From: Polytrichum commune
Taxonomy: Eukaryota; Streptophyta; Polytrichopsida; Polytrichales; Polytrichaceae
Length of the DNA: 64,000 nucleotides
Assembly (NCBI GenBank): GCA_950295325.1
Contig: OX485804.1
Span: forward strand, 53,072,001 to 53,136,000
Direction: 5' to 3'
Below are positions 1-64,000 of the stretch, one piece after another; position 1 is the stretch's first letter, and each line of letters begins with the position of its first letter. Position numbers and translations under genes: made by a program. The notes beneath the pieces were generated by a model. It searched no databases. It was given only the letters and a program-made list of their open reading frames with translations, and was not told the DNA's origin.

Positions 1-3000
1 GAAGATTTTTTAGGCCACAAATTCTAGTACCTACTTAGAAAGTGTAAAAGTGGGTGAGCAGTACAAGTGAGTGGTGGAGGTTGGCGGTGTACAACCTTGC
101 TAATAAATGCAATAGTCTTGGTCCTTGGAATAATAGTATTGGGGTTTGAAGGGATTTTCAACTTGGTTGTGGTTATAGTATTGTTTGTCACTGCCAAGAA
201 ATCTTGCAAAGATGAGACTTATTCATGTCTTTCCTTCACTTTTCCTAATAACAAGAAATATCTATTGCATTTAGGAATATTGGATAGTGTTGTTATCTTG
301 GTCTTTATAAACTAATTTAGGAAGCTAGAACTAAATATGATAGATCAATAAGGGCATAAGTGCCTAATCATAGGTTTAAGGGTTTTCATGTTGCTAGTAT
401 AAGAGGGATTATGTCAAAAGATATATTATATAACTAGTATACTAATATGGTTATAAGTAGGTCAAATTATGAGGAAGTACACGTAAGAGTCTTGACTAAT
501 ATTAAAGGGTGGGCATATTTGGTACAACATTTAAGGATAATGTCACTATTAACAGGGTAAAAATAAGGCCTAGGTAGTAGGGTCAAGCAGATCAAAAGTG
601 CTAGTTGTAGAGACACCCAACACGCATGGAGATCAACGGGAGCATGCGGGAGGAGTAGAGAGCTTGGTGAAGGAGAAACTGGAAAGGTATTGGGAGAGAG
701 ACAAAGTTCCACCCTCCCAGGAAACAGAAGGGAACGCCTGTGAGACCATGGGAATGCAACTAAGCCATTGGGATAGCCTGTGAGACTGTGGGAATGTGAA
801 CCATGCTTGGGAACCCACAAGGCATGGAAACAAGGACTAAAAGCCCTTATTTATAAGAACATGTGATTAGATGAAATTGGTGGATGGATGAGCTTTAAAT
901 GAAAATTCAACCAGTAGATGAATTTTGATACCAAAATGTATGTAGATAGGAAGAACATTTTAAGCGATTTAGATTTAGAAAAATAGAATTAATCTTTTAA
1001 TCCAAGATACATTTAGATACAATGCTATTTTAAGCCACATTAAGCATTTCTCAATAAAATAAGAATAATACCTAGATGTCAAACACTATATAAGAAGGCC
1101 AAGTTAAGGGCCCTAATACACTTCATTTGGCCCCACAAATCTTACATGAGTGTCACTTTGTTACCTCTAAAATGTTACCTTGCTAACTTGGAAATTAGCA
1201 CTTGTGGTGTACTAACTTTGGTGGCACCTGAGGTGTATGAAGTTGGTATCAACAAAGGAGTTGAACGCCTGCACTCATCAAGGAAAATGAGCTCACATTT
1301 GAATTCACCTAGGATTTGAAGTTGATTAATTCAAGATCTACACGGGATTTTTACATAAGCTACGGCAAAGCAAAATAAGATCAATGTTTATAATTTCCGC
1401 CATGTCCTCATCAATTCATTTCTCAAACCTACATGAATTCTAGAAATATGGTCTAGAGCATACTCAATAAAGAATGTGCTTGCATTATTTTTTTTGAGGA
1501 ATGAATGTTGAATCTAACAACAATATTAAAAATAATTTCCATACCCTCATGCCAAGCTTGTGGTCGTTGATTTTAAAGTAAAGTCAGGAATTCATTAGGT
1601 TGATTGCACTTTGTGTGAACTCCTCACTCATATTATTATAACAAAGGTGTTATTATCTATGCCACATACCACGGTTAGACACTACTAGTGGGTGTATCTC
1701 CAAATGTTTTGCCTCCCTCATTGGTCACAAGTTACCGCTCATCGCTCAGTGCTCACATGATAGCACTCCCCTTCTGAAACATATGTGCTAGTATTCAACA
1801 ACCCAACATAGCATACACAAACTACATACACTACAATAGTAGCTAAGGTTCTTATTGAAAATTTGGCTTACAATGTATACATATTGGGGGTCGGGGGTGG
1901 GGGGTGGGAGGAGATTGTTTTACGTAATTTTGTACAAATCAATAGGGTGCTATGATTTTTTTTGGGAGGTAAGTATGCTCTTTGGACACCACAAATTAAG
2001 TAACATGAATGTATGAAAGGGTGATTTTAATGGCATTGATGTACATAATATATGTAAGGAAGAGTTATTATTAAATACTATAATTTGATGTTGTCCACAA
2101 ATACAATGGTTATTAAGAAATTTTAAAGTAGAGTTAGATGTACAAATCACAATCCTAAAAGTTTAGAGAAAATTTGACATTCTTTATGCTTAATTATCGT
2201 ATGATTGAAATGATCATTTGTTGGTAAATGTAGATCATATGACTTCCCTAGCTTCAATGACGCATGTTGCCTAGTCAAAGTATCATGAGCTCCATCATAT
2301 GAATGAAAAAAACCCTAAAATCTCTTACAAATTTGAAAGTGAAAGTGGATTGGAGATAAGGTATTTAATTTGTAAGTAAACTTGGAGATGAGATATTTAA
2401 TCTAGGAGATGTTGGTTTCGAACTCCATAGACATGAGGGCATTACTATCACGTCAAATGTTGGTATTTATTCTAAACATGCCTTAATTATGTTCTCATAT
2501 TTAAGTTTCATCCAATTCAAACACCCCACCACCCAATACTTCAAGACAACTTGACATAATCCAAATGCACATATTGCAAAATATAGGAACAAATGGGAGA
2601 GTATAACACTTACAACATATGCCACGTTGGGGAAGAAATGCCAATGGGTTATACTACAAACACATGTGTATCATGTATTTATGCAAGGTTGCCTACATGG
2701 TGGCAACCACCTTCATGTATACGGCTAAAAAATACTTGAGGTAGTTTAAAATTACGGCTCCTTAAACACCTTGCAAGTATTTTTTTTTAGCACTAATATT
2801 CAGAAATATATCATTTGAATGTGATGTTAGTACATTGTTGGTATATAGATCATATAAACTTCCAAAATATGTAGGTAATTGTAGCTATTTTCGAGGCCCA
2901 CTTACTAACATTTAAGCTACATTATTATAAGAAGGCTCATTCCTAGATCTACAAATGCCAAGTTGTTTACATGGTAATAGACTCCTTGACAAGATGTAGA

Positions 3001-3160
3001 GCATTTCTCGACTATCAGATGTCCCCTTGCGTTCCACTTTATAGCCAAACCATTCAAATTCCGCGGAATATACTCTAAAAATGAAAACTTATAGCTCATG
3101 TTATTGCTCCCCGCTCACATGCAAGCTTCCTTCTTTTGTGGTTAGTCACTTTGAATTCCT
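1..3160. other. No gene seen; AT-rich intergenic DNA
   Basis: I find no coding region with recognisable protein similarity or a convincing exon structure. The open frames are short and lack domain motifs. Small-scale structure includes a direct repeat of about 20 bp at 738-757 and 777-797 (both begin CCTGTGAGAC). The base composition and scattered homopolymers resemble the repeat-derived DNA in the second half of the window. Confidence 0.6.
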
Positions 3161-5540
3161 CAAATTATTTCAATTGCTCTCTAGCCACATGGACTTCTAA
3201 CCGAACCTTGTAGAATTAGGAGGATCTTGTTGAAGCTCAACGTTAACATCCCGAAGCTTTTGTCGCCATGTTGTCTCTTGCACTTTAAACTCGGACACCT
3301 TCACCTTGCAATACATGAATTGTATACACTTTCACAAACTTCTTGAGTCTTGATATAAAAGAAAAGTTCACATGAAGGGAGACCCAAAGAGCCTGCATCT
3401 TTGGCTTGGCATCCTCCTAAAAACATGTATTGCAATTGGCCTTCCACTTAGGACACTTGGAGCAGGAGACAGACAAGTCAACAACGCAAGAGACCGATGA
3501 TCATCGAATGAAGCGTCATTGCCACGAAACCAAGATTGTGAGATGTGTTGATTAGGTCGTGGGCCATGAGGGAAGTTAATATAAACTCAATGTCAATGCA
3601 CCGACATACGACTCCATCCTATTTGCAACTATCCCAAGAGCATTTCAGTTGGCATTGCTTTTCAAGAAGCCATGAACCTGTAAAGTATCATTTGTTGAAT
3701 ATCTCGGAGACAATCTCTTGACCAAACATTCAGAAGATTTTGTTCTTAATTCACGCCCTAGAGCTTCTGTTCTTGCAGCCGGAAGTACTAAATGTAGAGC
3801 CCACCATGTCACCATTTAGACCTCTAGCATTCATTGTTGTCAAACTTCAGTTGCATCATCACCTTGGAGGGGTGGGGGAGGAGGAAAGAGTACTGGTCCC
3901 TTTCTTCCGAGATCGTGATAGGTTACCCAGTTGGAGGGATTCCCAAATGATGTTATATTGGTCGTCATGTAACATAATTGCAATGAGATGCATCTTGAAT
4001 TTTAGCTTGAGGTTATAGATCGAGTGCTCTTTTTCTGAATTCAGTAATGCCTGCAATGTGCCTATCTCCTAGAGTTGATGACTTGCTCATGACAAGTTGG
4101 CTAGTAGATCGGTGACTCGCAGCCGGCATGCGCATTTTAGAGAATTCCATCAACTGATCATGATGAGTCCGAGGTTTTGTAAGGGAATCTTCTTGAGCCA
4201 TGGCCCCAAGACTCGGAAGTTTAGAGACTACAACCAAAAATTGCTCATCCTCCTCATTGGTTTGCAACTCGTCCCTTGTTAGTTCGCAGCTCTGCAAGCT
4301 CACTGGTCTCACTTACCGTACTATTTGAGAGATGCATTGTCGCCAGGATGGTTGATGGCTACTTCAAACTAGATTTGTGGCCAAGTTGTTGTGGTTGCAC
4401 TCACTGTATGAACATGAGCATGCATTGGAAGTTGGGTCTCAGGAATGCATGGAAATTCCTCGTGATCCTTTTGCGGAGAAGAAGACTGTCCACTTCGAAT
4501 TGGTGTGCTTTCTCGTGAAATATCTGAAGGGGCCTGCGACTCAAGGGATCAGGGGATGATGTTCTAGGAACTCCAGCCACTTGCTCACGTAGCGTGACTT
4601 TAGGCAACTTCGCAGGATCAATCACTTTTGATACGCAAAGATGAGCTTGTGAGGTCGCCTCACTCGCAACTTGTGAAGTTGAGGCCGCGTGTTGCCATCT
4701 TGGTTGACAAGGCTCAGAAGCTTGCATCTCAATCATATTGGTTGGACTTCAATCCTTTGTTTTGAATGATTCAAATTCAGGTCGCCCTCAAAATTCGAAG
4801 TTGCAATCTGCTGGATCGTCTACGTGTGAGACTTGCTTTTTCGCCAACAACATGCATCCCTCTCCTTCAGTTGATAACTAATGTGACTGGTAATGTAGCC
4901 CGAGTCTTGATCCATCCGAGATCCCTTGTTGCGTGGAGGAGGAGCTTGTGGCATAGGTCCACTTTCTTGTCTCCAGTTTGTTGGCATGCATCCAGGAGGT
5001 TGCAAATTATGTGAGAGGTGGCCCCTTTGTCCTCGATCGCATGAAGCTCCTGACAATACTTGACACGATGATCCATATATACGCAAGCAGACTCGGCAGC
5101 CGATTGGGGAAATTCATAAACAAACTAGAATGTCAATATGAAGGTCTGTCGTAAGCGTGGCAACATGAACCGATTCCACCAAACCTAAGCCTACTTCTAA
5201 CACTCCACAAAACCTTGGGTGGTTTGCAATCTCATTGTTTCTTGTGAAACCTTGGTTAATCTCCTACATGTTGCGCAATAACATGCACACTTTGGGTAAT
5301 ACTCCATCGGAAATTGTTTCAGCATTATCCATGTGGAGTGTTCTAATCCCCTTGGACATGCGGGATTGAATGCATGAACCGATTGTCAAGAAATTGCCGT
5401 GCTGCTTCGAGGTCTTGAAGGGCATGGACATGGGGGGTTTCTTGGCTACCTTTGGCGAGCAGGCTTCAAGGAGGAAGATTTTGTAACATAGGTCGTGTTT
5501 ATAAATCACATGCCCTGGTGGTAGATTATATAAAACTCCG
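3160..5540. other. Unassigned segment with several overlapping ORFs
   Basis: This stretch is richer in G+C than its flanks and carries open frames of 80-111 codons on both strands. The minus strand between about 4013 and 5509 is the most continuous. No frame shows a motif I can name, and no set of frames joins into one protein through good splice sites. It may be a decayed transposon or an old gene fragment. I record it as unassigned. Confidence 0.3.
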
Positions 5541-6135
5541 TGAGCCCGGGGAGGTAACTAGTGCAAAATAATTTTAAACAAATAATCCATCCATATTTTC
5601 CTTGTACATTCATACCAAAGAACAATTTTACAGAACCTAGAATGGAGTGGTGTAGTGCACATTGAAACTGTCCATAGTACGTAATGATTTTTTGATTTGA
5701 ACATGTCTATGTATTATAATACATGAATAATTTGAAAATAATGTGGACTTTGTCTTGGACATGGAGGCTCATCCATAATCTAGTCTCCATCATACTTGAT
5801 TATAATTTATATAATCTACACAAATTTGAAGATAATATAGATTATTTTGGCTTGTAAGCCCTAACCCTAACTCTCTTCCCGACTTCTCTCGGTGGCTTCT
5901 CTCCCGTTCTTCTTCTGAACCTCTTGAATCCAAATAATTTGAAACATAATCTAGATTATTTGTATGATTGTGTGCACATTATCTATGCCTTTGCGAAAAT
6001 TTTGGATGAATTGTGTACATGATGTAATCATGTACACATCCCCTTGTACATGGGGCCCTTGACCCTTGATGACCACATGTACACATCGTTACTTCATTCT
6101 TCAAAGGTAAAGGCATGGTAAAGGTTCAATGATAC
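5541..6135. other. No gene seen
   Basis: AT-rich DNA without a supported reading frame. I see no coding exon or RNA gene in it. Confidence 0.5.
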
Positions 6136-6463
6136 TACACTAAATAATCCTATTATTGTGGGGCACAATAATTTTCTAGAGCCCACGCTAATTTCCAACC
6201 CATGTTAAATTTCTAGTGAAACTTTAAAGTGAGCCAAAGTAATTGTTTTTCTAGAAAATTAATGTGGATGATTATTTTATGTTGTGTTACTTTTGTCATA
6301 TAACTAATTTCTAGTGTGTTGGTCAAAAGTCTTCATGAAGACTTGGGGTCTTGCATTGGGCTTGGACCCACATTAACTCCACATGGAGTAGGAAATTAGT
6401 GTGGCCCATGCTAATTACTTCCACACTAATTTTCCACTCACATTAATAGAACTATTTAGTGTA
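6136..6463. mobile_element. MITE-like element, TACACTAAATA ends
   Basis: The 11-base sequence TACACTAAATA at 6136-6146 is repeated in perfect inverted orientation at 6453-6463, giving an AT-rich unit of about 330 bp with no coding capacity. The same terminal motif delimits the element at 56615-56838 and appears singly at several other sites. Terminal inverted repeats, small size and copy number suggest a miniature inverted-repeat transposable element. No target-site duplication was confirmed. Confidence 0.45.
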
Positions 6464-6599
6464 CGTATGAGTAAACACCCCTCCACCAACCAATTGAATG
6501 GGTAAATGGAGGGGGTTAGGCTGGTGAGAATTTATAATCATTATCAACCCCTCAAATTAGGGCATGTTTTTACAGAGTCCACCACCAAAAGGTGGTTCG

Positions 6600-6960
6600 C
6601 TAAATATTGTATTCAATGTCATGTGGTATTTTATGCCAATGTGGTAACTTTTTTGAAGGCATTTATGAAAAAGTTTGCAAATATTGTCATCCCAACTTAC
6701 TTTCGTTCATCCACTTTCAATATATTTTGCATCCTAACAATTTTGTAGTGAAATATTATCATAAATGATTGAAATTTGGATGAAAAATCACTTAATAAGT
6801 GATGATAATTGTAAATCTATAATGCATGCATGCATATATATATATATAGGAATAATTTACATTTAGTGTTGGTGACATTACATGAGCGGTTTATAATTAG
6901 TATTGGAAAAGACAAATAGAATTGGTGATACTAAATACAATATTTAGAGCAGTAGCTAGT
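6600..6960 (+). repeat. Dispersed repeat family A, copy 1
   Basis: This segment is clearly homologous to 12640-13012. Shared blocks include CATCCCAACTTACTTTC, GATTGAAATTTGGATG, TGTAAATCTATAATGC and TTAGTGTTGGTGACA, in the same order and orientation. The copies differ by point changes and small indels, so both are old insertions. There is no coding potential. A short ATATAT run at 6836-6846 is present only in this copy. Confidence 0.7.
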
Positions 6961-7788
6961 TTTGCTTTCATTTCACTATGCAATAAGAGCCTGCTAGTGC
7001 TTCGGCACTTGGCAGTACCTTCTTCGTTTTGGCCAAAAGAGCGGTTGAATCTCATGAGGAGCGAGCGCACGAAGTGTGTTGTTCGTAAAGCAAAACTTGC
7101 ATCTTTGCATTTTGGTTGGATTCACAGCGTGAATCTAGTGGTATGTGTCCACAGGTAAAGAGACTCTTCATTCACACTTGCTCCTATGAGATAGTCAATG
7201 TTTTTATTTATCTATCTAGGGCATGTTTACAATAGTGACTAGTGATCATGACTATGAACCAATGATTTTTTCAATTTCTCATTGGTTGAGACATGAGTGG
7301 CGGTCCCAATTCATTGTACACAAGGTCACCAAGAATAGAAGTGATCATGGGTGAAGATGCCAAAACCCAAAAACACCAGCGCAAGTGACCTTGGTGGCCC
7401 GGACGAGAGGAGGCCTAGAAACTTAATCACCAAGCCCTCATCCAATTTCCAATGATCATTCTTCGTTATCCATTATCTCATCCTTCTTAATGAACGCACC
7501 TTCGTTTTCATCCAGCAGGAGTTCTTGGGACATTGCAAATGGATTCAAGCAGGAAGTCATGAACCTCGAGTTCAATTTGCAAAATCTCCAGGGTAGACAT
7601 TCGCGTCGCAAGATCGCGTGACGTTAGATTGCGGTGTCAGCATGCAACTCTGTACTGGTAAGACGCTTGGCTGTAGTTGTGAGGGAGAAATGACCTAGAG
7701 TAGTAATCGATTGGGAGTAAGTGTCGTTCGTCTCTGGCAATCGCATGTCAGATGTGAAGGCTGTGACACAAATTTCAATAGCAATACA
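6961..7788 (+). other. Possible upstream exons, unassigned
   Basis: Composition here is closer to that of the genes downstream. Two pieces look coding: an ATG-initiated frame of 32 codons at 7357-7455 starting MPKPKNTSASDLGG, and a frame around 7530-7620 with a hydrophilic, coiled-coil-like stretch that includes QEVMNLEFNLQNLQ. I could not join them to the ORF at 7789 with confident splice sites. They may be exons of a gene ending in the triplicated region, or remnants. Confidence 0.25.
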
Positions 7789-8001
7789 ATGGGGAAAGTT
7801 CCCGCCAGAGTGTTGAGGCGAGGAACTAGTAATTCCCAGGCAAATAGTGATAGTCGTAATAGTACCGAGGCCAACCGTGGAGGTGATGATTCTGGAGGTG
7901 CGTCTGCAAAGATGATCAATATTGTCCTGGCCGGTTGTGTCATATGTGTTTTGACAATCTGCATTTTCCGATGTGCTAAAAAAGTTCTAGTCAGAAAGTA
8001 G
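7789..8001 (+). CDS. Small C-terminally anchored membrane protein ORF
   Basis: This open frame of 70 residues starts MGKVPARVLRR. A Ser/Asn/Gly/Asp-rich hydrophilic part (residues about 12-40) is followed by a hydrophobic segment of about 20 residues, INIVLAGCVICVLTICIF, and a basic tail (RCAKKVLVRK). That layout suggests a single-pass, tail-anchored membrane protein with the N-terminus in the cytosol, which is inference from hydropathy only. I do not recognise a family. The frame stays open upstream of the ATG to about 7711, so this could be the last exon of a longer gene. The second half, including the membrane segment, recurs twice downstream with its reading frame kept, which argues that it is or was coding. 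Confidence 0.35.
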   Translation: MGKVPARVLRRGTSNSQANSDSRNSTEANRGGDDSGGASAKMINIVLAGCVICVLTICIFRCAKKVLVRK

Positions 8002-8600
8002 GATGTGGTGGGAATGTGGATCGAGGAGGAGAATGTGTGCAGTTGAGATGGCAAGGCGTGTGTTCTAGTGCTGATGCTTATAATTGGGCGTTCCGAGAGC
8101 ATTAAACGTCTAGTACTGATAGTTGTGAGGCCAATCGTGAAGGTGATGATTCTGGAGGTCCGTCTGCAAGGATTATCCTCCTGGCCGGTTGTGTAACATG
8201 TGTTTTGGCAATCTCCACTTTCCGGTGTGCTAAGAAGTTCTAGTCAGGGATTAGGCTGTGGTTCGAGGAAGAGAATCTTTCCAGGTAAGATCTATGGACA
8301 GGCGTGAGTTCTAGCGTGACTGCTTGTAATTGACGTTTAAAGTGCATAGGACGTCTAGTAGTGATAGTACTGAGGCTAACCGTGAAGGTGATGATTCTGG
8401 AGACCCGTCCGCAAAGATTATCGTCCTTGCTTGTTGTGTAATATGTGTATTTCCTGGAAATCCGCATTTTCTGGTGTGCATGAAGTTTTAGTCAGAATGT
8501 AGGATGTGATTCGAGGAAGAAATTGTGTCCAGGTAAGATGGACAGGCTGGAGTTATAGTGCAACTTCTTGTTATCAGACGGTTAAAAAGCATAGGACGTC
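7841..8600 (+). repeat. Three tandem copies of a TM-encoding unit
   Basis: Three consecutive units share the block GGTGATGATTCTGGAG, with its GATGAT at 7885, 8145 and 8390, so the spacing is 260 and 245 bp. The unit start (GCATAGGACGTCT or close variants) recurs at 8099, 8344 and 8589, which marks the beginning of a fourth, truncated copy. In copies 2 and 3 the same frame reads EANREGDDSGG..SA, then a hydrophobic stretch (LLAGCVTCVLAISTF in copy 2, degenerate in copy 3), then a stop just after the Lys-rich end. Copies 2 and 3 have no start codon of their own. They may be alternative terminal exons or decaying duplicates. Confidence 0.7.
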
Positions 8601-8684
8601 TTCTCCTGTAGGATTATAGTGAACCTGAAACGTTTGATCTGTCTTTGTCTCTGGTTCTGTAGTAACTTCGTTATTGAATCGTAT

Positions 8685-8694
8685 TATATAAAAA
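8685..8694 (+). promoter_or_regulatory. TATA box for the 8781 gene
   Basis: TATATAAAAA lies 86 bases before the ATG at 8781. The expected transcription start near 8715-8720 would give a 5' leader of about 60-65 bases. It sits directly after the last tandem unit. A two-codon upstream ORF (ATG TCC TAA, 8765-8773) lies in the predicted leader. Confidence 0.5.
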
Positions 8695-8780
8695 CTCAGA
8701 CACTAGGTTTGCGGCTTTGCGCATGATTACACCTATTCCTGAGCTTATTCTTTTAACGTGAAAGATGTCCTAATTACGAT

Positions 8781-10363
8781 ATGGTCAGCAAGAACAACAG
8801 CCAAGGGAGTGAAGGCCAATCAAGCGACGGTGATTGCGCTGTCCACCTGGTACGTAAATCTGTTATGAATTTCGCTTTTACAGAAATTATACATTACGAA
8901 TGAGGGGTTAGCCGACTATCTGGGAGTCTAGATTGTGCTGTGAACATGTGGAATCCAGTTATTTGCTGATCAAAGAGATTTTTCTGTTTGGTCTGGCTCC
9001 TGTATTAGGACACATGCCAAAGTCAATTGGCTAAGGTCTGGAGATTTGGAAGTAGCTGGCTCCCTTCTCGTAAGATAGAGCTAATCGCGAGTCGTGAGAT
9101 TGACTGCGCAAATCTGTTCCAGCAACCTTCTGTTAGGAGCGACCTCGCAGAATCTAGCTCAGAACCCGGGAGGTGTAGAAAACGCCGTCGTGACAGCCAG
9201 AGGTTACATAAAGTTGAAGGCAGAGCTGAAGGCGAAGATAAACCTAGAGCGGCTCAAAGAGAAGATATGTTCTGGAAGGCCATGGCCGAAATGTCGACAT
9301 CCAACAGCTCTGGCACAAAGTGGGCGCATGCATATAGCAGGTATATCACCTCATCTGAGGGGATCTTAACCTTCATGAGTCTTGATAGTTCAATAGTTCT
9401 GTAGGTGATAGTCTGACTCACGAAGAGTCTACAGCGACGACTCGCTGCATTGATAATTTCTTTCCTCATTCCTCGTTCCTCATTTTGATTAAAACTTCCA
9501 TTGCGTGCTTGAAGAATTCGTTCAGCTGAAGAAAAAAAAAAGTAAAAAAAGCATAGCCATCAATAAAGTATTTATAAAAATTCGGAGGGTACATTATCAT
9601 AATAGCTATGTCACCCATTCTTGATAGCTAATGCATGACCGTTGGCGAACAGGTTCCATTATTCATCAATGTTCTGTGCTGTATGTATTCCCTTCTGATA
9701 CTGTGCAAGTTTTCAATTGGTCTTCTTAGATTTGTCCAAAAACTCCTATGGAGTAGATATATTTTCGCATGTACTTAGTTCAGCACTTTTCTGTAATCCT
9801 CGGCTAGCAGGTCCACATCTGAACAATGATCGCGACGTAAGAGTTTGAATTACATCCGTTCAGCAGTTCCCAGCTCCAGTGTTTCTACCTATTCTGATTG
9901 GTTGGTGACACCAGTGTGAACATGTCATCTTTAAGACAGTCTAATCCTATATTGTGTTTTAGTCGATCAGTATGTGAACATAAAGATCTCTCTTGACCAA
10001 TCAATGCAGTTTCCATGAAGACGTACTAAAAAGGTGGGAAGAGGAGATTGAAGGACTACGAAATATGGATTCAGCGAATTCGAATTATCAGAAGATACAC
10101 GAACGATGCACGAATCTCGCGGTGTTCTTGAACTGTTACAGGTCTCATTATGTTTTGGACCAAAAACATCATGAAGGAGGTCAGTTTCTTTTGTACATTG
10201 TTCAGATTCATTTTAATTGACTCGGTTACGTTGTGGTGAAGTCAGTTTATCCGTTGACAATTCTTTTGCCTATGTCCATTTCCCGTCCATGGCAGAATGT
10301 GTGTGGCCATGGATTACAGAAACTGGGGAGTACGACAGACGTGTAATGCAGAGAAACGATTGA
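8781..10363 (+). CDS. Four-exon gene, 212-residue protein of unknown family
   Basis: Exons are 8781-8849, 9009-9340, 10010-10179 and 10296-10363. All introns are GT-AG and the phases (0, 2, 1) close exactly to give 639 bases ending in TGA. The start is the ATG at 8781; an in-frame TAA lies at 8754-8756. The protein is hydrophilic with no signal peptide or membrane segment. A basic cluster RCRKRRR at residues 78-84 suggests nuclear import. Residues about 85-130 are charged, and residues 135-190 hold an acidic amphipathic helix (FHEDVLKRWEEEIEGLR) followed by Cys/His/Tyr-rich sequence. The C-terminus is CVWPWITETGEYDRRV. I recognise no domain, so a DNA- or RNA-associated role is only a guess from the basic patch. 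The acceptor before exon 2 has a strong pyrimidine tract. The gene is not obviously repeat-derived. Confidence 0.6.
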
Positions 10364-12639
10364 TTGGAGATAGAGAGTACAGGTTTGAGAAGAACCCGAG
10401 AAGGCAGGGGGATAAAATCATGCACTCATCATAGACCGGATTCAAATCTCAATTTTATGGCACGCGAATGTCATAAATTCTAATCATGTTTCTTCATCGA
10501 TAATGCCATGCATATGGGAGTGGGCATGTGTTCAGATGTTCTGATCTCTGATGTGTATTCACTTCAAAGATGTGTAGGTGACTCCTTTGCTCAAGATAGT
10601 AATATGATTTTGCATTTGACAATTTCAAGGGAAGGTAGATTAAATTTTCCTTAGACAGGCATCAAGAAGTGGAAGTATTAAATGTGGACTTTATTTGATC
10701 AAGAACTTATGTTCCTCTGTATCTGAAAGAGCACAAGGTTTGTTCTGCAAAGTACGATCAGAGAGGAAAGGTCTAGAGCTCAATTTTTCCGCCAGCAATT
10801 TCACCGGAGGTATACACTTTTAGGAAGATATTCTTGGCACCGTCCCACCTCTCTGAATTTTGTTGCATACTGGGATGGGGGCCGGATACCGGCACTGGAG
10901 CAATAGTTTTAGTTAACTACCTTGAAATGATGGATGCTTCAGTGACGCACACGGCACATCTCTGTGGCAACATGAACCATCTCTTTGACACTTTGATGTA
11001 ATCATTCAACAAGATACTGCAAACTGGCAATTGGTCACCTTCTCCCTGCTCTTGTGCAATACTCAAGGTCTATGACTTGTGCAATACACAAGTCTATGAC
11101 GACATAGACTTGTGGGAGACTTGTGGTTAACATGCATTAGTTGCTCAGCACGATGCTTGTGAGATGATTTGAGTTGCCTTGGTACAGTCTGAGAGTCAGA
11201 CTTTCCAATATAAATTGTAGACCCCTGTAGACATTCTGAAGCATGAAGAATCTTACACCACCATTGTCCCTCGGTCCAAAATTTAAAGCTGTACAATGGA
11301 ACTTTGAGATGGAACCCACTCTTTCGGTATGCAATGAACCTGGAGAGTCAACTAATATCATTGAGATTTAATTAACGTTTAAGTGGAAGAAATGCTTTGG
11401 TAGGGATGCTCAAAGTGACTTACCCTTGATTTACAACAGACTGGCAGAAGGGGATGCTTCTAGTTTTCTTAGCGTTGCAACTCAATGAAGATGCATTCGA
11501 TGTTTCCTTCCATTTTGTCACCATAGGTAGATATTAAAAAACATGATGATCATGACAGTCTTTACATAAGGTATGCCGGTGGTATTTGGTTACTTTTCGC
11601 AATCGGACCCCTAAATTTGATTGGTGTGTGGTTTGGTGAGGATCAAAAAACAAACAGCATGACAACACATGCTTAAAATAGTGAACACAATAAGGAGGAC
11701 AGATGAGATTCAGTTAAGAAATCAACAGACATGGACTTCTGATAACCACAACTAAATCAAAGATGGTATGATTTTCAATCTGTTTTTTGCTGATGCTTCA
11801 TCCTAGATTTGCTATTGCAACACAAGTTTCATTGTGTAAATCTAATCGGTAAAAGTTGGAGTGCATGAAAACTGAACAGAATAAGACCCACATACCTTAT
11901 TGTCCCATTAGAGCTCAACAGTTCTATTTCTCAAAGAATGTAAAGAGGCTCTTTGCCAAACCCCAGAGGCATTTGACCTAATGCCATCACATGTGCTGTG
12001 TGACATCAAAGCTTCAACCCCTCCCCAATAAAGTGTGTTTGGAATTCTGCTCAAATGTTGTTGCACTATGCAACAATTAGGTTGCACATAATATTGAGAT
12101 GGTGAAATATGTTAAATTTTTGCCTATCATGTACATGGATAGAAATGAAACATACACAGTATACTTGGAACGCACTGTATACTTTCTGATGTCAACCTCC
12201 ACCACTCTTAAAGATGATAAATAATATGGTCCTTGGTGTGTCACAAAATCTGCTTAGACAAGCATCCATAAGGTATAATTCTAGCTCCTTACATGACGAA
12301 TTCCCAGCCCCAGCCAACATGGTCACTCAGCTGAATATTTTTATGGAGTTCGTTCCAAAATAGCCATAAGGACTGGAATTTCAGCAGCATCAGTTTGATG
12401 CAATCAATACACACAGACAGAGAAGATTCTCAAAATTTTAAGCCACTTATGTATGGAGGAGCTTCCTTTTTATAAACTCGGATACACTCAGATTACTAAG
12501 ACTCCGAATGTAATGCAGAGCGATCAACTCATCTAGAGTCAAACTTCGCTTCAACGATTGCTGAAGACCCTGGGATTGCTTCAGTCTCGGCCTCCATTAA
12601 TGATTTGGCGGGTTGCAAAGTAGACGAAATGACAAACAC
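10364..12639. other. Intergenic, no gene seen
   Basis: I see no supported exon on either strand. The segment contains one copy of repeat family B (about 11600-11910) and a perfect short hairpin at 11087-11114 (12-base arms CACAAGTCTATG around a 4-base loop). The remainder is likely 3' flank of the upstream gene and single-copy spacer. Confidence 0.5.
11600..11910 (+). repeat. Dispersed repeat family B, copy
   Basis: Homologous over its whole length to 40640-41000. Shared blocks are AAATTTGATTGGTGTGTGG (TGGTATGTGG in the other copy), AGTTAAGAAATCAACA and TGTGTAAATCTAATCGGTA, in the same order. A reverse-strand piece is at about 31360-31500, and partial copies occur near 15240-15470, 58330-58540 and 62530. 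The family is non-coding, with no terminal repeats recognised. Confidence 0.7.
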
Positions 12640-13012
12640 TACACCAAATATTGTGTTTAGTGTCATTGTGTTATGTGTTATGTGACTATGGTAACCTTTC
12701 GAATGACACTTCTTATGAATAAGTTTATAAGTACCATCATCCCAACTTACTTTCAGGTCATCCAGAAGCCAAATATTGGAACAAAGTTTCGTATATTCTA
12801 CATCCTCCCATTTTTGTAATGAACTATTGTCATGGATGATTGAAATTTGGATGGAGAAATCACTTAGTAAGTGACAGTAATAACAACACTGTAAATCTAT
12901 AATGCCCAAGGAATGACAAATAACGTTAGATTTATACTTTAGTGTTGGTGACACTACACAGGCGGTTTACAACTTGGTATTGAGCAAGAGAAATAGAATG
13001 GGTGACACATAA
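12640..13012 (+). repeat. Dispersed repeat family A, copy 2
   Basis: Second copy of the element at 6600-6960. It ends about 70 bases beyond the stop codon of the minus-strand dehydrogenase gene, so it probably lies in or next to that gene's 3' untranslated region. The left edge carries CACCAAATATTGTGTTTAGTGT, close to the terminal motif of the MITE-like elements in this window. Confidence 0.65.
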
Positions 13013-13083
13013 ATTTAAAATTTTGTGTAGCTTTCCAAATCTTCCACACCGTAACCCCATCAATGATTGAGTATTGGAAGATG

Positions 13084-16000
13084 TCAATAATTAAAGCCAT
13101 TTACAGACATACCTCCATCAATGGAAATAACCTGACCAGTTATGAAGGCTGCAGTGGGCATGCACAGGAAAGCTGCCAAGCCAGCGACCTCGTGTGGCTC
13201 GCCAACCCGGCCCAGGGGAGTGCGGCTTATAACTTTTGAACTCCATTCAGGGTTTTTCAGAACCTGTGAAACATCAGGAACACCGCATTAATTGAGTAGG
13301 AAGTTGAGACACGAAAGAAGTAACCTCTTCCTTGCACATATAATAATCTCTAGGATATCATAGAATGTCATACGACTGTAATGTACGAGGATAAAGGTTG
13401 GCTTCAATCCAAGGCTGTAACCCGGATCACATGGGAACGAACTCCAAGGTTTTGAGGTGCCACAGGCTGTAATAGTGCTCGGATGGGTGACCTTTCTTAG
13501 GGTGAGTTTCCATGTAGGCCGCTCACCCACCATATTCTAGTGTGAAGAAGGACACACCCGCCCAAATGTAGAGGGAACCTACTGGGGTAGGGTTCGTATG
13601 TGCCAACTAGCTACTCCCATCTTCTCAAATCCAAACCCACCTACTAACCTCCTCCTCCCAGTTACCAAGGATGGAGTTCTAGACCATCATTGGTTCTCTT
13701 GAGTCTTCGACCAGTCTTAATCCTTCGGTGACCAACACTTTGTAGGTGAAAGATTTTGAAGTGGGCGCATGGAAGTCTAGCGGTCCGTGTCCCCAGCCCT
13801 CCACATTCTAGCAAACCGCCAGAATGTGGTTGGATAACAGCTTGTGCTAAACAACATGGGAACACCTCTAACCCACTATTATCTAGAATCAAGTGGGCAA
13901 GTGCCCTACGTGAAAACTCACCCTTAGCACTCGATTTTCGGTGCACCCGACCACTATGGTCCACCTAATCAACAAAATCATAGTGGGAGTATTTGAGTGA
14001 ACTAGATATTTCCAAACCAACCACATGGGAACCAATGATGGATTGACGTAAATGTGAATGCATGGTATCGATGATCGACATGAGTAATGGTATCAAAGAA
14101 ACCTACCCATGGGTATCGAAATTGTAATATCAATCAAATTTTGATATTTGGTGGGTATCTCAAGGTGAGGGAAGTCTTCGTATAGCCAAGTTATTATGTG
14201 GCTCCAACACCATTGTAAACCATATTGATACTAGGGAAAATTTTACCTGGGTATGAAGGTTCCTGCATGGTATATAGACCCAAATGACATTTGATAACAA
14301 AAAAAAGATATCCTCAAATACCCATACCCTACTGGTATCAAAACATGTGAAAACCTCATTACACACATACCCAAATGGTATCTAAAAAAGGTAGATACCA
14401 GTCCAACACTTGCCCTTGGGGCTCATCAGGTCCACACCTGTTTCAAGGTGTTCCCCTTGTTCTAAGTCTTGTTCTAATGACCGGTTCGGAATTACATATA
14501 GAACTGGACCTAACTTCAAGATGAAATATCACCACAATTGGCACCGGTGGTAAGATTAGAGTCATCTCTTCTCTCTTGTATGATGATTGCAGCTGAATTG
14601 TCAAAGAATGAAAGATCTGAGCACGTCACGGGTAGTCCATATGGAGATCGCCATGAGGTCCCTGACATAGTAGAGAGATTTGTTGCACTGCGACTCAGAT
14701 TTGTTCCTGTGTACGCCTTACAATTTGTTCATGCAATCTTCGTAGTTTTATTTTGTGTCTGTATACTGGGGTCGCGAGGAACAAAGGACTGTTAACCATG
14801 CTAAAGAGGTAGAAATTGAAGAAAGAGGTTAACCAAGTTACGTACCCCATTTGAAAGGTCCGTCTTGATGTACCATGGTGAAATGCTATTCACACGGATA
14901 CCATCCTTGGCCCACTCACATGCAAGGTTCTTTGTGATTTGATTCATTGCCCCTGTATAACACCCAAACATGTCGTTAGAGGTGTCTTAATGATGATGCT
15001 ACTTTAGGATGAATTTCCCTCCCTGCTTGGTTACTTTACTCCCTTCGAATAAATTGCACAAGGAAGCTGAGACGAAGAGAGGGAATCATCGCATACAAGT
15101 GTGCCAGTTGGTCATCCATTTTAATACCCTGCCTCTATATCTATGTGGGCTATTCATTTCAAATGTATCCCATTAGACTAATCTGGGGTCTTTCTGGTGT
15201 CATTCTGGTGTCAACATACTAAGACCTAAGACGTGCCTGATTTGATTACTGATCTTGATTGGACACCTAAATTTGATTGGTGTCTGGTTAGGTGTGCATC
15301 CAAGAATGAATACATGTCTTTAAAAGAGATTGGACTACGTGCTCAGAATATATATTACAATTCTAGGCTCAACAGTCTTGAACATAATTGGGAGAACGTA
15401 TATGACCATTTAATGAGCACAAGATTCTTCACTTTGACAGTGAATAAGATATCTGCGTGAGGAAAGGTGCTCCGGCCTAGATTTACATTTCCTAACCACC
15501 CCAATTAACCGTGTGTTTCATATCGTAGGAGAAGTAGCCTAGTCAGAAATAGTAACCATTTAAGAACCATCTACCTTACGTACTGTTTCAGGGCGTCTTC
15601 TTTGGATAAATGAATGAGGTGCGCTCGTATGCAATAAACTCCTCTCACTGGAAGGGACCTCCTAGTGGTTACAATTAATGCAAAAGTGGATGCTGAGGAC
15701 CTCCTAAACGTAAACCCTAAACCCTAAACCCTAAATGCTGAAAGAACAACAAGATGAAGAAATACACCAAACAGCCCTCGGCAAATTGTGACCCAGATGA
15801 GAACAAAGACCCAAAGGATTAGTTTACGTGCCTTTTGTTGCAGCGTACAGAGTGCCAGAATTAAGGGCAACCACACCCGCCACCGAGGAAATAAAAATAA
15901 TGTTTCCATTCCCTGAAGCTTTCAGCAGTGGATGGCCAAGCTGGGAGCAATGGTAAGCTGACTCCAAGTTGGTTGCAATCAGAAAGGAGAAGTCTTCGCC

Positions 16001-18216
16001 TGTGTACTCAAGCGTCGGCTTCCGTACATTGGTGCCCACATTGTTCACCTGTAACAAACAAACAAACAAACTGCACTCAGTTTTGTTTTCCAACCTAGGA
16101 TAATTATGTGCTGAAAAATAGCTTGGAAGCATCCACAAAGAACACGATATCACCATCTCCGGCAAAATCCTTCATTGTAGAATCGTTTTCCTATCCTTCC
16201 TGATATATGGAGAATCTCAAGGTAACTTCAATATTCCCAAAAATGGGTCACTTTCTTTCCACCAATATGTCCAGTTTTCCTCCAAAATGAGTCTCCATTT
16301 TTTTCCCAGAAGTTCAGAAACTAGGAAAAGGAGTGGATGTTTCAAATTTGTGGAAGAATGACCACCTCTTCTGTCAAGGTTTCCTACTTTGCACACTCTG
16401 ATCGTCAGAGTGGTGGAGTCATCAACCTCTTAGCCCCTTCAATTCAAAACAAACTCCCTACCCTTCCTAATACATTAAGAATCTCAATTTGGGTTCCAAC
16501 TTCTTAGCCTCTTTCTAGAATTATCCTCTACCTCAACATGACTTTTGGTCGGGAGTTGGTCAGTTTGCATACAAGACCTTCCATGTTCGGTTAGTTCTAG
16601 GTGCATGCTTGGAGGCAGCGTGGAAGTTTGAACAAAGAACATACTATATCGGGTCATCGAGGGTCAAACTCATTTTGGCATGCCAAGAGGTGCTAAGATG
16701 AGTTTGGCCCTCAATGAACTAAAATAGGTTACTCTTCATTCAAATCCAAACTCTACCTCCGAGGATGCACAACAACTGGAAAGAAATCATTGATGAAAAA
16801 CAACCAATGGAAAATTCCAGGGGACGAACTCCAGACGAAAAATCCCCGTTGAGTTAGAGGATAACTCTCTTATAAACATTTTCCTATCCTCCCTGATACA
16901 TGGAAAGAATCTAAAATTGAGTTCCAACATTTCCAACAAAGATGAGTGATTTTCTTACCAGGATGTCAAGTTTTCCCCCAAAATGAATCTCCACATTTCG
17001 GAAGAGCTCCTCACGGGCTTCCCTCACTGAAAGGTCACACACGGAGCCGTCCACTTTGAATCCTTGTTCACGCCATGCCTTCAACCCTGTTGCAAGAGAC
17101 TCTGCAGACCTCCCACATGTGTACACAGACACTCCCAGCCCGGCTAGCTCCTCCACAATGGCCTTCCTACAGCCAGCCACACGATTAATCCATCCTTGCC
17201 CAATTCAAACATTTCTTTGGCAATATTAGAGTCATCCTCTAACTCAACATAGTATTGGTCAAGAGCTGGTTGTTATACATACAACACCTTCCATGTTCGG
17301 TAACTTTTCGGTCCGTGCTTGGAGGTAGTGTGGAGGTTTGAACAATGGAGCATTTTATATTGGTTCAGTGAGGGTCACTCATTTTGGCATGCCAAGAGGG
17401 TGCTAAAAGGGGTTTGGCCCCTAAATGAACCAAAACAGGTTGCTCTACATTCACTTTCAAACACTACCTCCTCTGAGCATGCACCACCACAAGTGGAAAG
17501 TAACTATTGTATGCAAGACAACCGATGGGAAATCATTGGGGACGAACTCCCGACGAAAAATCTCATTGAGTTATCTCCTTCACCTCTTTACATCAATAGA
17601 GTGAATATTAGTTCACCACGAATGTGAGATCCAAGAGGGAATTCTAAAAGCCAAGCACAAGGATATTCACCACATTTCAATTAGTAGTAGATTCCATGCT
17701 GTTTTTTTAGAAAATCTTGCAGTTCTCCTAGCTCAAAGGTGAGTAGATAGGAACATACTCTACATGGAGAATCTCAATATGTTTTGGAATCTCTGAATTC
17801 TTAACCCTTCCAATTCCGAAACAGTTGATAGGATACATGATAGAATATAGGATAGGAAATTGTTTTGGAATTGAAGGGGTTAAGAAGTTGGAGATTGAAG
17901 AGTGTATCCAAAATTTGTTAGCTCCTTCAATTCCAAAACACATTCCTATCCCCTGAACCTATCGGTGGAGCTCAAAGACTACTTGTACGAAATGGCCACC
18001 AAGCCCTCATCTTTCTATGTACCAATCGGCACCTACCCAATAACTCACACGCAACCCACAGAAATTGCACAAAACGGAACTCCCAAATTCAAGTCTCTTC
18101 AATCAGGGGCAGATAACCCACCCAACACCGCGAGTGCCACCGGTCACCAATGCAGTCTTTCCTTTCAAGTTCCATCTTTCAGCTACTGAAGAAGAAGACA
18201 AAGACCTCGACGCCAT
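13084..18216 (-). CDS. Tropinone reductase-like short-chain dehydrogenase
   Basis: Five exons in transcript order: 18216-18122, 17166-16959, 16048-15832, 14952-14846, 13263-13084. They total 807 bases (268 residues), the usual length for the family. Features are the NADP(H) cofactor motif TGGTRGVG (residues 25-32), CGR after strand 2 (49-51), NNVGT (103-107), and the catalytic set Asn128, Ser155/156, Tyr169 and Lys173 (YAATK). The C-terminus carries [15 protein letters not shown] and [10 protein letters not shown]. The protein should be a soluble NADPH-dependent carbonyl reductase; plant members act on varied ketones, so the substrate cannot be told. The ATG lies in a good context and begins a short Ser-rich N-terminus before [13 protein letters not shown]. 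Intron 3 starts with GC rather than GT (see findings). Introns of 0.9-1.6 kb hold repeats, so the gene is intact only if GC-AG splicing works. Transcription is probably driven from about 18.5 kb. Confidence 0.88.
13421..13520 (+). pseudogene. 5S rRNA-like fragment in SDR intron 4
   Basis: The segment follows the order of plant 5S rRNA from its middle to near its end: CCGGATC-CAT, GAAC-ACTCC, a degraded internal control region, TAGTgCTcGGATGGGTGACCT and a decayed tail. GGATGGGTGACC is the 5S C-box block. The first quarter of 5S is not recognisable and the A-box region is altered, so this is a pseudogene or the head of a 5S-derived SINE, not a working gene. It lies on the strand opposite the host gene. 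Confidence 0.5.
15711..15735. repeat. Interstitial telomere-like repeat
   Basis: Three and a half units of the plant-type telomere repeat TAAACCC stand in tandem inside intron 3 of the dehydrogenase gene. It is short and perfect. Such tracts can arise from break repair or occur in plant promoters as telo boxes. Its position in an intron makes repair or chance expansion more likely. Confidence 0.8.
16190..17640. repeat. Imperfect tandem duplication inside the SDR gene
   Basis: Unit 1 (about 16190-16870) and unit 2 (about 16875-17640) share long blocks in order: ACCTTCCATGTTCGGT, CTCATTTTGGCATGCCAAGA, GGGGACGAACTCC and CGACGAAAAATC or close variants. Each unit starts with a TTTCCTATCCT-like block. 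In unit 2 that block runs into the 3' end of exon 2 (about 16930-16990), and unit 1 has a decayed counterpart at about 16215-16300 (ATGTCCAGTTTTCCTCCAAA against ATGTCAAGTTTTCCCCCAAA). The duplication thus spans intron 1, intron 2 and the edge of exon 2. Confidence 0.75.
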
Positions 18217-18511
18217 GGCTTCGCAATCCGCAGTCTTGCTAAACCACCAAAACCTGTTGCTCCAAAGGTGCGATCAAACCGAAGTTTGGCGAAGTTTTGC
18301 CCTTGCGAATAAGAAGCTCAGCCAATCCCACCCTTGAAGGCAATTTCGGTTTCGGTTTCAGTTTCCTTTCTGAATGAGTTTGCGAAAAAGGTCTGATGAT
18401 GAGCTCAATGGAATTCATACGTCCCTACCGTCAATCCCACACATAGCTCATGTGATTTCATATTTTACATCACATTTGACGGCCTGTTAATTCCGTTCAT
18501 GAGTGAGGGCC

Positions 18512-18519
18512 AATTTATA
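18512..18519 (-). promoter_or_regulatory. Candidate TATA box of the SDR gene
   Basis: On the minus strand the sequence reads TATAAATT about 300 bases before the ATG at 18216. It is the best TATA match in the first 400 bases upstream. The leader would be about 260-270 bases long. This is inferred from sequence alone. Confidence 0.3.
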
Positions 18520-19036
18520 CAGGGCCGGATTTGATGAAACCGAGCGATCCTATTGGCCCAAATTATGAGAGCTCAAGCCCTCAATCCGGCGGCCCTAAGT
18601 ATGTTGGCACATTCTTGAAGATCCATAACAATCAGCTATGTTAACTGAAGGCACTTGAGGAAAACAGGAACCTGGTTTCAATGCAAATAATAAACTTTGA
18701 CAATAAAATATTCCCTGACACGTAAAACGAGTGAAACTCGCCGAACAGATGTATAAAATAGATTAGTAAAGAAAATCTTGAAAGCAAGATAAGCATTAAT
18801 CATTTATATTGCCACTTTCTTACGAATAGGTAGTAGTCCACAATGCAAGAAATTGGGATATCTATCTTATTTATGGATACTCCGTTTTACGTTTAGCTAC
18901 GTATGTTGCCACTTGTCTCGCAGGAATGTTATCGGATAACAGGTGATATCTGTCCCAATTTCGTCCAAAACAGAGCCTATTTTGGACATCAAACACATGC
19001 TATGGACCTCCGAATACAATAGCCGTAGTTCTTAGT

Positions 19037-19164
19037 AAGTGGCAGCTTACATAGTGAATCCGTCTCGTCCGTTGCTCTTATTTAAGTTGCAGCTTACATA
19101 GTGAATCCGTCTCGTCCGCTGCTCTCATTTAAGTGGCAGCTTACATAGTGAATCCGTCTCGTCC
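19037..19164. repeat. 47-bp tandem repeat, 2.7 copies
   Basis: AAGTGGCAGCTTACATAGTG (AAGTTGCAGC in the second copy) begins at 19037, 19084 and 19131, an exact 47-bp period. Each unit continues with AATCCGTCTCGTCC. Copies differ at only a few positions, so the amplification is recent. The sequence has no coding sense. It sits about 0.8 kb upstream of the dehydrogenase start. Confidence 0.85.
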
Positions 19165-19968
19165 ATTTAAGTTCATACAATTATATTCGGAAATCAATAA
19201 CATGATTCAACCTTCGAATGTGGCATTTGTTCAATATGATTACTGATGTCATTATTAATCATGTTACATTTTTTAACACCCAATTCATATACTATAGCTA
19301 TGTATCATGAACATCGATCTTGTCACTGTCTAGGTAATTGTCCAATAAATCCTATTCTGATTTTGATGTTTAACAAACATAGACATAATGGCAAGGCAAA
19401 GCACAGTACTCACTTTCCATTTCAAGACTTGATTAAAAGAACGGTCGTGGATATCAAGGGGGCAAAAAAAATCTTTACATTACTCGTGTGGATCTTGTCT
19501 CCAGTGTTCCCATTCATACATATGAACATCAAAATTGGTCTACATATTATCCTGTAGACTGGATCTAAGCCATCAAAAATTACACAATCGAGCCTCAAAC
19601 TCAGTCTTGCCCAAATCTGGAGCTGTACAAAAGAAATGTTCCTGGAAACCCCCGACGGCTGGTTGCAACTTGTGCGGTCACCAAGTTATGTCATCAGCTA
19701 GAGATCCCCATTTAAATTAATGACTCCAACAAAGGTCAAATGCACATCATTCCATTTCTGCTTGTCCACGCCTGCTCACACCACAAGCTGAGGTGAACAG
19801 TTTCTGCAATATCCAGACTTGCATCGTTAGAAAAGAGATACAATATTTGAATTCAATATGCCTCTGGTAAGATTAGAAGAATAATAGAACATGTACAAAA
19901 TGGACATGGCACATCCAACTCAGCACTTACCATTGCAAACTGTAGTATACATTGAGGAATGTTACTCT

Positions 19969-22900
19969 CTAGACTGAACCACGCTTTCGCTTTCTGGTTG
20001 CCCTTCCAGATTGCCTTACAGGTTCATGATCAGAGAGGAAATCGTCAGAGTCCACGCTCTCATCTTCATCCCTGTGAGCAGAGTTATTAATGTGAGGAAG
20101 GGAAGGCATAGAAAGGAAAATTGGAACCGACATCTTCTTGAGCAGGTAGGCAAATTACTACCTGAGCAGGTAAGTAAACATACTTGGAAATAAAAAAACT
20201 TACTTAACAATGTTCAGTGAGTGCAATTGCTCCAACGCCTGCTTGGCAGTGTACAGCATCATCTTCTTCACCTGCAAAATGGACTCTCAGCGAATTTTCT
20301 TCTTATCTAAGGGATTTGAAGAGGTGCACTCCAGATAAGACCAGATAAGCCATGATGTGATAAAAAGGTCTATGTACCTCAAGCTTATCTTCCTTTGCAC
20401 GGTGATCCTTGGGAAGGAGTCGGAATTGCTCAGTCAAAGTTACACATTGGCCTACATTCTCCGGAGAGACGAAGTCGACAGCCACTTTAATACACGACTG
20501 CATTTGCACCAGCAATCCAGTTTCTTCATCATAACATGATCATGATTGCGAAGAAAGCGTCGGAGCAATTGTGAATTCACAATATCAAATTGCCTAAACA
20601 CTCAATATCAAATTAGTAAAGCAATCTGTAGGTGGAATGTTGGACAGTAACATCTAACAACATTTACAGCAAGGAACCCACCTTCAAATTGCGAACTTGA
20701 TGGGGACACCCAGCTGGAATAAAAACTGCCTCCCCATACGCCTGCTCAAAAGTCCATGGTTCAATGCCTGCAAATACAAAATATTTTCAAGTATAATTAG
20801 GATAAATCAGTGGATGTGTTTAATCTCTCAATGTGATTCCAGATACAATTGATGCCAACTTTAATAACAGACTGATGCTTTCAAAAGCTTGTGTAACAAC
20901 TTACCATATTCCTGTTTCAAGTTCCTCTTATGCGCCACATCAAAGAAAAATTGTTGGTCATGAATTGGGTGAACTAACTGCCCATCAGGAAAACCACCAA
21001 TGTGTCAGATAGATCCACAGATATTATCAGACAAATTCAGAGACATGTGTCATTCAAGAAACAAAAAAGCAAACTATCTCCAAAACAAGCCAGATTTTGT
21101 CTCTGGTTGAGGTGCTCACATCAGACTTAGAATAACAAGGAAAAGAAAGTGGGATACACATAAAATACACATAATTCAAAATATGTGGTGAATAGGTAAG
21201 AGGTGATTCTACCTCTTTCACGGGCAGACAATCCTGGTGCAGGAACTCCTTCCAATGTTTTTGGATATACTCATTCAATTTAGGAACATCCTCGCGCCTA
21301 AAAATGTCCCAAAGAGCCCCACCATAAGATTCTCCATCACCCAGCAGCCCCTGCCTTTCAGTGATGGCAGGCTTGTTCTGCATCTTGTCCTTGGCTACAT
21401 CTGCATTTCCAGCAACAGTATCAACGTCCATAGGTTCTTTGAGATCCACAACCACCCCATTCTCTCCCATTGGAGCGTCCTCTGCCACCAATTTCTCATC
21501 TCTTTCAGGAACCATCATTTCATCAACTGAATCTGTCAGGCTGTCTCGATTATCGTCAACAACTGTGGTCTCTCTATCCCCTGAGGTGGACATCTTTTCA
21601 TCTTTCGAGCTCTCATTTGCAGAGTTACTGCCATTCTCATTGCTCTGCAGAGATACATTATCTTTATGTATGTCCTCGTGTCTGACTGGCACTTCATCAT
21701 CTGAGAGCTCCACAGAGATAACCTTCTGGCTGTGCAGGCCTCCTGAGGTCTTTCCCTGTTTCTTCCCATGCACCCCATATGAAATTTTACCTTGTTTGAA
21801 CTTTTCAAGAACTTTCTCAGTGCGAGGCACTTGCCACTTGGGGTACCGAGGTTCTGTTGAATGTGTCAGTACATTCACCTGTACATTTCCGCCAAATGAC
21901 CACAACATTAAATTTAGAACCCTTGAACATGCATAGATCACTCCAGACACATGTATCGAGCGAAAGCACAGGGAAGTCACCTTACTTATTACAACTACTT
22001 CCAATCAATGCATCAGAACCAACACACAAATTTGGAAGTCTTACTGCATCTGACATGTCACAATGCAACTTTGTAACAGAATCACCCATTCCCAGCTCCT
22101 CCTTCAGACCATAAGCAATGTATGTCTTTGGACCGAGATCAGGTCTAATGGCCTCTTCCGGTAAATGAGCGGCCAAGTTGAGCATGCCATCAGTTGGATC
22201 CGTATATTCATGGAACGGCAATGAATGGAGAAACTCTGCTCCATGACGTGGAAGACGTTCTGCAAAGTGGGTAGAAGGTGGCCAATCCTTCAGTTTCAGC
22301 ATTTCCGGCCAATCTCTTGGTCGAACCTGAAACCGACCCTCCTCGTAACCCCTAAAGAACTGGTGGATGTTGATTTCAACCTGCAAGGATATATTAACAC
22401 TATTTATCAAGGATAACAAATATACTGAGCTGAGCACATGATATCAAAATAAGCCAGAAAACCCACTTCCAGACACAGTGGTCTCTCTCTATTCAATGAA
22501 GAACCTAGAATGTAAATTGTCAGTTTGTAGCACTGAAGGAGGTCAAATGGTCATTATGCAACTCACCTCACGCCAATCAAGGCAATCCAAAGCTTTCACA
22601 GTTTTCGTATCTTCTTCAAATTTCCCCTTAGTTGTTTCCCGGACAGCCCTCCACATGACCAGAGGCTCCCAGCTGAGACCTGTGGCACCTTCAAGCACAT
22701 TCCGCACTATCACCGGCTCACCTCGCATCCAATGCTTCTGGAAATGCGCAAGACCTTCCTCTTCCACTCTCTGTCTAGTTGGACAGTACAAGTGGTTGTC
22801 ACACGAGCTATCTCGATGAGCAGATAACCTCATGTTTTTTAGGTTGTTCTCGGGCACATCACAAACATCACAGTGGATCATGTCATCCTGCTTCAGGCTC

Positions 22901-25614
22901 TCACAACCAAGAGACACATTCTCAACATCCTGAGTCAGCTTTGCCATCCAGTCTTCCTCAAAAAGTGTGCAAAGAGTTAAAGTGTTCCCTCCACATCCAT
23001 GGCATGCCTTCGGAGGGCATGGAATGGAGCCATCTTCATTGACTTTCCAAGCAGGTACAGCCTCTGCCTCTGAAAGCTCTGGTTGGAGGCTTGATTCTTG
23101 TAGTGCCAACTTAGGCTTTGGTTCTTGAAGATCCACTTCAGGCTTTGCCTCTGGCTGATCTACCTCAAGGTTTAGCTCCAGAGACAGCTCCTTCTGCTCT
23201 GTTAGCTCCACCTCCAGCTTTGATCCTGATACCACCTCTGCTTTTGCCTCCAATGGCAGAATCTCTGGGTCAGAATCATCATCAAGCTCTGCACGTTTTT
23301 GAGAGTCTTTTGAGACCCTCTTTGGCCTGTTAGGGGTTGCCTTCTTCTTCCTCCCTCTCCTACCCCCCTTGGGCTTTCTTCCTAACTTCGCTTTCCCCTT
23401 CTCCTCTTCCTCATCAACGTCAGCATCAACATCAACATCAGCATCAGCATTAACATCAATGTTAATAGCATTCCTCCGGGCAGATTCCGCTTGTTCTCCT
23501 CCAGGTTGGCTTCCAGCTCGAATCTCATTGCAGCAACTTAGACAAAGGTCGTAATGACAGGTTGGGCAGCTCCTATGGAAGTCTACAATTGATGTGCTAC
23601 AGTTGTCACTGCTCAACCACAACCATGATGAAAGAGTCAGTAAGTTCACAACAGCCCCCTCCTATATCACCAAAACAGGTGCCTCCATATACTAGCCTGA
23701 AAACAATGTTAAGAGCTTGCCATATCACATACCAGTAAAGCCGCTCATCCATGGGAATGGTGGTGTATGTCGCCTTCACATTTGTAGTACCTGAACAAAC
23801 ACACAGGATGTGTTTATCCCTCCTTGAAGGAAAACGAGTTGGAAAATTGTAGGCCCTCCAATACTTCTGACAGAAACTTGGAATTCTATCTCCAGCCAAC
23901 CTGACATACTTTTGACGATAAGCAGAGACAAAGATCAATGAGGTTTTTTGTTAGAAGAATTGGAACTCACCTCCTCGTAAAGCAGACTCCAGCTTCAACT
24001 CTGCTTGCTGCTCTTGATGTAGCTTTTGCAAGCAGGGTAGGAGTTTCACCAGACAATACTGCAACACTCTCTTCTGATCTTCAACAGGCAAAACATGCTT
24101 TTTCTGCAGTCAAGATCCCACAATATTAGATAATACAAGTATTTAGCAGTGAGTAAAGCATCTAAAAACAGGAAACGACACGCCCTAGGACATACAAAAC
24201 TCTGCCAAGAGCATGATGTACATTTCAGTCACATCATTCAACCAGAAATCAAAGGTACTAACCAGCGTAGGTCCAGAACTGCGGAGGCATGCCTTGCAGT
24301 TACAGTTACCCCGACAGCACGGGCAATTTTCAGCTACATCAGCCTCTGTCAGCAAGGGGTACCTACAAATTGTGAAAATTAGTTTGCTAGTTGTTCAGAA
24401 CTCTAAAGGCAGACCTTCAGATTTTCATTCAAGCAACAAAAGAAATACACAAATTGAGTATCAGGCAAGGAATCAATATTCTACCAGGCTTTAATGCATG
24501 CATCGCAGTAGCGCCTGCGGCTGCACTTTGTGCAATATATCACAGAATCCTTGTCACTCCTCTGACATTGATGACACATCCGGCATTCGAGAAAGTCCTT
24601 CTCTCTTTCAGAATTGCTTAACTGCACACCCAATTAGCATGGTAAATGCCCCCATTATTTGGTTATAATGCAATGGGCATACCTGAAAATCTGTGACCTA
24701 AAAATCAGACTATTGCTCATTGACACACCATTGGGTATGCAAACTAACCTTTTTGTCACCAAAACGCTTGCCATCTTCGTTTTGGCTGTTGTCCGACTCC
24801 TCCGCATCGGAATCTACAGCCGGCACAAACTGATTACTTTTCTTCCTTTGTACTCTTCGAGCATTCTCGGACATCTCTGCTACAACTCTCTTCTTTTCTC
24901 GGGGCTTGACAACTTCCGGTTTCTGCTTCTTAACCTTGGCACTGCCTTCTTCGGCATTGCAGGACTCCGCTTTGGGAGTCAGTTTCTTCATAGCAGTGCC
25001 ACGAAGCTCCGCTTCAGGGTTAGGTTTCTTCTTCTCCCGAGGAGTTCCATTTTTCGGTTTCTCTCTGTAATACCTTGTATGCTGCTCACAGTAGTTGGAA
25101 CCCTCAAACTTCACTCCTCGGCACCGCCACTGTTTACCATCAGACCTCTTGCAACGGTGTTCATCATCAGGTGGCTCGCCTTGTGGAGCCCCCCTTGATT
25201 TCCTTCCAGACCCAGGTTCTTTCTCAGACTTGCGCACCTTCTTCTCGCCAACCTTTGGCGTCTTGGGTGTCTTTTCCTCCAAGGAAAGCACCTCACTTTC
25301 GGCAAACTTCACCTTCTTCTCCAATTTACATTCCTGGATCTTCGCATGCAAATCAACAATTTCTTCTTCACGCAATTCAATCACCTCATCTTCTGACCCA
25401 TCCGCATCACTAGGGATTTCTAACCGTGCCCGGGCATCCCTCTTTGCTTGCCGCGATGGCCTGATTCGAACCGGTGGCTCACAACCCCTGATGTATTGGA
25501 AAACCACACAATAATGAATTCGCACATACAAGAAACTTGCATCATACTTAGAGTCACATCGTCAACACATCCAACAACCACCAAATAAAGCAAAGTAGAC
25601 AAGATGGGTTACAT
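19969..25614 (-). CDS. JMJ25: JMJ25-like lysine-specific (H3K9) demethylase
   Basis: Thirteen coding exons: 25614-25613 (AT of the start codon), 25487-24749, 24621-24485, 24362-24263, 24103-23971, 23790-23733, 23608-22567, 22380-22045, 21878-21213, 20977-20905, 20767-20682, 20497-20378, 20271-20204 and 20071-19969; all phases close (about 1220 residues). The split start is inferred; from 25487 on the frame is firm. Domains: WRC zinc finger 112-140 (C113, C123, C134, H137); RING-like cluster 259-320 ([21 protein letters not shown]); KDM3-type Cys/His region 390-420 and CHGCGG; JmjC about 740-1165 with Fe(II) ligands H843 and D845 (KLHCDMSDA) and H1118 (GCPHQVRNL). All metal ligands are present, so it should remove H3K9me1/me2 in the nucleus, using 2-oxoglutarate and O2. 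This group (IBM1/JMJ25) protects genes from heterochromatin. Lys-rich and acidic linkers separate the domains, and the C-terminus is basic (RKRKRGSV). If the first exon is wrong, only the N-terminal residues change. Confidence 0.92.
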
Positions 25615-25700
25615 ACATGGTGTCAATGATAACACAGTCCAAAGCTGAATATCCTCCTTGAAATCAACATATAGATGCCCAGCTGCACAAAATGGTCCCA
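25613..25700 (-). other. Likely 5' exon next to the JMJ start
   Basis: An acceptor (TTTCTCACAG) ends at 25701 and a donor (AT/GTAACC) starts at 25612, bounding 88 bases on the minus strand. The last two bases, AT, would join the G at 25487 to make the ATG of [13 protein letters not shown]. The exon itself contains an upstream ATG frame that stops within it (TTATCATTGA). Alternatively the reading frame stays open through this exon (GAAGHLYVDF-like sequence) and the protein starts farther upstream. The first reading is simpler but unproven. Confidence 0.4.
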
Positions 25701-26850
25701 CTGTGAGAAATCAGCTCCCTTCCACAGATGAAAAAATCCAATCCACCACTACATCTGACAACGTCCAATTCCAAAATTTGGAAGTCAGTCTTAAAGCTTT
25801 AAAAGAACAAGTTTAATTACAGCAGCGACCTCATGGCCAGCTCCAAAGAACGACCAGGCAAGGCACTCACAAAGAGCCATGACAGATTGCCACATCCCAT
25901 AGTCAAGTATGGAAGTTGAGATGCGCCATGAACATACAAGACATACATAAATGCGCACAGCAGAAGTGGAGCATAGCAACGGTTACACTAACTGTAGATG
26001 TTTGCGCAACAGCCCTATATCTCCCGCCTAACGTATCCTCCTCTAAGCCATTGCAACCGAATTTCAAGAAAGCGTGTGTGTGCTAGCCTTCCTCCCACGC
26101 ATTGCAAGCAACTGGAAAACTTCAATAGGGAACCCCAAAGCGGCCATTACATAGCCACGGAAGTTCTCGCTGTTCTTCGAGAACAGGAGGCAAATACACA
26201 CCATCACAAAAGATGGAAACCAAATACCAGCCACTCACTTTCTCACTCATTCACACTACGCAAAAGCAATTATGTGAAACACCCCCTTCATCACTTCAGA
26301 GAAACACAGAGGGCCGAATCCAAATCCCGCCCATTCTCACTCACTCACTCAGTGACACTTACGCAACAATAATTCCGAGAAATCCCTCCATATGAAACAC
26401 ATCACACATTGGCTGTCCTCAAAAAGGACAAGGAATAGAAGTACTATTAAAGCAGCAGAGAGAGACAAAAAACAGAGGATATCAACCCCATCGAAACGGA
26501 AGCTGGAAAAAGGATCGATATCGTATATAAACCCCTCGCACAACAAAACAGATGCCCTCTTTAAGGCTTACACTCGCACTCCCTCCGAGCCTAAACCTCA
26601 TCACCGCGCACCAAGATAACACCCATCCTCGATAACTCCACCCATTACTCGCACCATAAGCTCCAAGCCATCAACAATTTTATAAATATGCAACAACAGG
26701 GGACAGATCTTGAGCGAAGAAATACAACAGCCATACCGCCTGTCCCCACATCTCCGCTTCGCTCCCAAAACCAATTCCCATATATAGAACAACGAACCAT
26801 CAATAATAACAAACAGAAACCCGCAAGACAGTACAGATTGAGAAACCAAG
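25701..26850. other. JMJ 5' flank / leader intron region
   Basis: No coding exon is seen on either strand. If the cassettes at 26854-27780 are first exons, this is the large 5' leader intron of the demethylase gene. Confidence 0.4.
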
Positions 26851-26853
26851 TCA

Positions 26854-27685
26854 CACCATTCCCCGCAAGGTGAGCGAGGGGAAAGGAGTGTGATTGCGAA
26901 GCTCTAAAGGCAGACCACAAAGACACCGAGCGTTCAATTCCCATCCACAAACCGACAACGACAACACAGAAAACAGATTGAAAAGACAGTGGATAAGAAG
27001 AAACTCACCATTCCCCAAGGCGGGCTAAGGCGGATGCTTGAGAAGGCGGATGATGATTGATGATGAGAAGCCACGGCAACAGCAACAACATCAACGGTGG
27101 CGGCAAGACGCAGAAAGAGAACTACTCACTACTCAAGGGGGCAGGGGCAGAGCGGGAAACGACGCCATCAGGTGATTGAGAAGCTCTAAAAACAGGCACA
27201 AAGACACGCAACGTCAATTCCCATTCCCCAAAACAACGAAGCATTATTAACAAACAATAACAACGAAGAAAAACCACAAGACAAATACAGATTGGAAAGG
27301 AGAGTGGCGGAGAAGAACTCCACCATTCCCTAACGCGGGCTTAGGCAGATGATGATTGTTGAGAAGCAACAGCAACAACAACAATGGTAGAGGCAAGAGG
27401 AAGACAAAGAGACGAACTACCCAAGGAGGCGCCATCGGATGATTGAGAAGCTCTATTGACAGACACAAAGATACCCAGCGTTCAATTCCCATTCCCTAAA
27501 CAATGAAGCATCATCGACCAACAACAATAAAAACAACAACTCAAAACTTACAAGACAAATACAGGTTGAAAGAGAGAGAGCGGGGTAGAAGAAACTCACC
27601 ATTTCGCAAGGCGGGCAAAGGCGGACGATTTCGAAAGCGGGTAATGATTCACAAGAAGAAAACCACAGCAACAAAGGTGGCGGCA

Positions 27686-27716
<31 letters not shown>

Positions 27717-27780
27717 GAGAACAACACTACTACTGACTACTCAAGGGGGCAGGGGAAGAGCGGGAGGAGAAGCCATAGCC
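26854..27780 (-). promoter_or_regulatory. Four tandem 5'-exon-like cassettes upstream of JMJ
   Basis: The plus-strand core CACCATTCCC (CACCATTTCG in the last) occurs at 26854, 27006, 27319 and 27597. On the minus strand it reads GGGAATG followed by the splice-donor-like GTGAGTTTCTTCT at 27006 and 27597, GTGGAG at 27319 and GTGTGA at 26854. Each core is preceded (minus strand) by CGCCTTxxCCCGC-type sequence, and the outer copies by TTCCCGCTCT..CCCCTGCCCCCTTGAGTAG. After each donor comes a shared pyrimidine-rich AATCTGTATTTGTCTTG-like stretch. The copies look like duplicated first exons plus promoter, giving alternative 5' leaders. A GACA tract (27686-27715) lies in the farthest copy. Confidence 0.5.
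27686..27715. repeat. (GACA)n microsatellite
   Basis: About seven perfect tetranucleotide units lie within the outermost 5' cassette of the demethylase gene, where they would be in the 5' untranslated leader on the minus strand (CTGT units). Confidence 0.9.
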
Positions 27781-27858
27781 ATGGCGATGATGATGGTCAT
27801 AACCAGAAAGAGCATCATCATAACCAGTGAATGGAAGTATGATATTCAGAAAAATAGG

Positions 27859-27944
27859 AATGGCGCCGCTCTACAATGACTGTAACGTAACAACACTTTA
27901 ACAAGCTTCGAATGTAAAGATGTGGGTAAGAGCGAATGGCGCCG
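27859..27944 (-). promoter_or_regulatory. Paired AATGGCGCCG boxes
   Basis: The 10-mer AATGGCGCCG occurs at 27859-27868 and 27935-27944, 76 bases apart, just upstream of the outermost 5' cassette of the demethylase gene. Its core GGCGCC is palindromic. Repetition at this position suggests a promoter element, but I know no factor assigned to it. Confidence 0.3.
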
Positions 27945-30900
27945 TGTGTGCTCTCCATTTATGAGGGACGATCACTCCCTTAACTTAATTCCCATTGTCG
28001 CCCACTAATTTGCTTCTGCTTCGCATGGCATCGATGTAAGTATGTCTGCCTGTTGGATCGGTTCGTTCGTTCAATCACCGGCCCCAGCTCGGATGGATGG
28101 AATGAAATGGGATCATGGATGGTGGGATGATCCATTGATGATCGAATGATCCATCGAGACTACCTCAATTACTTACTCAGATCCACCCACTGTTTGAATT
28201 TCCCTTTTCCCTCTTCTGCCATTCTTCAATTACCTCTTCTCCTCCGACCGACCTTCTTCACTGGAGGAGTCTTCAGATTTTCCCCAACTAGGTATTTGGG
28301 GATGACTAGTTGAAGAAAATTCATAACCGATAGCTCATCCAAGAGAGCATAATGGTTATCAAAACTGGTCCTTTTTTTTTCAACCACGAAGGCACGTTAT
28401 CATCCATAATTTCCAGATCTTGTCCACGAACTGATCGGTTATGATCCATAACCCAGCTCCAGTAGGTGGATGACGAGTCACATGAATGCTACCTATAGTG
28501 ACAAGTTTTGAATGATTTTTTTTTGTGAAGAAGGTCGCAAATGGTTGCAAACCGTCGTCCACCGAGCGAGTGAGCTGAGTGACGAGCTCATTGTTTGTTG
28601 ATGTTGCATTAGGTTGGTTTCATGATCCATGTCTTGTTTTATTTCATTCACTCGTCCTTGTTTTGAGTATTTGGTTTGAATTTTGGCAGTCAAGGGGAGG
28701 GAATCCGTAGTTACGCGAAGCATTAGAATCATCCATAAAGTCCGTCAAAGAGGGACAAAACCGCAAGTTTGATCCTTCTTTGAGAAAACTTTATACGAAG
28801 AGCTCATTGCCTCATCGTACATTGAAGACTATTTTAAAATTTGGGTGGAACTTTTGGGATCTACTCTTTCCACCTCTCAAACTTTGAATGAATTTTATGA
28901 TCTAAAATGGGGTATGCACACGGGACCTACTGTCTTAAACCTCGGATTGGCCTATGCAAGACCAACTTGGCCCACCCATCCTACATAATAAGACAACTAG
29001 AAAGTCAAATCTCAATATAGAGATTACCACCATTCTTTTGTGTATGGTTAATCTAAACATGAACAAGAAAACTTAGATGACTTTGTGTTGATTCTCATTA
29101 ACTCGAGGTTTGGGACTAAACCCACAATTCATCTACTTCACTTCGCAAATACCCTATTAAGCGGTGGTTCAATTAGTGTTGTCCGCGGTTGAAATTTTCT
29201 TCGTCGTGGTGATGACTTGGGGGGGGAAGGGTGGGTGGGAGGCCCATTTTTCTTGCTTTTCTTTTGGGTGGATGGGAAAGGGAAGGGGAGTGGGGAAGAA
29301 AGGAGGTGAGCTTATTAGATGGGTTGTTGAGTTGCCGACATCCGACTTGGTGTGAGAGCCTTTTAGCCGCACTCTCGTCTCATTCATTGCCTTTTTTTAT
29401 GAAGCAATCAACAAGTTTGTAGTTGCCGTAGTAATAACTTGCATAGTCTTCTCATGGAACACTTACGTACATGAATACATGGATATGGACATTTTTTTAC
29501 ACACCATGGAATTCCCTCGCCTACGATCTTGGCAAAGTGGTGCTTCCGAAATCTCCCAAACACAAAGAAACCCACAAAATTGGAGGGAAAGTCAAATATC
29601 ATATCCCCACCCTCTAGGCTACCTACATGTGATGAGTAGGTAGATAGGTAGGTAGACACTCCCCAAAGCCTCCGGTCTTTCTCATTTTCCCGGGAAATTT
29701 GTAATGCCAAGTGTGGGAGCAGTATGAAACAAGGCCAAAGAGGGGGCCGGGGGGGGGGTATGTAGTATGCATCCCGGAATTTTGTTATTCTAAGGTGATT
29801 TGGCATCGGAATTAGTTTCAAGGACCCTAAATTAGTGTAGGTAGAGTCATTTGAGAGGAATCGAGCACAAATTTAAAGGGGGTCAAGTTTATATGTTGGA
29901 TGGATGAGAGGTGCATTTGTGTGCGATATGACCCTTTTTCATCCGCGTGAGTCGTAAACAAAGGGAGGCTTTCTCCCAATAGGGTGGCAACCTTGTTGGC
30001 ATCATCAAGTAAAGTGTTCAATGGATTCATTCTTGCTTCCGATTAATACTCTCCCTTCCCTTTTCAAATTTCCCAAGCATTAATGTAGTGCAAGGAAGGT
30101 TCCAGTGCCACTCCTTTGCCATGTCATTTATCATTAAGTCATGTGGGATTACCAAACTTACAATTGAACCAAAAGAAGAAGAAGAAAGGATGTTGATGAG
30201 TCGTCAAGGCCACACCGTTGTCCTTCCTCTCATGTGGTAGCTACCAAGGTAAGCGGGTCTTAAACAAGCATATTTCTCTATGAACCCACTCCTCTTAGGA
30301 TTTGAAACACGCAACTAGTGTGAGATGATTAGCAAATCCAAACCGTGCTAGTAGTCGTTTTTCTCATAATTATCATAACTCATTTATATATCAAACTTAT
30401 TCATTGTCAAAATAAAAAGATTGTTTGAGTTATTAAGGATCATATAGACCCCCCCCCCCATTACCTTGACTATTACACCTAAAACCGTTAATAATTTTGG
30501 AGCATGTAGTCCAATCTCTTTTCAACACATGTGTTTTTGGTGTCCATTCTTAGATCCACACCCAAACCATTCACCACTCAAATAAAGGTGTTTGTTGAAG
30601 ATGAGGCACCGATTTAGGCATACCTATTTTACCCAAAGTAACCAACGAGTGTTCTCCCTCTTATAAAGACTTATAATTACGTGCTTTGGGCCCGAGTCTC
30701 TCATGATGTCTGAAAGCGGCCACCTCCAAATTTACGAGACAATAGCACTAAAGTCAATAGCTAAGTTAGGTCCGTAAAATTGTCCCATGTCTATGCTTCA
30801 GGTTGAAATGTCTCTCGTTCATACCTTCATTTGACATCATAAGTTTCTTTAAACCCCTCCCAAATTATGGCATTGAGAGGGAATTGTCACATACGAACTT

Positions 30901-33200
30901 ATCTTCATCCATCCAACATTAAAAACATGACCCCCCCCCCTATATGTTTGTGGTTGATTTACATCTAATGACTTTAACCATGCCAATTTGGGATCCTTAA
31001 AGCCAATTATGTTGTCACTTGAACTGAAATAAGTATAACATTTGGACTACATAGTAATTCAAAGCTTCTTATGTTACATAAATGAGAAGCATGCTTGTAT
31101 ATAATTCTCTCTCACCAGTTGCATCAACCATTTACATTCTAGGTGAAAACAAATTGACCCCTTTTAAAATTGTAGTTCTCATTGAAGCTGAAGTTATCCG
31201 AAAATCAACATCAAAGACCCCCAAATTTAAGGTGAATTAGGATGAATCAACCACAAACATGTCACATAGCACAAGGGTTTTACTCAACCCCTTTACATGG
31301 TTGCCACGAGTCCCGAGTCATTTGGGGACCTGGAATCCAAAGGCAAGTCACCTACACTATGAAGATACGTGGGTGTTTTTTGGGTTTGTTATTCATGTTC
31401 ACTATTTTCAACCAGTTAAGATTCACACAACAAAACTTGTATTACAATAGCAAATTTATGACGAAGCATCAACTTAAAACAAATTCAAAATCGTAACAAT
31501 TATCAAAAGTGCATGTTTATTGATTCCTTAATAGAATACAGGGGTCCTCCTAAAACTGCTATTCATTATCGAGTGTGCAGTGGTTAATAAACTTTGAAGA
31601 CTTTATCCAATATCTTTTAAACATGTGTCTTTATGGTGTTTGTTCTTAGATCCTCAAGGTTAGGCACATGCCCAAGCCAACAGTTTTACACCGTGGCCCA
31701 CTAGTCTTTGATTCAAAACTGGCATTTTTGCATATGCATGGCTTCCACATAACTGTCCAATTAAGAAAGAAAAAAGTAGGCGAGAAAAGTAAACCCCCCT
31801 TGCACATCTTATACCATGAAACTCCCGCACCTAGGTGATAAGTTAATATCACCTTGGCAAACCATGTATCACCAAAATTTCTTAATTTCAATTGACGAAG
31901 TGAGGAGCATTGGCCACCCTATCGGAGTAACAAAGTCACACATGCGACGGTTTTGCAAACCTCCATACGAATTCACACACATTCATCCAAAAGTTGACAA
32001 TCTCGTCCAAATTTTTACGAATCGTTGGAGACATCTATGACTTGCTCCATCCACACAAGAATCACGGAATGAACATGGAATATAAACAAACACGTATATT
32101 TCAAGAACCCCACGTCACCAACACACAGCCAAATCAACAATCAACACGTAATACAAAGCTCCCAAGTTTCCTCATGTTACTTCGTACATAGATGTACCCC
32201 AATCGGTGCATGTTACCATCCAAAAGTTACACAATGCGATAACGTCTCACCAAGGAGTTCAATTTTTTACTAACAAAAATCCAATCCAATAGGTGTCTTC
32301 GGACACTATAGAACATAAACGACTTTTCTCGGTAAAACATTACAACAACAACAATAATAATAACAAGAAAACGGTAGAACCGTGAGGCTTTGTTCTTTAT
32401 TATGAAAGACAACAATTGTAGTTGTCCACTTTGCTCATGCCAATTCATGGCTATTCACTATACCAAACCTTTCTTGGATTTTGTGCACCTTCTTCTCAAA
32501 CACGGGTCAAAGATTGAAGCTACTCATTTATCACCCGGAAATTTTTAAAATAAATAATCGAGAACTTCCGAAATAACTATAGTTAACTAGATTTCTTTCA
32601 ATGCATTTTAGGGAGCACTTATATATAAACTATAATTAACATCCACATTACATAAAGTGGACCCAAAATAACAAGAACAAGTAACGTCCAAGTGTGAACA
32701 CAAAGTGGTTAGGAAATTTGCTGTTGAAACGAAGAAGTTGATGCATAGTCTTTGTCCTATAGACAGAGCCAATAAAATAAAAAAGGTTACTGCACTCCGG
32801 AACTCCTCCTACACAGTGGGATAATAATCAGTGTGTGTACTGGGGGGAAAATGGAGGGAAAGAAATCAAACAGCAGTCATAGGCTGTGAGGCCCAAGCGG
32901 CCCTAGGCTGGTCCTTTTTCCCCTTTCTCTTTTTCCCCGGGAAATTTGTAATGGGAGCGTTCCCAAGAACCCCTGGCCCATGCTGACTCACCACCAGGCG
33001 CCGTTCCCCTCGGCGTTCCCATGAACGGTTGAGCTAGGGAAGGGGGAGGGCGGGAAAGGGGATTAGGGGTGATTATTATTAATGCTTGGGCGCCCTTTCC
33101 GGCGGGAATTTTTTAATTGCCTGAAGATGACTTCCTTAATTTGCTTGCCCCCTCTCTCTCTCTTTTATAGTACTGGCAAGCTCCCCGCGCCCTGACCACT
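27945..33200. other. Repeat-derived intergenic DNA, no gene seen
   Basis: Open frames are short and lack motifs. Landmarks are homopolymer C/G runs near 29750, 30450 and 30930, a copy of the GGATGGATGAGAGGTGCA family near 29894, a reverse copy near 30890, and a piece of repeat family B on the minus strand at about 31360-31500. A block with CCCGGGAAATTTGTAATG occurs at 29690 and again at 32940, each after a pyrimidine-rich run, so the two sites share an old repeat. Confidence 0.5.
31360..31500 (-). repeat. Repeat family B, reverse copy
   Basis: On the minus strand this reads GATGCTTCGTCATAAATTTG and onward, closely matching 11795-11850 (GATGCTTCATCCTAGATTTG) and 40880-40935. Only the 3' part of the family is clear here. 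Confidence 0.6.
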
Positions 33201-33206
33201 AGGACG

Positions 33207-33216
33207 TCGACACGTG
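33207..33216. promoter_or_regulatory. G-box/ABRE-like site
   Basis: GTCGACACGTGTCC (about 33207-33220) contains the palindromic CACGTG core of plant bZIP/bHLH sites. It lies just before the inverted-repeat cluster at 33326, not before any recognised gene, so its relevance is doubtful. Confidence 0.25.
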
Positions 33217-33325
33217 TCCGGTGGTGTTTAGAGTAGAGGGACCCATTTCCGATCGCATAAGTGGAGTGAAGGTAGGAATACCATACTCCGTGAAAATAAG
33301 GTGATTCGCATTGAAGATGTATTAG

Positions 33326-33615
33326 GTAATCGTTTTATTGGAACCGGTTCTATCAAGGTGGCGAGCCAGCTGGACAGAACCTGTTCTGCACTGATGACCG
33401 GTTCCAATAAAATGATTACGGGACGTAACCGGTTGGCCGCTTTGTTGAGCCGCGCAGGTGACCTAAACAGTGGGTCACCTGTCGTCTTCTTCAACATATC
33501 CAATTTAGATGATCATAACCGGCTGGGATGTCGAGGTTATCATCTGCAAACATGTGTGCTCAGAGCCAATCGTGTAGTGCCACCTCGGCGAAACAAAGCG
33601 GCCAACCGGTTACGT
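33326..33615. repeat. Cluster of four inverted repeats
   Basis: Stem 1: 33326-33349 with 33396-33419 (23 of 24 match, core TTTTATTGGAACCGGT). Stem 2: 33423-33446 with 33592-33615 (24 of 24, ACGTAACCGGTTGGCCGC...). Inside stem 2 lie stem 3, 33456-33463 with 33473-33480 (AGGTGACC, perfect), and stem 4, 33508-33520 with 33535-33544 (GATGAT..AACC with a 3-base bulge). The CCGGTT core is shared with another repeat family in this window. An open frame of 110 codons runs through but has no motif. Confidence 0.85.
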
Positions 33616-33619
33616 GGTC

Positions 33620-34820
33620 TTACAATATCATGAGATGATGTTCCCCAAGATAGACGAGAAGGGTTTGTGAAGAATGCGACTTGTTTCGTATTAGTTTGTC
33701 GTGTACGGGAAAATGCTACAATTTTACAAAGTGGAAAGTTGTCGAACCCGCTGCTCGTTCATTAGATTCTCCCTACGTTGAACATGGTGATCCGCATTTG
33801 CATTACAAAAGAAAAGAAAAACAAGCATGAGTGCATTAAACTTGGCTCCCGTTGGCTACCACTAAGTGTACACACATTGAAGTTGCCGCCTTGCCATGCT
33901 CGGTTTCAGAAATGGCACTTCACTATTATGGCAGTAGGTTAGTGCACGGGTAGAGGGTGGTTAACCGGTTTGGGTATTTCTACCTTACACGTGTGATACT
34001 GGAGTGGTTTTCACACCGGTCTGGGAATCGATGTTTTAACGTTTAACAAAAAAGAAAAAAAATCACAGTTTGTTTTCGAGTTTTGGAATCACTGTAAATT
34101 TCCAAAGGCGAGGTTCTCTCCCAACCCGTATTCAAATAACTCTCTATATATAAATAACCGACGTGAATTGAAGCCCGTTCGTCCTACTCTGTTCAAGAGT
34201 CCTCTTGGTGCAGGGTGGGGTTTGCTCCTTACCTTGCAGTTGGTGGGTGGGCTCTTGGCTTCCTACCTACCTACCTACCTAGTTTTTGTTTTTTTCTCCT
34301 TCCGTCAAGTAGACATAAGATTTCATAGCCAACCACTCCATTTGGAAATGGGTACCTCTCCACTATCACCCGGTAGTTCAAGGTCATCTCAGACCAAACC
34401 CAAATTCATAGTATAGGTCGACATGTTTCCGATAACTATAAGATGAAAAGTTGAGTGCGATTAGGGTCCTTTTCAAGGAACCCCAAATTGTGCCCTTTTA
34501 ACCTGCCTTCTTTTCGCACGTTGAATGAGATGGTTGTATGTGTGATCCTTCATCACTTGTTCCATCATGCTAGGAAATGACGGCTACATGTGTGGAAGTT
34601 CCGTAACATTACTTAGCGGATGAGATAGGTTCGACTACTTTGACTTCTTATTCGATTTGAAGCATCATGGTTCCAACATCTGGAGGCTTTATTTTGGAAT
34701 CTACTATGGGGCCCATGAACAAAACTCATCATCCGAGTAATGTAATGCCACGGCTTTAGGGGACTCTGTATTAAAATTTGTGTGTGGGGGGGGGGCGTGG
34801 GAGATGGGTTTGTCTACTCT
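33620..34820. other. No gene seen
   Basis: AT-rich DNA with a (CTAC)n run near 34262-34281. Open frames are short and motif-free. I see no RNA gene. Confidence 0.5.
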
Positions 34821-34993
34821 AGTATCACTTACTACTCGGAGTTACATATTGCTATACCGTTTTATTGTTAATGTGAATTTACCAAGTAAAGATGTTAATG
34901 TTCTACAATGTCCAAACAACCGCTTTGCCTATTGTTGGTAAAAAAAAAAGGAGTTCTATATAGCATGATGTAACTCCGGATAGTAAGTGCACT
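34821..34993. mobile_element. MITE with inverted ends
   Basis: The left end AGTATCACTTACTACTCGGA and the right end (reverse complement AGTGCACTTACTATCCGGAG) form imperfect inverted repeats of about 35 bases that continue through GTTACATxxTGCTATA. The unit is about 173 bp and non-coding. Ends of the same family occur at 44079-44299 and 56615-56838. Confidence 0.6.
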
Positions 34994-37900
34994 AAATACC
35001 ATAAACTTATCATATTGGCAATTAGCACACATGACACTTTGAGGCCTCTAGAAATCTAGTTTAGGCCGCCTTCCAAATAGTGTACGTGACACTAAATAAC
35101 ATAAATGGTGTAATGTATGCTCTTATGTGGTCCTCGTTCCAATCGGGGTCAAAATTACAACCATGGCCCCCACATGCGAGCCAAAAGCAAACTCTCCATG
35201 AGTTTAAGTAAACAATGCTATGTACACCTCTTTGTCAACATATTTGTCAACTCTTTTGGGTGATAAAAGTTTGCTTACATAGGGGCATTTAGTGTAGCAT
35301 ATTGGGATACTTGAGATGATAATTTTGCGTTTCAATATGCAAGTGGAGGATATTATTGAGTGTACTAATGACAAGTGTCCTTTATGTTTTGGGTTCATTT
35401 TGCAATTGAATTTTCTATTTGTGCCAAAAAAGAAAGAAAGACAAGTGTCCTTTGTGTACATTCTTGTCAACATGTAGTTCATTGTGTAACATAAGCATAC
35501 ACCTCATAACATTATTGAACAAACTCATGCCAAGATATTAGTAAGCGCACTGGAATGCCAAGTGTCATGAGGTGATATGTTATCGGTGAAGTTGTGGATC
35601 ATTAGTGTAATATAGCATATGCCTCAAAATAGGGTAAGTGACACTATTATGTGTGTGACACTAAATACCATTAATGTTGTAGTGAGTCTTGCTTTTGGAG
35701 CCATACCCCCCCAGGTCATCAATCTTGCCAATGATGAAAATGCATTGACGTACATTTTAACACATAGCTTCACCAACTCTTGAATTAGCACAAGAGTGTG
35801 GTAAAGAATCTGAGCATATGTATAGTGTGATTTATCTTAGTCTACACTATACATCGAGTCTTGTTTATGAAGCCAAACTCCACCAATCTTGCCTATGGTG
35901 AAAACACATTAAATGATTTTATGATGCAATTGAATAAGCTCTATATTTAGCATGATAGACATCAAATTACATCGATTATGGTAATTAAGCAAATAAATTA
36001 GAGGGTGAATAAGGTAGGGTTTGATGTGGGCATGCATATGTATAGCGTCACTTACCATGGCTCGCAATATAGTGAATCTTGCTTTTGGAGCTAGACCCTC
36101 ACCAATGTTGCCTACAATGAAAATGCAATGGACAATATTACAACACATAATTTAATTGACACTATAATTAATGGGAGAGACCTTGCTTTACATTGATTGT
36201 GGTAAATAGTGTGGGAACATGTATAGTGTGAGGTATCATAACCCATAATAAACACCATCATGCAAGAAACTAATTTGCAACCCTAGTTACACTTGAATCT
36301 TCAACCACTTATTATGTTCTCATTCTTTTGCTATAATTTTGATAATGTATCAAATGAAAGCTATGATTGAGAATGTGAATTTAAATAGCTCGATTTTGCT
36401 TCTTAAGTTCAAAAAGCGACATGAATAGCAAATGATCAACTAGTGGTCATTGCAATCAAGTGAACGAATAAGAGTTAAGAGACCTTATTGGTGTTTATGG
36501 CAAACGTTTGAGAAACTTCACAAGATGTGTTGATTGTTTATGCAAATTAAGGAAGTTTTAAGGGAGATAAATTCATATGAAGAAATTATTGGAATCATTT
36601 CCTGAAGCTTAACCCTCAAAGGGTCACATGTAGAGCAAAGTAGAATTTACAACAATTTTCATGTTGTCAATTGAGGACGTTTAAGTGGGTGTTACTTTAG
36701 GATGTTTCTCAATTCATCGTTGTGGATTGGATATAGTAGTATTGAGGGCATTGATATTTTTATTCTTATAACATTTGAGATTTTTTTGACCGTTGAGATT
36801 AAGTCGTGAAATCCTAATGGTGGAATAATACAAGAGATGTCGGAGTCTAGTTTTTGGTTGGTGTTGCCTTCTTGATGTTTGTATTATTATTTTTAAGGTG
36901 ACCTTTTTCTAGACCTTTGCATGCGAGCTTAGTCCATCTACAAAAAAGGAAAATAAAATAAATCACATTTATTATTTATTTATTATGGTTCCCCTGAGCT
37001 TGTTTTGGGGGCATGTCAGATATGGATTGCTTTGAGAGATTCATTCCAAATAAAAGTTTTCCCCAAGTACTCAAATATGAACTATAGACAAGAAGATGCA
37101 TATATATAAAGAAAAATAAGATTTCTCCCAATTTTCTAGGTCCATCTTAATTATAAATGGACCTATCTACATTTACTCGCCTCGATGTGAAATGCCTCCA
37201 AAATATCTGAAAAAATGTGCGAAAAAACCAAGATGTCGCCATGTTTTTTGATAGGTGGGGGGGGGGTGAAAGGTAAAATCTTGCAAGACCGACCCCCTAA
37301 TGTTTATAATTCATTGTTTGACTTTGAAATAAAGCTTTTGGACCACATAAAAAATGTGCAAAAAGCCAAATATGGTGTTAAGGTCCTTTAGGTGTTAAGT
37401 AGGTTTTGGTGGTGGGCTTCGCCTTCATATCATCACTTCAAAGAGAGAAAGTCACTTATCAAATGGATAGCATTACATTGCACATTGTTGTCAATTTAGC
37501 AAGAATATTGTAACCTACAAAACGAACCTCTTATGCTCAATATCATGGGTTGGTAAATGATGTGCACCCACGTTGTCATCTCCAATGTTTTCAGTGTGGG
37601 AATCAGGTTCAATGGTGTGGCATGTAATCTTTCCACAACTAGTGTAGCTTAAGTTGAAATAAATCTACCACAAATCTATGGGAGAGAGGTTACTAGTCCC
37701 CTTACATCAACAATAATTTTAGCCCCAGTTAGCCACGAGGATCCGAATTCCCCTCCTCCTTCAATGATGTTTGGTTCCTGGCAACATGATGACAAGTACT
37801 GACAATAACATGCCCATCCCAAGTTTGTTGTTGTCAAATAGGTCCCACTAGACAATATTGACATTTATGACTATAAATTAGGAGGTAAATTTGTCTAAAG

Positions 37901-40048
37901 ATTTCAAAACAAAACACAACACCAATAACATCTTTCTCTCTCTCTCTCTTAAAGGAAAAACAATTATCTTGTCTTAAAAAGCAAGTCACTTTTAGGGCAT
38001 GGTAAAACAAAGTTTATAACTACAACCATGGACTAGGATCTCCTTATGTACATACAAGGAAATTTACCTAACAATATAAGAAGAGAAGGGTAAACCATGA
38101 AAGACCTCTTTCATTTTTTACACATATGTGTTACCACAAGTAAACTTTGAGACTAGGGTTAACAAAATAGTGGTGAATGCAAGTGGAGGCATCTTATTAC
38201 ATGCCACAAGGAAAGGTCTCACACGCTTCAAATGTCCAACAACAAGTAGACTACTTTACGGTTATGTGACTGTTTAATGAAACAAAGTGTTTATTTTGCC
38301 TTGCATGTTGTGTGACATAGACGACAATTGAGATTTATTGTTATTTATATCGTGTGTGCTATTATCCCACTACACAAATTTGGTCGGTGGCATGGGCACA
38401 TGTGACGCATAGTCTTCACAATTTTGGTAACACGAATAAGTTTTGTATCATGTAATCTTTCTTTCTTTCTTTATGATGGCAGTCTTGCTTATGTATTCTA
38501 AAAAGGTAGTATGTAAAGCATGCATGGTAGTAGGGGTTAGTATCAAACACAAGATAAAACTATCTTAAGTACATTAAACATCAAGTGTGTAATGGGTGTT
38601 GGATACTTAGGCTTCATGTTCTATAAATTTAAGTTGAAAAAACTTAATATGGTTGAGGTTGCTTACAAGTTAACTTGCTTTTGAGAGGTGAAATCCCTTT
38701 GATGATGCTCCATGCTCACTCGAGATTGTTGAACTTTCCTCATGGGAACTTAGAAACTTGTCCCAGGTTTTTTGATATGTATGATAATGAGTGTGGCCTT
38801 TGTAAAGAGGATGTGTTGCACAAGGTTTTCTAGCTTGAAAAGATCTCTCTCTCTCTCTCATATAGTATCCCAACTTTGAATTTAATTTTGCTACACTAAC
38901 CATGAATATGTAAAAAAGTGTGCTAAATATGCGTTCATGGAGGTCTTTCAAATTCACACCATGTATGAAGTAAGTACCTTATTGTATTCCAATTACTTTA
39001 GTCATTTCAAAAGCAAAAAAAGTTAATATTTCAATGTCCCTCCTTGCAAAGATTTGCATATGGGTTCTTTTTGCAAAGTTAAACATCCGCATGGTTATAT
39101 TGGGAAAGTTTTGAGAATTCGCCCTTTGAGCAATGCTAACCACACTTGAGGGACCACCGGAGTAAGTGAGTGTAAGATGGGTGTAAAGTCTACATGGATT
39201 CCTACATGGCATCAAATGGATCACGTTTGAAGGTCACTTTGGATTATTTAAATAAAAACCGCATCTTGGAGATAGGCCTAACACAAAACTGGGAGACCAT
39301 AGCACTTCGAAATCTCACAACCGTTGATTTAGTCTATCTTATCACGTGCGAGGACCCCACATGAATAGAAATTCATTGAATAGCATTTGGTCGAGGGTCC
39401 AGTCACATATGACTTCACACTACAGTGGAGGGCCCGTGACCACACTACGTGAGTTTGAAAGCATCTTGCGATGGCCTTTGGAAAACTTTATGGGGGCTCT
39501 CACAATTTCATGGTCACGGCTTTTGGCTCGTGTATGAAGTGGCCTTGATGAGTGAAGATCTACGCTCTTACATGTAATTAAGTTGCCATACACCGATATT
39601 TCAACATTCACACTATTTTGAATACTACAACAACAAAATATAATACTTATTTTCTTCTTCTCATGGTTGTTATATGGATGATCTAACAAAGTTCTAAGTT
39701 TTTTGTGATGTGGTTTTGACCTATTGTAATTTGCGTGGGTAAAGAGTCAACTTATTCGGAGAGGCAATCTAGTTACACGTACCAATGTAGAACAATTAGC
39801 ATGAGTCAAGTTTGTATGGTATTGGGTCTAAGGCTAAATATGCCCTTGATATAATATAACATGTTTGGCCCACTTCAAAGACCACCACTAGGTGTCTTCC
39901 CTTAGGGGATAGCCCCATTCTTGGCTCCCACCAAGATGGTGACTATGCAAGGAGGGGTGTAGAATTGGGGTCGTTTTTTTTTTGTATTTAGATTTTTTTT
40001 GGGGAGAGCAACACCTTTGGGGGGATGGATATAGAATGGATCGGAGGG
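34994..40048. other. Repeat-derived intergenic DNA, no gene seen
   Basis: Long AT-rich stretch. Fragments resembling the ends of the MITE family (GTGACACTAAATACCATTAA and variants) lie near 35089 and 35661. CT and CTTT runs occur near 37930 and 38460. A segment at about 39400-39545 (CTTCACACTACAGTGGAGGG then a GGCCCGTGACCAC block) is related to 47600-47760 and 48030-48180. No coding motif is found. Confidence 0.5.
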
Positions 40049-40119
40049 CATGCTCCGAGGATGCTTGAGTGGGAACTCCATTGGGAACTTTGTTCCCGCT
40101 TGAGCATCCCCGGAGCCCT
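40049..40119 (+). other. Long near-perfect hairpin, miRNA-precursor-like
   Basis: The 5' arm (about 40049-40076, including GCTCCGAGGATGCTTGAGT) pairs with the 3' arm (about 40092-40119, including GCTTGAGCATCCCCGGAGC). Only a few of about 28 pairs are G:U or mismatched, and the loop is about 15 bases. This resembles a small plant miRNA or siRNA foldback, or a MITE core. The mature sequence matches no miRNA I know. Confidence 0.4.
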
Positions 40120-40639
40120 CTCTCTTGCTTTAAATAACTTTTTGAGGGTGAAGCTTGCACACATACTGGGAAGTGTGTTGATGGCTACTAGATGTTGGGT
40201 GCTAGTCCTTTTTGTGGTGCATAGGACACAAATTCGACTCCATGCCCTAACATCTTCATGTGCTTGCACTTTTTAGCTAAGTGTGGCTCTCGCATTTAGT
40301 CCAAGTAAAGCTAAGGTCCAAGTTCATTGGGAATGTTTGAAATTCCATCCATTGGGAATGTTACTCAATCATGGACGAAAATATGCAAATTGATTGATTT
40401 TTGGGATGCAAAAGCCTATTGAAACTTTTAAAAAATAGTCAGTCAATCATAGCCCTACATCTAGATTTGACGACATGGGTTCCACACTCCTCCATGCATG
40501 GACCTTTGAATAGGAGCCATGGACTTGGGGGCTAAGCTAATAAAAACAAAACAAAAAGTAACTAAATAGAACCCATCCACCTTAACCATGTAAGACATCT
40601 GTACCTTAAGGTAGATGGATCTTAAATGGCTTGTGTTGT

Positions 40640-41000
40640 TAATTGGACCCTTATATTTGATTGGTATGTGGTTCAGTGAGGATCAAAGAGCAAACATCAT
40701 AAAGACACGTGTTTAAAAGAGATTGGACTACGTCTTCAAATATTAATAAGTACTCTACATTCAATAGTGAACACAAATTGGGAGTACATATGTATCTAAG
40801 TTAAGAAATCAACAAACATGCACTTCTAATAACCATAACCAAATTAGGAGAGGTCCGATTTTATTTTTATTTTTTTGTAGATGTTTCATCGTAAATTTGG
40901 TAATGCAACATGAGTTTTGTTGTGTAAATCTAATCGGTAGAAGTTGGAGAACATGAAAAACAAACCAAATAACATCCACACACCTTAGATGTGTCACTCA
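40640..41000 (+). repeat. Dispersed repeat family B, copy
   Basis: Full-length relative of 11600-11910. It adds the block TTTAAAAGAGATTGGACTACG, also present at 15319 inside the dehydrogenase intron. A CT microsatellite follows at once. It is non-coding. Confidence 0.7.
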
Positions 41001-41006
41001 CTAAGG

Positions 41007-41010
<4 letters not shown>

Positions 41011-41044
<34 letters not shown>
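41011..41044. repeat. (CT)n microsatellite
   Basis: About 17 uninterrupted CT units, at the right edge of a family-B repeat. Confidence 0.95.
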
Positions 41045-41048
<4 letters not shown>

Positions 41049-41049
41049 A

Positions 41050-41640
41050 GGGTGAATAGAAGGCAACTCTCCTTCCCTCTCCCCTCTGCCTCTATAGCGG
41101 TTGTGTGTAAGTACTTAGCAAATTGCCCCTTCCCACTTGACTTCAACTTAGCCTAAAAAGGTCATTCTAAAAACATGGCCTCCACGAGATCAATGCTATC
41201 TAGTCCCGAGCCTAGTTGGCAAAGGACGCATCGCGGTTTAAAAACGAAGGTCTTAAACCTCAACCAACGACCTTGCCATCGGTACCCTGGAGGTGGGGCA
41301 AAAATGCAGGACTTTTAAAAATGTCGTCTCCGGCCCTCGTGATTGGTTGCTTCTAGTCTTAGCTACGAGGATCCGAGGAGCTGCATTCATGAAAACCGAT
41401 GGTAAGATAGATGACTAGTAAGGCACTTGGAGATGGGACCAAAAACCACCCAACATGTCATTTCCTGGTAAACAAAACAACAAACACGTGTGAAAAATAC
41501 TTAACTGAAACATACTCGAAAATCCCCAGAGCAAGCTCTCGTAGGTGCACCGGGATAGTCGATGCCTCCGCCATAACCGAGAGAGCCTTCACCCGGTTTT
41601 AAGAAAAGCGTTTGGTTATTTGGTAAAGCCACATGGGGAT
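41050..41640. other. No gene seen
   Basis: I find no supported coding frame or RNA gene between the CT microsatellite and the CCGGTT repeat. Confidence 0.5.
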
Positions 41641-41885
41641 CAACGATCGGGGAGAACCGGCAGTTAGTTACAGATGAACCGGTTGAGTTTGAGAAATAAC
41701 CGGTTGAAGTTCAAGACTTCAAGAGAATTACCGATCATTTTAGAGGAATTTATACAAAGAATACACCCCAAATTCAATATAGGAAACCCGGCGGATGTGA
41801 ACATGTAACCGGTTGGACTTGCAAACACACACTAGGATCTCAACCGGTTAGGTTATGCCCCAAAATCTCCCCCATCACTAACTTA
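41640..41885 (+). repeat. CCGGTT repeat family, copy 1
   Basis: Carries repeated AACCGGTT sites in a fixed order: GAACCGGTTGAGTTTGAGAAA, AACCGGTTGAAGTTCAA, then CGATCATTTTAGAGGAAT, AACATGTAACCGGTTGGACTT and CCCCAAAATCTCC. Copies lie at 44290-44500 (plus) and 63395-63620 and 63775-64000 (minus). It is non-coding and no terminal repeat is recognised. Confidence 0.75.
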
Positions 41886-42167
41886 GTGGGGATGGGCCTT
41901 TACTCTAGTCTCTCTTGCTCTCTCTTTCGCACCAAGAGTACGTACTTTGGTATTAAAACGGGGTTAACGTCAGATTAGACCACTGGAGTGTTTCCGCACT
42001 TAATGGGTGTGCCCAAATCATACTTAAACTATCTTTCTTACTGTGAATCCACAAAGACGGTGACATTTTGGGTAGTGGTCTCGCATGTGTTGCATTTATG
42101 AGGATTCTATCAGTTGGCCATTTCGATTTACCAAATGATGAACCCAAGTCCTCAATCTTGGATTAGA
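41886..42167. other. No gene seen
   Basis: Short spacer between the CCGGTT repeat and the fold-back element, without a supported feature. Confidence 0.5.
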
Positions 42168-43475
42168 TTCAAGTACTAACACTAATCGATCATCCCAATT
42201 AGTGCGTGTTAGTGTTCAGAGTTAAAAGAATTTGATGGGAAATTTGTAATGTTTCTAGCAAGCAAAGTCATCTATGTCTATAACGTTTCGAACAACCTAT
42301 TGAAGTTTTGTTTTGTTGAGCAGCTAAAATTGAACTCCCGAGTAAGCCGTTACCGCGTTGCTTAACTTTGAATAGTAACACACACTAATTGGGATAATCA
42401 ATGTACTTGTTTACCTCCTTACCCCATTAGTTACTGTTGACTTTTGGTAGGTGGAAGGGGAGAGACCAAAGTATAGTAATTAGATGAGAAGCTTTTTATT
42501 GTTTCTTTGAGTATGTGCTCGAGAGTGTAAGACACGTTGATTGTCCTAACCAATGTGTGTTACTGTTTGAAGTTATGCAATGTGATACGTCTTATTGTCT
42601 TGGGCTAGATTACATCTTCATTTGGTTGGGCCCTGCCCCTCCCAGGCCTCCTTCGTTGTTGCCTGGTCTTCCCCATGCTCCTTTGCTCGCACTTGCATGG
42701 GGAACTCTTCCTCGTCGGGAGCCAACGAGACAATAAAACTATATCCTAATTACAAATGTTTAAGTTGACATCGCTTTCATTAAGCGCAAGTTCAATGGAT
42801 GGAGTTCCTTCACATGCCGGAAGGAGCTTGGTGGCTTAACCCTTAAAGGACACATGCTTTCCCGATACCACACCCAAAATATCTTTTAAAATTCATTTAA
42901 AGCATGATTAACCGATTAATTTACATAGGCTCTATTCTAAAGAAGTATAGATCTTGCTAAGGTGCTCGATTTGGCATTCTAAAAACCCCATTTGGTGCGA
43001 TGGAGCAGAAGTTTTGAACAAGATTCTCCCAAAATAATACCAAGCCCGTGGGGCAGCATTGTCCTTTAAGGGTTAAGTGACTAGCTAGGCGCTTAACGGA
43101 AGTGATGTCAACTTGAGCATTTGTAATGTTGTGATAACTTCATTGTCGCATTGGTTCCCAACAAGGAAGAGTTCCCACGCAGGTGCAGACAAGGAGCATG
43201 GGGAAGACCAGGCAGTGAAAGAGGCGTGGGAGAGGCAGGGCCCAACCAAATGAAGATGTGATCTACTCGGGGGCAGTCTTATTACTGCAAGAGTTCAAAG
43301 GGTACTGACAAAAAGGTCAATAAGGTTGTTGGGACATTATAAAACATGTTAACTTAGATGACTTTGCTTTGTAAAACATTACATTCTCGCTGAATAGTTA
43401 TATAACACTTGTGTAACTCCGATTAGTAACACGCACTAATTGGGATGATCAGTGCAGTACTCTCAACTGGCAAGC
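42168..43475. mobile_element. Fold-back element, about 1.3 kb, with nested MITE
   Basis: Two arms of roughly 450-700 bases are inverted copies. 42175-42215 pairs with 43430-43470 (GATCATCCCAATTAGTGCGTG), 42255-42315 with 43325-43400 (GCAAAGTCATCTA), 42612-42735 with 43140-43262 (GGTTGGGCCCTGCC, CTGGTCTTCCCCATGCTCCTT), and 42745-42870 with 43030-43130 (TTAACCCTTAAAGGAC). The loop is about 42885-43025. The left arm has about 250 extra bases (42340-42590) holding a smaller inverted pair (42376-42406 with about 42530-42560). No transposase is present. The structure fits a Foldback or MITE-derived non-autonomous DNA transposon. Confidence 0.75.
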
Positions 43476-44078
43476 TGAGGCTTGCCCTAGAATTTGAACA
43501 CAAGTGTGAGCCAATTTAGTATAGACTGACAGAAGCGCCGCCTTACCCCAATAAATATCATCCATCCACCTTATCCTATATTATCCCTCAGATCCATCCG
43601 TTGCATGGGAGCATATTTCTGGCTCCTTTTCCTCATCCTCAACCCTGCCCTTTATGGGGACCATGTCTTATTAGTGTTTCTTTAAAAATCCATACACATT
43701 GATTACTAATTACTGGGCCCCATGGGCCTATAGTTGTGGAAAAATGCTTAAAAGGTGTGTACCGCTCTATTAGGGCTAGGGATTTGTTGGTGTCTATGTA
43801 AACTCATCCGTTGCGGACGTGGAAACGCAAGTGAGTGATTTTGTAGTTTGGAAATGACTTGTTTAAGGTTATATAACTTTGGAAATAGCATTAGAGACGC
43901 CGATTTAGTTTGGTGGAGTCTAGTTTGGATGAATGAATCATCAACCTTGTAAGGGACTGGTTTTTACTAGAACCCCTTCATCCATGAGAAACGAGTTCAC
44001 ACACAAACGCTGCGAATCCCAAGCCCTCTACTAGGCGGGAGAGAGGGAGTTGTTGCATACAAGCATAACCGGTTGCTG
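43476..44078. other. No gene seen
   Basis: Spacer between two mobile elements. Open frames are short and motif-free. Confidence 0.5.
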
Positions 44079-44299
44079 TACTACTTTGTCTAATTAGTGT
44101 GGGTTACCATTCGGAGTTGCGTGTTGCTATACTTTTATTTACCAACATTATTGTTATTTACCATCAAGTTATATCAGAATTTTCAATGAGCATACTAACT
44201 ACTTATATTATTTGGGTAAACAATGATACTCTTAGTCAAATGTTATAGCAACGAGTAACTCCAAATGGTAACCCACACTAATTGGACAAAGTAGTTGTA
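44079..44299. mobile_element. MITE with about 55-base inverted ends
   Basis: TACTACTTTGTCTAATTAGTG at the left and its reverse complement at the right (44280-44299) extend inward through GGGTTACCATTCGGAGTT and TTGCTATA. The total length is 221 bp, AT-rich and non-coding. The right edge abuts a CCGGTT-family repeat, and CCGGTT also stands just left of the element (44070), so it probably inserted into such a repeat. Confidence 0.75.
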
Positions 44300-44500
44300 G
44301 TTACAAACGAACCGGTTGAGTTTGAGAAATATTTGTCAGAAGTTCAAGGCTTCGTGAACCTTACCCATCGTTTTAGAGGAATGCATAGAATGTATCCCAA
44401 TTTAATTCAGAAAAACCGTAAGATGTCAACATGTAACTGGTTGGACTTGGAAACACAAGGATGTCGACCGATTATGCCCAAAAATCTCCTCGGACATTGA
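44290..44500 (+). repeat. CCGGTT repeat family, copy 2 (degraded)
   Basis: It keeps GAACCGGTTGAGTTTGAGAAA, AGAAGTTCAAG, CGTTTTAGAGGAAT, AACATGTAACTGGTTGGACTT and CCCAAAAATCTCC in the same order as the copy at 41640. Several CCGGTT sites are mutated, so it is older. Confidence 0.7.
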
Positions 44501-46379
44501 TCTAACATAAGAATTGGCCCCTTATAGGTTGGTGACCAATTCATCTCAAATGACTTGGATTAAACTTAATTTTGGGTCTTTAAAACTGATTCCAGTATCA
44601 AGTAAATGGTTTGTTAAAATTTGGACTTGTGTACTATTTTGAGGCCTTTGTGTTGGATAAATGAGAGGTATGCTCATATGCGATAGTTCCATGTCTCCCT
44701 CTAGACAACAGGGCTTGGGGTTTGTGGTGTCTATGTAAACTCATCAATGGTGGGAGAAGGGAATATGGTAAAATTTACATGTCTCATCTAGGTTGAGGGT
44801 TGTGTCATGCCAATTGGACACCGCAACACTGATTTGGGGTTCATTGACAAAGTTAAACACTTGAAACATGGCAATTCACATGCTAAAAACTAGTTCATTG
44901 AGTTTTCACCTTCATAGTGGATAAGTTTATGTAGACACCTTGAATATGTGGCTTCCAAGAGAACATTGGAGAGAGAGAGAGAGAGAGAGAGAGAGCATTC
45001 GAGTGTACCTCCCAAACATCCAATACAAAAGCTATGAAATAATATACAATTTGGATGTCTCTAATTTTAGTTGGTTGACACCAAAATTAGCTTGAAAGAC
45101 CTTAAATTATTACAATCCAAGTCAGTTGAGTCGAATCAACCAGAAAACTCTATGGGGTCAAGTGTTTATGTTGGATGGATGAGAGGTATGTTTGTATGCA
45201 TTAATTTCCTCCCTCCTAGATTCTTAGGACGGGCTTACATTAAGGATCCAAGTTCAAAAATTTGTGATCCAAAATATCTTGCTTTTTGGACTTGAGATTG
45301 AACCCGAGCTTGCACGTTGGTTACTTAAATTAGGAAACGTAATTATTCAGGTTCAGACTCCCAAGAATTAGTGGGGAAAGGGTGCTACATGAATGCCACT
45401 CCATTCTTTCATACTTTGGACATGAATATTGTGTATTCCTTTGGTTGAAAGTTTTGTTCTCAACCGATAAGGTCATTTAATTTCAAACTTTCCCTAGTTT
45501 GGGGCCCTAATGTAAACCCACCTTTGTACCCACTTCAAATCATTCTCCAAGTCCCTCGTGATATTTATAAAAACAATATATGAGATAATATTTTATATGC
45601 AATTGCTTTATTTAAGGCGGACTAGGCTTGAATTGATATTTTGCCTACTTCCATCACAATGTTGTAGCTCTAAAGATGCTAATGTTTGTTAGTGCACAAA
45701 TTCAAATGAGGATCATGAGAGTTGGACTTGTTGCTTTTGGACTTACAATGAAAACAATTTAAGTTATTACAGTGTCGCTCATAACAATATTTAGCTGCTA
45801 TCAACCGTTCCATTATTATAATATCAGTATACTGCTTCGCTCAAGTTTTACAGTTTGAATAGGCCAGTGCAATGCTCTACTAGCAGAATAAACAAAGTAT
45901 AATTCCAAATAGAATCTTGGTTATTCCCGACCCCACCCAATGCATTTAGTCACCTAAATAATGTTATGCTCATGGACTTCTTTAATCGATCTTCCTCCAA
46001 ACATGTACATTTCATACTTGCATATGTATGTATATGCTATGAAACATTGAAGGTCATTGTTTATTTATGGAACATACACCTTTGTGATGTACTCCACGTA
46101 ATCACACCGTTGACACCTACTGTTAGAGTGCTAATTTGTTTGTCTATAAGGGATGGTGAAAATGATGATTACTGTGTAAAGCCTGAGTATCATTATTTTT
46201 AGCCACATTAACAATAGATTAGGGTCATATAAACTTCATTTGGGAGGAACCACCAACAATCTTATGGAATGGCAAGTTTTTACCTCACTCTTGATGGTGG
46301 GTGTTGGCTAACAAAATCCACCCACATGTAAAGCTTTCCATTTTATTTTCAATACATTCCAAAATGGATACGATTGGAT
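44501..46379. other. No gene seen; old repeats
   Basis: Contains copies of the GGATGGATGAGAGG family near 44651 and 45170 and a (GA)n tract at 44969-44995. No frame carries a recognisable domain. Confidence 0.5.
44969..44995. repeat. (GA)n microsatellite
   Basis: About 13 uninterrupted GA units. Confidence 0.95.
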
Positions 46380-47600
46380 AGTTGTGACAGGTATATTTGG
46401 AATCCAAACAAGTTGTAAAAGCCACGTACACCACAGTCTACACAAAAGGACGAACCAACAACGACACACATGATGAAGTAATGTCTGACGTTGGTGTTAA
46501 ACAAGGATGTCTCCTTTTCCGAACATTATTCAGTTTGTACATTGATTCACTTGAAACATATTTGGACAAAAATGCCATGGATACTTGGTGTTTATTTAAC
46601 ACAATGGTTGCCATTATTCTTTATGTCGATGATATTGTTATGCTCTCTAAATCAGAAGCATCTCTACAAAGACTTATGAACAAACTATATAAGTTTTCTG
46701 CTTCTTATGACCTTGAAGTCAATGTATCTAAAATCATAATCATGAATTTTGGCCGCAACAAAATGAAATCAAACTAGGAGGCATTTTATCCAGACAATGA
46801 CCAAATTGAGTTAACCCATGAATATTAATACCTTGGGATTGATTTCTATTCACACAGTTACTTTGAGCCATCGAGTAAAAGGTGAGGACTTGTAGGTATG
46901 AAAGCTTTGATGGGCACCTTAAGGAAAGAAAAAAATAGTTGGAGTCACATGTTGGGAACTCAAATCCCATTTATTCAAGCCTTTGGTGCTTCCAACTTTC
47001 ATATACGGCATTGAAATTTGGGGAATTAACTTGAAAAACTCTCATTAGGAGGTGTCTAAGAAGGGCATGAAGATACGTACAAAATCTCACTTGAATGCGA
47101 GGTCTTCAACAACCTAGTATACTTTGTGGGTTGAATTTGGAGAACTTCATGTAGAATTATGCAACACCTTGCATAACAAGGATTTAACACTTGGCACAAA
47201 TCGACAACCATGTGGAAGGCATCATGGGGTCTATCTCACCAGGAAACCCTTGACAACCAACCTCATCAAAAATTGTATTTGATGATATCGAGGAGGCTTT
47301 TCTTGCCAGTGAATGGAACTCTTTCCAACTCTTGTGGAAGAAACTAGATTACCTCCACCTCAAGGATTTTCTCAAATATGAATGTGACCTAAACTTGAAG
47401 CAACCATTGACACCATCACATCGCAATATCATTGGTGCTTACAGCACCTCAAATCATAGACTTGCGATTGATATTGGATGGTGGTCGAGTGTCCATGTCT
47501 CTAGAGATTATGCCACTTTTTCTTTTATAATGCAATTGAAATCGAGGCACAATTTGTGTTGGAACGTCACTATATGAGAATATAGTGACAGGGAGCCTTA
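46380..47600 (+). mobile_element. LINE retrotransposon remnant (reverse transcriptase)
   Basis: One open frame (46397-46777) holds the core of a non-LTR reverse transcriptase: VGVKQGCLLFRTLF, IDSLETYL, the catalytic box LYVDDIVML (at about 46619-46648), and VNVSKIIIMNFG. Downstream, in shifted frames with stops, come YLGIDFYSHSYF (about 46830) and, in another frame (47332-47577), the tail RLAIDIGWWSSVHVSRD followed by a Cys-containing end typical of such elements. The 5' half of the protein, the endonuclease and the poly-A tail are not seen. It is an inactive 5'-truncated copy with several frameshifts. Confidence 0.85.
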
Positions 47601-48190
47601 GGGTCACTTCACACACAAGACTGAAGGCCCGTGACCAATGCAATGTAAGAGCTCTCATTGGTGAAAGGGGCGAAGACCGTCCAAGTTCACTTCACACACG
47701 AAGGTGAAGTTCTAAAGGCCCAAGGAAGACTTCATGGATGAAAAGTCTACATGAAGTCCTACTTGGTGGACTATGGATAAGGTGTCATGGTCTCCCATAA
47801 ATTTTCCCATAATTATGGGAAATCATGACTTTTTTTAATATTTTTTCTAGCATGACATATTTCAAGATAGTTTGCATGGAAGATTCCAAGACAAATTCCA
47901 ATACAGACAAACACCACCAAGTAATTCTCTTAAATTGATAGAGTTTCAAACATGTTGTATTAAACCAAACCCTCCTATATTTTTTTTGTCAAAAAAAAAA
48001 CAAATGCATTGGTCCCGCACATGGTCCATTCTCATTTCACACTATGCTTGAGGGCCCATGACTACATAAAACAACTTTCCCAACACCCACAATACAGCCT
48101 TTGGATGAGAATCAAGGGTCCTCACCATTACAAGATCACAGCTCTTGGCTCATGTGTGAAATGGCCCTTAGTCCATCTTTCAATTGGACT
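47600..48190 (+). repeat. Repeats with TTCACAC..GGCCCGTGAC blocks
   Basis: 47600-47760 and 48030-48180 each have TTCACAC(A/T) followed within about 20 bases by AGGCCCGTGACC or AGGGCCCATGACT and later by a TGAAATGGCC or GTGAAGT block. A third relative is at 39405-39545. They form a short non-coding repeat family. Confidence 0.45.
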
Positions 48191-50599
48191 AGCATATTGA
48201 CACTAGTATCTATCTCACGGAGGCTACCACACTCAGCCCCTCTAAATAAATTAGCCGTTTGAAACCATCTTGAAGTACCTTCATTCTTATTAGCCTTTTG
48301 GCTTCACAAAGTTTAAGATCAACTTCATTTCGTTTCGTAATCTATTGGGTTCTTTTGAACATGTTAAAGTGCTACCCATAGGTGTCCTTAAACGATTTTC
48401 TCAAGGATCGCGTACATGTACAAGTAGTCTCAAATCTAAATCAGGTATGAGTCGTTGTTAGTACTTATATCCATACTTGTGTGTTACCCACCTTGCACCA
48501 AGACCATGCCAAGTGATTATCGAATTCAATGGTACCATGCGTTGTTAGATGGGACCATGGGGTGTACGTCCATTTGCCTCTAGATCCAATAAAGTAGTTC
48601 ACACTACCAAATGATAGACAAAATCTATCATTGTGGGAGTTAAAGGCTTCATGATCTTACAAAAAAAACTTGCTAGACATGGCCCAAAGAGGTGGGAGAA
48701 ACACTTCTAGAAACTAAGAAAATATGATGCAACCACATAAGTAGATTCAACAATAGATTTTGATGTATAAACTTTGTATAAATGACACTATATATGAGAG
48801 ACTCAACCAAAATGAAGTTTGAGAGATATAGGTAAGGTAGGTGGTCATGATTTAACTTACTCTTTCTAAACATACACCTACATTTCATTGGTGTGTGGTT
48901 AAGTGTGAATATAAGGATGGACACCAAGAATATGAATATATATATATATACCATAATAATAGTAAGTAAAATATTTGTATGAGCTCCAAAACTTGTAAGG
49001 AAAATAGCCATGGATATGATTTGGATTTTGTATTTGTCGAGATAAAAAGTGTTTGTTTATGTCCCATCTACCTCAAGTGATTCCAAACCCGTTGAAATCA
49101 AAGACACCAAATACCATAGATGCTCTCTATTTCATTTTTATTTGTGCCAGATAGTACATTGATTATCCCAATTAGTGAGGGAGGGGTAATAGTGAGTGTG
49201 GGATATAAGTGAAGGTGATTCCAAATCTCTTTGCGCTATGAAATTAGTGCCATCAAAAGATCTAGGAAGCATTGTTCATCCTGACACTATTCATATCATC
49301 ACTATTCACTAAAAATACTCGCATCACCCATTCATCATGGCACCATTTAATTTTAACTTTTTACAAAGACCTTAGAGCACGCATTAATTTTCTTGAAAGG
49401 TATGGTAAATGAGCATGTATTCATGAAATTAGTTTTGCTCAATAAAAAGTTCACCCCTCAATAATTTTGAGACTTGGCAAAATAATGTGTGTTTCAGAAT
49501 TAGTACCACACAAACTAATTGGGATACACAAATTTGAACATGACACGTGGCAAAATTCGAGAAAACATGGTTGGAATAGAGAGTCCACTACGGTACTTTG
49601 GTGAGGATTTGGTTCAATGATAAGTGATTAATAGGCGAGTTCCTTTGTGTCAACTTGGTGTAGCAAGTCACTCTTCTACAAGGTACCTCCCCATATATTT
49701 GGTCAACACCTAAGGTAGAAGGTGCTTAAACCAACACATAATTAAATCGGCAGATGCCAAGGACCCCCATCTTCATTGCATAGCCTCAACCCAACATAGT
49801 TGAGTACTAGACCCAAGCTAGATCAAAGCCTAACTAGTAGTGGCAACCAAAGCCACATGGTCACCTCCATGATCCCATCTAATTTGTGCCCATGACCAAC
49901 CCCTTTAGCTTTGTGAGCCTACTTCCTTGGCATCAAACTTGACCATGGACACCAACCTGCATTTTCATCATTTATTGCCACTAACATAACTAAAACTCAC
50001 TACCAAATATGGTTAAATTTGGGCAAACAATAACTATATCTACCCATTTAGATTTGCATTAACTGGATGGGTCTTCAACGATTGCTTTAAATGCATGCCA
50101 AATAGAGATAATGTATTTGTTTCCTTTCCTACAATTGAATCTTCAATTTGTGCCCAAAAATAAATAAAAATATTGATAGTGTAGTTCAACCAATGTATCA
50201 TACCTTCTAGAGTTTAGAGCTTATTTTGCAATTAAGGGGACTCAACTATGGTTTGAGATGACATGCTTCTTAATTAAATGCACAAAGACTATTGGAAACA
50301 TACCCTGACCATCGGAGTAAGACATTCATCGCCCACATGGGTTCTAGGACCAATGTGCGTGCCCACAATTGTTGTTGGTGACTCCAGAGTTAGCCTCTCC
50401 CTACGAGGGGCTCATGGATAATGCACCAAAATGGGCTCTTGCAATGGATAATTTTAATTTTTTTTAATTGATTGATGCTATTATTTTACGATAGCCCTCC
50501 TCCACATGGTTACTTTCTGTTTCAATTTTAACAATGGGTGTACTACACCACAACATGGGGCCCGGTATGCCCCCTTGCCAATAGGCTCATTAGCCCTTA
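48191..50599. other. No gene seen
   Basis: AT-rich. CCCAATTAGTGAGG near 49157 and CAAACTAATTGGGATACACA near 49510 resemble MITE ends in opposite orientation and may bound an eroded element of about 360 bp. No coding region is supported. Confidence 0.45.
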
Positions 50600-52230
50600 T
50601 TGCCTAGTGCAATTTCACCCCTCCTTCAATGCATCGTTTAAGAGGCGAATTATGCCATGTTCTTCTGCACGTTCCTCATGCTTCAACTTCTCCTCTAACT
50701 TTCAGTTTTTGGTAATCTCAAGGTCAAATTTTATGTTCTTCTTTTCTCAAGCTACCTCCTCCCATCTCTCGTGCTTGTGTTCTAGAGCCGCTATGTACTC
50801 ATTGCTAGTCTATAAAGGGGGTGTCATGGCTCCTTCCAAGAATGGATATTGTTTGTGGAAGGGCCAAAAAAGATGTCAACCTTAATGTTGCATTTGGGTC
50901 AACCCCCATCCAACTCTTGTGAAATACGGAGTACTATACTCCTCACTAGTATCTCCCTCCCCCATCCCCTCTCCCCCACATTTCCACATCCTACATTGTG
51001 TTCCCATCATCATCCCTCAAGCCACCGTATATTGAGTTCCACCTTCTTGAGTTCTTGTTATCCTTTCTCCAAGTACCTCCTCGACCTGCTCACCGACCAC
51101 CTCTTTCTCGTTGACCTCGTTGATGTCATGAACCTTAACTGCAACATTAACAAACACTTCACTTGGGCCCATTTTTATCATCCATGGTTGAGCGATTCAA
51201 ATGCCAAATACATTTGGTAGAAAACTCCTTCCTAACGTTTGCCGGAGTCATGGCCTTTTTCAAGGCCAACGACACCCATTGGGCTAGAACCTCGTTTGCG
51301 GCACCCTTCCTCTTGTTCTTTAGGATCCAAAAATCCTATTATTTTCTTAACAACGTCTTAAACGGATTAAAAATACTCACATCTATGGGTTGTGTGGTTT
51401 GGATGTGTAACTAGGAATGGTTAACACATCTAGATCAATTTTTTGGGCATTGTGCGCAACATATAGGGTGACATGGGAGTCATGCCCATTCATTATGAGT
51501 AAATGCCAGTTCTCATAGAAATGTCATACATTTTACCAATGTGAAATAAGAAGTGTTTAATCTACTCGTGGAATAGTGCTCCCATCATTCAAACCCCCTT
51601 TTTTTTGCAAGGCCATACAAGGCCCTTCCTTGCACCCAATTATAAAAATTTGCCTAAATGATCTACCCTTAAATATTTGAAAATTGGGAATGCTAGAACC
51701 TAATGCATTGATGCAAGACAAGACACACAACCATTCTCTCTCATCAGCATGACAATCTACATGATTTGTATCCCCTTCCTAGCCAAAAAGTAGCCACCGT
51801 CATTCTACCCTGCTTGGGCCCCAAACTCATCACAGTTCCAAATGTGAGTGTTTTGGTAATTATGCCTAGAGTACATGTCATGCAAGTTTCTCATGTAAAG
51901 ATGTAACATTCTCAAACCATAAACCCTTCACCCTACCTTGCTTCAAACCATGCACCACTCTAAGTGTTGAGTTGGGGTTCCTAATTTTGAACCACTTAAC
52001 CCACCCCGGCCCATGGTGTCATGGTCATGGGTGGTCTTAGCCACCTTTAAACAACATTGACTCAAATCACTTGGATGGCCGAGTCTCTCCTCTTCAAATG
52101 AAAGCACCCCTTGACCTGCCACATTATCTACCTATGGTTTTCCCTAAAACATGGCCGCACAACGACATGGTGGATATTCCATAAATTCATGCCATTAGCC
52201 CCATCATCAACTACAAGAAGCGCTATCTCT
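50600..52230 (-). pseudogene. Tigger/pogo-type DDE transposase pseudogene
   Basis: Translating the minus strand, with frameshifts and stops, gives the ordered landmarks of a DDE_1 family transposase: a psq-type helix-turn-helix relic (YGISTMSLCGHVLGKTIGR, about 52190-52130); RNPNSTLRVVHGLKQGRVKG (about 51985-51925); HIWNCDEFGAQAG with the first catalytic Asp (about 51845-51800); IPNFQIFKGRSFRQIFI (about 51690-51640); LIMNGHDSHVTL with the second Asp (about 51500-51465); and QPIDVSIFNPFKTLLRK then AMTPANVRKEF (about 51400-51230). A charged C-terminal part lies at about 50600-50800. At least five stops or frameshifts show it is inactive. Terminal repeats were not found. Confidence 0.75.
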
Positions 52231-55200
52231 AGCTCCTCATTTGTCCAATTGCCACTTTTCTAAGTTTTTTAACCGGGTTTAGAATATATACCATCCACAT
52301 TGTCCACCCCAACACCTTCTTGAATGTCTTCTACACCTTGACACGTGTTTTGAGAACATGTGTTGTGAAATGGTGTGAAGCCATTAGAATGCCCCCTAGT
52401 GCACTAATGTGGTCCGCTCTAGCTTTGGCTGATTGAGGCCCATGGGGTAGGCCATCATTATCATGAGATTGGCTCCCACTAGTACTTCCCACCACCGGGC
52501 CCTTGGACCACAAAGATGTCAACTTCCAGCAACCAACTTCTCGGGAGATGCCTTGACATCCTCCCCTCTTCATATGAACTTAGCCACCAATGTAGTTGAG
52601 AGGGCTCTCTATTTCGTCTTTATACGTGTGTTGGAATGTTGTTACCCCATGGGATAAGAGTGGTCTTCTCGGATATGAGTATGACATGTGGTAAAATTTA
52701 AGGAGAAATAATTATTCGGTATTGGAATAGAGAGCCCTCTACAGCGATAGCTTGAGGCGCATATTGTTAAATAAATGAGTGGACTTGCACATGACCTAGA
52801 CATGTAAACCCTAACCATCCATATAGCATGTGATTAAGGGCATAGTTCTTACATATGTGTATCTTGTTAACGCAATAAGTAATCAAGGGATTGTATCTCA
52901 CATGTATATGCCGAACTATGGTTCTCAATGTAAATTTGCTACTTTTTAACCAAGTAAAGATGTTAGCATTCTATAATGTATTTGTTGACAGAACAATAAG
53001 ATATATTGTAAATGGCTATATCATTGTGCAATTCCAAATAGTAAGTGACACCAAACATAATATTTAGTGTAGTGAATTGATATCATTTTTATCATACCAC
53101 TAATATTTTGAGGATTTATTTTCTACATCTTAGACAATCCAATTCTATATATCATGCAAGAACTTTCATGTAGGTATATGTACTTCCCATATCAACATTG
53201 GGTAAGGATAATGGGAACCCAATTATACTAGCACATTAAAGGATAGATGTTAGATCTATGTAGGGTAGATTTGCAATAATAAAAAGCATCTAGATAATAG
53301 ATCTATATAAGTTAGGGATGAAATATCGATTAAGGGCTTGGATGTAATATGATTAAGTATCCATATTGTGTATGTACCCCTAAAACTAGTTGTGGTTAGA
53401 GATGCAACATACATTTGAAATGCAACATGAAGAATGAGAGGCAAATGATATGAGATTAAAATATGGAAAATATGATAAAATTTGAGTACATGGTCAAGTG
53501 ATGATAAAAAAAATCCAATGAGAAATAATAATTGTGAATAAGCAGTGATGATAAGATGCCCGTTGAGAAATCCGCCATCATGTATATGCCAAAAATGACA
53601 ATGGATTCGGGCCGTTAGATCTCGGGTGAATGGCAGAGAAAAGACATGTTGAAAACCCTAAACCAAAAACTAATCACCCTTTGATTAGTTGCCCATGGGC
53701 CCTAATCACCCACTAATCAACCTTAATCACCCATTAAAAAGCTTCAAATACCCATTGAACAACCTTATCACCATGCAACCTTGGTAATTAACAACACCAA
53801 TTGACAACATACCCAACCCTAAATCAACATTGCTCGCTCAATGGGCCCCTACATGCCTTTTCCATGGGGACTGGTTCAAGATAGTAGAGTGTTGGCGGTT
53901 GGGAGGCAGGTGTAAGTGTGGGTTTAGAGTGGGGTAATGGGATTAGTACCCTCTACCTTACTAGATTTGTAGTTAGGCCTGCCACCTAAGTTTTGCCAAG
54001 GACTTAGCTCGTGGGTACGTACAAGCCAATCTCCAAATTGATAACCCGGAAATCCTAACACCGAAAACAATAATTATCGCATGGCGTGATTGACTCATCC
54101 GTGATCATTACATGCACTTTCAGTGAAAGTTGTACAAAAGAATGCATGATTGAAGATATACAAAACTACTTACCTATATCCAAGTCAAATGGGTCGGGAC
54201 GATGTCTACAATACATCCCATTCTTCAATAGCTTCAAACCTTGGACAACTACCAAAATAACTATTGTTAACTATAATTTTTCAATACAATTTAGGGAACA
54301 ACTATAGTTAACTAGAGAAATTCCAAGTATTATTATATATTGGAAGAAGTTCATCTCTTGATTTGCTTCAGTTGAGGGTCTTTAATATGCTCGGGTCACT
54401 GAGGATCGTCAAGAAATGCCTTTATATGATCACTCACAGTGTTGGGCTCCATAACAACCTCCATGTGCACCACCAACACAAATAACACTACAACACTACA
54501 ACATACTTCCGTGAACATGTTCCGCTCAACTTTAGTTAACTAGATGTAACTATAGTTAACTAGATTTTTTGGCAGACCGAATAAAAAACAACTATAATTA
54601 ACTACATTTTTTGGCAAGTCAAATCGCGAACAACTACAGTTACGAAAGGCATCTAGTTAACTTATAGTTGAATTAGTTGGTTAGTCGTCCAAGGTCTGAA
54701 TTGCTTATACGCTTCACTTTTTGTTCCACCTTGTAGGTCATAAGGTAGGTGGGGTCGAAAATGGTTATTTTTTTCCGACTAGCCCAACTTCACCTAGGGT
54801 ATGCAACATGTGATAGGTACAAGATGGTTAGCAAATCCAAATCGAAACCGTAGCGACATTCCTCATAATCTTCAGGGCTCGTATGAATATCTTATGCATA
54901 AACTAAAAAGTGAAGATTCTTGTGCTCATTAAACGGTCATATATGTCCCCCCGCTCAATCAAGTGTACCATTGAGCCTAGAATAGTTATCATGTTCTGAA
55001 CATACAACCGGATCTCTATTCAACACATGTCTTCTTTGTATCCATTCTTGGAGCCACATCAAACCACATCCCATTGAAATACACGTACCCTAATAAGGAA
55101 AAACAATCAAATAAAGGTTGTCTTCCTTATGGTTCTTTGTTGGCCAACATGTTTCCCAACTTCCACACAATTTGATGGCTTTATTCTTGAATTCGAGTGG

Positions 55201-55398
55201 AATATTGAAAAGGTTTTATCATCACATTAATCACATGTTGAAGGATGTACCGTGGGCTTGAGGAGTCTACAAGGCATAATGCCCTTTATAGCCCTTGAAA
55301 ACTCAAGTTCAGCTTGATTTTTGATTGTATGCGAGGGAGCTTGGATTCCAGAATATGGTGATATAATGCAACATTGGCTAACTATTGTGGGTGAAAAA
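52231..55398. other. No gene seen
   Basis: AT-rich repeat DNA. A palindromic TAGTTAACTA-like motif recurs many times at 54270-54680 (for example ACTATAGTTAACTAGA), also at 32575-32640, which indicates an AT-rich dispersed repeat. A MITE right end (ACACCAAACATAATATTTAGTGTAG) is at 53045-53070. Confidence 0.5.
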
Positions 55399-55552
55399 TC
55401 ATATATATATCTATATCATATATCTATATCATATATCTATATCATATATCTATATCATATATCTATATCATATATCTATATCATATATCTATATCATATA
55501 TCTATATCATATATCAATATCAATATCTATATCTATATCTATATCTATATCA
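55399..55552. repeat. AT-rich 13-bp satellite with 6-bp extension
   Basis: About nine copies of CATATATCTATAT in exact 13-bp period run to about 55512. ATATCA/TATATC hexamers follow. A 109-codon frame through it is only the repeat read as protein. Confidence 0.9.
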
Positions 55553-56614
55553 TAGTACCAGTGTGTATGTTTGACAAATTTCATTTGACGTTCAACTTCA
55601 AATCCAAAGTGTCACGTGACATTTCAAACATGAAAATGAATGTCAATTGACATCTACATTTTCTTCTAAAATGTCACATGAATATCACATGCCTAGTGGT
55701 ACGTGTCATTTCAATTTCTTAAGTGTCAATTGACGTGTGGATTTTTTTTCTTCACAAGTCACACTACATGTCAAAATCTAAATTGTGCGTTTCAATTGAT
55801 GTGCAGTGTATTTCTGTGCATGTTTTTGCGTGTTAAATGTCCAAAACTTGCAAAAACTTTGTCAAAAATACACACTGCATAGTACCTTTACCACTTCAAC
55901 ACTAATTTTTAGGAAATTATGTTTTCAAATATAAAAGTAACATGGGCAAATTATATATGTCCTTTAATTCCGGATTCCCGAATCTAAAACTATACATGTA
56001 CATTACATACTCTTTTATAAATAGCCAATGTGGTAAGGTACTACGGTGTACGCGTCGTGGGCAATGTACATGGATTGATGCTTGGATGCTAGAGACACGG
56101 GGACCCACCTTGTTTGGATTTTATCCAAGGTCACACAATTTAGAATTAGGAGCATTTGCGTTGCGTAGATTAATGTTATGATCAAAGGAAGATCATCCAG
56201 TCACTTAGTTCCCATAGTCACTTTGGTCACCCTGGTTATTATAGTGCCCAACCTGAGAGGGGCTAGTAATCTTGCACCGCTGATATTATGTCCAATGGAC
56301 ATAATACCAAGGGTGGGTCGAATGGGCATTTTAATCACGTTGATCCCACCAAAGTCAACGTTTCTTCTCTCTTCTCTTATGATAAAAGGGTTGTCATGTC
56401 CAATGCAATTTTCTCCTACACATGTGTGGATAAGTGATTTCCAACTTATATATACACCACATGTGGTCCAACATGTCTTCACATGCCCCCCCTCCTGCCC
56501 TAAACCATGCTATGTCTATTTGTTCCAAGTTTGTTGGTGTTGTTTGTCATGCAACATGAGAGGAGATGAAAATGATTTGTCGTGTTGTTTAAACTTGTCA
56601 CGAATTGGACAAAC
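55553..56614. other. No gene seen
   Basis: AT-rich. The motif GTCAATTGAC or near variants recurs at about 55641, 55725 and 55793. No coding support; open frames at 55942-56732 lack motifs. Confidence 0.45.
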
Positions 56615-56838
56615 TACACTAAACATGTTACTTAGTGTGACTTACTATTTGGAATTACGCAGTGCTATAATTGTCTACTATGCATCTCATTTTTCACCAA
56701 CCACGGTCGAATTGGTTGTTTGGACACTATAGAACATTAACATCCTTACTTGGTGTAAAAAAAAAACATTAATAGATAAAAGATATAGGAACATGTAACT
56801 CTGAACAATAAGTCACACCAAGTATCATATTTAGTGTA
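56615..56838. mobile_element. MITE, TACACTAAA ends
   Basis: TACACTAAA (56615) and TTTAGTGTA (ending 56838) are inverted ends. Inside, ACTTAGTGTGACTTACTATT on the left pairs imperfectly with the reverse complement of AATAAGTCACACCAAGT on the right. The unit is 224 bp, non-coding, with an A-run in the middle. It is the same family as 6136-6463, 34821-34993 and 44079-44299. Confidence 0.65.
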
Positions 56839-58329
56839 TTGACCTATAATGACTGGTCAATTATGACGGGACATGTCACAATTGGTTTACGTTATGGAAA
56901 ACCACTGCCAACAAGTTGGCGGATTTTGAATCGCATGTTGGTCCAAGGTTGTAGACACTTGCTCCATGTTTGCTTTGCTAAATTGGAATATGGAAGTTGG
57001 GCGACCTCATTCTTGTGGACCCAAACCCAAGGTTTCCACAATGTACATGCCAAGGGGGCATTCTAGGTTCAAAGAACTAGCTTGGACGAGCTTTGGCGAG
57101 CTTTGGATGTGATTAATTGTAGGCGACTAGTTGGTGGAGCAAGGTTTTGGGGGTGGGGGGGGGGGGGGTTGGCAAATTTGTTTCAAAACATGTTGAACAT
57201 ATTATTTTAAAACTTGTGGGATTTGTGCAAATCATCATGTAGTATGTATAAATTACATGCTCCATATGTCTATTCATGCTTAGCACGGGTAGATCACTCC
57301 ATTGTCAAGTTGAACACCACGTGCGACCAAAAAAAATCTTCTTTTGGTAAGTTGCACCACCAAAATGGGTCAAAATTTTATCAATTTTTTTCCATGAGTA
57401 GATATACACAGTACCTATGACATAGTCAAAAGTGGTAACTAAATTTGATGATTTGTTTTTTTCATAAAACATACCATTTCTAACTAGAATGACACAGAAT
57501 TGAACTAAAACAATTACTAGAAAATAAAGATGACTAAAAATATCAAAAAAGTATACAAAAGACACTATCAATGGTTATGTATATGTAGAAAAAATATCAT
57601 AAATTTTAAAATTATATATGGCATGTAATATAGGGGTAGAAAACTTTGTTTGCACGTGGTGTCAACTTGACAATGAAGTGACCTCCCCGTGATGCTTAGC
57701 CACCGTTTCCCACATGCAAATTTTAAGGCTTCAATGTGTATTATATTCCTATCTCACTCGATTTCCATATTCTTATAAATGTAAAAATGGTTTGAATATC
57801 CATTTTATAGATATGAGGTTTTCAGTCTCCTCCCAAAAAATAGTAGATTGTAGTTCTATATCAATATGACACTTATCTTGTAAACATTGAGCTTGGCTTA
57901 GATATAGGATTTAAGTATATTTGGAATTATGGATGAATTTTGGACAATTCCAACCGTGGATATGACGTACACTACATAGCAAAACTACACAAGTACGATG
58001 GTTGACGGACATGGAATACATTCAAAGTTATGATTGTTGTCATTTGATGTTTTCCTCCCCACAAATGCAAATCTCTTATTAGTTTTGGTCAAATGGTTTG
58101 TCCAGATATACTTAAATGTCAGCTTCAAGTCACCAAATACCTTGATGCTTTGCAACACTTCCTAGATTTCAAGCCACTGACTTAATGTAGACATCCGATG
58201 GTACATAGATTTGCCATGTTAGGATATGCAAGGACGTAAGTTGTGAAATGAATTTAGTATTCTTCTTTTGTTTCTTTTCTTTTGGTCCAATATACCATGT
58301 TTTGTATATGGGCCTTGTGTTGTCACTCT
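56839..58329. other. No gene seen
   Basis: AT-rich DNA with a long G run near 57150-57168. TCAAGTTGA.ACCACGTGC at 57306-57325 and GCACGTGGTGTCAACTTGA at 57652-57670 are inverted copies, so the 365 bp between them may be another eroded fold-back or MITE. Confidence 0.45.
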
Positions 58330-58740
58330 TTTTAATTGGACACTTATGTTTGACTAGTAAATGACAAGGTTCCTAATTAAGAATGGACAACAAAACGACA
58401 TGTGTTATGACAAGGCTTGACTATGTGTTCAAGATTTAGACATCAAAGTACGTGTAACTATCAACATTGTTAAGACGGATGTATGCAATCACTTTTGAAG
58501 AAGGAGAATCTTCATAGTGACCTTGTATAGCTCTTGTATCTCAATCTGATTCTTAAATTCGAAATGACAACCTAGTACGTGACCTGCAATTGCTAACTGG
58601 ATGAGACAATTCCCGATTTCATCCCGCGGTTGAAAGTTACCATAGTAGGTAAAATGAAATAGGCCTTATATAGGAGAGAGAATTATCGTATATGAGCGTA
58701 CATGTCATCCATCCAACATCAAAACTTGACCCCTTATATA
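58330..58740 (+). repeat. Repeat family B/composite copy
   Basis: AATTGGACACTTATGTTTGACTAG and onward matches the start of family B. GAAGAAGGAGAATCTTCATAG and CTTGTATAGCTCTTG match 63350-63380 and 63625-63645, which shows that families B and CCGGTT sit in one larger composite repeat. The right edge carries a reverse GGATGGATGA block. Non-coding. Confidence 0.6.
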
Positions 58741-59074
58741 TATATATATTTTTTTTTGTTTTTTGTTTTTCCACGGGAGTTCTCCGTAGGTCAAGTTTCT
58801 TGGGCAACCTCAAACCATCGGACAATAAACTTGGCCAACTCCAACTTGAAGCATTTTTATTTATTTATTGTTTTTCCGTCTTGTCTCAAATAACCTTGTT
58901 TCGAGCTGAAATTCTTGATTGATTGCTGCACCTCTTCAACGTAATCTAAACCGGCTCTCATTTGGGGATTTAAAACTAAACTTTGATGTATTTAAAAAAA
59001 AAAAGATCCCTCTAGGATGCATACTATTTCAAAACTTTTACGTTGGATGGATGAGATGCACACTCGCATACAAC

Positions 59075-59086
<12 letters not shown>

Positions 59087-59138
<52 letters not shown>
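59087..59138. repeat. (CT)n microsatellite
   Basis: About 26 uninterrupted CT units, directly after a copy of the GGATGGATGAGATGCACACT repeat. Confidence 0.95.
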
Positions 59139-59140
<2 letters not shown>

Positions 59141-62100
59141 ATTGTTCAATACCATGATTTTAAGTTTTATAAATATGAACCTTCAAAATATTCACTTAGC
59201 AAAAGTCATCTTTACAAAAAGACGACTATAAGCACATGATATCCTTAATATACATGTATGGAAAGTGATCATGCTTACCATACTAAAAAGGTAATAAGGT
59301 TATGAAGGAATAGGGTAATGTAACCACAATTAATGATGTAACTCATATCTTTAACTCATGCTTAAAATAGGGTTTAGAAGAACTTACCGCAGGTAAGAAC
59401 TCCAATATAAACCCTTAACCCTAAAATGAGCCTCTCTTCTATTATTCATACAAACGCAAGGTGAGGTAACTCTCGGAGTACTCACCAAAGGGGTAGATAT
59501 GTGAGGAAGGTGAGGGAAACTTGGGCTAATCACCAAGAGGAGTATTCTACTTGGGGTGACTCAATCATGGCTAAGGAACAGGTTTGAACACCCATTTGTC
59601 ATTTTGCAATGAGTGTTACATTTTGAAAAATTGCTATGCATTTGATGAAACATAAAGGTGTGTGACATGGATAACAACTGGGTCCTGCTGTTATGTACCT
59701 CGTGTACGTAACTAATCCTCAAATGTTTGTTGGTTGGTTGCATGGGCACAGGTGAGGCAGGCCCTTCACACTTACAATACGATGGTGTATTAGGATTATG
59801 ACATTTTATGCATATCTTGTGGTTGATGTTACTAGGAATGTTTCCCTTGTAAGCACTCCATATATAGAGCAGATGAGGTATACATACCCTAGGGTAAAAG
59901 CATGAGGATAGTAGGTTAAACTTGCAAGGTATGGGGTAGTCAAGAACAATGGTTTGGTATAGGATACAATTAGATGATAGAAACCCTAAGTATGGCATAT
60001 ACTCTTGCAAAGCAAAATAAGTTGTGGTACAACAAGTCTATACTATACAACATATTGTGTTAGACTTGAGGACAAACAACTTCATCATGCAAAAATGATA
60101 TTGTGTAAATCAGTAAGGAAATGCATTAGTGGTAGAAAGAGTTATGTCAAAGTTCCCACCCACCCACCCTTGTATGGCAATAAGGAAGATTTTGAAGGAT
60201 TTGGCCTCTGAAAAGAGGAAGTTCAAGCTTTGCAAAAAGTTTTGAAAAGTCAGCTCTCTCTCTCTCCGGCCTAATCTTGTAGCCCTTGATAGAGCTCTCA
60301 AATTTTAGCTCTTTAGGTGAAGGGTTGGTTCAAATCCAAGGCGTCAATCCAAGAATATAGAAGTGAAATACAAAACTCATAGTAAACTTGTGCATGAATT
60401 ATATGGTACATGTTTCCAAGACAATGTAAAGAATTAAGAATCAACCATCTAACTCCACTTCTTGTAGTGACAACGCCCTACGCTTGTTGGTTCTTGTGAC
60501 AAGCATGTTATATTGAGGACTTCAAGTGACGTCTTCATTTTCAATTTGGGGTTGCGTTTTGAAGGGTCGTTTTGAGAGAGGTATATTTTGAAGGGCCAAA
60601 TCGCGTTTGAAGGGCATTGAAGACTTCAATCTTGAACTCCGGTTAGTGTTGTTGTATACAATTGTTGTGACTTGTTTTGGACCTGGAATCATAAATGTTA
60701 ATGCCAACTTATTAATGCGATGGCGTGGGTTGTAATCCGAAAGGTCGTAACCTCTAAATTCTAACTATATTGACGCAAAATTTAGCATAAAAACTTACAA
60801 TTACATGCAACTCTCCGGCCATCATGAGCCACAAGAATTAGAACAATTGAGTGCCGACAAAGAAGTTGACATTGTGGTACGGAGAACACTGACAGTGCTC
60901 AAAGACAACTAATTAACTCCCCAAAGAGATAGGAGACCGAAACAAGGGAAAAAGATAGATGGGTCTTAAACGGTTACTTTTCTCTGACTCGCCCACCTCT
61001 CCTAGGATATGAAACATGTGATGGTTAGCAAATCCACATCGAGGTTGTAGTCATTTTCCTCATTTTTTTTAAATTTTTAAATTTTTTAAAAGTTCATGTG
61101 AATATCTTGTTCATTATCAAAGTGGAGATTCTCATGCTCATTAAAATGGTCATATAGGTCCTCTCCGATTAGGTTGACTGTTGAGTTTAGAATGGATCTC
61201 AAATTTGAGCACGCAATCCAATCTTCTTTTTCCTACAACCGTGTTGACTTTCAACCCCATAGTAATAGGCTTGAAGATGTAATTTTGTGTTTCGTATCTT
61301 ACAAGAACTGGGTAATAGCATAAAGTGTCCGGCTATTGTCCGTAAACCTTAATCGGTTCTTATACGACAAAGATTATCTTATCATCATTTAGAAGAACAA
61401 AAGAGTCTTGTGTCCCATTTTAGGGTTCTAAGATCCTAATTTGGTTACTTTTCTTATTAGGATATCCTATGCTTGAATCTCAAGGCGATCACACCCCTTT
61501 ATGTTTCATAACCAGGTGCGATAATGGGGGGATATTTATGCACCTCTTAATATTTTCCCCCTCCTTATTTGTAGATAAAAAGTTACTTTGGCATATTTAG
61601 CATATTATATTTGGACATTTCTATTTAAATACTCTAATTTTTGGCACAATTTTTTTTAATAAATCACACAAGTGCTAAATAGTGGACGGAACACTAGAGC
61701 ATTGTGAAACTAACCGAGTGAGCAACAAACATTCCATACCATTCAAATTGTCATTCAATTGGTTTCAATTAGTGTTACTAATTCTAAATCATTCAAAGTA
61801 GCATTCAAAACACAACCAATAACACTTGGATTCTAGTTAAAGGGTCCCACATGTTCAATGTCGTTACAAAACCCAATGGCTGTTGAGGAATTTGAGCACA
61901 TTCCTTCCCCAAAAAAGATCCCATGACATTTCCCTCCATACAAATGGGCTTGATTCAAATTTGGATAGAAACTACACACTTCTTCATCCAGATAGTCAAA
62001 CCCATAATTATTCTACTGATCTTACTACACACTATCAAGGGGGGGGGGTCCAATGTCTTTGTTTGTTTTTTTTCCTACTTATTACTAAAATGGAGGAATT

Positions 62101-63229
62101 ACCCACCACCCTATTTTACATATAATCATGTAGGGGACATATTTCCAATGCTATGATAGATCTAACGAAATTATAAAATTTACCCTAAACAAATTAAATT
62201 GACCCTTTTTTAATTATTTCATCTCACATGGTTTTCTAAAATTCCAATAGTCACCTCCCCGAGATTTGAATGGTATGTAGTTTGGTGTGGCTCCAAAAGC
62301 GAATACAAAAAAGACATTGTGTGGGTCAAGAAGAGTTACATTGATCAAAATCAGTCATGGTATGTCAAAATTATAGTGGGCCGCAATAATAGGTGTGAAA
62401 GATGCAATTCAAGATGGTTATCAAATCCAAATCGTGCTAACAACCTATGTCTTCTTACTCTCAGAGCTCATATGAATATCCTATTCATTATATGACGTAC
62501 CAAACGTGTGCGGGTCTTAGGTGGTCGTTCTTTTGGATTGGACACCTGTGATTGAGTGGTATGTGGCAAGAATTGTACATTGATATGTGTACATTGGTTG
62601 ATCTCGCAAATGGGTTGACCCCTCTACCCTTGGGTCAAAACTAGATCACACAATCTTGTAACTTTGTTTGTTCATCAATAAAATAAATGTTCAATGTAGT
62701 TTGTTAACGTGGCAATAAATAGTTAGAGTAGTGTGGGGTGCCCATGATTTAGAGAGCCTAATTGCACATATGAGTGTAGCTTGTAAGCATGGATATAAAG
62801 AGACATATTTAATGTTATAATGAAGTTGGAGTTTGTATAGAAATACATCTATTGATGTTCTAGATTGAACAATTGATGCAATGGAGAGGGCATATGTGAT
62901 CATTAATGGAGAAAGAGAATTTTCGTGGAGCCCATCATTATAACTTCTAAGCTTACATCTCAACTCAAACTTGAATCTTAAAGTAACAATCTTTGTGATT
63001 CATGTTTGTTGATTCTTGAGACTAGACGAAAATGTGCACATGACCGTATATTGAGACCCTTGGTCCTTTAACCCCTAAATGGTTTTGGAACCCCATTCGA
63101 ACTCCCATGCATACCACATTCTAAAATTGTACAATGTGTATATAGATTGTGATGAGGACTTTTAGTAAATAGTGGTAGCTTGTTGTAGTCCAAGGCCATC
63201 CTTCAAGACACCCACACAAAGTAACTCTA
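59139..63229. other. No gene seen; old repeats
   Basis: Long AT-rich stretch with homopolymer runs. Partial family-B starts lie near 62240 and 62530 (TTGGACACCTGTGATTGAGTGG). No frame has a domain motif, and no tRNA or other RNA gene was recognised. Confidence 0.5.
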
Positions 63230-64000
63230 AAAGAGTTCGACGAAGACTTCAAATCATCCAGTATAAAGAGAGAACACACAATTAATATGCACATACTAAA
63301 TGCGATTAAGAAGTTAAGGGCCAACATAATTGGGAGGGGCTTATGCGATCACTCAAAAAGAAGGAGAATCTTCACCGTGACATTAATCGTATCAATGCCC
63401 GGGAAGTTTTTGGGCATATATAGTCGGTCAAGATCCCAATGATTTTAAATCCAACTAGTTACATGTTGACATCTTCCGGTTTTGCTTTATTCATTTGAGG
63501 TATATTCCTCTATAGATTCCTCTAGAATGATCGGTAATTCTACTATAGTCTTCAACTTTAACCGGTTATTTCTCAAACTCAACCAGTTCATCTATAACTA
63601 ACCGCCGGTTCTCCCCGGATAGTGCCTTGCATAGCTCTTGCATCCCATTTTTCATTATGAAACTTTCCATATGAGATACATCCCGATTCAATCCAACGGT
63701 CAAGATTGTCTATGATGTTGGAAGTGACCACAATAGGGGAATATTAATAAGTATATGTCTTCTCTTGTAGCCCTTGAGCCCAATTGCAAGCAAGGGGTGT
63801 CCAGTGTTTGGGGTAATTGGTCAAAATCCTAGTGTTTCCAAGTCCAACCGGTTTACATGTTGTGATCTTTTGGGTTTTCTTTGTTGATTTGAGGTGTATT
63901 TTTCATAGATTCCTCTAAACGATCGAGAAATTTCCTAACCTCTTGACCTTTGACTGGTTGTTTCTCAAACTCAACCGGTTCATCTTTAACTAGCGGTCGG
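63230..64000 (-). repeat. Two CCGGTT-family copies at the window edge
   Basis: 63395-63620 and 63775-64000 are minus-strand copies of the 41640 repeat. Both contain TTTCTCAAACTCAACC(A/G)GTTC, CCTCTA-A-GATCG and GGTTTACATGTTG-like blocks. They are about 380 bases apart, with a copy of the GAAGGAGAATCTTCA segment to the left of the first. The second runs off the window end. Confidence 0.7.

Follow-up and report, generated by a model that had tools for sequence, protein, structure and literature searches.

The stretch of Polytrichum commune DNA analysed here (64,000 nucleotides, hereafter the window) carries a minus-strand reading frame with a WRC domain (PF08879, E 2.3e-11). A JmjC fragment (PF02373, positions 73–105 of 114, E 2.5e-6) was found about 4 kb further on from the WRC exon, at ~20780–20682 in a stop-replaced minus frame. 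The gene is probably a plant histone-demethylase gene of the JMJ25/KDM3 type, a name that we take to follow from this pair of domains. In part of the JMJ25/KDM3 family, the WRC domain lies near the N terminus, and the family has a RING/zinc-finger region between the WRC and JmjC domains. No match to the latter region was listed in the minus frames of 16000–25560 at E 0.1; intron-bearing read-through frames can hide it. The protein encoded by the WRC exon gave 9 and 106 pattern matches in collections of viral and prokaryote contigs, respectively, none of which was confirmed, and no PDB sequence match at E 0.1. No Rfam match was obtained in the window at gathering scores. Further along the minus strand, pieces of a short-chain dehydrogenase domain occur at ~17165–16953 (25.8 bits, slightly below the cut-off of 26.6), near 16048, and at ~13269–13105, and these perhaps belong to a separate long-intron gene downstream of the demethylase gene.

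The main start codon is most likely split by an intron between its second and third letters. Joining 25617 to 25487 produces ACCATGGGT and an open frame, and the frame read has no methionine other than the predicted start ahead of the WRC domain. With the start codon most likely placed at this junction, the repeated units lying upstream would belong to the 5′ UTR. The start region is composed as follows (a slash within a motif marks the exon edge).

24710..25487, minus strand: portion of the first main coding exon with the WRC domain (Pfam WRC match, open frame)
25488..25616, minus strand: predicted intron splitting the main start codon AT/G, GTATGT ... ATCAG (the join gives an open frame)
25617..25700, minus strand: predicted final exon of the 5′ UTR, with 25682 as an alternative start and ...GACACCAT at its end (splice-site ranks)

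Upstream of this gene, and on its strand, imperfect tandem copies of a leader-like unit are present, as the first-pass annotation had proposed. The best off-diagonal self-match of the region is 160 bits (E 1.5e-42), whereas the maximum in 100 second-order Markov sequences modelled on the region was 38.3 bits. The annotation had placed four copies within 26854–27780. Four copies do exist, but the array extends from 27776 to ~26775 and consists of three long head-to-tail copies and a truncated fourth one, which retains a 47-nt part of the exon. The donors are spaced by 276, 315, and 152 bp and the acceptors by 267 and 282 bp. A blastn search (query 26700–27900, E 1e-3, low-complexity filter on) found no further copy of the array in the window. 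The constituent parts are listed below.

27600..27776, minus strand: copy 1 exon part, predicted noncoding (repeat match from 27776, donor 27599)
27453..27599, minus strand: copy 1 intron part, GTGAGTTTC ... CAATAG (donor tied for rank 1 of 231; 44.9% T)
27324..27452, minus strand: copy 2 exon part (acceptor-like start TAG/AGCTTC)
27186..27323, minus strand: copy 2 intron part with the broken donor GTGGAG (donor rank 44 of 231; 47.8% T)
27009..27185, minus strand: copy 3 exon part (motifs and alignment; 33.3% C)
26904..27008, minus strand: copy 3 intron part, GTGAGTTTC ... CTTTAG (donor rank 2 of 231, with a score equal to rank 1)
26857..26903, minus strand: copy 4 exon part, truncated to 47 nt and lacking the middle of the unit (alignment)
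26775..26856, lower end approximate, minus strand: copy 4 partial intron part, donor GTGTGA (alignment)

Tandem exon duplication yields head-to-tail copies of an exon together with flanking intron and splice motifs. The array has this form, with adjacent head-to-tail copies covering both an exon and its flanking intron, and the repeat is a real but not extraordinary structure. The window contains a second imperfect long tandem repeat at 7851–8601, where a 245-bp unit, present three times in tandem with 77% matches, overlaps minus-strand open frames. Shorter arrays are a CCTAAAC array of 4.9 copies at 15703–15735, a rotation of the plant telomere repeat, and 11.9 copies of the 13-bp AT-rich unit ATATCATATATCT at 55401–55551. 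The CCTAAAC array and the WRC domain are the features that mark the DNA as that of a plant.

Each unit of the leader array is made up of an exon-like part and a T-rich intron-like part. The exon parts of the four copies contain 28.7–38.3% C and 25.5–38.4% T (31.1% and 38.4% in copy 1), and the intron parts contain 12.2–17.1% C and 44.9–47.8% T. This contrast is inherited on copying and is no demonstration that each copy is used. The exon-like parts of copies 1–3 end in GAAATG or GGGAATG followed by GTG..., and the edge ATG at the donor, which had been predicted for every cassette, is kept in all four. The two strong donors described earlier are present as ATG/GTGAGTTTCTTCT, but their first intron bases are 27599 and 27008 and not 27597 and 27006, each two positions off. 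The altered donors of the other two copies were recovered as ATG/GTGGAG (27323) and ATG/GTGTGA (26856). Copies 2, 3, and 4 start at an acceptor-like sequence, TAG/AGCTTC[T/G]CAATCA, at 27452, 27185, and 26903, respectively. This sequence was absent from the first-pass annotation, and no acceptor of the AGCTTC type lies in front of copy 1. Because copies 2–4 open at such a site, the duplicated unit comprises an intron in addition to the exon. Copy 2 has several internal gaps in its exon part when aligned with copies 1 and 3, and the acceptor end belonging to the unit is not recognisable in the intron part of copy 4. An AGAC microsatellite of 8.8 copies lies at 27686–27720, inside the exon part of copy 1, and is likely a length-variable site of the leader.

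Splice sites were scored with weights that approximate Arabidopsis frequencies, for the 231 GT and 110 AG sites on the sense strand of 25400–28000. By motif alone, copies 1 and 3 have the two highest-scoring donors, with equal scores, whereas those of copies 4 and 2 rank 11th and 44th of 231. Decay of the altered donors, as previously suggested, fits copy 2 and, to a lesser degree, copy 4. The array acceptors at 27185, 27452, and 26903 rank 6th, 22nd, and 23rd of 110; those of copies 2 and 4 are weak. A usable acceptor and donor are not found by motif scoring in each copy, and copy 3 is alone in having a well-ranked acceptor as well as a well-ranked donor of its own. Downstream, the acceptors at 25682, 25487, and 25700 rank 2nd, 3rd, and 21st of 110, and the donor at 25616 ranks 4th of 231. 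Several donor-bearing candidate exons, of which two have strong, one a weak, and one a broken donor motif, therefore precede the shared exon at 25700/25682. The first-ranked acceptor of the 110, at 27495 in the intron part of copy 1, was passed over, since the alignment shows no corresponding AG in copies 2 and 3; it could still be used.

The strand composition has a boundary just above the array. Over 25490–29400, the A/T asymmetry changes at 27937, and none of 2000 permutations of 20-bp blocks gave a change point as strong. The largest minus-strand excess of T over A, among 2300-bp stretches taken every 100 bp, is that of the stretch from 25501. The asymmetry suggests a transcribed leader that starts once, above copy 1, reaches ~27.9 kb, and includes the whole array. 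In the neighbouring DNA above the array, the six stop-replaced frames of ~27900–37499 gave no Pfam match at E 0.01.

What the sequence shows directly is a repeat with splice-like motifs, exon and intron parts that contrast in composition, and an open coding frame, and we propose the following explanation. In the leader of a probable plant gene of the JMJ25/KDM3 type, a noncoding first exon and the 5′ portion of its intron would have undergone partial tandem duplication, at a time remote enough to account for the 15–40% divergence of the copies. Transcription would start at or above copy 1. Copy 1 would be the main leader exon, spliced to the UTR exon at 25682/25700 with or without copy 3 in between, and this UTR exon would in turn be joined to 25487 to complete AT/G. 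Copy 3, which alone matches copy 1 in having a full-strength donor, would be the likeliest minor leader, either as an internal exon that is included or skipped or as an additional first exon. Copies 2 and 4 appear to be decaying and would probably be mostly spliced out as intron. We give about an even chance to this explanation, with copy 1 as the main leader exon, copy 3 as the likeliest minor one, and copies 2 and 4 in decay. Copies 1 and 3 are plausible candidates for alternative leaders. More broadly, the array may give the gene alternative leaders, or it may simply lengthen the first intron.

The first-pass annotation had regarded the cassettes as alternative promoter and first-exon units. 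The leader-like character on the sense strand, the exon/intron composition, and the two top donors agree with this proposal. The further step, in which transcription starts separately in each intact cassette and every such first exon is spliced to the same downstream exon, is unlikely in our judgement. The strong donors of copies 1 and 3 are consistent with it, and in Arabis alpina PEP1, separate starts of two tandem first exons were found by 5′ RACE (PMC3527215). Peaks in the excess of C over G have been described around plant start sites (PMC555766), and such peaks sit at copies 1, 2, and 3 (0.40 at 27743–27842, 0.38 at 27563–27662, 0.28 at 27348–27447, and 0.35 at 26968–27067). However, C excess also occurs outside the cassettes (0.31 at 28051–28150, 0.23 at 26421–26521, and 0.19 at 25905–26004), and a value of 0.33 is reached by 7.8% of all 100-mers of the window. 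In 25500–28400, nine 60-mers of the sense strand reach a pyrimidine content of 78% or more, with starts near 26420 and 27250. None of them falls in the exon part of copy 1; therefore, no pyrimidine patch marks a start there. Taken together, the asymmetry and the C-over-G peaks are compatible with a leader start near or above copy 1. Separate promoters would make the acceptor-like sites before copies 2–4 superfluous, and with such sites these copies might just as well serve as internal exons or be removed as intron. The asymmetry change point above copy 1 points to one leader, and the copies are just 267–315 bp apart, which leaves little separate promoter sequence.

It is likewise improbable that copy 1 is the sole exon and that copies 2–4 are dead sequence in a 5′ UTR intron of ~1.9 kb, whose size or content may affect expression. 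One of the four donors is broken and another is weak, and we found no constraint around the acceptors. MAFFT alignments gave 59–81% identity (K80 0.22–0.62) in 12 exon or intron comparisons, and gap-friendlier pairwise alignments of copies 1–3 gave 82–85% over ungapped columns; the divergence of 15–40% thus varies with the pair and the aligner. Among copies 1–3 (copy 4 was excluded), the last 54 columns around the acceptor showed no extra conservation in the three pairs (p 0.19, 0.22, and 0.49). Between copies, 13.5–20.7% of 9-column windows are fully identical, and shared donors are therefore no proof of selection. With this general similarity and no excess conservation at the acceptors, there is no sign here that the copies are being maintained. 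On the other hand, the donor of copy 3 is unchanged and top-scoring. TTNGATYTG is an intron enhancement motif. It has no exact match on either strand of 25488–27820, although nine one-mismatch matches lie on the sense strand of this interval (3.9 per kb, versus 1.6 per kb on the same strand window-wide). We set this excess aside because the leader is T-rich. CGATT occurs in the interval once on the other strand and not on the sense strand. In Arabidopsis EF1alpha-A3, a 5′ UTR intron has a published enhancing effect that depends on intron size (PMC1482700), which would suit an intron lengthened by duplication.

The array could also be a stepped leader selector, in which copies 1 to 4 are joined in series or skipped, so that splice choice and copy number tune the translation of the chromatin regulator; we consider this rather doubtful. 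We enumerated 30 predicted leaders, taking copy 1 from 27776, in which the first copy is 1, 2, 3, or 4 in 16, 8, 4, and 2 cases, respectively. They span 111 to 612 nt and contain 2 to 9 upstream ATGs. Every one of the 30 carries a uORF of 15 codons and another of 20 or 26 codons that shares its frame and begins at the edge ATG; both end 4 nt before the main ATG. An in-frame upstream ATG that runs open into the main frame was found in none of the 30, and a uORF of 81–87 codons overlapping the main start was found in four (copy 2 alone or copies 1 and 2, with either acceptor). The edge ATG is common to all copies; therefore, cassette choice leaves the edge-ATG uORF unchanged. The earlier expectation that this choice would alter upstream ORFs holds for the ATGs inside the cassettes, which differ, and fails for the edge-ATG uORF, which is identical when the cassettes are joined directly to 25700/25682. 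On the minus strand, an 11-residue uORF reads MASPPALPLPP in copy 1 (27741–27776) and MASFPALPLPP in copy 3 (27133–27168), and most of it falls in an alignment gap in copy 2. We rejected it as a conserved peptide: by our count, three of the five differences are synonymous, which is too few for claiming selection.

Two further readings are very improbable. A further first exon above 27880 would make all four copies internal leader exons or intron, with the acceptor of copy 1 at 27870 or 27879. These two acceptor-like AGs rank 4th and 5th of 110, so copy 1 may be internal and not the first exon, and the change point at 27937 lies above both; however, the asymmetry ends at about that position, leaving little room upstream (donors were scored up to 28000). 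That the array is a plain noncoding tandem duplication outside any transcript of the demethylase gene, with a coincidental leader look, is hard to credit because the asymmetry boundary, the donor ranks, and the exon/intron composition agree on one orientation.

In comparison with general tandem exon duplications, the array similarly has head-to-tail exon copies, flanking intron, and splice motifs. It differs in that a noncoding leader and not a coding exon was duplicated, with one donor broken, one weak, and the last copy truncated. Among the matches listed, the closest published case is the duplicated first exon of PEP1, the FLC orthologue of A. alpina, where a tandem duplication of roughly 2 kb gave first exons 1a and 1b that are 6.3 kb apart (PMC3527215; also PMC7927791). 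In both cases a first exon, along with portions of the promoter and of intron 1, was partially duplicated in tandem, and the copies lie upstream of a single gene body that they share. However, PEP1 has two copies 6.3 kb apart, and the array has four within ~1 kb. The first exons of PEP1 are coding and have separate starts determined by 5′ RACE, whereas the candidate exons of the array are predicted to be noncoding. Unlike PEP1, the array has acceptor-like sites in front of copies 2–4. Alternative first exons occur in ~5% of expressed Arabidopsis genes (PMC2174465); as here, there are several candidates, and some alter only the 5′ UTR. The candidates in the array, by contrast, are copies of each other, and the strings "duplicat" and "tandem" occur 0 times in the main text of that article. 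Enhancing 5′ UTR introns (PMC1482700) share with this locus a long 5′ UTR intron before the start codon, but the candidate intron here would hold duplicate exon units. The two UTR passages of a paper on IBM1 (PMC11265718) describe no duplicated leader, and none was found for a JMJ25-type gene among the matches listed from the open-licence literature, judged by title and the start of the abstract.

If the copies are unused, the array would represent duplicated exon debris that enlarges a 5′ UTR intron. If they are used, a chromatin regulator would be preceded by a compact, naturally occurring set of duplicated leader exons whose donors have decayed to different degrees, and the retention, skipping, or loss of such exons could be tested on it.
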